A DNA stretch of 64,000 nt. It comes from Chrysogorgia sp. JL179-B06 (lineage: Eukaryota; Cnidaria; Anthozoa; Scleralcyonacea; Chrysogorgiidae). A model generated the notes under the pieces. It was given only the letters and a program-made list of their open reading frames with translations, made no database searches and had not been told where the DNA came from. This document shows, one piece after another, positions 1 to 64,000 of the stretch (within the stretch, counting starts at the first letter, position 1; each line of letters opens with the position of its first letter). Both the position numbers and the translations under genes were made by a program. The stretch lies in assembly GCA_035772405.1 (NCBI GenBank), contig JAYKKM010000226.1, positions 1,054,001 through 1,118,000 on the forward strand. The letters are read 5' to 3'.

Positions 1-447
1 ATCAATCGGTAGCGGACACCGTTTGATTCAGTGCTCATAGCGTGGAAGGCACTAGATAGAATCAACCTTTTTGAAAGTAAAAGTTTATTCAATAGTACTC
101 GTGAAATAGCTTCAAGCATACATTCTTATTGTTTGTGGCGTTAAAATATATTTCTGATTCTAGATCGTGTGTTGAATTCATACGTCTTCAATCTCCTGGT
201 AATATAAATCGTGCGAATATATTTATAACATGAGTTCAAGACAACCATGCTTTCTTTATTTATTTTGGTCCTCAGGTTAGTCTATTCAGATATAGATAAA
301 TATGATAACAGCGTATAGATAGAGCACAGGGATAGAGTAATTCTACACCATTGACACTGCTGTTACTATTTTTATCGTCCAATGACAGGTCGGAGCAATT
401 CCTGCATTTAGCCGCATGTGCTTGTCTGAATATAGGTGTATAATATA

Positions 448-716
448 GGGTGATCACTAGAAAGTATACTTAAAAATCAGATTTCCAAGGAGACTGAAAA
501 CTAGTTGTTCCACGGTTAGTAGGAAGGTTAGTATTAGGGTGATGGTTAGTACAAGGGTTTGATTTTAGGTTAATATAAAGTTTGAAAAATAACTAATTTC
601 ACCCTAATATGAACCCTCATAAGCGTCTGCACGCAGGCTATCAAACAACTAGTTTTCAGTCTTTCTGCCAAAAACTTGTTTTAAGTATTCTTTCCGACCA
701 GTTTCTAGCAATCACC
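448..716. repeat. foldback MITE with internal GGTTAG-like stretch
   Basis: The two ends are imperfect inverted repeats: the left begins GGTGATCACTAGAAAGTATA and the right ends with its diverged complement around 690-716. A second inner arm, ACTGAAAACTAGTTGTT, recurs inverted near 641-662. The middle holds loose GGTTAGTA-type repeats. There is no coding capacity, so this is a non-autonomous DNA transposon. TATA on both sides may be the target duplication. Confidence 0.5.
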
Positions 717-842
717 ATTATATAGTGGGAGAAGATTTTGGGTGTATTAAAATATAAAATTTATATAATAAATATATAAAATTTCAACTATTGGAATATA
801 TACATTTTAAGACCACACAGCGACCAGACCATTTGTGAAAAA

Positions 843-1275
843 TGCAACATCAAGGCCTTCTGGCTGCAATTGAACACGTGACCCTGTGATGCTGGTGCAG
901 TGCTCTGACCACTGAGCTACGAAGGCCGTTGCCAAAAGCCTAGTCCTGTATATATATAGTGGTAGTAGTGCTGGGAGAAGATTTTGGGTATATTACAAGT
1001 AATATTAATATTTGGCATTTCAAACTACATGTTCCAACATTTCACTCGATTAAACTACATGTTCTAAGGATTTACAGTGAAGGAAAATTTCGAGTGTTTG
1101 ATTATATACATTTTGCAAAATCCTTAGAACATGTAGTTTAATAGCGTGAAATGTCAAATATTACTTGTAATATATCCAAGATCTTATCCTGGCATTACCA
1201 CCACTATATATACAGAACTTGTGACTAGGCTCTCAGCAACAACCTCCGTAGCTCAGTGGTCAGAGCACTGAGTTC
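843..1275 (-). repeat. tRNA-derived SINE head with attached foldback
   Basis: On the minus strand, 843-927 contains a box A-like TAGCTCAGTGGTCAGAGCAC and, further on, a box B-like GGGTCACGTGTTCAATTGC, the layout of an internal pol III promoter from a tRNA. A second box A-like copy, GTAGCTCAGTGGTCAGAGCA, is on the plus strand near 1249-1268. Between them (about 933-1245) is an inverted repeat with a palindromic centre. A diverged relative of the box B and tail segment sits at 55955-56020. It is not a tRNA gene: no cloverleaf closes. Confidence 0.5.
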
Positions 1276-1281
1276 CATTTT

Positions 1282-1440
1282 TTTGGCTGACGTTTCATAT
1301 AAATATCCCGAATTTAAAACATAGGGCCCGAAAAGCCTGCTTCGCAGGTTACCCTACACCTAATACATGCTTTATTTTAGAAATAATAGCTGATTTTAAT
1401 TTCACTACCGATAGTCTATCTACCCATTTTTTTGCAGCTG
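1282..1440 (+). repeat. MITE family T, copy 1
   Basis: It starts GGCTGACGTTTCATATAAAT and carries the family blocks ATGCTTTATTTTAGAAATAA and CTACCGATAGTCTA. The same blocks recur at 4684-4852, 13045-13235, 14144-14300 and 15130-15235 in either orientation. This copy is interrupted by a short insert around 1330-1355 and has lost its far end. Confidence 0.55.
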
Positions 1441-1943
1441 GTCCCAGTTTGGTTTTAAAATGTACATAATCCAACACTCGAAATTTTCCTTTACCGTAAA
1501 TCCTTAATGCATGTTCTAAGGATTACTTTATTATACAAAATGTTACATGTTTTAATCTTATAATTAACATAATTTAAACTAAACTATGTTTTTAACCTTT
1601 ATACAGTAATTAAGTCTTTCATCTCAAAAATGTTATTTTCCATTTTGGTCAGCCGATAAATATAGACACTGGCACTTAAATCCATTTTTCATAGTGATTA
1701 TTATTTTTATGTATGTATGTATTTAATTAAATATTTATATATAAATGAATAAAATACATATAATTATATTGGAATAAACATCATATAAATTGTCATAATA
1801 ATAGCTCTTTATTTCCATTTCAAAAACAAACATTTTGAATTACAGTACATTATTGCTTTTAAATACAATACATTTTAAAAAATCCATCTATCAATAGAAA
1901 TTGTATGTCAGATCTTCAAAGTTACAATAATGGCCTCTGTGAT

Positions 1944-2297
1944 GTGGTTAATGTTAAAGTGCCTATATCACTTGTGGGATCTTTACATATTTATAGTAAT
2001 TGGAACATTCTAAGAAGATTTGTACTATATCTTCTCAGGCGAAAATTTCATCTTCATGGACTTTTTTGCAGTTAAAGTTACCGGATATGACATCAAAGGA
2101 GGAATTGCAAATCAGTTTTCTTTTGTTTCTTGCTTCAAAAATTCCTCCTTTGATGTCATATCCGGTAACTTTAACTGCAAAAAAGTCCATGAAGATGAAA
2201 TTTTCGCCTGAGAAGATATATTACAAATCTTCTTAGAATGTTCCAATTACTATAAATATGTAAAGATCCCACAAGTGATATAGGCACTTTAACCACC
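1944..2297. repeat. long near-perfect palindrome (foldback element)
   Basis: Arms of about 165 bp run from GTGGTTAATGTTAAAGTGCC to the complementary GGCACTTTAACCACC, with a centre near 2122. The arms differ by a six-base indel near the ends and a few substitutions. Open frames here are artefacts of the palindrome, since the same peptide appears from both arms. It is probably a young non-autonomous foldback transposon. Confidence 0.7.
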
Positions 2298-2523
2298 ATA
2301 TAGCTGCTGTTTTTACAAGAAAAATGTATATATTTACACAGAACACAATATTGACAATAATAATTCTTACAATTTTTAGTAGCATTTTACAGTATATACA
2401 TCCTTGTCTAGTACAGGTATTTGAACTGCTGTATATGTCAGTCAGTTATTTTTGTGATTGTATATATTGTAAACATCTAGCACTAAGGGATGTAATTACA
2501 AAGTTGATATCCTTATAGATACT

Positions 2524-2846
2524 CAGGGCCGTCGCGAAGGGGATTGAGCAGCGTGTGCTATAACCCGGGCGAGGATTAGCAATGCTCATCTTGTTGGTCA
2601 GCAGTCACAGCAATTGGATAACATCGAGGTGGGAGGGTTAGGAAGACACTTAAGGTGGGGGGGGTTATGGTTAGAAAACTGATTAGGTGGGGGGTTAGAA
2701 TCTAAGTTGTTTTGGGGTTAGCGGTTATTTTGCAAACCCCACAAAATTTTCATTTGCCGACAAATCCTTTATTTGCCGACAGCAGTAGTTTTGCTGGGGG
2801 TGTCACACAACCACCGAACCCCCCCCCCCCCCTCGTAACGGTCCTG
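2524..2846. repeat. hAT-type MITE with 8-bp target duplication
   Basis: The ends CAGGGCCGT... and ...ACGGTCCTG are inverted and are flanked by an exact 8-bp direct repeat TAGATACT (2516-2523 and 2847-2854). CAG/CTG ends with an 8-bp duplication are the hallmark of hAT transposons. The interior has G-rich and poly-C runs and no transposase. Confidence 0.8.
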
Positions 2847-2913
2847 TAGATACTGTATGGTAGTTCAATTTTAAATTAATGACCAACTCCATGACAATTG
2901 AAGAATTGTCACC

Positions 2914-5900
2914 TTAAATCCACGAAGAAGAAGATTCTGTTATATCAGAGTCACCATTTGTGTTTGCCATCTCAACCTTCAGAAGAAAGAAATTAAGAAA
3001 GCAATCTCTAAAATATAATTTCGTTTTGGATATACCTAAATATGCAATAATAATGATAACACAGATCATATTGCACAGTGAAAGCATATAAAACTAATGG
3101 TAAGAAAATAAATGTCCATGTGTATGCAGCAACATAAAAGGGACAATGAAAGGGGGTTGTCACTGCATCTAATGTCCCTGATTCCTAGCTAGCTCAGAAT
3201 GATTTACTCCATGATTGTGCTATAAAAATTTAAATAGAACACTAATACTAATTTTATTGACCTCTTGCCCACCAGCTAACATCGCTGCTAATGTTCCAGG
3301 GCTTGTACTCTCGTATTCATCTGTCTCATCATCAAGTTCTCCCCCAGATTCTTCATCTTCAATATCATCATCCATTTCTCCTTCATCTCCATTAGCAGCC
3401 TGACAATTTAAAATATATCATAAGTATCATACAGTATGATTCTGAGCCTGTATCCCATGTACAGTAGTATGTGGAAACTGAGCTGCAGGAGATATTACCA
3501 TGGGAAACAACCCTTGTTACATTTGCTGTGGTGCATGGTTTCAACCTAGCACCCCCGAAGAAAGAAGAGTGGTAAAATGCCAATATTTATAATTTCAAGA
3601 GCTTTTTAAAATCAGAGTTTATTGCAAACTGAATTTTTCATTGCATATACATTTTCAACAATATTCAACAATATTCCATGTTAAACTTATGGGTGATATA
3701 AGCAATTATAGGAAAGCAAATATGTGCACCACAAACAAAACAATGACAAACTTAATTTTCATTTCATATACACTTTAAGTAGCAGCCTATTTTGGTCAAG
3801 AACAAACTGACCATTTGCAACTAATTTAAGTTGTGGCTTACAATAGCTGAGGGTTATTTTCTCCCATATATAAATGACCCTAATGAGTGGATGGGCTACT
3901 AAGGAGCTTCCAAATAATTCTAATTGAATGCTAACCTCAGAGGCTTCTTTTGTTTCTCCAATAGAAATCAAATCATAACCTTTATCAGCAATTTCTTTCA
4001 TCTGCAAACAGATCAGTATCAATGACAGTGCTGTATGGCAATGGTTCTTATATAACTAGAGATTAAAAAATTCCTCAAAAAGTTACCCTTTACACCACAA
4101 GCATGGTGGTTTGGACTTATTTTAATTCACCTTAATTTAATTGTTAAGGAAATGTTATGGTGTGGGAGGGAAGGGGTATAGTTGATGAATTGTACACATT
4201 TAGCATGTAAACATTGACAAGGGGTATAAAAAATAAATTTTTGACATATAATGCACTAGTCAATTGCAACCATGCCCTCCTAGAACATGCATTGGACTCA
4301 GTTAGAGTTGAAAAAATGTTTGGTATGTTACTATGTTTGCTTACTATTTAATATGTATATACTATACAGGATTAATACTCAATGTTGTGAATGTACAAAT
4401 AGCGATAACACACTGAAACGGTGCTTTAATCCTTAATAATTATATAATAATATCTAATGCATTGGATTTTTTAGGTAAAGCATGAGGTGATAGCTGAGTG
4501 TTTTATACCTGATAAAACACTGCTGCTAGTGTTTTGAATGGCTAGAAAAATGACTGCATCTAAATAACCATGTTTACATCTATTTCTGTGATTCAATCCA
4601 TTTTCGCCGAAAAATTGAAGCAAAAATTCATGTGAATCAGGCAGAATCTTTATCACCATAATATAAATACACAATGCTCAGGATTTTCGGGTGAAGTTTC
4701 ATATAAATCCCGAAATGACGTCACATAGACTATCGGTAGTAAAATTCGAAATTAAAAGCAGCCGTTATTTCTAAAATAAAGCATTGGGTTATGTTGGGGT
4801 TAGGACTATGTTTTAAATTCGGGATATTTATATGAAACGTCAGCCGGATTTTCCTTTGTGTTTTCCTCATAAATTATTAAGAATTCATGAGGAAAAGACA
4901 AAGGAAATTAGTACCATGTTGGAGGTTTTATATCTTATAAAATTTCATCCTAATTTTATTTACATAGATTTAGCTTCCATTTTCTCGGCTTTGACAACGT
5001 TAATTTACAAAATTAATTTGCCAATGAATGTATCAAATGCTCGCTCAACCACCACATCGGCTCCAGGGGTGGTGGGTGCTATATGCTTAATGCTATTTGT
5101 TACCCATGTAAAAATATATATATAGACACATTTGTTTGAAGCTGATCTATGTGTTATATTTACTTTTTTATGTTTGTCTCCAAAAGAGGTCCTTAAAGCG
5201 AAGTATGGTTCCGACAGAGTAAATAAAAATCATCAAATGATCATTGATGCATGTAATCAAAAGTGCAGAGATATTCACCGAAAACAAAAAGTGTCAAGCA
5301 ATACAGTTACTAAAGTGGAATAATAGACAAACTTTTGAATCTCTTTATCATTATGTTTTGTTTTGTATTGATTAGTTTAAAGGGCAACTAAACCTTTTTC
5401 AGCAATATATTCCTCCAGAAGAGTTACCTATCATCTAACCTCAAATCACCTTATTGTTTCTTACTGGTATGACATCACAATTGTCTATAGTAACCAAGTC
5501 TTTCTTTGAATGAATAGCAGAACCAAATGACCAATTTAAATTATTTAATCTACCGCTATCAGAATCTAAAATAACTTGATCTTGCCAGGATCTTGGCAAG
5601 ATAATACAAGATCTTGCAGGATCTTGGCAAGATCTTGCAGGATCTTGGCAAGATCTTGCAGGATCTTGGCAAGATCTTGCAGGATCTTGCAGGATCTTGG
5701 CATGATCTTGCATGATTAATACAAGATCTTGGCAAGATCTCAGGCCTTGTAATCTGAGGCGATCGAGATCGATCGATCGCCTCCGCACTCCCCTTGGCCA
5801 ATGTTCTATCTCGATTAATCGATCGCCTGAAATAAGATGATTAGGTTGCAAAATACTGTGGTTTTATGCTTTATTTTTTGAAAATGTTGTCCCCAAATTC

Positions 5901-7953
5901 GGCGAAACAGCGTGGTTAATATTCGGCGAAACAGCGTGGCTACAGCAGCGCTCAGATACCGGAACTTAGGCCTGCGATCAGGCTGTTCTGCGTTCAGGCA
6001 TTCCTCACTTCAGGTGCACGTGTTGTTGTTTTCATAGTCGTTCAATGGCTGGGAAAAACCCGAAAAAGGTTGAACTGCGTACATTCAAAAATTGGCAAAA
6101 TTATCGAGACTGCCTTGACATCATACATGAACAAAAAGAGATCCAAAAAAATTACGAAGGCTAGAGATGAATCAGATCATGATATTGATGAACCATTAGA
6201 AAAGGTCCAAGTTTTAGATCCATCTGTCCTTGATGATTATGACACAGACAGTGACACTGATAGTAGTACTAGTTCCATCAGTGAATGTGATGTTTATGTT
6301 ACAGATGATGATCAGGAACTTGTTGACTCTATGACTATTGATTCTGACAATTAGAACACAGATAACTTGAGTACTAATAACTATAGTATTTACTTTAACT
6401 TTAAATACTTAAGCACATTTAATATATTAATTAATAAATAATTACTATTAATATAAAAATAGCCATGTTAAACTGAACTTGATATCATATGATATTGATT
6501 AATATCATGTATAAGTATTGATTTTAACTTTAAAATTTAAATGCTTATGCACATTTACATGTACTAATTACTAGCCATGTTATTGTTTGGCATTGTATTT
6601 GTTGTGTTTCACAATGTATATATATATTATAATTATATTATATATTATATTGTTCTGTAGTTCAATAAAATTGTTAACGTTTGGTTTAAATCTTTTCAGG
6701 CATTAATTTGGGTTACACATTCGTCGTTGTCGTTTATGACCGTATACTATATTTTGACTTTTAACCCAGGTGCTCAATCAAGCACCTGGCTCAGTTCAGG
6801 TGCTTGATTGATCAATCTCCTCTGTTTTTTTCATCACAAGGCCTGAGATCTTGGTAAGATCTTGGTAAGATCTTGGCAAGATCTTGGTAAGATCTTGCCA
6901 AGATTGTCAACCTGGGTTAAAACTGATCCTTCAATTCCATAGGCCTTACTAATGATCTAGAGACCTGTATTTGTTCATACAAATGGAACCATCACTCATC
7001 AGAGTGACTAAACAACCTCGTACCCAGGGTCTTACCTCCGCTCCCCCGACCGCCCACCCCGGTGAGTGATTAAAGAGCTCAAGCCTGCCAAAAACAAACA
7101 TGCAATACTTCATGTTCAGTGTTTGTATAATGCCATGTAAACAAACATGTATACAGATACATGGAGAACGGACTTGACAGCACCTTTCACATACAAGGTG
7201 GATACATGTCTGACACCGTACCACATAAGCTAAATGTTCCTGGTCCAACATCACTATATAAACATATAAACTCAATTGCAACAACATAATCCCAAATAAC
7301 CCTAAATCCTAACCCTTAATATCCCTAAATAATAACCTTAAATATCCCTACAAATAGTTGGACCTGTATCCATTTTGACAGCAGACTAAACAGAAAGCAA
7401 AATAAAATTGTCGGCTACTGCCGGCTATATCTAGTCACTTAATATTTTATATAAGGAGGGCATATTTTACATAGCCGACACTGGACCGCATAGGCTAAAT
7501 CCATTCCTCCCGGTACAACATCACTATATAAACATAAACGCAATTGCAACAACATAACCCTAACAAATCCTAACCTAAATATCCCTAAGAATATGCAATA
7601 TGTTGTTGGTATAATTTTATCAAAATTAAAACTTTGAAATGAGTGATATGCATCTAAATTTATATCAATAATTATACAATAACAGTAGGAGTATATGTTT
7701 AAAAATGTTTCATTTGCAAGCTAAAAAACTTAAAATGAGAAATGAATTGTTACCCTTTCTTCCCTTGGCTAGTGTTGAAAATACCTATTCTAGACTGAAA
7801 CTAGTTTTAAATAATCTATGATACCAGCAGTTTGTATTCTTCTTCTTCTTGTGTTAGTAAAGCATCATCATCAAATCTTTCATCAAGAGAAAACCAGCTA
7901 TTTTCTGACAACCTTGGTAAAGGATCAACAAAATTTGTTGTTTGAAATGCCAT
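2914..7953 (-). CDS. small acidic protein, unrecognised, five exons
   Basis: I do not recognise the family. Read on the minus strand, five segments with acceptor and donor signals join in phase 0: 7825-7953 (ATG, begins MAFQTTNF, 43 codons), 4509-4541 (11 codons), 3936-4001 (22 codons, begins MKEIADKGYD), 3262-3399 (46 codons, strongly acidic with DEEE-type runs, ending MLAGGQE) and 2914-2976 (20 codons and TAA, ending SSSSWI). The product would be about 142 aa, with an acidic tail and no membrane segment or signal peptide. All introns being phase 0 and every exon staying open supports a real gene. An exon in the long first intron (4542-7824) may have been missed. That intron holds a MITE and an inverted-repeat element. 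The 5' end at 7953 is preceded by unique sequence that could be its promoter. Confidence 0.5.
4684..4852 (+). repeat. MITE family T, complete copy
   Basis: The left end GGGTGAAGTTTCATATAAAT and right end ATTTATATGAAACGTCAGCC form an imperfect terminal inverted repeat. The interior has ACTATCGGTAGTAAAATTCG, TTATTTCTAAAATAAAGCAT and a GGGTTA-rich stretch. It is inside intron 1 of the minus-strand gene 2914-7953 and is the best guide to the full-length family (about 165 bp). Confidence 0.6.
5574..6906. repeat. inverted-repeat element with AAGATCTTGGC minisatellites at both ends
   Basis: The left block (5574-5740) is a minisatellite of GCAGGATCTTGGCAAGATCT units. It runs into CAGGCCTTGTAAT and a run of GATCGATCG palindromes. 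The right block (6834-6906) has the same features inverted: ACAAGGCCTGAGATCTTGG followed by repeated AAGATCTTGGTAAG. The 1.1 kb between has a small acidic open frame (6127-6354), a poly(A) signal AATAAA near 6664 and AT-rich sequence. This looks like a transposon with subterminal minisatellites, but I cannot assign a superfamily. Confidence 0.45.
6127..6354 (+). CDS. short acidic open frame inside the inverted-repeat element
   Basis: 75 codons from ATG, with a basic start (KKRSKK) and an acidic, Ser/Asp-rich remainder (DYDTDSDTDSSTSS). An overlapping frame from 6044 starts MAGKNPKKVELRTF and closes after 39 codons, so a longer gene may have been frameshifted. An AATAAA lies about 300 bases downstream. 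No known domain is seen. It could be the remnant of the N-terminus of a transposon protein. Confidence 0.25.
   Translation: MNKKRSKKITKARDESDHDIDEPLEKVQVLDPSVLDDYDTDSDTDSSTSSISECDVYVTDDDQELVDSMTIDSDN
7170..7640. repeat. two copies of a MITE family with AACATCACTATATAAACA
   Basis: The segments 7195-7290 and 7480-7570 share GACAC..C..ACC.CATA.GCTAAAT, AACATCACTATATAAACA, CAATTGCAACAACATAA and then CCCTAA-like repeats. The same blocks recur at 46845-46885 and 47185-47275. No coding capacity. The trailing CCCTAA/AATATCCC repeats resemble degenerate telomere-like arrays. Confidence 0.45.
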
Positions 7954-8502
7954 ATTGTGATATTGAAATTCCCGGCGTTCGGGTGACATCGATATGTTTG
8001 GTCAGCGGTCAACTTCCTTTTGCTTCGTAATTCGTTCGTTCGTCGCAGGGTATGCATTGTTTTAACAGTACGACACACATTAAAATAATTGTAAAATTTT
8101 TTAGAAGTGGATTGAAAAACAGGATGGGGTTAGGATTGGTGTTATGTTGGGGCAGGCCCGGAGCTACGGGACCCCACCAAAAATCTTGATACGAGTTTCA
8201 GTCGGCAGAAGTTATATTTTAGTCTGCAGAAGTTATATTTTTATAGACGTGTTCGATTTAAGACATTTAACACGGACAAGTAGAATCAAAACTACCAAAT
8301 TTAAGACTCACAAATCTATGTTGATATTATAATATGTTGATATTAAATGTTTTGTTTATATGTAAATGTGAAGAACGCCAATCATGTTTCATCATGTTTT
8401 CATTTCGTATTGAGAGTGCGTTATTAACGTTGGACTAATTAACCATTTCACCAGCTGACCAGGGTCATTTTAGTAGGGAAACAACGGAAAGACAATATTT
8501 TG

Positions 8503-8575
8503 CAGTGGCGGATCCACGCACGCGGCGCGGCAATTTTCCATTTCGTAAACGGTCGTTACCATCCCGAAGGGTCGT
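8503..8575 (+). repeat. left end of an hAT-type element
   Basis: It starts CAGTGGCGGATCCACGC and continues into GGCAATTTTCCATTTCGTAA and CGGTCGTTACCATCCCGAAG. The inner part recurs inverted at 11518-11580, and an inverted terminal motif TGGATCCGCTACTG ends at 12055. No matching 8-bp duplication was found, so the two ends may belong to different copies. Confidence 0.4.
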
Positions 8576-9089
8576 GAAATTCAAGATATGTAAATATTTA
8601 GAATTTGGTATACAGGAGAAGAGCGTTCATGCAGAAGAAATTATACATGACAAACTGTCAATCCTGGACCAGTAAATTATATTTTGTGATCGATAGTCAC
8701 AACGTATATGTAGATACTTTCCAAAAGGCAAACGACGTTATTCGCGATTTCGAAATATCAATCGCAACAACGTATGCTTGCGAGGTCAGTCAAAATATAT
8801 TTGTCTGACAAAATATATTTGTCGACCGACAACTATATATTTGTCGACTGAAACTATCATATGCGCATTACATATGTCATATATATATTACGTAATATGT
8901 AAGAGATAAAGCCCGAGAAGGAGGGCTTTATGTTATATGAAGACCCGAGGGCTTTATATAGCATAAAGCCCGACGTTCGAGGGCTAAATCTGACTTATTT
9001 CACGAGTGAGGAGGTTTTCCAACAAAATTTTGTCCATTTTATCCACCTTGTACAAAGATTTCCCTTAGTTTTTCCTTCATTTCTTATTG

Positions 9090-9655
9090 CTGCCCCCTAT
9101 ACTCCATATATTACGGGTGTGTAAACACTATGGTTATACCAAGGAAGACCTAAATTTGCTTTTTAACAGTCTGGTTCTGTCCATTTTCTATTTCGGAGTT
9201 GAAGTCTGGGGTAGTGCTTATGACTCGAAGTATTTGAGCCAGATTGATAGCTTTCTTCGCCGAGCTTATAGATTTGGTTATATCTCTGACCTTATTACTA
9301 TAAAAGAAATGATAGATGATAGAGACCGTAAGATGTGGAAAATGATTACAGCAAACCCATGTAACCCACTAAATGACTTATTGCCATGCAAGAGAACTCG
9401 TATACTGAGAGAACGAGGCCATGACTATATACTTCCTAAAGTAAGAACTGATCGCTTTAAACGAACGTTTATTAATAGATGCCTCTTCAACTTTATTTAA
9501 TATAATATTAATTATTCTTGTTTATACATATACATATATATATATAAATATTTATATATATTAACTTACTTATTTCTGTAAAACTATCACGTTTGTTGAT
9601 GGTTCCCTTGTTGATTGAGGATTAATAAAGACTACTACTACTACTACTGTGTCTC
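9090..9655 (+). mobile_element. 5'-truncated LINE: C-terminus of reverse-transcriptase ORF and 3' tail
   Basis: The open frame (about 9118-9500) reads YGYTKEDLNLLFNSLVLSIF, then FGVEVWGSAYDSKYLSQID and, near the end, DRFKRTFINRCLFNF. These are the region downstream of the polymerase motifs in jockey/CR1-type non-LTR retrotransposon proteins. The stop is followed by a short AT-rich UTR with AATAAAG and a terminal (ACT)n simple repeat at 9632-9650, the usual LINE 3' end. The polymerase catalytic domain is absent, so this is a dead 5'-truncated insertion nested between the hAT-type ends at 8503 and 12055. Confidence 0.7.
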
Positions 9656-11039
9656 GTGTCCAGACCTCTTCGCCGAACTATGTAAAGCCGACAGAATCGA
9701 GATCTTTGGGTGGATGGGGACCAGTTTATGACGTTTTGTGACGTAAAGTTTTGTGACGTTCAATTGACAAAAACGCTAACATACTCCAAAGTTTCTTCGG
9801 GTATTTACGGAAGTCCGGAATAATATGTTCGATTCTTACGAACGCGACCAATGTGGCCGGCAAGCCATGTTATTTTTCTGAAGATTGAACGCATGGTTAC
9901 TTCTGTCTTTGCACTGTCTTTGACTTGATCGATCTTCTCTGCCACATGGTTAGTGCATGTAATGTCAAAATTCAATGTTACCATTTTAACGCCATGTCGC
10001 CATACGTCTAATTCGAACAACATTTACTTGAAACGAGCAAGCCTCGCGACTATAGTTCCATTCAAGCGACACGTTTGCCAAATTTCGGCAGTTCATAAGC
10101 AAGCGAAAACAGACAAAACAGCGGAGACTGGGAAGTTCGTATGTCACGCCGAAGATCTTCGGCGTAGAATTTCTTACGCCAAGGTTTGCGTAAAACTAAT
10201 CAAGTTTTCGGTGAAAATGACTGTCAACTGACTCGGCTAAATATAAAGTCAACTGTCTGTGAGAATGAGAACTACAAGTCTATAAATGTGATTATGTGAG
10301 AGTCTGAGACTCTGTGCAGCCGCTCAAATACGTTCAAATCGGTCTGACTCTGATTGGCGGACAATATTCAATAAGAATCAGAGATTGAAGAGTGGAGACA
10401 TGCGTTTCAAAGGAGTCCACTCAAAGCCCAAAGGTGTTGAGAAAAGGTGGCAATCTGTTTATTTGCCAGCACTGAACAAACCCTTAAATAGCAAATTAAA
10501 TGCAATTTCATCAACTAAATAGCCTTATAGCGGCACGCAGTGCGTCTGACTTTGGTTTTGCGTTTTCACTTCCAGACCCCCTGACTGGCGCAAACGTTTT
10601 GGAGGGAAATTGTACAACCCCCTGACTGGCGTATGAAATTTTGAGGCCTTAGCGTTGGCGTAAATCTTCGGCGGACTAAATACGAACTTTCCAAATAACT
10701 GGTTATTCTTACCGTGAATCAAATAGAACATGCGCAGTTTTCCATAGTTTCCCTAGTAAGTGCCTCCCCGTGCCCTCCGGAAAGTGCGTCCACAATTGAA
10801 CGCACGTTCACGCTTTATTTAGGGAACTTTGTAAACCATCGGGATACCCGCTTATGGAGGCAGCATTTTCCTTGCGATAGTAACTTCTAGTCTAATTAGT
10901 ATTCATGGTCTTTATGCTAGATAAAGCCCGCGGTACATCAAAGAAAACCGACTCAATCGTGTAATAAATAACCATAAATGTAGTTAAGCATTCCTGCATT
11001 TGCCATAGAACATATCACTTACTTAGTAGTCATAGATGA

Positions 11040-11290
11040 TTTTCAATTAATAGGTGCTAAAACGTGTTGTGCTGCGTAGGCAGTGTAGAAATACAAATCA
11101 AAATGTATAAAAAGGTTGGTGTGCTGCCGTAATAGCGTGTAAGTAGTCTAACGTTTCGAGCGAAAGCCCTTCGTCAGAGAGTGAAACATAAAGTGAAATA
11201 ATCACTCAGTCTCAGTTGTTATTTCACTTTACGTTTCACTCTTTGACGAAGGGCTGCTCGAAACGTTAGACAATTAAACTCACACACTAT
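11040..11290 (+). repeat. foldback repeat with Penelope-like/hammerhead-like motif
   Basis: It contains CTAACGTTTCGAGCGAAAGC then CCTTCGTCAGAG and, after a short spacer, the same segment inverted. On the minus strand this reads CTGACGA, a short GGGC/GCTC stem, then GAAAC, resembling a hammerhead core. The block from AAACGTGTTGTGCTGCG to the motif is repeated at 59985-60195, and a worn copy lies at 21690-21850. Confidence 0.4.
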
Positions 11291-11517
11291 TTCATATCTC
11301 CTTTCATATCTTTCATATTTCATATAGCTCCAAATCTGCCTCTTGGTTGTTTCGGGTTTGTTTAAATTTGTTTTTTTCAAAGAACTCGCCATACTAAATG
11401 TTTGTTCGCTTTTTAGATTGAAATATTATGAAAGAACACGAGGAGCCGCGAAATAAAGTGTGCGGGAACCTTCACTCCGCTTACCCAACATTCTATGAGA
11501 GCTGGGATGGTAACGAC

Positions 11518-12055
11518 CCTTCGGGATGGTAACGACCGTTTACGAAAGGGAAATTGCCGCGGCGCGCGCCCAACTTTGAAATTCCGCAAACAAGTGTTTT
11601 CTGTTTTTTACCATGTCAAGACGAAGAAGTCGGAGTGATGAACGCAATATTATATGACCGATTTGTTTTGGTAGCTTATCCAATTTTCATTGCAAAAGCC
11701 AGTTTTCATGCACTCATATAGATATTTTAACATGGGTTCCAAGATAAAACGATGGACGTTTTCAGATGCCTAAAGGCTAATGTGTATATAGTAGTTCTAC
11801 ACTACTTCTGAGTTTATACTAAAGTGTTTCATAATCTTGATGCCCCTTTGTAATCGTGCATTTTTAGCAACGGCGTGGTGCCCTAATTTCGCAAAAATTC
11901 TTATCAGAAATCGCCGGAAAAGCACTTCTGGGCGTTGTAAAATTAAAAATTTCCTGGGGGTGCATGCCCCAGACCCCCCGAGCGGGTTCGCGGCACACAA
12001 CGTGCTGATTCTTTATGTGTGCCCTCTCTTTTGAACAACCCTGGATCCGCTACTG
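11518..12055 (-). repeat. inverted counterpart of the 8503 hAT-type end
   Basis: Positions 11518-11580 are the inverted match of 8521-8575 (ACGACCGTTTACGAAAGGG then AAATTGCCGCGGCGCG). A duplicated CCTTCGGGATGGTAACGACC lies just outside. The motif TGGATCCGCTACTG at 12042-12055 could be the right terminus. The intervening 460 bases have no coding capacity that I can support. Confidence 0.35.
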
Positions 12056-12059
12056 TTTT

Positions 12060-13040
12060 GAAAATCTTCGATCTCGGTACAAGCTAGTGCGTCAGTCGGT
12101 TGAAGTGAGCTTACATGCACCCCCTGTAAACTTTTCTGAGTACGGCCCTGTGTTGGGTTCTATTAGGGTTATTGGATTCATGACGGAGGCAGCGGAACCA
12201 GGGGCACTGGTGTCAGATGCCCCACTTTTTTTCAAAATTTAGAAAATGTGCCCTTTTTCTGAAGTAAAAATGCCCTTTTTATAAATGTGGCATGTGGCGG
12301 TTAAGGTTTACTGCGCGGCATATTACCTATGCTGGGAAGAATTAATGTACCCTTTTCGTAGAAGTATGACATTGCTGTAGAAATGTACACAGGTACCACT
12401 GTTACAACCGTACAACGTTTTAAATTTTACAATTATTTTGAAAATTTAAACCAATTGGTGTCTCTTTTTGGCAGTGCCCACTTTTTAGGTGCTTCCTTGG
12501 CCTCTGATTCATGATAATGATAAATCTTTATGCCATTTAAGATTTCATGATCTTAAATGGCATAAGGATGAAATTAATGAATCACCTTGAGAGAAAGATC
12601 CACACGTATCACCCTTACCCTTTGGTGCACATCACCGGGGTGAAAAGCCTGGGTAAGTACGAGGTTGATCGCGCGCTCCTAAAAATACATGCAGGTTGTC
12701 CTCACCGTTATTTTGATGATAATCGTCGATTGTCAATTCGTGTTATTTTGATGATTATGATTACAATAGAACCTATCACCAACCTTATTCAAATTGAATA
12801 TATTCAATATCAAGTTGTATATCCAAGTTGAATATACTATAGAAATGTTGGGCCACAACGCGCATGTATCGGTTCAATCTCTGAGTCTGGCTACGCCACT
12901 GTATTTATAGTCAGAAATAGAGTATGGCTGTCTACATAGCTAGTGGCGCGCCCATCTATACTCTCGATAACAAAGGTGTGTCGCCGACACGCCTTCCTGT
13001 TAGGTGTGGCCATACAGGATGTGAATTAGCAAACAATTAA
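12060..13040. other. no gene seen; small palindrome at 12511-12572
   Basis: This is intergenic repeat-derived sequence. The only clear structure is a hairpin with arms ATCTTTATGCCATTTAAGAT and its complement around a six-base loop. Short open frames here show no domain or splice pattern. Confidence 0.4.
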
Positions 13041-13044
13041 TTTA

Positions 13045-13235
13045 ATTAGCTGACGTTTCACATAAGAACCCACCTTACCAGAATCCTAATCCTAATACTA
13101 ACCCAAACTCTTACGATATGCTTTATTTTAGAAATAACAGCTGATTTTAATTTCAAATTTTACTACCGATAGTCTATGTAACGTCGTTATATAGTTCGAT
13201 GAAAATACGATAATTCTATGAAACTTCACCCATTT
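13045..13235 (-). repeat. MITE family T, copy 3
   Basis: It begins AGCTGACGTTTCACATAAG and carries ATGCTTTATTTTAGAAATAA and CTACCGATAGTCTATG, ending near GAAACTTCACCC at 13217-13231. CCTAATCCTAATACTAACCC-type sequence fills the middle. Confidence 0.55.
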
Positions 13236-14143
13236 AATTATAGATCGTAATTTGCATGGATAGTAAATATAAATTTGGCGAATATAAAATATATATTTGG
13301 TAAGAAATAAAAGCTGATATAACTTAGAAACTCGACTGGTTGTTTTTATACCTTTGCACGCTATATTATTCACAGCTTTCATATTTATACTTATTTTGAG
13401 TCGTGACACTATGCCACGAAATGGCGGCAATCCAAAACGGGCCAAACTGACTGGAACTATAAAAGATTCGTTGATGATATGCAGCAAGATAAACAAACTA
13501 TAGCATTACAATACTGGTGCATGTTAATGATTGCAAAGTCACGATCAGCCAAGTTCAATTCTCATGCGCGATCTGTCTGAGTACTAGACAGCCAAGTAAG
13601 CCAACATATGATTCGGATATATATTGACCCTAGCAGATGGTAAGTTCAAATAAAAGGTGGTGAACATGACCCTCTGCCTGCAACATCTGGATCTCTAGCG
13701 ATTAGGTTGCAGTAGCTTTTCGTCTTCGATATCAAATTCGAAGAGATGCAACCATTTTGGGGATAGGCCGATTTTGTACGTCAGTTCAGTGTTTCCACTT
13801 CGCCAAACTGAAATAGTTTTTTATCCTTTAATTTTGACCAAAAAATCCTTCCAAAAAGTCAAAATATCATTCAAATTTTATTTTCAATTAAGCAGGACTT
13901 AATTTGTATATGAAATCAGCAAAAGAGAACGTTGTCAAGGTTATTCGAGGTATTATTCTCGGCCATGCATCTATCTTTCATTAACCAAGCTGTCAAGATG
14001 ACATGATAGTTTTGGAACAAGTTTTTAAACGAAGTCTTAACTACTGGAAACTAATGGAAATACAGTAGCCTCGGTACTGCAGCCCGTCTGATAACGGTGA
14101 ATCATCACTATCCATATTTCACTATACATTTTAGTGAAAACGG

Positions 14144-14300
14144 GTGAAATTTCATATAAATCCCGAAATGACGTCACATAGACTATCGGTAGTAAAATTC
14201 GAAATTAAAATCAGCTGTTATTTCTAAAATAAAGCATTATCGTAAGATTTAGGGTTAGTATTAGGTGTAGGGTTAGGGTTAGGATGACTTATTTGGCGGG
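14144..14300 (+). repeat. MITE family T, copy 4
   Basis: It begins GGTGAAATTTCATATAAATC, has ACTATCGGTAGTAAAATTCG and TTATTTCTAAAATAAAGCAT, and runs into GGGTTAGTATTAGGTGTAGG. The far terminus is missing. A solitary opposite end of the family is at 15130-15235. Confidence 0.55.
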
Positions 14301-15129
14301 GGATTAAGATGTTTCGCTTTCCGCCAATCCTCGCTTTCCCAGCTTGCTTCGCTTTCCTCCCAATCTCGTTCCCAGCTATACGCAGGCTAACGCCGAGTTG
14401 GACTTCTGCTTGATCTGTGGTCGCGACGAAACCAAGAAATACACAACTCGCTAACGATATACGCTACTGGTTGCTTCGCAGGTACAACACCCATAAAAGA
14501 GAGTTCTAACTGCAAGACTTGAAGGGTGTTACTCGGGGTGTTATTGGAGAAGCTCGGTGCGCTACAGTAGAATAAAATGACTGAACATTTCCATCATTTC
14601 CTCTTGTCCAAGGATCGAGCGAAATAAAATTAGTTGTTTCTCTCAGATAAACCTGTAGATCGGGTAATCTTCTGATCTAAGTTTCAGTAACTGCAAATAA
14701 TTCCTATGAACTTTTTTCTGACTAGGATTGTAACACAGAGATAACAGTAATATATATTTAATATATGTTGAACTGATTTGGCTTGTCCAAACCAATGAGC
14801 TCTTAGTCTATGTATAACTGGAGGACTAGGGAGGACTATATGGTCTGGTCTTTCTTTGGAAGGGCAAAAAGTGAAGTCAAACATGGCGGACATATGGAGG
14901 TGACGTCAATTTCAGTCCCCTACGTAGACTTGCCACAAGTCGATCTAGTCAGTTAGCATCGAGAGACGTAGACGAGCGACGCAAAAGACTGCCTACGTCC
15001 TCCCACGCAACTTTTCTATTTTTCCCAACTATATGTTCATTTTGAAAACATACACAAAACGAAATATTAAGAAGTAGAAATGAACAGGTGTCTCCTGATC
15101 ATTTCTGAATGAGTCTGATTTCAACAATA

Positions 15130-15235
15130 TAAAACATTCGGCTGACGTTTCATGTAAGTATCCCGAATGTAATACATAGTCCTAACCCCAAACCTAACCC
15201 TAATATTAACCCTAACATAGAGGTGCTACACTAGC
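15130..15235 (-). repeat. MITE family T, partial copy 5
   Basis: It begins GGCTGACGTTTCATGTAAGT, followed by TCCCGAATGTAATACATAG and CCTAACCC-type repeats, matching the right half of the full copy at 4684-4852. It ends abruptly after TAACCCTAACATAG. Confidence 0.45.
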
Positions 15236-15249
15236 TTGTCTTTTATTAT

Positions 15250-17034
15250 TACAGTATGCTTCTTAGGCCTCAACTGGGCGTTACATGTTGACAACCAAAT
15301 ATAGTAACACTAATTCTACAAACTATTGCGTACATGACTTACGTAAAGGAAGGGTGTTACGGGAAAGGAAGTGTTTACGGCTGATATACAATATGTCGCG
15401 TCTCATTAGTTTCACGTATCCGGAAAACAATTTGTACTAAAATTTAGTACGGTTACATTTAAAATGTAACCGTAGTCTGAATGTTACTTTACTGTTGTTT
15501 TTCGGACTTCTTCCGGAGCTGGATTTCCACTCTCTACTTTTATAACTTGTGATCTAGCTGTTCACTTCGGTCGCTTTCCTTTTATGTTCCGACTAAATCC
15601 GTTCCGGTTAATTGAGGAGGATCGCGGGGTGGGGGAATCCATACTGTTTTCTGTCGTATTACTGTTGTAATGAATCGCAGCAATAGCGTAGCGTCTGGCT
15701 GCTATTAATAGCTCAAAATGCGGACAAACAAACCAAATTTGACTCACAAATGAAATGAGCTATTTTCTTTTGTTATGGCTGCAAGAATTATGGGTAAAAG
15801 CGGACAAACATGGATACTGACGTCATCGCTGTTGCGCGGTTTTCTATTGTAAAACTGCGGAGGTATTTTAGATTTTATTATATGTTTTTTAAACTTTTGC
15901 AACCAAATAGTAAACAGATAAGGTTACATAAATTTAATAATATTAGCACAAGTAATTGCCCTGGGCTTCTGTGGTTAGTGCAAATTGTGTCAAAATAATG
16001 AGGTCACCCATAAAACTAGGGATTTGCAGCGGTACAGGACTAAAATCTCGGGGACTGTGACAGCGGCATACTGCACATTCTTGAAATATCTTTGTCTGTT
16101 TTGTAGTAATTTTAATTATCTTCAAGTTCCCTGTTTTAATTGATAAAATTTGATTATTATCAGTATCATAGTAGAACATGGTCTTACAAAAGATGAATAG
16201 TTGTTGAATTTGCAGCCCATTCCAACTCGATAAAGGCATCAGAATTAAGAGCATTAGACAACTTTCTTGGGACTGTATTTCAATATTTGCGTTCAGGAAA
16301 GATGGTTTGTGTCGCATAAACCTGTCAAAACCTTAATCATTAATTAACTTTACTAGCTAGCAGTTTCGTAATTATTTTTTCTCGCAAATAAAATGATGTA
16401 ACGTTCATTGAACTGTAAAAACAAAAGGAAATAACAGCATGTTGACGGCATTAATCATTGAATCAATATCACCATATCTAGCTTCTCATCCTCATATAAC
16501 AGCAGGTAACAGTAAGCATATCAGATGACTGAACATTCATTCAACTGGGAGGCGCGGGAGCATACCGATTCATGGTTTCTTAAATTTCTGATATACCTTG
16601 ACAGTGGCAGAATGCGCTCACCAAAAATATGATTATTAAAATAAAAAGAAAACCGGAAAGTTAGCTGATATGAGTTTGTTATAAGTGTTTGTCAGTATAA
16701 GCTATGTGAAATATCCCAGCATTGCGTGTTATTGGCGGCAGCTCGACCAATCAGCATTTAGAGTGAATGTGATATAAGTGATATGACTCCAATATCGAGT
16801 CAACACCGCTCGAAACATGCGAGAATATTGAGAAGCTGATACTATATATCTCAAATCCCATCTCATACCGATGGCATTGCTTTAAAATTTAAAACGTTTC
16901 TTCACATTGCTGTCAAGGGTCACGTGTAGCTGAAGTGCCATCTCATGAGTCTCGTGAAATATATATTGACCTGAGTTTTCTCTCTTGGCTGTTCCTCAAT
17001 ATTTGGCATTGAGCTGCAGGGAGTTGTTGTGAAC
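15250..17034. promoter_or_regulatory. intergenic region upstream of the ankyrin gene
   Basis: Apart from the possible exon at 16188-16272 I see no gene. The last few hundred bases before 17035 are unique rather than repeat-like and must include the promoter and 5' UTR of the NACHT/ankyrin gene. No clear TATA box could be assigned. Confidence 0.35.
16188..16272 (-). CDS. possible isolated coding exon
   Basis: Read on the minus strand, an AG acceptor (ATACAG) is followed by 85 bases open in one frame, PRKLSNALNSDAFIELEWAA and onward, and then by a GTAAGA donor. Composition is protein-like, but no partner exon or ATG was found within 3 kb and I do not recognise the peptide. If real, its gene would be transcribed away from the gene starting at 17035. 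Confidence 0.2.
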
Positions 17035-20000
17035 ATGGAGGTTAATGAACAAATGAAGAGAGCATTTTATGGTCGTCAATGGGTGTTTGAAAAGATCAGA
17101 GATATGTTGGAGAAAAGAAAGGATAAAGCACCAAAGTACAGAGGAGTGGCCATTCTTGGGCAACCAGGTTCTGGTAAAACCTCGATTTGTTTGCAGTTAG
17201 TTAATCCAAGTAACAGCAAGGGCATCGAGAAAGAGTTATCTCAAAGGGTAATTGCGTATCATTTGTGTCAAGCACAGAATCAACTGTCTTTAGATGTTTG
17301 CCAGTTTATTCGAAACCTTGCGCTTCAGTTATGTAAACAGGAAAGCTTTGCGAACTATTCAAAACTTTACCAAACTCCTGCGATACAAAACCTTTTGAAG
17401 AAGGATCATGAGAATCAAAATCTGGTCAACGTGTTTAAGAAAGTAATTCTGGATCCCCTGAAATCCTGTCATGTTGAAAATCAGAATTTTCTCGTGGTTG
17501 TTGACTCGGTAGACGAAGCTCTCATCGATGACAGTCACAGGGGCACTGATGTGATAACCATTTGTGATTTACTTGTTATCGCTTTACAACAGGACTTATT
17601 CCCCCCTTGGCTTTGTTTACTTATTACTGCTCGACGACAATCAAAGGAAGTCGTGAAGATGTTTTCTGGTCTTCGAAAGATAACCTTAGATGACTTGAAG
17701 AAGTCCTATGTCGTCAAAGATGTCCAGCAGTACATCTTAGACCGACTTGATGCCGACGCTGATTTGAGGAAGCTCTTGACACGTAGCACGGCCGAGAAGT
17801 TTAACCTTCTACACGTTAAAAGCAATGGATGTATTTTATATCTTGAGAAGATATTGGATAATGTAATTAAGGGCATCCTGTCTTTGGAAGATGTAAGTGA
17901 GATTCCTGGTACCTTGAATGGGTTGTACCTGTGGTTATGCCAAAGGTTGTTCGGAGAAGACCTTTACAATAACAATTTTAGACCCATTTTGGAAATTCTT
18001 CTGGCAGCAAAAAAACTCTTGAGTTTCACTGAACTTTTAAATGTTGTCAAATTGGTGAATAGCAGCATTGATGAGAAGGAATTGCAAGCTAACCTAGATA
18101 CACTATCAGCAGTTGTGCTGCAAGAGCATGATACATGTCAGATTTTTCACCACTCATTTAGTGAATGGCTTATTGATGTCAAGCATTGCACAAGGAAGTA
18201 CCTGTGTAGCATTGTGAAAGGTCATGCAATGCTGGCAGTCTACTTCATGTGTGGTGGGAAAACATTAAGTATGCAAGAGAATGAGCATTTTATATGGCAT
18301 TTGCTACAAAGTCAGTACCCTTCAAGTGATCCATCCAAATTAGAGCAGTGGTTACAATGGACTGGTGTTACATCTGATGATGCAGGAACATTGAAGCACA
18401 TCAAGGCAGAAAGAATGGAAACATTCTCTGAAATGAATGGTGTTGTACCAACAGAATCTGTCAAAGAGTCTTGTTCAATGAAAGAAACGGATGATCTATC
18501 CACCATCAAGAAACCAACATATGGTAACTTAGATGACTATGATGATAAAGACTGGACACCACTTTTAAAAGCAGCACACAGTGGAAATTCTAGTGATGTG
18601 CATTCTCTCCTTCAAAATGGTGCTGATGTCAACTTTGTTGACCGGAATGGGCAGACAGCGTTGTGTTTGGCCTGTGGAGAAGGTCATATGAAGATAGTCC
18701 ATGATCTTATTAACTGTGGTTCTGAGATCAATACCCGAGATTGTGATGGTTGTACACCTCTACGAGCTGCAGCAAGATGTGGATCAGCAGATGCGGTTAC
18801 CTTGTTGTTAAAACATGGTGCAATACCTGATTTAGCTGACAATAATCAGAGAACAGCTTTACGAGCAGCAGCATGGGGTGGTCATACAAACATTGGTAAA
18901 ATATTATACTATAAACTGAGTAATTTATCATACTTAATAATGCTGTAGTCAAGAGGTCCATTGTGTGTGCATAGTTTTGCATTGTCTTTTGTTGTTTGAT
19001 GATATTATTTTTTAGTTTTACAGTTGCTTCAGAAAGGAGCAGATGTTAACCACATGGACAGAGAAGGCCGGACAGCATTGATAGCAGCTGCGCATACAGG
19101 TTGTGTTGGAGTTGTTGAGGTTCTCTTGGATCATAAAGCAAACATTGATCATGTTGATGTTGATGGCCGGACAGCCCTGTCAGTTTGTGTTCTTTCAGAC
19201 TCTTCAAATCATCGACAGTCTGGTAAGCAAAATGATTATTAGTAGAAATGTATTTGTAGCTTCTGATTTGAGTTTTTGATTTCTTTTTTGGAAGATTTCT
19301 TTTAAAGTGCTGTTCTTTATACTGTACTTACTGTATCTGATTGACCATATGCTTACAGTCAAAACAGATGTTCTCTCGCATGCGACATTGCAATATTCCC
19401 ATGTGAAATTGCAATATTGATTGACAAATTGACTTAAGCAACTTTGTCAAGATTCCTTTGCAGATTGCCTGGAAAAGGTTCCTCTTTCCTTAGAGTAAAT
19501 GCAAAATTTTAATTAAAATATTGCTGCTGGGAATCATTCTCCAATATTATTAGAGAACAGCTTACTTAAGACGGGGTGCCGGGGGCGTTGCACTCCCCAA
19601 TGTTGCTCTTGTTTGCATAAATTGGATTTATGTCGGCAAATTTGGACATGCGATCTTATGAGAATAATTAAACTATATGTTTGGGAGAATTTTTTATCGG
19701 AAACGGCAAAATGTGCCGACAAAAGTCAGCAAAAATTGACAAAAACCAGCAAAATTACCAACAAATCATTGGTTAAAAGGGAGACAAATGCCGAATAATT
19801 ACTGACCCCTGTTGGCCAAAATTGCAGACAAAGCCCTGGCCAAAATCTGACAAAAATGCTGAGAAGATTTAGCGTTTTACAAAGAGCCGCACTTTTTAAT
19901 CCATCTGGAAATGCCAATCGTCTCCAAAAGCGCAGGATAATATAATTAAACTATGGCTGTGTAGTGCTATTAGAATTTGTGTCAAATCACTATTGGGGTA

Positions 20001-23000
20001 AATGCGCAATCAGTAATCACGTTTCGGGCATTGTAGAGGTAGTGCGCATAACATTTAAGATGACTCGCTGATAGAAATATGCACTTTCTGTTTAGATAGT
20101 AACTAGTAAACATTGACAATGATAAAGCAAAATTTACCTTAATCAGGTGGAAAAATCACGCCCTGGATTTACGCATGTTTATCGCGTAAGGCTGTACATT
20201 CTAGAGTGCCCTTACCCGGCTATCCTTCATACATAAATATGGGTCAGATCGCCGATATGTTTATAACAATGACACAAGAGTTGTAAAAAGTCAATCAAGA
20301 ACAATTAGCTGAAACATTTTGAAATATATTGGATTGGAAAGTTATGGACTAGCCTCCTCTGCAGGCAACTCTGTGGCTTCTTAACGTAAACATTGGTCAT
20401 ACAGCCTTATTGCTCGATAAGACTCGGATAAAAGAAGCCACAGAGTTGCCTGCGGAGGAGGCTAGTTATGGACAACAACCAACTGAAATGCAAGCGGAAG
20501 AAAATTAAGCTGACATGTCTTTTTTGAAAGCAAACATTTGATGACGATTATCGGCAACAGCACAACCACAAGTACCATTCGAAAATTTGCAGGGTTCGAA
20601 TTAGAGAGAAAAAGTCGACTCGCAAAAAAAAATTGTGAATTTCGAGATGCGACATGATTCTTGCCTGTGAAAATAAATGGACATTTTAAATGAAGTGACT
20701 TTTAATTTATCTCGCCCGTTTAAATCACGTTAACATTTAAGTATTCCATGGTGTAAAACGATGATTCAAAGTAAGAAATAAGCAATGAAAAGAATTTACA
20801 ACATCTACGACCTGCCAAAATACACAAGATCCGCTAAAACCGCGATGTAAATAAGCTTGACGGGGCCTGAGACGACAAAATGGCAGCCATAATTAGAAAA
20901 CGAATACGTTATTAAAAAATTTTGATTCGCAAAAAATAAAATTTTCGATTCGCCAAAAAATGCCAAAAAAGTGCCAAAAAATCGACTCGCAAATTGCGAA
21001 TTGCGACCCGCTAATTCGAACCCTGATTTGCATTGTCATTTCACATGTAAAACTGAAATATTTCCACTTGAAATATCCTTATATCCGATTTAACTATGGC
21101 ATGCAAAATTTTTCCAAGGGGGGCACCCAATTATTTATTTTGCCCCGGGCCCACACAAAGACTAAAAGCTTCTTTAAAGGCTGGGCCTGCATGTGAGCTG
21201 AGTTGTTGGTCCTCTCCTGTGCCTCTAGGGTTTACTTCCGTGTTCTTTGGTTTTCCTCCCACCGTAAAATCAACTTTAGCTTAATAGACTTAGCTAGTTA
21301 ACCGTTGAATGCTACTAACATCATAGGAGGCAGAAGCGGGGGGCAGGGGGCTAAAGCCCCCCCCCAACTTTGTAAGAGTGGAAAAAAGGGTGGCTAAGCC
21401 CCCCCCCCAGTTTTGGTGCCGAAAGTGAGAGTTATTTGACCATATTATACATTGAATATTTGTGCGTCTTCGATATCAGGCAGTTTTCAAAATTTTCGCG
21501 ACACACCCCCCCCCCCCCCCCCCAACCAAACCTATCTTCCGCGGCCACTGACTAACATCAGACCCTGGCTTCAGGGGCAGCCAAGTTTAATGTATAGCAA
21601 AGCGAGAGATTTTTAACAAAATACTGATGTTTTGAGCAGAGTTCTACATCAGAGTTAGACGAGATGAAATAAAATAAAAAGGTGTTTATATTAATATATA
21701 TAAAAAAAGTAGAGTGCTGCATAGACAGTGTTTTGGATAGCAAAGAGAAAAGGTGGTAAACTGCCAAGATTTTTAGTAATGAAATACTGATATTTCGAGC
21801 AAAACCCTTCATGGGAACAGATTGAGGGGAGAAAGAACTAGTCAATTAAGGTTGCAATGCCAGGTCAAATACTCTGACAAGGGGACTATGGGATAGTATG
21901 GACCAAGATGATTATACCATGAGCAACATGTTGATACAAGTAAGGAGCATAGGAAGCTTGGTAAACTTAGGGGGGCCGGCCAAGACGAAATTTTCGTTGT
22001 ACCTGTTGACATCAGTGTTAATTTGTTTCGGTTTGTTTTCAACCGGGCTACCTTCTAGCCTCAATCAATCCACAATTTCTGCCCTTCTGCTTAGTTAATA
22101 AAGAAAGCCTACTAGAGTAGAGCCATGTAAACTAGAGAAATATTAGTACTTTAGTTTAGTAAAAACTTGCAAAGATATGGTTAACATTCAAAGATATTGT
22201 GTTTATTTTTTTTAATTACTTCTATGACAGTTTAACAGAACATTAATAGGAAGATGTTGTTTTCGAACTTGTTGGTAATATCATACATTCATACTATTCG
22301 AACACAGACATTATTATACGATTACTTTCAAATTCAAATTTTTTACAGCAATTTTTCTTTCAAATTCAATTATTTTATGTGGGACGAAAGCTATTCCAGT
22401 TCCCTTTTTATAATAGTGTGGGCCGGGGGCCACAGTCACCGACCCCCCTGCTTCCTACATCCCTGGATACAGTATTGGTCCCTCTGATGGAAAAGAAAAG
22501 AAGACTCCAACTAGGGGCTCGCGTTGAGCATGAGCTGGTCTGAGCTGCTGCCAGTTCCAATATCTTACATGTACAGTACATGTACCTACCCTACTAAGTA
22601 CATGCTGCAATATCTTTTCAGATGTGATTAAAGTTCTTTTGGAAAATGGAGCTGATGTAAATCATCCTGACTTTGATGGAATGACTCCTCTGTGCTTGGC
22701 ATGTATGCTCGGCCACAAAGATATAGTTCAACTTCTGCTCAAAGGTGATGTGAATCACTGGGACAGACATGGTCGAACCCCATTAATGTTGGCATCAGCC
22801 AATGGACATCACAGTGTTGTTAAATTATTGCTTGAGTACATAAGAGGTTTGTGTTTTTATAACTTTTTAGCCACAAACGTTCCTAAATTTTCTGATTTAT
22901 ATAAAAATTACCATGTCGAACAGGGCCTGGTTGTATAAAAAGGTAGTTAAAATTTTAACTACAGTTAGCTTTAACTATAAATCTTTATTCGCAACTAAGT

Positions 23001-26000
23001 GGTTGAACTTAACTACCATTTAACTGCTGAACAGGTAGTTAAATACAGTAGTTGTTATGTGTTTTATACAATCAGCCCCTGATGAATTACAGTGACTGAT
23101 CATCAAAGGAATCAGTAACTCATAAAGTTACAGTATCCTTCAGCAGCATAATAATATAAAAACTTTTTAAAAATCAAATGAGGCAAAATTGTGGCAGTTA
23201 ACAAATACCTTTTACAGTATGCTGTACTTGTGTCACTGATCAGAGAGGGTGTCTACTGTCATAGAACTGATGATGTCATAGAATGATGATAGCTTAAAGC
23301 CTTAAACCATAATATTATAAACATTTGTTAACAGCCACAATTTGGGCTCATTTGATGATTTTATTTTATTACATTTTTACATCATACACTGTACCTGTAC
23401 TGTATTATTTTACTTGTCAAAGAGAGAAGTTTGGGTAGTAAAACAGAGGTTAATATAGTTGACAAATAGTACATAGGCCCTGAATGTGTAACTTTATACT
23501 TGTAGAAAATTGTAAAGAAGTTCCCAAAGAAAATATTTTCAAGAAAGATAATTCTGGTTGGACTCCAACACTAGTTGCTGCTCACAATGGTAATTAATAA
23601 TGATAGTAAATAGAGATAAATTCAGATTAAGTCACCTATTTCAAATAGGGTCACCACAACAATTGTGGATATCTCCTATGGTGGGTAACCATGGTGACCC
23701 CATATAATTTCTACTGCTTTATTCTCATTGAGTTACCAACATTGAGTGGTGTCTCTATATAATTCTACATAATATTTAAATTTTGCAGAGATACACACTT
23801 TGTGTTGTGTCCCCATATGTAAATTTCTACTGCTTATACATGTCAGCCTGAATATTATTTTTTGGAGCTTGCCGGACATTTCAGGTGCTCTGAAATTGCA
23901 ATTCTGGAGGTAAGAAAGTGGCCTCCAAAAAATGCAGAGGTGCAGACCTGGGTCAGATTTAGGTCAGGATTTTATTGCCTGCAAATCAGGCCTATCACTG
24001 AGAGGCATGCGATCGCACATGCACAACTCCGCACACGTCTGAAGAATGCGAGGCATGTGTTTGATCACACGCCTAAAAAATTATGAAAACTAGGAAATTA
24101 TTTCCACTATTGTTATTTGTACGTACCAAAAAACCATTCCAAATAAAATTATTATTAACCATTACAGTAATACTGCTTTCTTAACTGTTTTTGAAGTATG
24201 AAAATGTCGCATGCCATCACACGCCTAGGTCATCCGAGGCATACGATGCTTCGCACACCTGCATTTTTTCTCAGTGGTAGGCCTCCTGAAAATGTGCTGC
24301 TTAAAAAGTCAACTTGGCCAGACATTATTGTCCTGCAACAGCTTCAAGTTGCCAGTCATATAAGACGAATTTATACTGGACATTGACAGTCCGATGTCCT
24401 GCCGTAATATTCAGGCCTGCATGTGTAATATAGTTTTGGCTGAAAGCTGGACTGTTAGGTGTTAATATGTTTGACTCAGTTAGGTAACCATAAATACAGT
24501 TCTTTCAAGAAATTCTTACTGTTGCAGCGCTGCAAATAATTTTTTGTAATCCGCCGGTCATGATGATCAGAAGAAATCTAATTCTGGCGGTAAAACGGCA
24601 AATCCTGCCAGTCATTCATTTTGCTGTTCAGTTTGTTTCATTCTTCATTCATCTTTCCTTTTGAATCACTATAACATTATAAAGAGACTGTGGTGCTAGC
24701 CGCTGATGATTTCATTACACTTGGTTAGCCGTCCGTACTGTAGAATTTCACAGGTTAAACAAAAAAACCGAGTGTAAAAAATATTTGACTGGTCACGATG
24801 ATCATTGAAAATAAAAATTTGATGGTCAAAGGTCAAATATTGGCGGTCATTGACCGGCCGCTATTTGCAGCGCTGCTGTTGGAAATATCATAATATGGTA
24901 GGCCTGTACATTGATAGTGGTCAGATAGTTTACCTTGTTTCAGTTTTGACTCAAGAGAAATTATGATTGAAAAGTCTAGTGTCAACTGTCAGTGTAAATG
25001 ATATTCTGAATTTCCTTTGTTCCAGTCTCAATAAGAATTTCATAGTAGGAGGCTTTACTCAGACCATTGATACTCAGATCTTGATTTAATAGCCTTAACA
25101 GGAGTCATCCAAGGTGCTGGTATTCCTTTAATACGAGTCTTTTTAATAGGGGTGTGCAAATATGCCACTTGAGAGAATAATGAATTCCACAGATTGACAC
25201 CTGCCATCACATTTTCAGACTTTGGTATCTTGTGCATGCTTGTGAACATACGTGCACACAACTACTGTACATACACAAATCATGTGTGTTGTGTACTGTA
25301 CATGAATTATGGTTAATATATCCTAAACTATCTACAATGGCAAATTACTGAACCCTTTATTAGCCCCAGTATCAGCATACAAATTTTCCTTATTGGTATC
25401 TGAACTACTAAAATTACATGCTGTATTGTATAAGGAAAGAGAGACAATTAGAATCCAAATTTTTTTTTGTTCTTAATCTTTATGCAGACTTGTATTGTAT
25501 GTATTTAACTTTTCCAGGCTATGGAGATGTATTGCAGCTTCTGCTCTTTTATGGTGCTTCATTGAAAGATTCCGATGATAGCAAAAGGACTGCTTTGATG
25601 CTTGCAGCACATGAAGGCCATGTTAGTCTTGTTGAGCAACTAATATGTGCCGGGGCTCCTATTGATCTAAAATCTTTGGAAGGATGCACAGCTGTACATT
25701 ATTCTGCCTTGTTTGGACACATTGATTGTGTGGAAAAGCTTTTGGAAAAAGAGGCTGATGTAAACATCCACGACAGTCATGGTAACACACCATTGAATTT
25801 TGCAGCTAAAGAAGGTATTTAAATGTACATGCAAGTTCATGTCACTTTGGGTTAAATATCATTTTTTGTACCAGTACTCAAGGTTCTGCTAACATAAAGA
25901 ACCAAATATTTTATGATCACTGCTCTGCACTGGTACTGTAATTGTCGATATCAATATTTAGAATTTCTCCCGCGCATAATAAATGTTGGGATTCTCATTA

Positions 26001-29000
26001 CGTTTCAAAGTAGGGGACTGCAGTCTTAAGCCTGGTTTTTACTAGCAACATACTGGTAAGCATAAGATCAATAATATGAAAACAAAGCATGACTTCTCCA
26101 CTGGGACTTGAGATGCTGTTTACAACATTTTTCTATGACTTGTTAAAGAATAAGATCTTGAATAAAATAGACATCGAGGGGGTCCGACGCCCCGGAAAAT
26201 CTTTGAATTAAAAAGTCTTGGAAACAGCATTTCCTGGGTTTTGGGGCCAGTTTTCAGGGAAATATAAGGAGAAAAAATCACAAAATTTTACAATCTACGG
26301 AGTTTACACAAGCTTTCATATGTTTATATACACCTGTACGTATATTACATACGTATATTACCCACTGCCCACCCCCCGCTTCCCCCACCCTTGATTGTAC
26401 ATTGTATGCAGATTAAAAGATTAGTGAATAGTGCTTATAATCATATAGTTTATAGAGTGTTTTAACTTTTAGGAAATTCAAAAATGTGTGAAGTGTTGTT
26501 GAAAGGTGGGGCAAAGGTGAACTGTCAAGATCGAAGTGGCAGGACACCACTTCATACTGCTGCATGGAAAGGGTTCTATGGTGTGACTGAAACACTTATT
26601 GAATATGGAGCTGACGTAAACCATGCAGATCTAATGGGATATTCACAATTAATGACTGCTGCTTGGCAAGGTCATACATCAGTCTTAAATTTACTTCTAA
26701 AGAAAAATGCTATGGTTGATGTGTTGTCAACAAATGATAAAGCCAGTGCCCTCAGTATTGCTGCACAAGAAGGACATGAAGATGTGGTTCGGATGTTGTT
26801 GGATAACAATGCATCAAATCTGTCAGATAAATATGGAAGGGATCCCATAAAAGTTGCTCAGCAAGCTGGTATTGTATACAGTATATTATTATACCCTCAC
26901 GATATAATCCACCAATCAACTGTCTCTATTAGCATCACGTGGCAGCCCAATATTTTACGATGTAGGACAGCTACATATTGGGCAGTAACCTTTGGACTGT
27001 TTTCGTGTGAAGAAACATCTTTATGTTAAGATATTTTGTTCGATATAATAAAACACCTATTGGATTCATCTTCGCCCAATATTATAAAATATTTAAGTCT
27101 CGATTTGCAATATTAGGCTCGACCTTCGGTCTCGCTCAATATTGAATTCTCGACTTAAATATTTTGTAATATTGGCCTCAGAGGAATCCAATAAGTAATA
27201 TTGTGGGATAAATAATTATAAGATGCTGTACTGTCAAAGGCATCGATATGCCATGACCTCAATGTGCGTGCACCATCTTGTGTTAAACATGACGCCTGTC
27301 CAGGCGTTTACTCGGGCTACTGATTTCTGTAATCAGGCACTGAGGGCATTGTTCAGCGCTCGTTTAAAGAAGTGGGAAACTTTTAGAAGCAATGTACTGT
27401 AGTTACGTAGAGTTGGGCTAGAACTGTGAGAGCTATTTTGATTGTATTGATGAGGGACGAAGAAAAATCAGGCGTCTGCACGCAGGTTAGCCCTCTCTCT
27501 GCCCTCCCCCCAATGCAGAACGCCTGACACGCAGACGAAATTTAATGTAAACACCGCCACGGCAATGCTATTTTTTCTAATATCTGTTGGATTGAAGGTC
27601 TTCGTGTGTCAAAACTTATATAAAATCAACGGCAAGGCATACCAAACATCTGTTCATCGGTTTAATGGACATAAAAGCATTAAATCATCAGATAAACGTC
27701 GAATAGATCTTGAAGCCATGTCCTTTGATTTGGGTACGTTGTCTTTAATCGCTTACGCATTTTCTCATATAACATCTGATCTTCACATTTTAAGTAGACG
27801 AAACCTACAGCGTTCGATTCGCCAAATTGAAGTGATCATTTCGATATAGTATTGATTTAAATCGGACAAAAACACAACATTTCATATTGATAAATATTAC
27901 GGAGTTTCACGGGATAAATGTCAAACACAAATCACAGCATAATATAATATTTCCCTGTCCTTCGGAAGCTGTCCATTTGGAGAGAATCTTTGCAGTAGTT
28001 TGCGGGTTTACAAATCTCGTAAATACTTTTCCGACTGCGATTCATTGACAATAAAAGGAAAGTCCGAAATCGCTTTAATTCGCTTACAAGTATTATGGCT
28101 CTGTGATGTTGACGTCCACGGTTCTGTGAGTTCTTTCTTTTGGACCAGCTTTACCTTTGGGCGAGATATTGGTAGGTTTAGTAAGTGCTGAGTTTATATA
28201 AATTGACCAGTAAATCGTTGATCAGTGACCTTACGCTCAACTGCGGTAGGCCTGACGGGAAACATGTTTTGCGAAAACATTGCTGACTCAGTTTTGCAAT
28301 TTTGTGACCAAAAAGAATAATAACAAACGGAGCCGAAACCTAGACTCGGTCTACCATAGTAGCCCGAGTAATGACTATATAATTAATTAATTAATTAATT
28401 AATTAGTAAAAGTTATTAAGTATGCTTGACGTCCTATTTGTAGGTATTGTCATAAAAAATTATGCTTTTATGAAAAAAACATTGTCTTGGAAATCCTTAA
28501 TATAAATTTTGTTCATCATGTTTAGTTTAGTTTATTTGATTTATCGCTCTTTGGTGAACGGAATACCCCAACAGGCTAGAAGCCCAATTGATAGGGGTTC
28601 CGAGGACCTACGATTTAAGGCCATTATCCGAGAAGACCCGAAAATCTTACTATTTGCTGATAATTATTGCAAAGGCAGAACTTTCTCCTCGATTATTTTT
28701 AAAAGTGGAGGTCCGACCCAGGATATGAACTTGTGTCTCCCAGCTCATAGACATGTGTGCCGGTAATCGCTAGACCACAACAGCTGGTTTCATACAAAGC
28801 AGACAATAACTTTGTGTTGATATTGTATATGTTGTGTCTTACATAAAGGTCTAATTATGGAACTTTCATTGCAGGAAACCGAGGTGTGGTACACATTTTA
28901 GAGGCCTTTAATTCAAAACATATTTATGATGGAAATTTCACTAATACCTTAAAGAAACAGTTTCCAAAGCTGATTAAAGGCACAAGTATTGATAGTAGTT

Positions 29001-29395
29001 CTCCATCATTGACACTTGTTGCAGCAAGTGTGAACAAAAAATCTGTGGAGCGAAGTATTTCTAACACAAGTTCATGGGATAAATCTGGGAGTGAAGCTAA
29101 TTCTAACACAAGTATAAGTTCAAATGATCCATCCACTCCATGTGAAGATGAATATTGTCCATCATACTGTGGCCCCTGTGGTGAAATATCTGCAAAAATG
29201 TCTGCAAGTTTCCAGCAAAGTGAAACAACAGTCTTGACAGCATCAACATTGGATGATGAGGTATTTTTTGGTCGTTCTATATCAAAGGATTCTGTTAATA
29301 AGATACCCTTTGATTTAAACTCTGGATACCATGGGTGTGATCCATTCAGTCTAAGGAAAGCTTTGGAAATGCCTTCCATAGAAACAACTCTCTGA
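17035..29395 (+). CDS. ANKRD50: ANKRD50-like NACHT/ankyrin-repeat protein, seven exons
   Basis: Exons: 17035-18895, 19016-19222, 22622-22846, 23506-23589, 25518-25814, 26473-26868 and 28875-29395, giving 1196 aa. ATG 17035 is preferred; the frame opens slightly earlier only at a GTG. Residues 10-20 ([11 protein letters not shown]) precede a P-loop NTPase with Walker [10 protein letters not shown] (42-50) and Walker [12 protein letters not shown] (152-162). Ankyrin repeats run from about residue 505 to about 1020 (GADVN and TALxxAA motifs). A Ser/Thr-rich tail follows, with [10 protein letters not shown], a LRKALEMP helix and the C-terminus ETTL, a class I PDZ ligand. Order, the SxHxQ-style linker and the tail motifs match vertebrate ANKRD50, which works with the SNX27-retromer-WASH endosomal recycling machinery; that role is inferred here. 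All six introns are phase 1, so each internal exon is a whole number of codons. Repeat '[11 protein letters not shown]' lacks two residues. The 84-base exon 23506-23589 is easily missed. Confidence 0.88.
20347..20467. repeat. short foldback element in ankyrin-gene intron 2
   Basis: Arms ACTAGCCTCCTCTGCAGGCA and onward (about 37 bp) are repeated inverted with one or two changes, around a 45-base loop. The direct repeat TTATGG flanks both sides, consistent with a target-site duplication. Confidence 0.6.
20590..21025. repeat. MITE with CAGGGTTCGAATTAG ends
   Basis: The ends CAGGGTTCGAATTAG and CTAATTCGAACCCTG are exact inverted repeats about 437 bases apart. The interior repeats CGACTCGCAAAAAA-type motifs. 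CAG/CTG ends suggest hAT, but no clean 8-bp duplication is seen. Confidence 0.5.
21326..21850. repeat. G/C-homopolymer-rich repeat and worn Penelope-like fragment
   Basis: 21340-21525 has several poly-G and poly-C runs (a run of about 19 C near 21505) around GGGGGCTAAAGCCCCC. 21690-21850 resembles the foldback family at 11040 and 59985 (GTAGAGTGCTGCATAGACAG, and ATTTCGAGCAAAACCCTTCA). No gene. Both lie in intron 2 of the ankyrin gene. Confidence 0.35.
22922..23081. repeat. 160-bp MITE, GTTGTATAAAA ends
   Basis: The terminal inverted repeat AGGGCCTGGTTGTATAAAA pairs with TTTTATACAATCAGCCCCT. Inside are alternating AGTTAAA/TTTAACTA motifs. It sits just downstream of the exon ending at 22846. 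Confidence 0.55.
23843..24418. repeat. MITE-like element, CAGCCTGAATATTA ends
   Basis: CAGCCTGAATATTATT at the left and GTAATATTCAGGCCTG at the right are inverted, and GGACATTTCAGG / GGACATTGACAG-like sequence is next to them. About 575 bp with no transposase; intron 4 of the ankyrin gene. Confidence 0.4.
24523..24884. repeat. hAT-like MITE, CAGCGCTGCAAATA ends
   Basis: CAGCGCTGCAAATA and TATTTGCAGCGCTG are exact inverted termini. CTGTTG occurs on both sides, suggesting a partly eroded target duplication. The interior repeats GGCGGTCA/TGATGATC motifs. Intron 4 of the ankyrin gene. Confidence 0.55.
26876..27235. repeat. foldback element with CCAATATTATAAAATATTTA arms
   Basis: Inner arms at about 27055-27110 and 27145-27200 are inverted (CTATTGGATTCATC ... 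GAGGAATCCAATAAG, with AAATATTTAAGTCTCGA between). Outer TACAGTATATTATTATA and ATAATTATAAGATGCTGTA also pair. It lies directly after the exon ending at 26868. Confidence 0.45.
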
Positions 29396-29700
29396 ATTAC
29401 TTTAATGCCATGCATAATGTACATTACACAATAACTTTAGTTCAATATTATTGTATGTATTTTGAGATACATGTTCGTCATGTACATACAAAATGGATTT
29501 ATAGTATATAGTATTACACAAACTGTATAAAGTTTTGTAGCATGTTGTTGTGTTGCTTGCGTAACTGTTGTATTTTAATCGTTTAATTTGCTGTATAGTT
29601 GTTATACCATTGAAGACCAGTTATTAAATTTTATATATATGCAGTGTATTATCAAAAGCAAATTAGAGACGTCAGTGCAGTCTAAATTATTTACATACTT
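29396..29700 (+). other. 3' UTR and downstream region of the ankyrin gene
   Basis: AT-rich sequence follows the TGA at 29393-29395. There is no perfect AATAAA in the first 200 bases; the variant ATTAAA near 29623 is the best candidate poly(A) signal. No other feature. Confidence 0.35.
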
Positions 29701-29730
29701 TTATTTATTTACTAAGCTTCGCCAGAACAT

Positions 29731-30240
29731 TTAACAAGTACATACACAAAAAACAATAAGTATATAAATACATACAAATAGGCTGGGATACCACAACAGC
29801 ATTCGCCAATTACTGTGGACCCTTTGGTTAATAGTTTTAAAAGTTGTTAGAGTTCTGAAGGATCTTTGAAAAGCAGCAAGATATACGAACAAGAGCGCGA
29901 GCACATTACACTTCGGGCAGATGGACTTCCACGTCCGCGGGTCGTCTTGGTCGTCAAATATATTATTTAGGGCACAATGATAATATTCTAAAAGGGACTT
30001 CTTAAAGGATTTCAATTGAATAGATTTGTATCTAAGATATTTTGGGAGGACATTCCATGTTCTACATGTTCGTACAAAAAAGGAGCGCTGATAAGTGAGT
30101 GTTTTACATTTCCTTGGAATAAAAGTATATACATCGTTGTTACTGGATGATCGTGTTGTCCTGTCTGTATTTCTGATAAGCGGTAAAGCTTCTCTGTTTA
30201 TATCAATTAGACCATTGACAGCTTTGAAAAAGAAAATTAA
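29731..30240 (-). mobile_element. 5'-truncated LINE: C-terminal end of reverse-transcriptase ORF
   Basis: The minus-strand frame reads DRTTRSSSNND, FIPRKCKTLTYQRSFFVR, TWNVLPKYLRYKSIQLKSFK and then RTWKSICPKC. The pattern 'R.S(F/Y)F.R....WN.LP.......S...FK' is the standard tail of non-LTR retrotransposon proteins. The catalytic domain is missing and AT-rich sequence takes over upstream, so this is a dead copy and a different family from the one at 9090-9655. Confidence 0.65.
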
Positions 30241-30359
30241 ATAAATAAATAAAATTAAATAATAATAATTATGAATATGAATATGTTTATTAGGTTTCTG
30301 ATTCCAGTGACATTTTCTAGTTATTTCGACGTACATCAGACATAGTTTGGCGAATAACT

Positions 30360-31117
30360 ATCCTAATGATTTTCTGAAAAACTGTTTAAAACTTGCAGTT
30401 ACACCACCACGTACAAACTCTGAAAACGAAAGTTCGGTGATGGGTTTTGCGGTCGTTCCGTATATTCAAGGGATTACGGAACCAATAAAAGCATCTTAGA
30501 CTTAGGAAGTTTCAATTAACGTAAAAGTTGCTCAAAAACCTTCTTGACGTTTGGTCATATTTTTGCAAAACCTAAGGGACTGGTCGTTATTTATGGCCGG
30601 GGACCGAAGAGAAAATTGTAAAATTGTAAATTGTAAGATTGTAAATTGTAAGATCTAAATGGTTGGGTAAAAAATAATGACTTCTCTGAAGGGTTGGGTA
30701 GCAAAACTTTCATGACTATTTATATAAAGAGTTCATCATTTAAAATTTTGTTATCTCCAGTTCTTTTTAGTCATCTTTGCACATTAGCTTTTGTTATTGT
30801 ATTCCTCTCCTCGTTTTCCTTGGATTCCTGCTCTGTATAGGGAGATAATAATCTGAAAGTTACAGTATTAAAACTTGTATCGACGATATGCTGAGAATTG
30901 GGGGCTTTATCTAACTTTTTTTCTTGGGTTTGGTAAAAGATTTTCTTTACCCATAAATGGTTAATGATGATGATGATAAAACTTTATTTAACCACGCTAA
31001 CCCTGTCAACCGAAGCTGATTTCCACAAGGACCGTGTGAAAAAGAAGTACAGAAGTATAATATTTAAAGCTATTTACAAAATATGATATATAAGTAGTAG
31101 AGTGCGGGGCTTAATGA
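30360..31117 (-). repeat. intergenic sequence; LINE-like 3' tail at about 30960-31055
   Basis: On the minus strand 30960-31055 ends in AATAAAGTTTTATCATCATC, a typical LINE 3' terminus with a (TCA)n tail. The remainder has a short TTGTAAGATTGTAAA tandem repeat (30610-30655) and no gene. The viral inverted repeat begins at 31118 right after it, and no target duplication flanking the virus could be recognised. Confidence 0.4.
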
Positions 31118-31230
31118 CCCTTTGAGGACGGACCTAGGTGAACTGTAAGTACCTTTCTTTTGTCTAGCCTGATTAGCATTTGGTGTATTGTTATTACCCC
31201 CTTAATAACAAAACTACTTTATGTTTTTAT

Positions 31231-31554
31231 ATGAACGAATGTCTTCGAGAGCATGAAGACTTGTATGAGTATCTTGCCGTTCAAATAAGTGGAGATAACT
31301 TGCCGAATAATTTGCACGATATTTACCAACAGATGGATGTTGTGCATTTTGGAAGAATCGTTGTTTATTTAACACTAGTGTGGAAAGTTAGCGATTCTTG
31401 TGACTCCGAAACAGTTCGAGAAGCTGTGGGTAGAACTGTTGAAGTTTTTAGACGCGTGGACTTGACAAAATATAAACCGGTGAAGAAACTGTCATGGTTT
31501 AGGCGACTGACTTGGCCGGTTTTATTAACGACGCTGTCGTTATGGATGTTGTAA
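31231..31554 (+). pseudogene. Bcl-2-like tail-anchored protein, left copy, 5' end deleted
   Basis: This is the left-arm copy of the gene at 44356-44754. The 154-base deletion removed its promoter-proximal region, start codon and the first coding stretch (MAEQTIWDELRRNNIEIDK in the right copy). The remaining frame stays open to TAA at 31554, with the first ATG at 31231. The BH1-like FGRIVVYLTLVWKV and the hydrophobic tail are kept. Probably not expressed as a full protein. Confidence 0.6.
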
Positions 31555-31616
31555 AGTTGCTAAGGCCAAAGAGAGCAAGACATTAAAAAGTCATTAGTCT
31601 GCTGTGCTTCAACAAC

Positions 31617-31738
31617 TTTACGCCTGATTTGAATATTAGGTTTGAATGAGAAAAAAACTCATTAAAAGGTCATTAGGCGAATGCGTGGGTTCGAACTCGC
31701 TTCGTCGATTATAAGCCTGCGTTTTACGTTAACTAGCA
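31617..31738 (+). promoter_or_regulatory. shared intergenic module and TATA-like box upstream of the PC4-like gene
   Basis: It contains GCCTGATTTGAATATTAGG, GTTTGAATGAG and AAACTCATTAAAAGGTCATT, followed by GCGTGGGTTC. The same words occur in the same order at 33495-33592 upstream of the MG protein and integrase. TTATAAG at 31709-31715 lies about 25 bases before the PC4-like ATG. The module is mirrored in the right arm. Confidence 0.45.
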
Positions 31739-32323
31739 ATGGACGAGATTTTTGCGACTCCAATGAACTTTGTGCACGAAAGACCGATATTGCTAAAGAA
31801 ACGTGGTTCAAAGGAAGTTTACGTCTATTCCGATCAGTTCTTTCAAGAGATGCGTGTATGTATCAAAGAGTTTACGGATAGAGACGGAGTCAAATTGCTA
31901 GTGGAAGGTAGAGGAATAACATTAACCGAGCCGGTATTTGAAAAAATGTTGGACCTTATACCGATGCTTGTGGAGATTGTTGAGGAGAAGGATACCTTAA
32001 CTGAAGACATCAAGTTCTCGTTGTTAGAAGAAGGGGCCCTGGTTAGACCGTATCTTTCTGCCAGCGATGTTAACGGCAAAACGCGATTTAATATCGGCGT
32101 TGATAATTTCGAATGGGACCAAACGTTCGGTGGTTTAAAGCAGATCTATGATGGGAAACTCTTTTCGTTCACCGAGAAAGAGCTACCTCACGTGCAGAAA
32201 GTACTGAGAGAGATGCAACGAAAAATGAACGAGAGAAACATTCAGAAACCACCAGACATTAAAAAAGCGCGCATTACGTTCAGAAGATATTGGAAGATGG
32301 TCGTTGGAGTTAAGGGAATGTGA
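31739..32323 (+). CDS. PC4-like single-stranded-DNA-binding protein, left copy
   Basis: 194 aa. Residues about 40-75 (CIKEFTDRDGVKLLVEGRGI then TLTEPVFEKMLDLIP) match the core of the PC4/p15 coactivator fold: a beta strand with REF-type residues, a charged loop, 'G(R/K)GITL' and a long helix. A second, weaker PC4-like half follows (FNIGVDNFEW ... GKLFSFTEKELPHVQKVL, residues about 115-150). The basic C-terminus is FRRYWKMVVGVKGM. PC4 proteins bind single-stranded or melted DNA; in a virus of this kind a role in replication or late transcription is plausible but inferred. The right-arm copy has one extra Glu (LLEEEGAL). Confidence 0.55.
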   Translation: MDEIFATPMNFVHERPILLKKRGSKEVYVYSDQFFQEMRVCIKEFTDRDGVKLLVEGRGITLTEPVFEKMLDLIPMLVEIVEEKDTLTEDIKFSLLEEGALVRPYLSASDVNGKTRFNIGVDNFEWDQTFGGLKQIYDGKLFSFTEKELPHVQKVLREMQRKMNERNIQKPPDIKKARITFRRYWKMVVGVKGM

Positions 32324-32542
32324 ACCATGCGTTATATTAATTTTAGTGACTGCTTTGACTACGAATAATATGTATTAGTGAATAAAATTAAATTAAAGTG
32401 TATTTTCATCGCTTGCCTAAAGTCGATCAGACTTGTTTCCGATAATCGGTTTTTAATGAGTTTCGTCACAATGGCGAGCCACGCGAGTCCGGTCTTGTTC
32501 TATTGTCTCGCTTGCGAAGATTGTTGTTACTATAGGCAAACA

Positions 32543-32594
32543 TTATAAAAGTAGGGGGTTTCGTAAATATTTAATAGTTGTGTTTATTGTTACG
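32543..32594 (+). promoter_or_regulatory. TATA box and leader of the zf-GRF gene
   Basis: TTATAAAAG lies about 45 bases upstream of the ATG at 32595, preceded by GC-moderate intergenic sequence. It is present identically in the right arm (about 43314-43365). The gene therefore seems to have its own early-type promoter. Confidence 0.4.
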
Positions 32595-33260
32595 ATGGAG
32601 TGTCTTCACGGCGAACCCGCAGTTTTCGTAACAACTAAGAATGGCAAGTTTTGGCTTTGCGACAACAAGAACGAGAAAAGCTGTGAGTTTTTTTGCCCAG
32701 ACCAAGATCGTGGTTATTTCGAGAATGCTCTGTTGCTGTGGCGAACAAACGGAGCTCCGCGACCAGTCTGTCACGTCCACCAGAGACCGGCTAAGATGCG
32801 AGTTGTGAAAGACGCGGCGAAATCAAATTTTGGAAGACCTTTCTTCGTCTGCTGTAGTAGAGAGAATCCTTGTTCCTTTTGGCAGTGGGGCGATCGAGTT
32901 GAAGATCCGAAACCGACATGTCAACACGGACTGATTTGTCGCGTTCGGAAAGTCAAGAAAGAGGGAAACAACCAAGGCCGTTTGTTTTGCTGTTGTCCAA
33001 ATCAAAAAGAAACGTCGTGTGGTTTTTTTGAATGGAAACCGATTGAAGACCGCAACGAGCACCGCCAGCATGTTGAGAAAGTTGGTTGTTTGTATAGCAA
33101 CCCACCGCAGTACAGCTACATGGTCTCCGACACAGGTCTTACGTTTCAAAGCCTGAGGGAAGATCCCAACGATGCCTTCGCTGAGTATATAGGAGAACTA
33201 CCTAACTTATCGATGCCCACTAACCTAACGGAAGGATGGGTGCCTGAGGACATAAAATAA
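32595..33260 (+). CDS. triple GRF zinc-finger protein, left copy
   Basis: 221 aa from ATG 32595 (the frame opens earlier only at a GTG). Three GRF-type zinc-finger modules are in tandem: CLHGEPAVFVTTKNGKFWLC followed by CEFFCPDQ; CHVHQRPAKMR followed by GRPFFVCC and CSFWQWGD; CQHGLICRVRKV followed by GRLFCCC and CGFFEW. Each has the C-x-H ... C ... C ligand set and the aromatic 'G(R/K)xFxxC ... CxFFxW' pattern. zf-GRF domains bind single-stranded DNA in TOP3A, NEIL3, APE2 and TTF2. Three in a row with little else suggests a virus-encoded ssDNA-binding factor; the function is inferred. AATAAA follows at 33358. Protein identical in both arms. Confidence 0.65.
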   Translation: MECLHGEPAVFVTTKNGKFWLCDNKNEKSCEFFCPDQDRGYFENALLLWRTNGAPRPVCHVHQRPAKMRVVKDAAKSNFGRPFFVCCSRENPCSFWQWGDRVEDPKPTCQHGLICRVRKVKKEGNNQGRLFCCCPNQKETSCGFFEWKPIEDRNEHRQHVEKVGCLYSNPPQYSYMVSDTGLTFQSLREDPNDAFAEYIGELPNLSMPTNLTEGWVPEDIK

Positions 33261-33494
33261 TTATTTTAGACAACAATTAGGCTGACGAACACAAAAAAGA
33301 CAGAACTCTGAGACTGTGTGATATTTGTAAGAACCAAAACGTGTAAATACCTTAAACAATAAAGTAAATTCAAACTGTTAAAATTGTTGTTGTTTTTTGG
33401 TATTTTTTTTTTCTTGCTTTCTGCGTACTGGCAAATAAAGTTTCTTCGTCGGAACTTTCGAGGTCCCGAAGGGCAAAAGCGTGGGTCGTTGCTA

Positions 33495-33734
33495 AGGCCT
33501 GATCTGAATATTTCGTCCTGAATTTGAATATTGCTTAATTATATGTTTGAATGGAAAACTCATTAAAAGGTCATCAGGGTTTGCGTGGGTTCAGCGACTT
33601 ATCGGCTAACGATATTCTGACGACGAAACAATCATAAGGATTTGTCTATATAAGTTCAGTTGAAATTCGAGTCCTTAAAACACCTAGTCGTGTTTCACCT
33701 CGACTCATTTCTCGCCATTGCTTGACATGACAAG
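33495..33734 (+). promoter_or_regulatory. second copy of the shared module with TATA box
   Basis: It has GGCCTGATCTGAATATT, GTTTGAATGG and AAACTCATTAAAAGGTCATC then GCGTGGGTTC, matching 31617-31690. TATATAAG at 33646-33653 is about 85 bases upstream of the MG-protein ATG. The GTTGCTAAGGCC motif preceding it is also found after the Bcl-2-like stop (31553-31564). Confidence 0.45.
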
Positions 33735-33917
33735 ATGGGTCAGTGTTTTGGAAAACCAATAATCCCTAGTGTGAAACTGACAGATATTTTTAAACGGATA
33801 CGGTGTCTCTGTACGTGTTGCGGTGGAAGTGTTGTAATTGTTCAATCGGAACTTGATGGAAAAGAAGAGACAACAACTCCTGAAGAAAATATACTACGAC
33901 CCGAAACACCAAGCTAG
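33735..33917 (+). CDS. small MG/Cys-rich protein, predicted N-myristoylated, left copy
   Basis: 60 aa beginning MGQCFGKP. Gly2 with small residues at position 6 fits an N-myristoylation signal, and Cys4 plus the CLCTCCGG cluster could be palmitoylated. No membrane helix is present, so attachment would be by lipid. It overlaps the integrase frame by about 60 bases in a different register, with ATG 33735 preceding integrase ATG 33856, so the two may share a message. The acidic C-terminus ends RPETPS (ETPR in the right arm). It is conserved in both arms, but I cannot name a family. Confidence 0.5.
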   Translation: MGQCFGKPIIPSVKLTDIFKRIRCLCTCCGGSVVIVQSELDGKEETTTPEENILRPETPS

Positions 33918-34941
33918 TTTTAGCGGTGTCGAAAAACTTTTTCGTGCGGCGAAAGATGCTAGTAAAGACAAGATAAAACTGACACGAAAACATGTTCGTG
34001 AGTGGGTACGCGCTCAGGAGACGTACTCTCTACATAAACCTGTGCGTAAAAACTTCCCGCGAAACAGAGTATTTGTTGGGGGTATTGACGACCAGTTTGA
34101 ATCCGATTTGGCCGATTTTCAATCTTTGAGTTCGTATAATGACAATTATAGATTTGTATTGGTTTGCATCGACTGTTTTTCAAAATACGCATGGGTGAGA
34201 CCCCTGAAGAACAAAACAGGACCTGTTGTTGCGCGTGCGTTTCGTGATATATTGGAGGAGGGACGCGTGCCAAAATATCTTCACACCGATCACGGAACAG
34301 AGTATTTAAACGCCTCATTTCGAAATCTTATGCGACAATTCAACATTCACTTTTTCACGGCAAACACTGACACGAAAGCGAGCATAGCCGAGAGATTTAT
34401 CAGAACGTTGAAACAAAAGATTTACCGTTATTTTACGGCCAACAACACCACGCGTTATATTGACGTATTACAAGATTTGGTTTTTGCGTACAACCACAGT
34501 TATCACCGCTCGATTAAAGAGATACCGGCCAATGTTACCAGAGAGAACGAATATCGAGTAAGACAAACTTTATATGGAGAAAAGCAGAAAAAAATCAAAT
34601 TCAAATTTAAAGTGGGTGATCTGGTGAAAATTAGTAAGATGCGTAGAGTGTTTGAAAAAGCATACAATCAAGGTTGGACAGAAGAGAATTTTACTATCAC
34701 CGAACAAGTTCCACGACACCCACCCGTGTACAAACTGAAAGACTTCGACGGAGAAGTACTTGGTGGTACTTTCTACGAACATGAGCTACAGCGAGTCACA
34801 AAAAAAGATAATGTTTATCGCGTGGATCGCATTCTGCAGACGAGAACGAGAAACGGTCGTAAACAACACTTTGTGAGTTGGAAAAATTATCCAGCTAAGT
34901 TTAACAGTTGGGTTGATGAAAAGGATATAAAGGCTCTTTAG
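33856..34941 (+). CDS. retroviral-type integrase with chromodomain, intact copy
   Basis: 361 aa from the first ATG (33856). The rve catalytic core has Asp at about 84 (ESDLADF), Asp145 (LHTDHGTEY) and Glu179 (KASIAERF), the DDE triad. A basic 'KFKFKVGDLVKISKM' SH3-like segment follows, then a C-terminal chromodomain (about 319-361: YRVDRILQTR, HFVSWKNYP, SWVDEKDI). This is the Polinton/adintovirus integrase arrangement; it would insert the linear element into host DNA, possibly steered by histone marks. The 5' part through the chromodomain core lies in the repeat, but the last 13 codons are unique to this side. Intact here; the right copy is broken. Confidence 0.88.
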   Translation: MEKKRQQLLKKIYYDPKHQASFSGVEKLFRAAKDASKDKIKLTRKHVREWVRAQETYSLHKPVRKNFPRNRVFVGGIDDQFESDLADFQSLSSYNDNYRFVLVCIDCFSKYAWVRPLKNKTGPVVARAFRDILEEGRVPKYLHTDHGTEYLNASFRNLMRQFNIHFFTANTDTKASIAERFIRTLKQKIYRYFTANNTTRYIDVLQDLVFAYNHSYHRSIKEIPANVTRENEYRVRQTLYGEKQKKIKFKFKVGDLVKISKMRRVFEKAYNQGWTEENFTITEQVPRHPPVYKLKDFDGEVLGGTFYEHELQRVTKKDNVYRVDRILQTRTRNGRKQHFVSWKNYPAKFNSWVDEKDIKAL

Positions 34942-34964
34942 ACTAAACCTCGTCGTTTAGTTGG
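34921..34964 (+). promoter_or_regulatory. TATA-like box ahead of the capsid gene block
   Basis: GATATAAAGG at 34923-34932, inside the last codons of the integrase, is about 35 bases before the penton-like ATG. The next four genes are tightly packed (overlap or gaps under 10 bases), so this could drive a late capsid cluster. Confidence 0.3.
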
Positions 34965-35741
34965 ATGCAAACCGTCGAAATGCAAAGGTCAAAGGGATTT
35001 TTCTTAACTTTACCTAGCAATAGTTGTTTGACCACATTCCCTTCAAATACTGTCGCCAATTTTACGGTGAAACTCCCCGAATCCATTTCCTTGGAAGGTG
35101 ACTGGGAAGTAGCGTTAGTGGAAATGTTATATTCACATACCTGGAGCACAATACGAGAGGGGAATCAACAAACATTTTTGTATAGGCTGGGCGAGACTGA
35201 AAAAGGTTATGCGACCGGGATTATTGACAGCGGTCATTATAACACCGTTGCTGATGTCGTGCAAGCCTTAAACCGTTGCATAACGAAAGAGGCAAAAGAA
35301 AAGATAAAATTTTCATACGTTCGAAACAAGCAGAAAGTGAGAGTTGATGTTCCTAAAGGAGGTCTCGTTTTGCTGAATGGTGATATAGCCAGCACGCTGG
35401 GGTTTGACCAAGATACACTGATTGAGAAGAAAACGATTAGTCCTTATGTTGCTGATATCAACGGTGGATTTTCCACAATGTTTGTGTACTGCAATCTAGT
35501 GAGCGACCAAATAGTAGGTGATAAACGGGTCCCTTTACTTCGCACTGTTAATATCGAAGGAAAATATGGCGATAGTATTACAAAAACTTACCAGAATCCT
35601 TTCTATATACCTGTTGGAGTCAAAAACTTTGAGACGGTCGAAATTGATATAAGTGACGGCTCTGGAAGACGAGTTCCATTCCAGTACGGGCGCTCGATCT
35701 GTACACTTCATCTCAGACCAAATCACTCCATTCATTTTTGA
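34965..35741 (+). CDS. penton-like minor capsid protein (putative)
   Basis: 258 aa. It opens with a segment typical of this family in animal adintovirus-like elements: GFFLTLPSNSCLTTFPSNTV then FTVKLPESISLEGDWEVALV. It is rich in beta-strand pattern and lacks membrane segments or known enzymatic motifs. Length and position directly before the core-like and major capsid genes fit the single-jelly-roll penton (minor capsid) protein; the assignment rests on context and family memory rather than a diagnostic motif. It ends 4 bases before the next ATG. Confidence 0.6.
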   Translation: MQTVEMQRSKGFFLTLPSNSCLTTFPSNTVANFTVKLPESISLEGDWEVALVEMLYSHTWSTIREGNQQTFLYRLGETEKGYATGIIDSGHYNTVADVVQALNRCITKEAKEKIKFSYVRNKQKVRVDVPKGGLVLLNGDIASTLGFDQDTLIEKKTISPYVADINGGFSTMFVYCNLVSDQIVGDKRVPLLRTVNIEGKYGDSITKTYQNPFYIPVGVKNFETVEIDISDGSGRRVPFQYGRSICTLHLRPNHSIHF

Positions 35742-35745
35742 GAAA

Positions 35746-36192
35746 ATGAAAACTTGGCAAAGAGGAGGCGCTTTACCCATGTTTGTCGGAGCGCGAGTAC
35801 AAAGAGGATATGGAAGGTTTCGTACACAACGCGGCAATGGTTTGGGTGGTATTTTAAAAAAGTTGTTTCGTAGCGCAGTACCATTTTTAATTCGAGGAGG
35901 GAAAGCAATTGGCCGACAGGTATTAAAGGCTGGTATTAACGTTGGAGAGGATGTGCTGGCGGGAAAAAATGCGAAAACTGCCGCGCAGACCCGTCTGAAA
36001 GAGGCGGTCGGTAGTATTACAAAGAAGGCAATTAATCGCGCGAAAGAACAACAAAGTACTCAAACTGGCAAAGGTCGCGGTACAAAACGACGTGCAAAAA
36101 ATAAACCTGCCACTTTGAAGAAATCTCGCAAAGCAAACACTCCTAAATCAAAGCGCAAGAAACAAGAACATAACGATATATTCCGAATATAA
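35746..36192 (+). CDS. basic virion core/pVI-like protein
   Basis: 148 aa from the first ATG (35746). The N-terminal third is Gly/Arg-rich (RVQRGYGRFRTQRGNGLGG), followed by an amphipathic helix with alternating hydrophobic residues (ILKKLFRSAVPFLI). The C-terminal half is extremely basic (TGKGRGTKRRAKNKP and KKSRKANTPKSKRKK). That layout resembles the adenovirus pX/pVI-type minor virion proteins that condense DNA or disrupt membranes. It sits between the penton-like and major capsid genes, two bases before the latter. Confidence 0.6.
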   Translation: MKTWQRGGALPMFVGARVQRGYGRFRTQRGNGLGGILKKLFRSAVPFLIRGGKAIGRQVLKAGINVGEDVLAGKNAKTAAQTRLKEAVGSITKKAINRAKEQQSTQTGKGRGTKRRAKNKPATLKKSRKANTPKSKRKKQEHNDIFRI

Positions 36193-36194
36193 AC

Positions 36195-37529
36195 ATGCTG
36201 AAAGCCGTGCACGATGAGTCTGAAGGTTGCAACAAAAGCGAACTTGACCTATTTACAGTTCCGCCTACGCAAGTTACGGTTGAAAAAAGTACATTTGTCG
36301 ATTATTACCCTGTATCTACATTGGGTGAAGATTCCGCCCCAATCGAGTTTTATGTCCCTGGCAATGGCGAAGATTACCTCGACCCAAGTCGCATGCAACT
36401 CTATGTCAAAGCCAAAATTAAAACTGCAGGTGGTGGTGACATAGGTGGGACAGCCGCAGTCGGCCCACAGAACTTATTCCTGCAATCACTGTTTAGTCAA
36501 GTGAATGTTTCGCTCAACGACAAACTTATTACACCAAGTTCCGCCACTTACGCCTATCGTGCAATGATCGAAACACTTCTAAATTTTGGGCCCGCTGCGA
36601 AAAAATCACAGTTGACCACGAGTCTGTACTACAAAGATACACCTGGCAAAATGAACGCTGTTGATCCCAATGCCGAAGTTGCTGATGCCAACATGGGATT
36701 AAAACTCCGTAATAGATTTACAAGAACGAGTAAGAGTTGTGACATGTCTGGACCATTGCACGCCGACATTTGCTTTCAAGAACGCTTGATTATACCTGGA
36801 GTGGCCATAAAAGTGAAACTGGTCAGAAGCAAACCTGAATTCTGTTTGGTTGCGGGCGGGGATGACCCAGCCTACAAAGTGCTTATTGAACAAGCTGTGC
36901 TCCGCGTCCGTCGCGTGACGGTGAGCCCTACGCTTCGTTTGGATCACGAGAAATACCTAGATAAAACGACAGCCAAATATCCACTATCGAGAGTTGAAGT
37001 GAAACCTATTGCTATCCCTCAGGGGCTTTTGTCCTTGGACAGAGAGAACGTGTTTCTTGGTGTTTTACCAAAGCGTGTGGTCATCGCTCTCGTCAACAGC
37101 GCGGCATTTCATGGCAGTTATGTGGAAAACGCGTTCAACTTTCACCATTACAAAGTCACCCAAGTCAGTTTATCTGTAAATGGAGATACTCGCAAACCTA
37201 TTCAAGTGAAATTCGAAACTAACGGTGAAGGGGAGTACATTCGAGGTTTCGACACATTGTTTTCCGGGATGGATAAAATGTATGCAGACGCCGGAAACCT
37301 TATCAGTCGCGAGGACTATGGCAAAGGGTACGCTCTTTACGCTCTAGATCTCACTCCGGATCTCTCAAGCTCTGAACATTTCAACCCTGTTCAAACTGGA
37401 AACATACGTCTAAGTATTCAGTTCGCACAAGCCCTGCCACATACAGTGACCTGTTTGGTTTACGCCGAGTTCGAAAGTCTTATTGAAATTGACAAGAGCA
37501 GAAACATCATCTTTGATTTTAGCACATGA
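36195..37529 (+). CDS. major capsid protein (double-jelly-roll, hexon-like)
   Basis: 444 aa. It contains the family block DYYPVSTLGEDSAPIEFYVP, then DYLDPSRMQLYVKAKI and QNLFLQSLFSQVNVSLNDK, and further on VFLGVLPKRVVIALVNS and GSYVENAFNFHHYKVTQVSL. These are hallmark stretches of the Polinton/adintovirus major capsid protein (the family often labelled F54H12.2-like in animal genomes). Two jelly-roll halves are inferred. The stop overlaps the protease start (ATGA at 37526-37529), indicating coupled expression. The gene is intact. Confidence 0.82.
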   Translation: MLKAVHDESEGCNKSELDLFTVPPTQVTVEKSTFVDYYPVSTLGEDSAPIEFYVPGNGEDYLDPSRMQLYVKAKIKTAGGGDIGGTAAVGPQNLFLQSLFSQVNVSLNDKLITPSSATYAYRAMIETLLNFGPAAKKSQLTTSLYYKDTPGKMNAVDPNAEVADANMGLKLRNRFTRTSKSCDMSGPLHADICFQERLIIPGVAIKVKLVRSKPEFCLVAGGDDPAYKVLIEQAVLRVRRVTVSPTLRLDHEKYLDKTTAKYPLSRVEVKPIAIPQGLLSLDRENVFLGVLPKRVVIALVNSAAFHGSYVENAFNFHHYKVTQVSLSVNGDTRKPIQVKFETNGEGEYIRGFDTLFSGMDKMYADAGNLISREDYGKGYALYALDLTPDLSSSEHFNPVQTGNIRLSIQFAQALPHTVTCLVYAEFESLIEIDKSRNIIFDFST

Positions 37530-38041
37530 ATACGGCCGCAATAAACGAAATCCTTAGAACCGACGTTTTGGTACGAAAGGTTTTTGGGGGTGTATACGCA
37601 TCCGACAAGCTGCCCGAACACGTCGACAAGTATCCGAAAGCATATGTGGCAAACGTGGACTCAAGTGATCGACCTGGCAGTCATTGGGTGGCGTTTTATT
37701 TCACTAGCTCTGAAAAAGGAGAGTTTTTTGACTCATTGGGACAGAACCCAAAAATCTATGCACCGACTTTTGTATCATTCCTTGGTAGAAACTGTTCTCA
37801 ATGGACATATAATCACCGTACATTACAATCGCCGTTTTCCAATGTGTGCGGACAATATTGTATTTATTATTTAGTATATCGTTGTAGAAAAATAGAAATG
37901 AGTGTTATCGCGCACAAATTTACCAACAATCTTGTAAACAATGATTACTTAGTTGCCGAGTTTGTAAGAACACATTTTACTTTGTCCGCGCCTCGTGGGT
38001 CTAGTCAGAAAGCAGTTGCCAAATACTCGACACGTGTGTAA
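37526..38041 (+). CDS. adenain-type cysteine protease
   Basis: 171 aa, close to the usual length of the adenovirus maturation protease. His53 (GSHWVAFYF), Asp69 (FFDSLG), Gln101 and Cys108 (VCGQYCIYY) supply the catalytic set. The Q-x6-C spacing equals that of adenain, and the Asp-x-Leu-Gly block is the acidic member. It would cleave capsid precursors during maturation. It overlaps the major capsid gene by four bases and is the last plus-strand gene before the convergent polymerase. Confidence 0.85.
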   Translation: MNTAAINEILRTDVLVRKVFGGVYASDKLPEHVDKYPKAYVANVDSSDRPGSHWVAFYFTSSEKGEFFDSLGQNPKIYAPTFVSFLGRNCSQWTYNHRTLQSPFSNVCGQYCIYYLVYRCRKIEMSVIAHKFTNNLVNNDYLVAEFVRTHFTLSAPRGSSQKAVAKYSTRV

Positions 38042-38995
38042 ATGGTTAAAAGTGAATTTAATTACAATTATTAAAAAAAAGAATACATCAGTTGTTATTG
38101 TCGTACCGTTTTCACACTCTCTAACTATTTACACTAAGTTTCTATAATTATATAACACACGATAATTCTAAGCAAAGATGCTTGCGTACACACCAAAAAA
38201 GTTTCAATAATAAGTGTCGTTTGTTTCGGTATATGAACAACTATCATAAGGTCTAGCGACAAAACTGTCCCATAATTCTACTACTAATTAAGTCGGTGTA
38301 AAATCTTGAGTACGATAAAAAAATTCTATTTATTATTATTATTATTTGTTATTTATTATTTTTTTTTTTAAAAACCTGTCACGTTGTTCATATACTGAAA
38401 CAAAAGAAAGTCGAGAGCAATGAAGGAATCCTAACCTACCCAGCGACCGTTTAAGGGTTGTTTATATGAACCGAGCTAATTATTTTGACGAAGTTTTTAT
38501 CACGGCATGCATCCAAAATGATATTTCAAAGCAGAACTGGTTTAGTTTGTCTGTATAGGAAGAGCCTAAAGTTAATTCGAAATGATCTTTTCGTGACATA
38601 AACTCAACCGGCTAGCTCGACTCGTATAAACAACCCTTACTTAAAATATTAAGGTATATGTGTATGCCTACACTTCTTCGTTTTCCCCCATGTGGGATAT
38701 CAATATAAAATAAATTAATACGCATGCGCCGTTTGGGTGAAGTCAGTTGCGCATCATCAGATATGTAGTAAACACTGCCCACCAAACTAACACGCTATGT
38801 TGTATGGAAAACATAGTTATTTTTTCGATATATGGACAACTAGCGTGCATATATGCTTCAAATATATATTAGAAGAAAGGGAATTCTCCCGACACAGTGC
38901 TATATATTCATGTTAATTTTGTATAACAACTAGAAAGTTTATAGATAACCAGCTCAGTTGCCCATATACTGAAAAATAAAACTATCCTTTGCCTC
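38042..38995. repeat. intergenic region with three successive inverted-repeat units
   Basis: No gene. Arms at 38219-38241/38383-38405 (TTGTTTCGGTATATGAACAA and complement), 38452-38478/38613-38639 (AAGGGTTGTTTATATGAACC and complement) and 38816-38842/38956-38982 (TTTTTTCGATATATGGACAA and complement) form three hairpins of about 165-190 bp. All six arms share a GTTG(T/C)(T/C)CATATA-like core. The region separates the plus-strand capsid block from the minus-strand polymerase. Transcription termination, replication start, or small nested MITEs are all possible. Confidence 0.6.
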
Positions 38996-40171
38996 TTAAA
39001 TATCTAAATACGTGGTACTGACGCCATCCTCCAAAACCTTACGCTTCCCATAAAAATACGAAAAGGCATTCTTCACCTGCGTGTAAGTAAATATAGCATT
39101 GCCCTTGACACGAAAACCTCTGTTTGTCGCGGAGCTTGTGGCCTTGCTGCGAATGACACGCAAATAGGTGTCTTTGTCGATCGCATTCGTTCGCTTATTT
39201 ACCCCCTTGCAACTATACTTCGCCTTCGAGTCGTTGAAACAAAAATACATCTTACTGCACAAACTTATAATCCCATCCCCTTCAAACTCGGTCTTAAATA
39301 ATCCTGGGGTACGTTTATCGAAAGCCCTAACTTCATCGTCATAGTCTCGGGGAAACCAAGCAAATTTCTCCCGTTCGTATTCAGCTCGGAGTTCCGGTTT
39401 GACCAAAGCGTCAACACTTTCACCGGAAAGTGCCACGTATGCAGAGTCAGTATCCATTTCGCAGTACTCGAAATCAGAGCGGTCAAGAAATTTGTCCATA
39501 AAATCGAAATATAATTGGAGCATGCGGAGTTTCGCGTATTGGTATACGAAAAAGCCAATTTGGATTGGCAAATCCATTTTGATCGTCTTTTTTGTTCGGC
39601 TTATTTCATAAAAATTTTCGTCCAAAATGTCCAGTTTGCGAAAATGTGAATCGTTCACAGCTAAACCAACGCTGGTTTCGTCGCAATACTTGATGTCGAG
39701 GTATTTTTCTTTGTTTGTTAGCGTTCGACCGTAAGCGGAATTTCCAAAGAGTTTCATCGTTTCGGCGATAATTGCTGTCGAGGGATCACGATCCCCTTGG
39801 CGACGCGCGTTGCTAACATCGTTCGCAAAACCTTCAAAACACTTTTTAGGAACATATTCCACTACCTCGTATATTTCCGTGACCTCTAAACCGTGTTCTA
39901 AGTACCAACGTAACAGCGGCGTTGTTAATAGTATCTTATTGCCAAACATGCTGCCGATTAAACCTCGTCTTGGTTTCGTATTTAATTTATTTTGGGTGAC
40001 AAAGTTTTGCATATGTTCTCCAATGGCTTCAAAAGGTATGTCGACATTTTTAAAAATAGGGCACATTTCTGAAAATTTGTCCTTCTTGTTATCGGGAACC
40101 CTAATGTCGCATTCCACAACACCGAACAATTGCTCGTTTTTGACCTGTGTTAGGATATCCGAAACAGTCAT
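38996..40171 (-). pseudogene. protein-primed DNA polymerase B, C-terminal fragment
   Basis: 391 codons including palm motif B (MKLFGNSAYGRTL) and motif C (YCEMDTDSAYVAL, the DTDS metal-binding site), and the thumb region to the stop at 38996. The upstream portion is in another frame (40168-40752); the two overlap by ATGA, so a one-base frame change separates them. Polintons and adintoviruses replicate with this enzyme. Together the pieces are far shorter than the usual 1000-plus residues: the exonuclease and terminal regions are missing, so replication by this copy is unlikely. Confidence 0.8.
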
Positions 40172-40752
40172 AGCTGTTCGACCTGACAGTATTCTTCAAG
40201 AAACGTCCTCAAACGCTCGTCCGTCTTGCGCATGTTTTTGTATTCGCATTCCCAAATTTCTGTTACGATATAACCGCGTTCCTCTAAATACCGTTTTCTC
40301 TGCATAGTCCGTTCGTAAAGGACGGTCATTTGAACACCGCACCTTTCATTAACATCGTTCGGATTCAATTCGCATGGATGACCATGCCAATAACACCCCT
40401 GAAATTCAAATATTGTCCTATTCTCAACATCAAAACCGTCAACGAGGTACCGTCCAATGCGTTGTTCTCCTCGGTTATGGGCGTGAGCGATATTTAGGCC
40501 GTCGCGGTACGCTAAGAAGTCTAACCACTCAATACTCCATTTATTGTAATACTCTTGTCTCTTAAATCCGTTTTCTTTCTTTCGCCTAACGTAATAGCTG
40601 CAGGGCATCTTTTCGGCCATGGCCCAAAGATAAAGTGCATTGGCGTCGGCACCCCAAATCCGTTTGCATGGTTTCCCTGAACATTGATGAACTGAATATA
40701 TAATTTTGTATTCTAATTTCTTGTATAATAAATGTTTTCTCCTACTATACAT
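40168..40752 (-). pseudogene. protein-primed DNA polymerase B, middle fragment
   Basis: 194 codons from ATG 40752. It carries palm motif A (GADANALYLWAM, equivalent to DxxSLYP) and the insert typical of animal Polinton polymerases (GCYWHGHPC and RKRYLEERGYIVTEIWECEY). It ends in TGA overlapping the next fragment. Upstream, 40753-40925 on the same strand holds only a short Cys/His segment (FCFKCGNVSFTNYGIHKHLL) in another frame after an A-rich run, perhaps a relic of the polymerase's zinc-finger-like region. Confidence 0.7.
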
Positions 40753-40893
40753 TTGTATACGTGTCTTTTTTTTTTTCTTATTGGGACGTCAACGGCGCAT
40801 GCGAGTAAGTGTTTATGTATCCCATAATTTGTAAAGGATACATTCCCACATTTAAAACAGAAACTTTTGCGATTATCCCTACGAATCGATATG

Positions 40894-41004
40894 GACATAA
40901 TTTTTGATGAGTTAAAACGACACAACGTTGCTATCGATAGAGATACACTATCCTATAATATTCAAACATGTCTTAGCAAACATCGACACCTATTTGATAG
41001 ACTA
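40894..41004 (+). pseudogene. diverged second start of the Bcl-2-like gene, cut at the repeat junction
   Basis: The frame MDIIFDELKRHNVAIDRDTL and onward aligns with the start of the right-arm Bcl-2-like protein (QTIWDELRRNNIEIDKTTL): E-L-(K/R)-R-(H/N)-N-(V/I)-x-I-D-(R/K)-x-T-L are shared. Homology stops exactly where the right inverted repeat begins (41005), after which the frame runs into antisense integrase. It is a paralogue from a related element or an older end of this one. Confidence 0.5.
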
Positions 41005-42052
41005 AAACTTAGCTGGATAATTTTTCCAACTCACAAAGTGTTGTTTACGACCGTTTCTCGTTCTCGTCTGCAGAATGCGATCCACGCGATAAACATTATC
41101 TTTTTTTGTGACTCGCTGTAGCTCATGTTCGTAGAAAGTACCACCAAGTACTTCTCCGTCGAAGTCTTTCAGTTTGTACACGGGTGGGTGTCGTGGAACT
41201 TGTTCGGTGATAGTAAAATTCTCTTCTGTCCAACCTTGATTGTATGCTTTTTCAAACACTCTACGCATCTTACTAATTTTCACCAGATCACCCACTTTAA
41301 ATTTGAATTTGATTTTTTTCTGCTTTTCTCCATATAAAGTTTGTCTTACTCGATATTCGTTCTCTCTGGTAACATTGGCCGGTATCTCTTTAATCGAGCG
41401 GTGATAACTGTGGTTGTACGCAAAAACCAAATCTTGTAATACGTCAATATAACGCGTGGTGTTGTTGGCCGTAAAATAACGGTAAATCTTTTGTTTCAAC
41501 GTTCTGATAAATCTCTCGGCTATGCTCGCTTTCGTGTCAGTGTTTGCCGTGAAAAAGTGAATGTTGAATTGTCGCATAAGATTTCGAAATGAGGCGTTTA
41601 AATACTCTGTTCCGTGATCGGTGTGAAGATATTTTGGCACGCGTCCCTCCTCCAATATATCACGAAACGCACGCGCAACAACAGGTCCTGTTTTGTTCTT
41701 CAGGGGTCTCACCCATGCGTATTTTGAAAAAACAGTCGATGCAAACCAATACAAATCTATAATTGTCATTATACGAACTCAAAGATTGAAAATCGGCCAA
41801 ATCGGATTCAAACTGGTCGTCAATACCCCCAACAAATACTCTGTTTCGCGGGAAGTTTTTACGCACAGGTTTATGTAGAGAGTACGTCTCCTGAGCGCGT
41901 ACCCACTCACGAACATGTTTTCGTATCAGTTTTATCTTGTCTTTACTAGCATCTTTCGCCGCACGAAAAAGTTTTTCGACACCGCTAAAACTATCTTGGT
42001 GTTTCGGGTCGTAGTATATTTTCTTCAGGAGTTGTTGTCTCTTCTTTTCCAT
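41005..42052 (-). pseudogene. integrase, right copy: frameshifted and 3'-truncated
   Basis: It is the same gene as 33856-34941. A run of six T (five in the left copy) after the codons for CIDC, near 41731, shifts the frame between the catalytic Asp region and the rest. The downstream part (YAWVRPLK to the chromodomain) is open in another frame to 41002. The chromodomain is cut at KNYPAKF by the repeat edge. Two substitutions distinguish the N-terminal part (ASFSG to DSFSG, KLTRK to KLIRK). Confidence 0.8.
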
Positions 42053-42173
42053 CAAGTTCCGATTGAACAATTACAACACTTCCACCGCAACACGTACAGA
42101 GACACCGTATCCGTTTAAAAATATCTGTCAGTTTCACACTAGGGATTATTGGTTTTCCAAAACACTGACCCAT
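41991..42173 (-). CDS. small MG/Cys-rich protein, right copy
   Basis: 60 aa, identical to the left copy at 33735-33917 except for the last residue (Arg instead of Ser). It retains MGQCFGKP and CLCTCCGG and the overlap with the integrase start. The shared upstream module and TATATAAG are also present. Confidence 0.5.
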   Translation of the reverse strand: MGQCFGKPIIPSVKLTDIFKRIRCLCTCCGGSVVIVQSELDGKEETTTPEENILRPETPR

Positions 42174-42647
42174 CTTGTCATGTCAAACAATGGCGAGAAA
42201 TGAGTCGAGGTGAAACACGACTAGGTGTTTTAAGGACTCGAATTTCAACTGAACTTATATAGACAAATCCTTATGATTGTTTCGTCGTCAGAATATCGTT
42301 AGCCGATAAGTCGCTGAACCCACGCAAACCCTGATGACCTTTTAATGAGTTTTCCATTCAAACATATAATTAAGCAATATTCAAATTCAGGACGAAATAT
42401 TCAGATCAGGCCTTAGCAACGACCCACGCTTTTGCCCTTCGGGACCTCGAAAGTTCCGACGAAGAAACTTTATTTGCCAGTACGCAGAAAGCAAGAAAAA
42501 AAAAATACCAAAAAACAACAACAATTTTAACAGTTTGAATTTACTTTATTGTTTAAGGTATTTACACGTTTTGGTTCTTACAAATATCACACAGTCTCAG
42601 AGTTCTGTCTTTTTTGTGTTCGTCAGCCTAATTGTTGTCTAAAATAA

Positions 42648-43313
42648 TTATTTTATGTCCTCAGGCACCCATCCTTCCGTTAGGTTAGTGGGCATCGATA
42701 AGTTAGGTAGTTCTCCTATATACTCAGCGAAGGCATCGTTGGGATCTTCCCTCAGGCTTTGAAACGTAAGACCTGTGTCGGAGACCATGTAGCTGTACTG
42801 CGGTGGGTTGCTATACAAACAACCAACTTTCTCAACATGCTGGCGGTGCTCGTTGCGGTCTTCAATCGGTTTCCATTCAAAAAAACCACACGACGTTTCT
42901 TTTTGATTTGGACAACAGCAAAACAAACGGCCTTGGTTGTTTCCCTCTTTCTTGACTTTCCGAACGCGACAAATCAGTCCGTGTTGACATGTCGGTTTCG
43001 GATCTTCAACTCGATCGCCCCACTGCCAAAAGGAACAAGGATTCTCTCTACTACAGCAGACGAAGAAAGGTCTTCCAAAATTTGATTTCGCCGCGTCTTT
43101 CACAACTCGCATCTTAGCCGGTCTCTGGTGGACGTGACAGACTGGTCGCGGAGCTCCGTTTGTTCGCCACAGCAACAGAGCATTCTCGAAATAACCACGA
43201 TCTTGGTCTGGGCAAAAAAACTCACAGCTTTTCTCGTTCTTGTTGTCGCAAAGCCAAAACTTGCCATTCTTAGTTGTTACGAAAACTGCGGGTTCGCCGT
43301 GAAGACACTCCAT
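42648..43313 (-). CDS. triple GRF zinc-finger protein, right copy
   Basis: 221 aa, identical in sequence to the left copy (32595-33260), with the same TATAAAAG box upstream. Absolute identity over this length, including silent positions as far as I compared, points to recent duplication, gene conversion between arms, or arm copying during replication. Confidence 0.65.
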   Translation of the reverse strand: MECLHGEPAVFVTTKNGKFWLCDNKNEKSCEFFCPDQDRGYFENALLLWRTNGAPRPVCHVHQRPAKMRVVKDAAKSNFGRPFFVCCSRENPCSFWQWGDRVEDPKPTCQHGLICRVRKVKKEGNNQGRLFCCCPNQKETSCGFFEWKPIEDRNEHRQHVEKVGCLYSNPPQYSYMVSDTGLTFQSLREDPNDAFAEYIGELPNLSMPTNLTEGWVPEDIK

Positions 43314-43584
43314 CGTAACAATAAACACAACTATTAAATATTTACGAAACCCCCTACTTTTATAATGTTTGCCTATAGTAACAACAATCTTCGCAAGCGA
43401 GACAATAGAACAAGACCGGACTCGCGTGGCTCGCCATTGTGACGAAACTCATTAAAAACCGATTATCGGAAACAAGTCTGATCGACTTTAGGCAAGCGAT
43501 GAAAATACACTTTAATTTAATTTTATTCACTAATACATATTATTCGTAGTCAAAGCAGTCACTAAAATTAATATAACGCATGGT

Positions 43585-44172
43585 TCACATTCCCTTAACT
43601 CCAACGACCATCTTCCAATATCTTCTGAACGTAATGCGCGCTTTTTTAATGTCTGGTGGTTTCTGAATGTTTCTCTCGTTCATTTTTCGTTGCATCTCTC
43701 TCAGTACTTTCTGCACGTGAGGTAGCTCTTTCTCGGTGAACGAAAAGAGTTTCCCATCATAGATCTGCTTTAAACCACCGAACGTTTGGTCCCATTCGAA
43801 ATTATCAACGCCGATATTAAATCGCGTTTTGCCGTTAACATCGCTGGCAGAAAGATACGGTCTAACCAGGGCCCCTTCTTCTTCTAACAACGAGAACTTG
43901 ATGTCTTCAGTTAAGGTATCCTTCTCCTCAACAATCTCCACAAGCATCGGTATAAGGTCCAACATTTTTTCAAATACCGGCTCGGTTAATGTTATTCCTC
44001 TACCTTCCACTAGCAATTTGACTCCGTCTCTATCCGTAAACTCTTTGATACATACACGCATCTCTTGAAAGAACTGATCGGAATAGACGTAAACTTCCTT
44101 TGAACCACGTTTCTTTAGCAATATCGGTCTTTCGTGCACAAAGTTCATTGGAGTCGCAAAAATCTCGTCCAT
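43585..44172 (-). CDS. PC4-like protein, right copy
   Basis: 195 aa, the same as 31739-32323 except for one additional Glu codon in LLEEEGALV. The upstream module with ATTAAAAGGTCATTAGGCG is retained between this gene and the Bcl-2-like gene. Confidence 0.55.
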   Translation of the reverse strand: MDEIFATPMNFVHERPILLKKRGSKEVYVYSDQFFQEMRVCIKEFTDRDGVKLLVEGRGITLTEPVFEKMLDLIPMLVEIVEEKDTLTEDIKFSLLEEEGALVRPYLSASDVNGKTRFNIGVDNFEWDQTFGGLKQIYDGKLFSFTEKELPHVQKVLREMQRKMNERNIQKPPDIKKARITFRRYWKMVVGVKGM

Positions 44173-44355
44173 TGCTAGTTAACGTAAAACGCAGGCTTAT
44201 AATCGACGAAGCGAGTTCGAACCCACGCATTCGCCTAATGACCTTTTAATGAGTTTTTTCTCATTCAAACCTAATATTCAAATCAGGCGTAAAGTTGTTG
44301 AAGCACAGCAGACTAATGACTTTTTAATGTCTTGCTCTCTTTGGCCTTAGCAACT

Positions 44356-44754
44356 TTACAACATCCATAACGACAGCGTCGTTAATAAAACCGGCCAAGT
44401 CAGTCGCCTAAACCATGACAGTTTCTTCACCGGTTTATATTTTGTCAAGTCCACGCGTCTAAAAACTTCAACAGTTCTACCCACAGCTTCTCGAACTGTT
44501 TCGGAGTCACAAGAATCGCTAACTTTCCACACTAGTGTTAAATAAACAACGATTCTTCCAAAATGCACAACATCCATCTGTTGGTAAATATCGTGCAAAT
44601 TATTCGGCAAGTTATCTCCACTTATTTGAACGGCAAGATACTCATACAAGTCTTCATGCTCTCGAAGACATTCGTTCATATAAAAACATAAAGTAGTTTT
44701 GTCTATTTCGATATTATTTCTTCGCAATTCATCCCAAATCGTTTGCTCAGCCAT
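44356..44754 (-). CDS. Bcl-2-like tail-anchored protein, intact copy (putative)
   Basis: 132 aa from the first ATG (44754; the frame opens earlier only at a TTG). The N-terminal helix is QTIWDELRRNNIEIDK. The central VVHFGRIVVYLTLVWKV resembles the BH1 motif of the Bcl-2 family, whose core is (N/H)-(W/F)-G-R-(I/V)-V followed by a hydrophobic helix. The C-terminus is basic then hydrophobic (KKLSWFRRLTWPVLLTTLSL), like a mitochondrial/ER tail anchor. Size and mostly helical composition fit viral Bcl-2 proteins, which block host apoptosis. BH2 and BH3 are not clear by eye, so the call is tentative. It is the outermost gene of the right arm, transcribed inward. Confidence 0.5.
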   Translation of the reverse strand: MAEQTIWDELRRNNIEIDKTTLCFYMNECLREHEDLYEYLAVQISGDNLPNNLHDIYQQMDVVHFGRIVVYLTLVWKVSDSCDSETVREAVGRTVEVFRRVDLTKYKPVKKLSWFRRLTWPVLLTTLSLWML

Positions 44755-44943
44755 GGCGCCAAAATGAAATATTCCCGCCAACAACTCGACTATTTATCTT
44801 CCTCGGCTAGGGTTCGGACGCCTTTCGGAACCATTGATTATTCATAACTCATGAATTATTCCCTTAATAACAATACACCAAATGCTAATCAGGCTAGACA
44901 AAAGAAAGGTACTTACAGTTCACCTAGGTCCGTCCTCAAAGGG

Positions 44944-46800
44944 GGAAATCAGTACCAAATCTATTTCTCTTCGGCCCTAAGGATCGTATTGCGAAGGAAC
45001 AAAGGAAAGACGCTATTTATTCCATTCCGTGCAATGACTGATCAGGAGTACATCGGTCAGACTAAACGTCAAGTTTCGTACGCAGTGGCGTACCGTGACC
45101 ATTTTGGATGGGGGGTGTATCGTCTTAGTTTTACCGACGAACACGTGGGTGCAGATTTTCTTCCATTGCCTTGTAACCGTGCATGCTTGTACGTCTCGGC
45201 GCTCCTTCGGAGAAAAGCACCTGGGTACTAGGTTGGATCGGAAATCGGGAAAAGGGAGGTTTGTAAGCTCAGGAATATTAATTTAACATTAACCCATGCA
45301 ATTAAATCGAATTTTATACAACCGACAGTGGGGGGTGTCACACCCCCCGTACGGTACGCGTTCGTACGCGTTTAAATTAAAAGAACACTTTTCTTTATAG
45401 AAAAGGAAAATTCTGCTTTGTCGGAGCACGCATGCGTAACCTACCATGAGATTGCGTGGGAAAATTCCAAAATTATTACGCCCCATTGAATCGCGATTAC
45501 CAGAAGCTTATTTGCATCTTGTTAATAAATAACGTCATCATCGGTTCTATGAGGGTGATCGTTGTAAAGTTAGGATCCCTATTTATACCCCTGATGAAGA
45601 CACTGGGTCATGGACAGTAACTTTTAAAGTTATATTCAAAAAACATTTTAAAGCCAGAGTAGCGCCAAACTACTGTATGTCTGATTTATCTGTACATGTA
45701 TACAACGCAATGATTTTTCAAGTAGTTGATTGTTTGGAGATATTTAGATTTGCAGAACCTTTTATGTAATATTTGAACAACGACAGCGAGTGTTTTGCCA
45801 GGATATCCAAACACGAGAAAACAATGTACGAAAACACGAGCGCGAGTGTTTTTGTTAATTGTTTTTGCAAATAAAAAACAGTAAAAGGTTACATTTCACT
45901 CTCTAACAAAGGGCCTTCACTCAAAATGTTAAGCCTCACTATTTTGGCAAGTACACCTTTTAGTATTTTTTAAAATATTTTAACACACCTGACAAAAGCT
46001 CTTTTGTTAGTGTTTGATGTCATGATGACATCATAAAAACATTGAAGTGTGATATGGACAATTTGTAAATGCCAATATTTATAATTCCAAGAGTTCTTTT
46101 GAATAAAATTAAAGAGTTTATTTCAAACTGAGTTTCAGACAGTAGCACAGGGACAGATTGTTCAAAAACTGGATAACTGCTTGGTTTTGCAGGGGCAAAA
46201 ATGTCTACGTGGGGGGTCCAGAAAATGTTTTTATTTCTAGGGTTTCTGAAACACCATTTCCCATATTCTGAGGCGAGTTTTTAAAAGTAATCTGAAGGCC
46301 ATATATTGCAAAATTTTGTTATTACTAAATTAGAACATGGCACAATACACATCAAGATATCTTGAAATTCATTGATAAATAACTCTATAAATCGAAATAT
46401 TTCTTAGAATCCTTTTAATAAGTACAGAATATTTTAATCAGTTAATTTTTCCATTCAGGAAATTTTTTTCTTGTTTTCGCAGGCCCAATAATTTGCTAAA
46501 ATGTTTTGCAACATTCTTTTGAAGATACAAAAATCTGTTAGATATTGCCCTGGATTTGAATATGATTTAGATCGAGAACTATCGCACTTGCAACCCTGAT
46601 AATTTCCGTTGTAAAAACAATCGATTTTTTTACTTTTTTATTTATTTATTTATGAAAGAAATCTATCTAGTGTTTAAACCAATTAAACTACTAAAATTAT
46701 CAAGATAATATTGCGATTGCATGAGCTCTCGATAATTAGGCTCTGTGTAATTTGGGTTCTAGAGCACAAAAAAACTGTAGAAAGGACTCCACGAACATGA
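44944..46800. other. right flank of the virus: repeat-derived, no gene supported
   Basis: 45082-45360 has CAGTGGCGTACCGTGACC at one end and CCCCCCGTACGGTACGC inverted at the other, suggesting a worn MITE. 45890-45950 is a decayed relative of the repeat at 11040 (AACAAAGGGCCTTCACTC). 46150-46280 resembles 26165-26265. Nothing with a domain or splice structure was found. Confidence 0.35.
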
Positions 46801-46839
46801 GATTTCTTATTCTTCATTTTTATATAAAATTTGAACTGT

Positions 46840-47275
46840 CCCTAACACCAGACCCCATAGGCTAAATGCTCCAAGGTCGTGGCTAGATGGTACACTCTTG
46901 CAGTTGAGGTGTCCATGAGGTACTAGGTCTGAGTCGTCTTCTGGACGATCTTTTTTAGTATCTGCGAGACATGCCTGTATGATGAAATACATCATGGAAC
47001 TGCTAAGCCCAAAACAACTTAGATCCTAACCCTTGCCTAATGGATTTTCTAACCCCCCGCCTAATGGTTTTTCTAACCCCCCACCTAATGGTTTTCTAAT
47101 ACTAACCTTAATACTAATAAAAGGATCGTCCAGAAGACGACTCAGACCTAGTACCTCAAGGTCACCTCAACTGCAAGAGCCACGACCATGCTCCAACATC
47201 ACTATATATAAACATATAAATGCAATTGCAACAAAGTAAGCCTAACCCTAAATATCCCTATAATTGTCCTGTATT
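46840..47275. repeat. foldback MITE with inner arms and AACATCACTATATA tail
   Basis: TGCAGTTGAGGTGTCC..GAGG, TACTAGGTCTGAGTCGTCTT and CTGGACGATC recur inverted at 47120-47180. The loop has a small direct repeat CCTAATGG(T/A)TTTTCTAACCCC three times. The tail shares sequence with 7195-7570. It ends about 110 bases downstream of the EFCAB11 stop. Confidence 0.5.
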
Positions 47276-47385
47276 CACTTCCTGAATGGTTTAGTTAAGC
47301 CAATATGCATGGAATGAATATTGCTGTTACGGAATTTTGATGGATAAAATGTATAGTTTGGCAGGAAAGTATGTGAATTGGAAAA

Positions 47386-47844
47386 CTATTCAGTGGTAAA
47401 CTTCATCATAAATTCAAAGTCCCTATAACTAACTCGTCCATCACCATCTCGATCTACTTCTCTAAACAACCTTTGAAGGTCAAATGGTTTTACAAACGGT
47501 GCAACCACATTAAAAATATTCTTTACATCTTCCAGACCAATAAAGCCACGGCATTTAGTATCAAAAGCCAGAAAAGTTTGCCTAATTTCATCATCCTCAT
47601 CTTGCATTGAGAGCTTTGAGCACATAATTTTATTAAAAACTTCTCGTGATATGCCAGAAGAAACATTCTTTTCCTTTGCAAGCATTTCATTCACCTCGTA
47701 CTTGGAAGGTTTGTAGCCGAAAATTTCAACAACAGCTAACTTTAATTCATCTCTCGTTAAATAGCTCTTTTTTCCTCTGTCTGCATGGGAGAATACCTGA
47801 AAAATGTGGATTTGTTGCTTTCTATGAATTCCCTGGAACTCCAT
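47386..47844 (-). CDS. EFCAB11: EF-hand calcium-binding domain protein 11
   Basis: 152 aa in a single open frame from ATG 47844. It has four EF-hand-like units: HADRGKKSYLTRDELK, a degenerate NVSSGISREVF unit, FDTKCRGFIGLEDVK and the canonical loop DRDGDGRVSYRDF. FGYKPSKYEVNEML and the FREVDRDGDG...FRDFE-like end match vertebrate EFCAB11 (163 aa) in order and spacing. The first three loops lack several acidic ligands, so only the last is likely to bind calcium well. It appears intronless here. It is arranged head to head with IK, 381 bases between start codons. Confidence 0.78.
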   Translation of the reverse strand: MEFQGIHRKQQIHIFQVFSHADRGKKSYLTRDELKLAVVEIFGYKPSKYEVNEMLAKEKNVSSGISREVFNKIMCSKLSMQDEDDEIRQTFLAFDTKCRGFIGLEDVKNIFNVVAPFVKPFDLQRLFREVDRDGDGRVSYRDFEFMMKFTTE

Positions 47845-48225
47845 CTTGGATTCTCCTAGAATTAGGACGGTACTTCATGTTATAGACATATAGTGGTTTG
47901 CATATACTGTAAGTCTGTAGCCTGTAGGTAATACGGTTTCTGGTGGTTTACGGTTGTTTCTGGTGGTTTGTGGTTGTTTCTGGTGGTTTACGGTTGTTTC
48001 TCCGTTTCTTCAAACTCCAGCCATTTTCTTTTCTTGAATCTTCAAGACTTCAACCTTTCAGTTTCTTGAATTTTCAGCCATTCCCAATCCGTTTCTTGAA
48101 TTTTTGATGATTTTGACATATCCAGTGGAATTGTGGGATATGGTTTTACTCCAGCTCTCGCCATTTTTCAGATATTCACAGTAAACAAATTTTCTCTTGA
48201 TTGTTCAACCTAATTCGAGATCAAA
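47845..48225. promoter_or_regulatory. probable bidirectional promoter of EFCAB11 and IK
   Basis: 381 bases separate two divergent start codons. 47935-48000 is a small tandem array of GGTTTCTGGTGGTTTACGGT/TGTTTCT units and 48005-48110 repeats TTTCTTGAATTTTCA-like motifs. No TATA box is evident. Shared control of the two genes is inferred from spacing alone. Confidence 0.45.
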
Positions 48226-51200
48226 ATGCCTGAAAGTACGTGTATATTTTAAGTATATTTTCACTGTCATATTTGTTGTGTCTCGATAGATTATAAATGA
48301 GATTTTATCTTTCTTGTGCTATAGGCGCAGAACTATTTTCAAATCCGTACGCGCCCGCTTCCATGCGAGTGGATTCAATGGAAGACGAAGGGTGAGTATT
48401 AATAATACTTCAAAGTTCAAACCGTCTTCATGTAAGATTCATTCAGGATTTTGATAACTATATGATTTTCCATATTTGCTATATGATTTATTATTAAAGC
48501 GAAAGAAAGGAAATATTAGTTATGGTCCTGTTGTTTATTTTAAACAGCCCTGCACTTACAAACGACGACTTCAGAAAACTTCTGATGACGCCAAGACTTG
48601 CTGCTCCAAATGTGGCCCCACCATCTGCAATTATGTCCAAGGCAAAATCGTAAGTGCATCAGATACAAATGTTTTACCTTCCAGTGGTGCTGGAGGCACA
48701 GACAGGGGTGGTGGAGCTGCTTCCCCTGTGCCCCCTTTTTATCAAGTAACTGAAACTCACACAAGACTTTGTGAGTTTCAAATTCAAAAACAATGTTTAT
48801 GCTATAAACAATTTCTATTAAATATGATATATTTATCTTAGGCCTGGTTTATACATCATGCTAAGAGCGCACCGAAGGCCAAACCAATTAATTTATTGGT
48901 GTGTTCGTAAGACACTAGCTGATAGAAACCTGTTTGATTTTATATACATGAACAATTTGGAACAAACCAAATTTCTCATACCCAAAAATTAGATCTGGGC
49001 CCGATTAATCGGTTACGATACAGACAATCTATTATCATTAACAATAATCGGATCATCGAAAACAACAATACAACTTATTTATGTTACTGTTCTTAACTTT
49101 TTAATATGTACAGTATCAAGTTTTTTTAATCTCGTTTGTTTACGTAGTCGTAGAGTTCATAGTGTTAATATGCTTGATTCAAGAACTATTGCGTGCCTGC
49201 ATAGGTTAAACAAACATACCTCATCAACTAAATGTAGCACAAGTTGCATAGCGGATTCAGGTTGAGTCAAACTCAAAGTGTCCTAATTGTTGTCAAGTGC
49301 TTTCTCCCATGTTTCTAAGGCTGCAATTAACAATAGCTTGCCTTTTCTGAATTATTTTCCAATGTCTATTGTAGTAACTGCAAGTCTTCAATTCCTGGCA
49401 CAGGAAATGATAATTGCTACTCAATTTACACAAACGATTAATCAATTATTAATCGATTGTTAAGGTCACTAGAGATGAGCTGATTACGAAAATAGCCGAT
49501 TACTGAAGCTGATTATTTGAAGGCCGATTAATCAAAATAATCAGAATATGCCGATTATCGATATGTTTCTGGTTACCAGTCTCCGCATAGTGTTGCAATA
49601 TTTATGGGATTGCTAGGGGCAAGCAACATTTTTGAAATATAACAGGAATTACTTGTGCACATTTTGGTTTTTCGATCCCGGTCTCGACAATAGTCGAGAG
49701 GGCCGATTGTCACCGAGAGCCCACTCTCGACATATTTATTTCACATATATCTCGACGTATTTATATATTTGTCGAGAGATGGACACACTCCAGTAATTCG
49801 TTTCCAGCTCTCTGCTCGGGCCTGCATATTTGTTTTGGTTGCTGTTTTGACAAGAAGAGGCTTTGCTTAGTATTTTCATTCGTAATTCATAAGAGGTTTG
49901 TATTTAAGATTTTAGAGATATTGATGGTCAAAGTTTGGATTTTGGTAAGTTTGTTTATTCGTGATTCTTCGTTATTCTTTGTGTATCTTTTTGACAATGA
50001 AACATTTAGATATCTAATCGAATTTACCACTTTGTATAGCATGGCTCGACAGCTTACAGACGACGAAATTCGTGAAATTTTCGCCGATATTTACTCTGAT
50101 CAATCCGATGTATCCTCGGATCTAGACAAGGATAGTGAAGGAACGCCTCGCCCTGAAATATCACAACCTGAACTGGCTGCACTTGCTGAATCTGACGATG
50201 TTGTGGAGCGATTTGACAATGTCAGCACTCGGCACTGGTATGATTCATGTTACTGCTGATGAAATGAAAGCATTTCTGGTGATATTGATCCTGCTAGGCC
50301 TTGATGATATGGGATCTTTTAGAGTACATTGGACAACTGATCCACTACTAGAGAAGCCTGGATTTAGGAGAATAATGAGCCGCAACCGATTTCAGATGAT
50401 AAGTGCGATTCTTACATGTAGGTACATGTGGTTGATAACTCCCAGCAAGTTTCAAGGGGTCAGCAGGGGTATGATCGCCAGTTCAAAATTAGTTCAAAAT
50501 GATTGAGAAGCTTGTTGTAGCCTGGAATAGCTCTTTTCAAATGGAAAAAGAGCTCTCTGTTGATGAGTGCATGGGGCCACCATGCACTCTGATCAACAGA
50601 GAGCTCTTTTTCCATTTGAAAAGAGCTATTCCAGGCTACAACAAGCTTCTCAATCATTTTGAACTAATTTTGAACTAATTTTGAACTGGCGATCATACCC
50701 CTGCTGACCCCTTGAAACTTGCTGGGAGTTATCAATTTCAAAGGTTGTGTCAGCATGATGTTACAACACATGAAAAGCAAGCCCACTAAATGGGGTTTGA
50801 AAGGATGGGTCCTTGCTGGCTCCAAGACCGGCTATGTCCACAACTCAACTGGCAGCTTTATGTTGGTAAAGATGAAAATTATACATGTACATCATTAGAG
50901 GGTTTAGGATATAGAGTTGTAATGAATGTTTCAACAGATGACCAACCAGGTCAAGTCATATATATTATGGACAATTTCTTTACCAGTGTGAAACAGGATC
51001 TTAGCCAGGATCTGAAACTTGGGTGTCCAAATTGGCCATCGCGGGCCAGAATACCCCTGGATGGGGGGAGTTGCATATTTGCTGGGAATCCCGCTGTGAA
51101 GGGGTATTCTAAAGGCTAAAATTGTAACTTTAAATTATTACGATTCATTCTCCTGCATGCATTATTCGTGACAAGAATCACGACTTACGAGGCTTCGAAT

Positions 51201-54200
51201 AGTGCGAATAGTTGACAAAAATGTGCGAATAATCGACGAATAGTACGAATAGCCGACAAATAGTACGAATATTTGTCGAATCGTCGCTAGGCAGCGCGGT
51301 TGTTAATGTCAAAATACATGTCCTTTAGATTTCTTATCGGCCGTCCAAAAGGTGAAAAATAGTAAATAGCCGTCCAAAAGCCGTCATTATCAACTGGCCG
51401 TCTTAAATCGAAACTGGCCGTCCAAAAGACGGCTGGACGGCTGGCTGGCTAAGACCCTGGTGTGAAACTGTTTTCTGATCTACAAGCACGCAACATTGGA
51501 GCCTATGGAACTGTTCGATCAAATAGGAAAGGTAATATAACCCTCCACAATTGGCAAATTTCAAAAAAGGAACAGTGAAAAGAGTATTGCAAGAGCTATC
51601 ACCAATGTTTTTGTATGAGAAAGATGCGCATCTACTTGCTGTTGGGTGGTATGATAAGGGCCTGTTTGCTTGCTATCAAGTGTCGATGATGACCATGTCT
51701 CAGTAAAAAGAATCAGAAGTAAGGATGGTTCAGATGGTTACCGTGAGATCAGGAAGCCAGATGCCATTGATCATTATAACAACTACATGGGGGTTAAATC
51801 AGATCAGATGAATTTGTACTATGCCATCATCCACAAGAGTATTAAATGGTGGAAAAAGGTCTTTTGCCATCTGCTCAACACTTCTGCTACGGTGCTACCA
51901 ATGCCTATTATAATGTTTACTAGTTCAGCAGATCCAAGTAAATAAATTACAAGTATGGAATTCTGATTGCAGATCTGTCACAGGCTTTTGGAAGGCTATC
52001 AGCGCAAACGGGTAAGTGCAGGGCGCCCTTCAATTGTATCAGATGTCCCTGGAAGACTTGATGGTCTTGGACATTTCATGAAGAAGACTCAAGGCAAACC
52101 TGACTGCAAAGTCTGCACTATCAGAGAGAACAACAAGTATGTTCACCGAAAACAGACATCCCGGGAATGCAAAACATGTGTTCCAAGCATCCCCACTTTG
52201 TGACATACCTTGCCATGAAATATACCACACAAAATTAGACTACAAGCAATACTGGAAAGCAGATTTTTATAACATAAATGATAGAACAGTTATCAATTAG
52301 TGACACTTGATAATTTACATTATTTTTTTCAGTTAAAAAAATTTTTTTTAACCTATATACTTGTAAATATGTTCATATTTCTAAGAAATTTGCTATTTTT
52401 ACCCAAAAATATATAAGTAGATAGCATATTTCAATACACCAGTTTGTAGCCCATGAAAAAAGCTACAAATCGTTCTTATACACCTAGTAGTGTCTATCTT
52501 GAATATTTGTTTTGCTGGAATGCCGCAAACATGATACATTGATATCTACTTTTTTCACAAAAAAAAATCCGGCCAGAAGCAGGTAGCCTCCTTACAAACA
52601 TCCGGGATCGAAAGGGTTAAACGATCGGAAATACCCTGAAAAAGCACTTCACACAAATGACGTCAAGATTCACAGATATATCGATATTTCACTGCAATAT
52701 TTCATATTTCACAGCATAAGAAGAATCAGGCAAGAGCAAAACAAAAGAGGAAACAAAGAAAAATTCTCGTTGTTTTGTCTTCGTACGTCCCCAGAGGAAA
52801 AGTTGTGCTTTGTTTTCGTTGCTTATGGTTATGTCGCTCGTAAAACACAAATACATGAGTCAATTTTAAGGACAATCTTTAAGAAACTTGTTATTGCAAT
52901 ACCGCATTTGTAATAACAGAAACGCAATACTGTAGTACCGTACCGATAATACCGAAAATTTAACGATAATAATAAATATAGAATATTTCGATATCGATAT
53001 TTGAAAATTGAAATACCGAGTAATCGGTATTTGAAAAAACCCGATAATTATCAATATATCGATATACTGCATTAGTCTAAACAATATCAGCTGAATCCTG
53101 GTTCTTCTGTATTAAATCCTCTATATTCACCAACAAGGTGGACTGCCCATAATTATGATTACTGCTGTAGTTGCTGCTTTTCTGAAAAACTATGCTGCTT
53201 TAAAGCAAGAACTAAGCCAGATAGCAGATGAATCATCAGGTGAAGTCACAAGTATGTTTCATTGCATGACTACTTACTTTGAACTACTTTGAAGTACTAC
53301 TCCTCACAAACGAACTTGCCCAAATGTTTGATCAGCGCACATTCATGGTGCTAAGAGAAGTTGAAAAGCTGGTAATAGATTTGTGCAATGGAGCTAGTAT
53401 AGAAATATCGCGACCTGGCCATATTAATTTTTGCAGGTGCGTGGGATATCGCGCGCCTCAGAACGTCAGGCGCGCGATTATAAAACTGTCAAACACTACG
53501 CCTAGAGACTGGATTAACATTAGCCTGCGTGCAGGCTCTCCTAGATTAACATGGACAAAACTGAGTAAATATTTATTTGGAAAAAAACAATATTTTAACA
53601 TCGGAATTTAAACAAAATCAGTAGTTACTATATATGTACAGTATGTATATTTACATACAAAAATCTTTTTCAAATTCAACTTAATTCCATGTCAATGTCA
53701 ACATCGCTGTCTTCAAATTCGGAATCGGATGAGCTTGGCTGCTTGACGTATCTACACTCTCGTTGTCAATGTCTATGACGTCTTTCTCAAGTCATCTCTT
53801 TTTAGATGGATTTTCTTCATCCACGGTGTTGGTAGCGAGTTGAACTTTGCGCCTTTTTTCCATGTAGATTTCGAATGCACGGTTGAGAATTTATTTACGT
53901 TCGTTCACCGACCAGGCTTTATCATTCCCTTGGCTTTGACGCAACGCATTTGATCAATTCGATCAAGAGACAAAGGTTTGGATAGTCAAGTCTTTTGAAT
54001 GTCAAGATCCTTGCCACAGAACTTTTGCATAGCTTGCTCAACTGCTTGAACTTTCGACGAGTCTTTCAAACAACTTGCCATCAAAATCCGACTTACTCCA
54101 ATTTCATTCATCAGATCACTACGAGGTGCGCAAAACATTGCGCGCCTCAAACGGCCAGGCCTGGGGTTAGGTGCATGAGACATAGGTATTTGACACAATA

Positions 54201-57200
54201 TCGAAAACATTACCGCGGTATGTAAATTTGTAGGCAACATGATACATCGCCAAATGGGCTTTTTAATTTTCAGAAAAATAGCTTCACAAATCTTCACATT
54301 TTCCAAAATCGCTTCACAATTTCCAAAATCGCTTAACAATTTCCCAAATCGCTTCACAATTTACGTTTTGCTAATTACATACAGTGGTGGATTAAGCGTA
54401 CCTGGGGGCCCCTGGCTGTTTTTCGCCGCCCCCCCCCCCGAAAATCGTCGATCGATCGTTGTAAATTGATTTTCATGCGAGCTTTCAAGCATTTGGGTTT
54501 GGGAAACTGAAAACTCCTGTCAAAAATCACTGTAGTTGAATCACTGTATTTCAAACAGCGGGCCCCTCTGGCGGTTGCCCATTCATGCCCTCCCCTTAAT
54601 CCGCCACTGATTACATACAACGAATTAATTTAAGCCAATGAACAGCGCACAAGTTTGAATAAAGGAGGATTCATAATCAATTTAAAGCTATTGATGTTTT
54701 CATTAAAGTGCACCTAACCCACGTTAAAAATTATAAGGATGGCGTTAACCATTTTTTAATATCGACTTTCATTCTTGTTGTTTGCAAATAAGGTGGTGAT
54801 GACGTCAATTACGACCAACGCCAAACAGACCACCAAACGGAAGAACATCGTTGAAGTTTTATTGTTGCCATAGTAACAGATTAGTTTCCAAATCTATAAG
54901 TTCCTGGCTTTGCACCAACTTCAAACTTCAGTTTATTGCTTAAGTCAGTTTGGTGGTTTTTTCAAGTGATTTTGTTGGTTAATTTCAAAGATATGTCAGA
55001 CTTTAAGACTTGCCCCATCCAATGCTGTTGGTCGTAATTGATGTCATCACATACTTATTTGCATATTGGGCAATTCTCCCGTCACACACGTGACATTGCT
55101 ATTCCTTTGGGCTTCACACTTAGTGTGAAGCCCAAAGGAATAGCAATGTCACATGTGTGACGGGAGAATTGCCCTATTACAAAAAGACCAAATAACTCAA
55201 GAATGAACCGATATTGAAAAATGTTTAACTTCATAATTTCTAATGCCATTTCAAACAAAACATTTTAGGGGTTAGGTGCACTTTAAAGATGATATGTTTT
55301 GTACATGTATATATATTAAGGATTTCAACATAAAGTAATATTATGCACTATCAAGTCTTTGACTCCTTTGAGTTCACTTTTGTTGCAATACATCGCAATC
55401 AATCGAATATATTTTGGTTACTCTTATGCAGCATAGTAACATTGGTTACTTTATTGGTATAATTTTTTTAGTGCCCAACCTTCAAGTAAATTTTGACGAT
55501 TTTGTGTGAACGTACGGAAACTCTGCCATTATTATTTTGTATCTGTATTTAGTGAATGGGGTTTTTGTAATTGAATTTCAATGTTTTTGCTAAGGTACGA
55601 TAGTATGGTAGTATAGTTGCTTAATTTTAACATTTTTGCTATTGTACAATAATTGTATGGCACTATTGTTTATTTTCAACATTTTTGCTATGGTTTGATA
55701 GTGTGGCTGTATGGCACAATGTGTGCCTCCAACGTGTGAATTTAGAAATTTTGTAGTCTTTTGAAGAACAATATAACTACAAGCATGTGACTTTTCTTTT
55801 TAGGCAAGTTAAACAATATGATGAAGATGAAAATCCTGCAGCATTGAGAAGAAAAAAGAAGAGGTACACAGTATTTTAATCATTTTGATATGATTGTGTT
55901 AAAATAATATTGTTTTTTCCCTTGTAAATACATCTTCCTATAAAGGTCTGCAAACAGTCCACTAGCATCGCAGAGTTGCGGGTTCTATTCCAGCAAGAAA
56001 GCCTTGATGTTGCTTTTTCGAAACTATTCCCAGTTTGTTCTTAAAAAATATATATATACGATCTATCGTAGAGTGCTCGATACCATAATTATGAGGTAGA
56101 GCTTAATATAGGAAAATGTCGCTTAAATGTTTGTTTGCTACTCGGAGTTTCACGCTGGATACGATCTTCAGGCAAAGTTCAGCGATCTTCAGGCAGAGTT
56201 GCCTGATATATATATATATATAATATTCTCTAGCACTCAAAATTTTTCCTCCATCATAAATCCTTAAAACAAAAATAGACTGATTCTTTTCTTCTTAATG
56301 TTAGCCATTATGCAAAACTAAAGAAGATGGAGGAAGAAAGGGAAAAGGAACTTGCTGCAAAGTACAGAGACAGGGTAAGTTTATAGCACATAGCATATTA
56401 TCCACAGCACTGTTTTATATAAGAACAGTTTTCCTGTATTGCAATAAGCATTTTTAGGGGATTATGTCTGCATTCATTGTATTGCATCATCAAAGATAAT
56501 TGAGTGCATACACAATACCCATTCTGATTCATACTAATTTTCATTGTACTGTATTGCATCACCAAAGATAATTGATTGCATACACATACCCATACAATAA
56601 GCTCCAAGACCAAATGTTTTTTTGCAACTATTCCTGGATCATGGCATTCTTTCTGACAACCACGTTGTATAGATAGATAGTTAGATAGTATTATTTAAGT
56701 CACCATTAAAACCAAATTATTTCTATGAAACACCTGTGAATATTTGAATTGGTCATAATGTGGTTTTGCTATTGTCAAGTTTTGAGTTTTTCCAATAAAT
56801 ATTTGCCTGTCCAGTGTCCAGAGCCTATGCTCTCAGGACCAGCCATTTAGAGAGATACCCATCATAGATAGCATTGTCAAATAATAAATTGGAAAATACA
56901 TTTATTTAGCCCCAAGACCAAAATTTACCGTGCATGTAATTTGTTAATTTTATAACAATTGGCATTCTTTGTGGCATTCTTTGTGGCATTCTTAGAATTT
57001 TGCCTGATTTGAACATCTAAGTTGCTTTATTTCTCGAATTATTTCTCATGTTTTCATCATTGTTGCCTTTTCATCATCATTGTTGCCTTTTCATCATCAT
57101 TGTTGCCTTTTCATCATCATTGTAGTATGTTCGAGGTTGTTCAATAGTACAATATCATTCAGTACATATCCTTTAAAGGGACACTCCGGGCCAAATACAA

Positions 57201-60200
57201 ATGCAGTTCATATGAAAGATCTTACTGACTTTAGTTTATTTCCAAAGTTTCAGCATTCCTATCAATTTAGTTGAGAAGATATTGCCAGTTGAAGTTGAAA
57301 ATTTGTGGATTTTGACGCCATATTGGTTTTGAAAATATGACGTCATTGAGTGATGCTTTATCGTCAGTGGAGTTGTTTTGATGGCGATCACATAGTGATA
57401 GTTATTGTGAATGGTCTTTGGACGAAAATTAGTCGAAATAAACTATTTAGTTCATCATGCAGGAAAGTAGAGGAGCTTCTTAGGCATAATACGAGATCAC
57501 GTCACTCAGTGACGTCATATTTGAGAAACAAAATGGCGTCGAAATTGGACAAACTCTCCAACTTCAACTAGCCACATCTTCTTAACTAAATTGATAGGAA
57601 TGCTGAAACTTTGGAAATAATCTAAAGTCAGTAAGATCTTTCATATGAACTACATTTGTATTTGGGCCGGAGTGTCCCTTTAATTTTAGTTACAATAACC
57701 ACCACAATTGCACAAGCCTGTGCAAGCTAAACTTGCCTTCATGCAGTACAGCGACCTCTACATAGTACAGCGACATCTACATGCACTTTTGCAGCCACAG
57801 CGGATACGTTCATAGCACGTATCCATGCCTGAGGGAGTGTTGTACACTTCGGAGTCCACGATTTGCCATCCACTTCGGAGTCCAAAAAAGGCTGCTTCAG
57901 AAGAGTTTGCGCCCAAACGTAGCTCCCTTGCAGCACAAAACGCTTGGTGTGCTGCAGCAGAGCTTCTCTTGCAGGAGGGATGCTGTCAAGAGCTCTGAAT
58001 TTCTTGGAGAACAGCTCTTGCCTTGCTTGATTGACCGCATCAAAGGTTGGCTGCTCTACCGTTGTGTTGGTACTCTCAAGACATTTGATCAGATCTGCTT
58101 TTTGTCCTCGTCTTAGCTACCCATTTGTGAGAGGGAGGGAAAGCCAGTGCTGGTTTTCAAACTTTAAGAACTCTCCAAGATTTCCATCCTGACTTTGGCA
58201 TGCTATATATAGCCTAGAAAACAGAGCACAATTCTCAGGTATACTACCTTTGCTCTATCTTTGGAAACGGTCTTCTTCTGTGAGATAGCGAATGTGTAGC
58301 AAGGTTGTTCTTCTTTATGGTGTCTGAAATTGGCTTGCTTCTGTCAATAAATCATTTTTGGACGAACATCTGAAATTGGGTCTCGACAGAATCATCCATG
58401 ACATCTCTTGTGTGGATTGTTGATAAGTCTGAGATGTTTTCTGTGAACGGATTTCCGAGATCTTCAAAGTTAGAGACGACACTCGTGACATTTTCAGCGA
58501 AGGCTCGTTGCATACCTGGTTTCTGCTCATGACGATTAATCTGATATTCTGGAGATGATGTCATTTCTTCGAACTCTTGTACCATTCGCGCTACTTCTGG
58601 TCCCCGCAATCATCCATCGTCTCAGAGCTGCGGGGTTCTCTGTGAGCCCAACTGCGCCACCATCTCCTTTTACGATCGCGTTAACCTGCTCGTGTGCATG
58701 GTCGAGAGCTACGGACGAGAACAGCCTTTGCGTCTTGTGTACCATAAACGACCCATTAGAAAACTGCTGGAATACCTCTGTATATTTGACTGGAAGCTCG
58801 GTCACGTCACGGATATGGGCAGAGAGCCACCTTGAATAGTTTGTGTGGTCCATGGAAAATATCCACGGTACAATCTGTGTCAGGGCTTGGACATACAAAG
58901 AAAAATCAGCTTCCCTGAAAGCTCTCACAAGCTGCAAACAACAAATCTCCAAGTCTAACACTCTGGACCACTAAAGAAACTGAGGACATTTCTTTGACAT
59001 CTCTCTCTTCCATTCTTCAAACGATTCTGCTTCCTCGTCGACGCTAACTCTTACAATATATTCCTCATACCCTTTATCTTGCAGTAGGTGAAGACTCGCT
59101 GCAGTGATCTGGTGCGCGCGTCTTGTTCTTGTTACATGACTTGCAGAGTGCTTTGAAGCCCGTCATTTTGATATGTAAGCCACCTAGCATTACCACAAAA
59201 CTATCTTCTTCGTTACTATTGGGTAGATTCATTAAATTTGTTTTGCGACGGCGAATAAAAACATCGGCAGAAGTGAAATGATTGCCGACTCGCGAGATGA
59301 TAACGAGGCTTGTGAAGCACGATATGCTGCCCATGACACAGCACCATGTTATCAAGTTCTTTGAAGAGAAGTTCTTTGGTGTTATCAAGCCAGTCTCTTT
59401 CTCGATTAATTCCACGACTTGATCGGTGATCGGATGACATTGTATCCGTCCAGTTATTTGTGGAGCAGATTGGTCACATGAGGGAAGGGCCACGGGGGCT
59501 ATATAACTCACAATTGACATGATCCACAATCAAATGCTGTATTATAATATTAAAAATACGCCATAGAAATTACATTTTTGTCTCAGCCTCGCTTCCATGC
59601 AACCCCATTTTGAGGTAGGCGCGGTTCGCGGTTTCAAGTCGAATTTGGGCTGGCTCCATATCAGGAAATGTTTGTCTCAGACATGTTAGTAACTTGGCAA
59701 AATTTCGTGCTTGTATCATAAAACGAACGATTCGGCCATTTCTTGGTCGTTAGCAGCTGGACTATTGTTGGTTTGATGATGTATTCATGTAATCTGTTTC
59801 CCAAATTCGATTTTACTCTGAAGTTGTTACTCTCTCTAGAAAGTATAAATCAAAGCAGAATATAAAAAATAAATAAATACTGATCGAATTTGCAAACACG
59901 GGGAGTTGACCATGTGACAAGCCTGAGACTCACACTTTCCTCTCGCTGTACATGAGGCATTCACTATTATCGCAGTATACCAACCTTTTAGAGTTTTTAA
60001 AACGTGTTGTGCTGCGAATAGGCAGCGTAGAAATACAAATCAAATATCTAGAAAGGTTGGTGTACTGCCGAAATAGCGTGTAAGTAGTCTAATGTTTCGA
60101 GCAATGGCCCTTCGTCAGAGAGTGAAACGAAGGGACTTCGCTCAAAACGTTAGACAACTTACACGCCATTTCGGCAGTACATTTACCTTTTTAGAGTTTT

Positions 60201-60393
60201 TGATATGTATTTTAACGTTATAGTTGTATAAATAGAAAATTAATTTACTTACAGTCTACAGGTGCCTATAATTATCTTGTTGTATTAAGGCACGTGAAAG
60301 AAGAGATGGATTTAATCCCGATTATCAAGGGACAGATATAAACCTTAAAGCATCTGGTGACTATAAATCTGTAGGCCCAACAGTTGAAGCAAC
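48226..60393 (+). CDS. IK: IK/RED spliceosomal protein, 5' part (six coding exons)
   Basis: Exons: 48226-48235, 48325-48391, 48548-48649, 55804-55863, 56305-56374 and 60290-60393, all with GT/AG borders and consistent phases (137 codons plus two bases). The protein opens MPESAELFSNPYAP and then has LTNDDFRKLLMTPR, YDEDENPAALRRKKKS, HYAKLKKMEEEREKEL, YRDRARERRDGFNPDYQ and GDYKSVGPTVEAT. These match the N-terminal part of vertebrate RED (IK), a component of the activated-stage spliceosomal B complex that works with SMU1. The remaining exons lie beyond the window or inside the minisatellite-bearing intron. None of the exons is long enough to stand out as an open frame. Intron 3 (7.2 kb) and intron 5 (3.9 kb) are filled with transposons. 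Confidence 0.85.
50432..50735. repeat. foldback element inserted in the piggyBac transposase
   Basis: Arms of about 140 bp begin TTGATAACTCCCAGCAAG and end CTTGCTGGGAGTTATCAA, almost perfect except for an extra TTTTGAACTAA unit in the right arm. It interrupts the transposase frame between the helical N-terminal part and the catalytic core. Confidence 0.7.
51180..51450. repeat. short minisatellites in the piggyBac relic
   Basis: 51185-51285 repeats GTGCGAATAGTTGACAAA-like units, and 51340-51450 repeats GGCCGTCCAAAAG-like units. Both disrupt transposase homology. No coding capacity. Confidence 0.4.
52640..53100. other. AT-rich spacer, no gene
   Basis: There is a cluster of ATCGATAT/CGATATT words at 52925-53070 with local inverted symmetry, but no defined termini. 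Nothing coding is supported. Confidence 0.3.
53107..53400 (+). pseudogene. hAT-type transposase C-terminal fragment (frameshifted)
   Basis: PTRWTA near 53135 followed, after a frame change, by VVAAFLKNYAALKQELSQIA and ELLLLTNELAQMF. This resembles the 'CPTRW' helix and following segment of hAT/ZMYM-like transposase proteins. It is short and broken, so this is a fossil within intron 3 of IK. Confidence 0.4.
53600..54370. other. intronic sequence without a recognisable gene
   Basis: 54120-54155 and 53450-53480 share a GCGCGCCTCA(A/G)ACG word. 54275-54360 has four diverged CGCTTCACAATTTCCAAAAT tandem units. Otherwise featureless. Confidence 0.3.
54382..54609. repeat. hAT-type MITE with perfect 8-bp target duplication
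   Basis: CAGTGGTGGATTAAG and CTTAATCCGCCACTG are inverted termini (one mismatch), flanked by ATTACATA at 54374-54381 and 54610-54617. The 228-bp interior is non-coding. Confidence 0.85.
54703..55286. repeat. TTAA-flanked MITE carrying a nested palindrome
   Basis: TTAAAGTGCACCTAACCC at the left and GGGTTAGGTGCACTTTAA at the right; TTAA duplication fits piggyBac/Kolobok-type insertion. Inside, 55065-55180 is an almost perfect palindrome (GGCAATTCTCCCGTCACACA ... and complement) around CTTCACACTTAGTGTGAAG, probably a second foldback insertion. Confidence 0.75.
55290..55800. other. intron 3 end of IK, no feature
   Basis: AT-rich with a loose repeat of TTTTTGCTA(A/T)(G/T)GTA near 55580-55690. 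Nothing further seen before the acceptor at 55802-55803. Confidence 0.3.
55955..56020 (+). repeat. fragment of the tRNA-derived SINE
   Basis: AGTTGCGGGTTCTATTCCAG and GAAAGCCTTGATGTTGC match the box B and tail part of the minus-strand SINE at 843-927. The box A half is missing. Confidence 0.4.
57055..57125 (+). repeat. short minisatellite, unit TTGTTGCCTTTTCATCATCA
   Basis: Three to four near-perfect copies of a 20-base unit immediately upstream of the TTAA MITE. In intron 5 of IK. Confidence 0.7.
57173..57683. repeat. TTAA-flanked MITE, AGGGACACTCCGG ends
   Basis: TTAAAGGGACACTCCGGGCC at the left and GGCCGGAGTGTCCCTTTAA at the right. Arms extend about 180 bp inward (GATCTTACTGACTTTAG..., ATGACGTCA...) and flank a unique centre. 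511 bp, no transposase. Confidence 0.8.
57700..58310. other. 3'-side debris of the minus-strand repeat gene, no clear frame
   Basis: Continues from the pseudogene at 58315-59529; GC content is higher than neighbouring intron sequence. The open frame at 57781-58116 has no recognisable domain and is probably antisense to the decayed gene. Confidence 0.25.
58315..59529 (-). pseudogene. decayed multicopy gene of unknown, transposon-associated family
   Basis: Minus-strand fragments in order: EEDSFVVMLGGLHIKMTGFK (about 59160-59215), then LVRAFREADFSLYVQALTQI, PWIFSMDHTNYSRWLS and HEQVNAIVKGDGGAVGLTEN (58640-58940), then GPEVARMVQEFEEM (58560-58605). The blocks 'F.(V/I)M.GGLHI.M', 'FRE..FS.Y...L', 'MDHTNY.RW' and 'KGDGGAVGLTENP.ALRRWM(I/V)AGPE' belong to a protein family abundant in invertebrate genomes, linked to mobile elements, with no function that I can name. 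Frameshifts and missing segments make this a fossil. It lies antisense in intron 5 of IK. Confidence 0.55.
59985..60195 (+). repeat. foldback repeat, second copy of the 11040 family
   Basis: It begins AAACGTGTTGTGCTGCG, continues with AAAGGTTGGTGTACTGCCG, TAGCGTGTAAGTAGTCTAA and CCTTCGTCAGAGAGTGAAAC, then returns inverted (ACGAAGGGACTTCGCTCAAA, ACGTTAGAC). The shared 150-base order with 11040-11290 shows one repeat family. It ends about 95 bases before the last IK exon seen. Confidence 0.5.
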
Positions 60394-60559
60394 GTAAGTG
60401 TAATGGATAAGCTCAGTTTTCATTTGTAAAATTGCATAATAGACAAAAGCTATATATGATAAAATAAAAGTGGAATGTTATGTTGTCACATGAGTAGCAA
60501 AATATACTCACTGTAGTATTCCTTATTATAAAATAACATGTATGCTACGCAAGCTCTGA

Positions 60560-60860
60560 TTGGTCAATACCCGTGTTTGGATCAGGCCATCCAAACACGG
60601 ACATTTCCCGCCAAAAGTTTACTCAAGTTTGTGTTGCTCGTTCGTTCGTTCGTATTATTTTATAAAATAAATACCTAATGGTTTTCCGGTGTTTGGATGG
60701 TCTGATCCAAACACTTGGGATGTTGCTCAACTTTCGAAAAGCTAAAAAATACTCGCCTAGCGGCTCGTGTTTCTTTACGCTTTTCTCAAGTCTCGCAACA
60801 TCCCGCGTGTTTGGATCAGGCCATTCAAACACGGAAACAATTAGGTATTTCTTTAGTATT
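60560..60860. repeat. cluster of three GTGTTTGGAT hairpins
   Basis: CCGTGTTTGGATCAGGCCAT and its partner ATCCAAACACGG form a 30-base hairpin at 60570-60600. Similar hairpins occur at 60690-60716 and 60807-60837, and AAATACCTAATGG / AATTAGGTATTTC is an additional inverted pair. Confidence 0.55.
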
Positions 60861-60889
60861 GTGTAAAAATATAAAATGTACTATTTACA

Positions 60890-61262
60890 ACATTCTCGGC
60901 CGTGTTGCATCGGATATACAAGTAGTTTGTAAATAATGAGTATTCTAAATGTTGTTAGAATACTAATTAATAATTTACGGAAAAGACAAAGGAAATCAGC
61001 GGCCGTGTTGTATCTAGCAGACGGTTGTTTTGGGGGAGGGGTTATATTCGGGGAGGGGCATGCAGCGAAGGCCGAAACCGCCTCGCGGGTTTTCCGCGTG
61101 GGTTTTCCGCCTTCGCTGCATTCCTCGTCCCGAATATAACCCCTCCCCCAATATAACCCCTCCCCCAAAAAAACGTCTGCTATGCAGGCTATGTTGTATC
61201 GGATGCAAGCTTGAGCCAAAGGTGAAAGATTGTATATCCGATACAACATGGACGCGAATGTT
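60890..61262. repeat. nested foldback MITE, GTTGCATCGGATATACAA ends
   Basis: Outer arms GTGTTGCATCGGATATACAA and TTGTATATCCGATACAACAT are inverted. Within lies a second hairpin (AGCAGACGGTTGTTTTGGGG ... AACGTCTGCT) with GGGGAGGGG-rich arms and a GCAGCGAAGGC stem. No coding capacity. Confidence 0.6.
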
Positions 61263-61634
61263 GTAAATGGCTTAGGATAAACGTTTATGTTTATCGACAA
61301 TATTGAAGATTCAAGACATTTTAGCCGAGTAAATCGCCTAGTAAAAGTTTATGTAAATCAACACAAGAAAGTGATCAGCAAACCACCATCACCTCCACCA
61401 AGCCGAGAAGATCAAGCCGTGTCCCCAAGCCACCTATACAACCATTACAATTAACTCTTTAATCCCCAGTATCAGCATACAAAGTCTCCAAACATTTCTT
61501 ATAGTTAATAGTTTGAAGAAGTTGTATAAAAAATATGTCAGTTTTCTTTTGTTGATCATTGATATTACGGACCTTAAGATCTATGATGGTAACCTCAACA
61601 AAGACGTCAATCAAAACAAAATAATTATTGATGG

Positions 61635-64000
61635 GAAACAAAGAGAATAATTCTTAGTCCTAATGCGAAACAAAGAGAATAATTCTTAGTCCTAATGCGA
61701 AACAAAGAGAATAATTCTTAGTCCTAATGCAAAACAAAGAGAATAATTCTTAGTCCTAATGCAAAACAAAGAGAATAATTCTTAGTCCTAATGCGAAACA
61801 AAGAGAATAATTCTTAGTCCTAATGCGAAAAAAGAGAATAATTCTTAGTCCTAATGCGAAAAAAGAGAATAATTCTTAGTCTTAATGCAAAACAAAGAGA
61901 ATAATTCTTAGTCCTAATGCGAAAAAAGAGAATAATTCTTAGTCTTAATGCAAAACAAAGAGAATAATTCTTAGTCCTAATGCAAAACAAAGAGAATAAT
62001 TCTTAGTCCTAATGCGAAACAAAAAGAATAATTCTTAGTCCTAATGTGAAACAAAGAGAATAATTCTTAGTCCTAATGCGAAACACAAAGAATAATTATT
62101 AGTCCTAATGCGAAACAAAGAGAATAATTCTTAGTCCTAATGCGAAAAAAGAGAATAATTCTTAGTCCTAATGCGAAAAAAGAGAATAATTCTTAGTCTT
62201 AATGCAAAACAAAGAGAATAATTCTTAGTCCTAATGCAAAACAAAGAGAATAATTCTTAGTCCTAATGCGAAACAAAAATAATAATTCTTAGTCCTAATG
62301 TGAAACAAAGAGAATAATTCTTAGTCCTAATGCGAAACACAAAGAATAATTATTAGTCCTAATGCGAAACAAAGAGAATAATTCTTAGTCCTAATGTGAA
62401 AAAAGAGAATAATTCTAAGTCCTAATGCGAAACAAAGAGAATAATTCTTAGTCCTAATGCAAAACAAAGAGGATAATTCTTAGTCCTAATGTGAAACAAA
62501 GAGAATAATTCTTAGTCCTAATGCGAAAAAAGAGAATAATTCTTAGTCCTAATGCGAAACAAAGAGAATAATTCTTAGTCCTAATGCGAAACAAAGAGAA
62601 TAATTCTTAGTCCTAATGTGAAACAAAGAGAATAATTCTTAGTCCCAATGCGAAACAAAGAGAATAATTCTTAGTCCTAATGCGAAACAAAGAGAATAAT
62701 TCTTAGTCTTAATGCGAAACACAAAGAATAATTATTAGTCCTAATGCAAAACAAAGAGAATAATTCTTAGTCTTAATGCGAAAAAAGAGAATAATTCTTA
62801 GTCTTAATGCGAAAAAAGAGAATAATTCTTAGTCCTAATGCGAAACAAAGAGAATAATTCTTAGTCTTAATGCGAAACAAAGAGAATAATTCTTAGTCCT
62901 AATGCGAAACAAAGAGAATAATTCTTAGTCTTAATGCGAAACAAAGAGAATAATTCTTAGTCCTAATGCGAAACAAAGAGAATAATTCTTAGTCTTAATG
63001 CGAAGCAAAGAGAATAATTCTTAGTCTTAATGCGAAGCAAAGAGAATAATTCTTAGTCCTAATGCGAAACAAAGAGAATAATTCTTAGTCTTAATGCGAA
63101 ACAAAGAGAATAATTCTTAGTCTTAATGCGAAAAAAGAGAATAATTCTTAGTCTTAATGCGAAACAAAGAGAATAATTCTTAGTCTTAATGCGAAAAAAG
63201 AGAATAATTCTTAGTCTTAATGCGAAAAAAGAGAATAATTCTTAGTCTTAATGCGAAACAAAGAGAATAATTCTTAGTCTTAATGCGAAAAAAGAGAATA
63301 ATTCTTAGTCCTAATGCAAAACAAAGAGAATAATTCTTAGTCTTAATGCGAAACAAAGAGAATAATTCTTAGTCCTAATGCGAAACAAAGAGAATAATTC
63401 TTAGTCCTAATGCGAAACAAAAAGAATAATTCTTAGTCCTAATGCAAAACAAAGAGAATAATTCTTGGTCCTAATGCGAAAAAAGAGAATAATTCTTAGT
63501 CTTAATGCCAAAAAAGAGAATAATTCTTAGTCCTAATGCAAAACAAAGAGAATAATTCTTAGTCCTAATGCGAAACAAAGAGAATAATTCTTAGTCCTAA
63601 TGCGAAACAAAGAGAATAATTCTTAGTCCTAATGCGAAACAAAGAGAATAATTCTTAGTCCTAATGCGAAACAAAAAGAATAATTCTTAGTCCTAATGCA
63701 AAACAAAGAGAATAATTCTTAGTCCTAATGCGAAACAAAGAGAATAATTCTTAGTCTTAATGCGAAAAAAGAGAATAATTCTTAGTCCTAATGCGAAACA
63801 AAAATAAAAATTATTAGTGCTAATGCGAAACAAAAAGAATAATTCTTAGTCCTAATGCGAAACAAAGAGAATAATTCTTAGTCCTAATGCGAAACAAAGA
63901 GAATAATTGTTAGTCCTAATGCGAAACAAAGAGAATAATTCTTAGTCTTAATGCGAAAAAAGAGAATAATTCTTAGTCCTAATGCAAAACAAAGAGAATA
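61635..64000. repeat. 32-bp minisatellite, runs off the window end
   Basis: About 74 tandem copies of GCGAAACAAAGAGAATAATT plus CTTAGTCCTAAT. Variants of 31 bp (GCGAAAAAAGAG), CCTAAT versus CTTAAT, and GCG versus GCA are interspersed in higher-order patterns. Each unit contains the short palindrome GAATAATTC. There are no unique spacers, so it is not a CRISPR-like array. It lies downstream of the last IK exon found and probably in an intron. Confidence 0.9.

Follow-up and report, generated by a model that had tools for sequence, protein, structure and literature searches.

A polymerase-broken Polinton in a Chrysogorgia chromosome whose inverted arms probably arose by duplication of one end

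How does a Polinton come to carry the same set of genes at both ends? The question is raised by a 64,000-nucleotide stretch of DNA (the window) from Chrysogorgia sp. JL179-B06 (assembly GCA_035772405.1, contig JAYKKM010000226.1, positions 1,054,001-1,118,000), in which two inverted arms enclose a core of 6.1 kb (Table 1). The initial annotation described near-identical, gene-bearing arms of unusual length, and both points hold. The arms differ by 3 substitutions and 7 gap events in 3784 aligned columns, and they measure 3.8-3.9 kb, compared with 46-1447 bp (mean 402) for the TIRs of intact vertebrate Mavericks (PMC8097293).

Table 1. Features of the window element, in window coordinates
Feature	Position	Strand	Remarks
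Left terminus	31093..31117	+	AGTAGT end motif; 25 nt outside arm, unique in window
Left inverted arm	31118..34902	+	3785 nt
g1, left copy	31231..31554	+	107 aa left; start lost through 151-bp deletion
g2, left copy	31739..32323	+	194 aa
GRF zinc-finger protein, left copy	32595..33260	+	221 aa; PF06839, E=7e-23
Integrase, left copy	33856..34941	+	361 aa, open; rve PF00665 and chromodomain PF00385
258-aa protein, minor-capsid position	34965..35741	+	Synteny with relatives
148-aa basic protein, PW position	35746..36192	+	Synteny with relatives
Major capsid protein (MCP)	36195..37529	+	444 aa
Adenain-like protease	37526..38041	+	171 aa; PF00770, E=0.001, just under cut-off
Spacer between convergent modules	38042..38995	.	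96-97% conserved in C222 and C121a
PolB remnant, C-terminal part	38996..40677	-	Two ORFs, 391 and 194 aa
Patch from another Polinton lineage (C)	40678..41004	+	327 bp; carries start of divergent g1
Right inverted arm, flipped copy of left end	41005..44943	-	3939 nt
Integrase, right copy	41002..42052	-	Frameshifted; ends 12 residues early
GRF protein, right copy	42648..43313	-	Identical to left copy
g2, right copy	43585..44172	-	195 aa
g1, right copy	44356..44754	-	Full 132 aa

The element is a recently inserted, polymerase-broken Polinton in an animal chromosome, and by descent we file it as a degraded Polinton/Maverick derivative rather than a complete member. This descent, proposed at the outset, is confirmed by an integrase of retroviral type with a chromodomain (1904 homologues among 2716 candidates), by capsid genes, and by an adenovirus-like protease whose sub-threshold Pfam score is backed by synteny and by 38% identity to the protease of a relative. 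The MCP has 1464 homologues among 6920 candidates, one of them, among the matches listed, a named capsid protein. As in the vertebrate Maverick/Polinton elements (PMC8097293), integrase, minor capsid, PW, MCP, and protease converge on PolB, and related copies in this genome have AGTAGT/ACTACT ends and 6-bp duplications. Unlike those elements, the window element has four-gene arms and a truncated PolB, and no ATPase was found. Searches with the packaging ATPases of two relatives as queries gave no significant match in the window or in the fetched stretches of the related copies C121a and C222. Of the capsid/protease/polymerase core described initially, the capsid genes and protease are present, while the polymerase is reduced to its C-terminal part.

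The initial annotation called the element an adintovirus/Polinton. It shares an rve integrase with chromodomain, an adenain-like protease, and a Polinton-type capsid with that group, but lacks the N-terminus of PolB, with the OTU-like domain by which adintoviruses are partly defined (PMC11071296), so the assignment is not confirmed. Pfam found zinc fingers but no OTU domain in the related PolB L005 or in pieces of one related copy. Comparison of the 258-aa protein with solved structures and PDB sequence searches returned nothing useful, the Rfam and tRNA scans were both empty, and no relative was found in the phage collection or in an MCP scan of viral contigs, although the integrase scan of those contigs gave two distant relatives.

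The arms were said to carry the same five genes each. A shared set including the integrase is indeed present, but the count is four: two small genes (g1 and g2), a GRF zinc-finger gene, and the integrase. The g2 and GRF frames are open in both arms, and each arm has one broken gene, a startless g1 on the left and a frameshifted, shortened integrase on the right. For g1, 3 homologues were found and a resemblance to Bcl-2 fell below the cut-off; g2 had no match in a Pfam search, and the predicted structure models of both were poor (mean pLDDT 45.5 for g1 and 49.5 for g2). Four of the 7 gap events between the arms make up 151 bp absent from the left arm. We attribute this gap to a deletion there, because the left-arm state occurs in 0 other fetched loci, whereas 14 have the right-arm state for the largest part of the gap.

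The right junction indicates which arm is secondary. The PolB remnant matches residues ∼813-1397 of the L005 PolB (at least 1397 aa, its frame being open at the contig start) in two pieces, 47% and 39% identical, and the patch encodes the initial residues of the 194-aa ORF. A sister copy, C121a (C121:231.7-249.4 kb), keeps the order integrase-258-148-MCP-protease-spacer-PolB(-), with its MCP interrupted by about 5 kb. Window positions 37142-40677 are colinear with it at 96.6%, and colinearity ends at 40677. From there the sister PolB continues across the region missing from the window element, to residue 47 of the relative, and PolB matches are nearly full-length in both C121a and C222. The patch that follows in the window comes from a high-copy lineage, being 93-98% like 39 other places, while the joint between PolB and patch was seen in the window alone (1 of 40 scored matches; 182 candidates). 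The joints share about 1 bp, and the junction interrupts both PolB and the integrase. Since PolB is broken here, is longer in the sister copy, and is followed by a patch of another lineage before the right arm, we take the right arm to be secondary. A zinc-finger-like frame beside the junction was rejected as PolB; 31 of 500 shuffles scored equally high, and the frame lies within the patch.

The left terminus is shared with the left ends of C455a, C54, C222, C263, and C404, and the right arm is without these terminal 25 nt. TATATA directly precedes the left terminus and would be the target duplication, but no partner was found. The initial annotation suggested looking for a 6-bp duplication at the element ends; none of three left-flank 6-mers recurred within 80 nt on the right, a side on which the element lacks its tip.

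A search of the same genome for other copies, also suggested there, produced at least nine inverted pairs of the terminal region, picked among the matches listed, with arm lengths that vary between elements. We dropped the idea of a single freak event once these appeared. Five of the nine (C455a, C54, C222, C263, and C455b) have matched ends and a 6-bp target duplication, and two of these five are whole-element palindromes, of 4.88 kb (C455b) and 15.6 kb. The C455b palindrome of 4881 bp has arms of 2434 and 2426 nt with 7 mismatches. In C54, inner arms of 847 nt are 100% identical around a loop of 229 nt, and in C455a the left-end sequence is folded back at a 3-nt match. C404 has a 6-bp target duplication with one end cut; C97 and C448 (spacer 516 bp) have none, as judged by eye from the flanks; the reading of C114, C83, and C350 stopped short of at least one end. 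Arm divergence in these other pairs reaches a few percent. In the g1 tree, the arms of C222 pair together with strong support, as do those of C448, whereas the window arms do not form a resolved pair to the exclusion of C455a. In C455a, C455b, C54, and C222, the flanking target duplications support arms that formed before integration.

For the window element, we consider the probable origin to be a terminal duplication in which the opposite end was lost, giving a defective genome with the same end twice. The ancestor would have read [left end: g1, g2, GRF, integrase]-minor capsid-PW-MCP-protease, with PolB on the opposite strand. On the PolB side the outer part would have been lost and a flipped copy of the element's initial 3.8 kb gained, with a fragment of a different Polinton lineage as the link and hardly any homology where the pieces meet; the second arm does replace opposite-end genes. 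We infer that this took place on replicating linear DNA before integration, by strand-displacement fold-back or end joining. Its two termini being almost alike, the product could putatively be copied and integrated with proteins from intact relatives. Another copy, C121d (loci L019, L020, and L049), shares one substitution and one gap with the right arm, so a donor other than the element's own left arm is conceivable. A right repeat was looked for in C121a and none was found, which counts against this explanation, as does the placement of the window arms in the g1 tree.

A post-integration chromosomal rearrangement, with the inverted arm copied in by break repair or non-allelic exchange and the Polinton scrap carried along, is possible but rather doubtful. 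It would account for the missing right tip and target duplication, which weaken the case for integration as a unit, and the near-blunt joints suit end joining or microhomology-mediated repair. Lineage C is abundant in chromosomes, and its patch fits a chromosomal event too, a point against the terminal duplication that we prefer. However, the five duplication-flanked relatives must have had both ends at integration, and the arm copy stops ≤25 nt from the natural terminus, as expected of an end and less of a random segment. Two separate elements, inserted head-to-head and truncated against each other, could likewise explain a joint region that cuts both PolB and the integrase, but the near-identity of the arms makes this unlikely, as other fetched copies match the left arm at only 93.8-98.9% (eight matches over 2 kb).

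Could the arms instead be native long terminal repeats, maintained by selection because they double the dose of early genes? The open g2 and GRF frames would agree with this, as would C222, whose 2.27-kb arms carry g1, g2, and nearly the whole GRF and are flanked by a target duplication. Yet inner arm limits differ among elements (31899, 32368, 33228-33235, and 34902 in window coordinates), and three of the four, all except 32368, fall inside a gene. The doubled dose raised earlier is unsupported, given one broken gene per arm and a truncated PolB, and we rejected the arms as native TIRs since the joint cuts two genes and the sister PolB is much longer; selection on such repeats is very improbable. 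Mis-assembly is common at inverted repeats, but an artefact is hardly credible here. The outer flanks of the two arms differ, each arm has its own mutations (including the left-only deletion), a foreign patch sits at the inner joint, and the genome holds other inverted pairs with diverged arms; a single arm or a mis-join is therefore unlikely.

The likeness to larger DNA viruses suggested earlier is apt, though for the duplication of one end at the cost of the other rather than for a gene-bearing repeat that was native. The window element differs from poxvirus ITR expansion in being a Polinton that has integrated and that includes a patch of a different lineage; poxviruses are not known to integrate. 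Adenoviruses, with a protein-primed linear genome, form defective genomes with duplicated left ends that carry the same end twice. Incomplete adenovirus particles contain left-end DNA, as stated in PMC5033970. In mpox, one end is copied inverted to the opposite end and genes there are deleted (PMC10230479), as proposed here. In HCMV Towne and AD169, an inverted left-end duplication similarly takes the place of the right-end region, although these are laboratory herpesvirus variants (PMC2885757).

More broadly, the Polintons of this animal may repeatedly have given rise to linear genomes of same-end and whole-palindrome ("snap-back") type, later integrated in trans with proper 6-bp duplications, and lineages with no more than about half-identical capsid proteins may have swapped terminal arms; our confidence in this is evenly divided. 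Polinton replication as free linear DNA is hard to observe directly. According to PMC8097293, Polinton particles have yet to be observed. If the generalization is true, these copies are chromosomal fossils of defective genomes and indirect evidence that Polintons pass through an extrachromosomal stage of linear, end-primed replication; duplication-flanked palindromic or end-duplicated copies would be the expected leftovers of template switching on free linear DNA. Terminal-repeat expansion, known in poxviruses and herpesvirus strains, would then extend to a small integrating virus-like element, and palindromic and end-duplicated copies would offer a countable genomic signature, searchable in any Polinton-bearing genome.

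The two arms of the window element are inverted copies of each other, and their near identity, claimed in the initial annotation, is borne out: aligned arm to arm, they differ by 3 substitutions and 7 gap events across 3784 columns, a substitution distance of 0.08%. We polarised these differences by the state carried in the other fetched copies. Four gap events, summing to 151 bp absent from the left arm, show the left-arm state in none of the other loci and the right-arm state of their largest part in 14; two more gap events are likewise left-arm changes. For two of the three substitutions, the right-arm state is seen in no other locus. For the one substitution and one gap event that remain, the right arm shares its state with a single further copy (C121d; loci L019, L020 and L049), and ten loci each have the alternative. 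This separate mutation of the two arms argues against an assembly duplicate.

Each arm holds four genes (g1, g2, a GRF zinc-finger gene and an integrase) rather than the five first proposed, and a doubled early-gene dose is without support. Three homologues of g1 were found among 21 candidates, and its resemblance to Bcl-2 stays under the cut-off (window copy, E=0.13; homologue P0241, E=0.0048). The expected capsid, protease and polymerase core stands as regards the capsid genes and protease; the polymerase (PolB) is a remnant, matching residues 813-1397 of the PolB of a relative, L005 (at least 1397 aa, PF03175-positive). Among the best 120 of 1464 matches, relatives of the major capsid protein (MCP) named by source come from sea cucumbers, corals, lancelets, sea urchins and others. 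No packaging ATPase was found in the window or in the fetched stretches of the related elements C121a and C222; one is present in other Polinton lineages of the same genome.

The lost PolB side can be traced by comparison with C121a (C121, 231.7-249.4 kb), which has the gene order and spacer of the window element, an MCP interrupted by ∼5 kb and a PolB extending to residue 47; no right terminal repeat was found within the 5 kb fetched beyond it. Window 37142-40677 is colinear with C121a at 96.6%, and colinearity ends there. The next 327 bp are not PolB; this patch matches at least 39 other places in the genome at 93-98%, beginning at or near 40677 (40 scored matches of 182 candidates), and among those scored matches the window alone spans the PolB-patch joint. 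In three fetched examples, the patch has GRF on one side and on the other a divergent g1, the start of which lies within the patch; the integrase downstream is 41-52% identical to that of the window. The patch thus belongs to another Polinton lineage, C. The flipped integrase starts at 41005, right after the patch, and the joints on both sides share about 1 base each. PolB stops at 40677 and is followed by the patch and the flipped integrase; therefore, the right arm replaced the outer PolB side.

We searched the genome assembly (781 Mb, 522 contigs) with window 31000-32000 and obtained at least 84 matches; 40 of 1097 candidates were scored, so the counts are lower bounds. Nine inverted pairs, window included, were chosen by eye among the matches listed, and the ends of the other eight were fetched. 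The further copies sought by the initial annotation thus exist, with arms of varying size. Against the 0.08% substitution distance of the window arms, arms of the other pairs diverge by 0.3-2.7% per block, except the C54 inner block (0) and C263 (5.4%). Six-bp duplications adjoin the end motif in five of the nine (C455a, C54, C222, C263 and C455b), the right motif having base changes in C54 and C222; none was found for C97, C448 or the window element. At C404 the right end is cut at the g1 start, and beside the cut lie 6 bp matching the left flank, the pattern that integration of a shortened end would leave. Single-ended copies read on C121 (four places), C221 and C114 gave no further inverted pair of this kind. 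Three similar rearranged copies (L047-L049; G000:C121, 511-623 kb), two of them spaced 12.5 kb apart, carry a short inverted tip copy outside the left terminus.

Features of the window (G000:C226:1054001-1118000) and the other inverted pairs
Feature	Location	Size	Details
TANC/ankyrin-type exons	16975-27029		left neighbour
Left arm	31118-34902
g1	both arms	132 aa	left copy lacks start
g2	both arms	194/195 aa
GRF zinc-finger protein	both arms	221 aa	PF06839, E=7e-23
Integrase	both arms	361 aa	rve + chromodomain; right copy frameshifted, 12 residues short
Minor-capsid position	core	258 aa
PW position	core	148 aa
MCP and protease	core
PolB remnant	core		strand opposite to other core genes
Patch	40678-41004	327 bp
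Right arm	41005-44943		inverted
EF-hand gene	47386-47874		right neighbour
C455a		arms ∼1.4 kb	g1, g2; 97.8% across outer 1126 columns
C222		arms 2.27 kb	g1, g2, nearly all of GRF; 97.2%
C97		arms ∼3.6 kb	98.1 and 96.5% (two blocks)
C448		arms 4.0 kb	516-bp spacer; 98.9%
C404 (L042/L043)		arms 1.05 kb	97.8%
C263 (L044/L045)		arms 0.66-1 kb	92.9%
C54 (L038/L039)	G000:C54:853741-869296	15.6 kb	palindrome throughout; one insertion, integrase and ATPase per arm; inner 847 nt identical; loop 229 nt
C455b (L061)	G000:C455:566407-571287	4881 bp	whole-element palindrome; arms 2434/2426 nt, 7 mismatches, loop ∼21 nt; Polinton ends, identical 6-bp flanks

The inner limit of the repeat, in window coordinates, varies among pairs: ∼31899 in C263 and C404 (31895 for the first block of C54), 32368 in C455a, 33228-33235 in C222 and 34902 in the window, while C97 and C448 agree with the window arm, in both of their arms, up to 33395 and then continue into different sequence. 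Strong support joins the arms of C222 to each other in the g1 tree (20 rows), and likewise those of C448; the arms of the window, C455a, C97, C54 and C404 form small groups of unresolved inner order, and each arm of C263 lies in a supported group of its own, apart from the other arm. This tree places C222 with C404, whereas the GRF tree (14 rows) places it beside C97 and C448; the arms are therefore mosaics. The MCPs of C263 and C404 are 43-50% identical to that of the window, but their g1 genes are ∼92-95% identical where alignment is good (C263 has a fragmented left g1), which suggests that terminal arms moved between lineages. C263 and C404 are chimeric Polintons.

How could one end come to be present twice? 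An end-copied linear genome would gain the same end twice if the copying strand folded back or joined another molecule; the product would retain two like termini and could be integrated by the integrase of a relative. Target duplications indicate that same-end molecules were integrated as units in C455a, C455b, C54 and C222, and we infer the same formation and integration for the window element. Adenoviruses are known to form genomes in which the left end is duplicated. Parallels to this proposed origin are described in reports on mpox, with terminal duplications and deletion at the receiving end (PMC10230479), and on end duplication in HCMV Towne/AD169 (PMC2885757). Among the papers listed in literature searches, judged mostly from titles, no title reported end-duplicated or palindromic Polintons.

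At the window element itself, AGTAGT at 31093 marks the left terminus, and the right arm lacks the final 25 nt. For vertebrate Mavericks, both the AGTAGT/ACTACT motif and duplications of 6 bp have been described (PMC8097293). In the window element the left motif is present; the 6-bp duplication that the initial annotation proposed to look for was not found, since three left-flank 6-mers were sought in the 80 nt on the right side and none of them is there. The element lacks the ATPase, the right tip and a target duplication, so we class it by descent, as a degraded derivative of a Polinton. Its place between TANC/ankyrin-type exons and an EF-hand gene makes it chromosomal, and these genes, together with the named relatives of the capsid protein, point to an animal host. 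The element is real; it is recent and defective, and it belongs to a group. What is strongest in the finding lies outside the window: the palindromes flanked by target duplications. The C455a right arm has an ∼8.9-kb insertion within g2 (G000:C455:702083-711007). Two intergenic stretches of the window arm share a 24-nt repeat (31654-31677 and 33555-33578; 96%), and 61631-64000, up to the window end, is a tandem array of ∼74 units of 32 bp.
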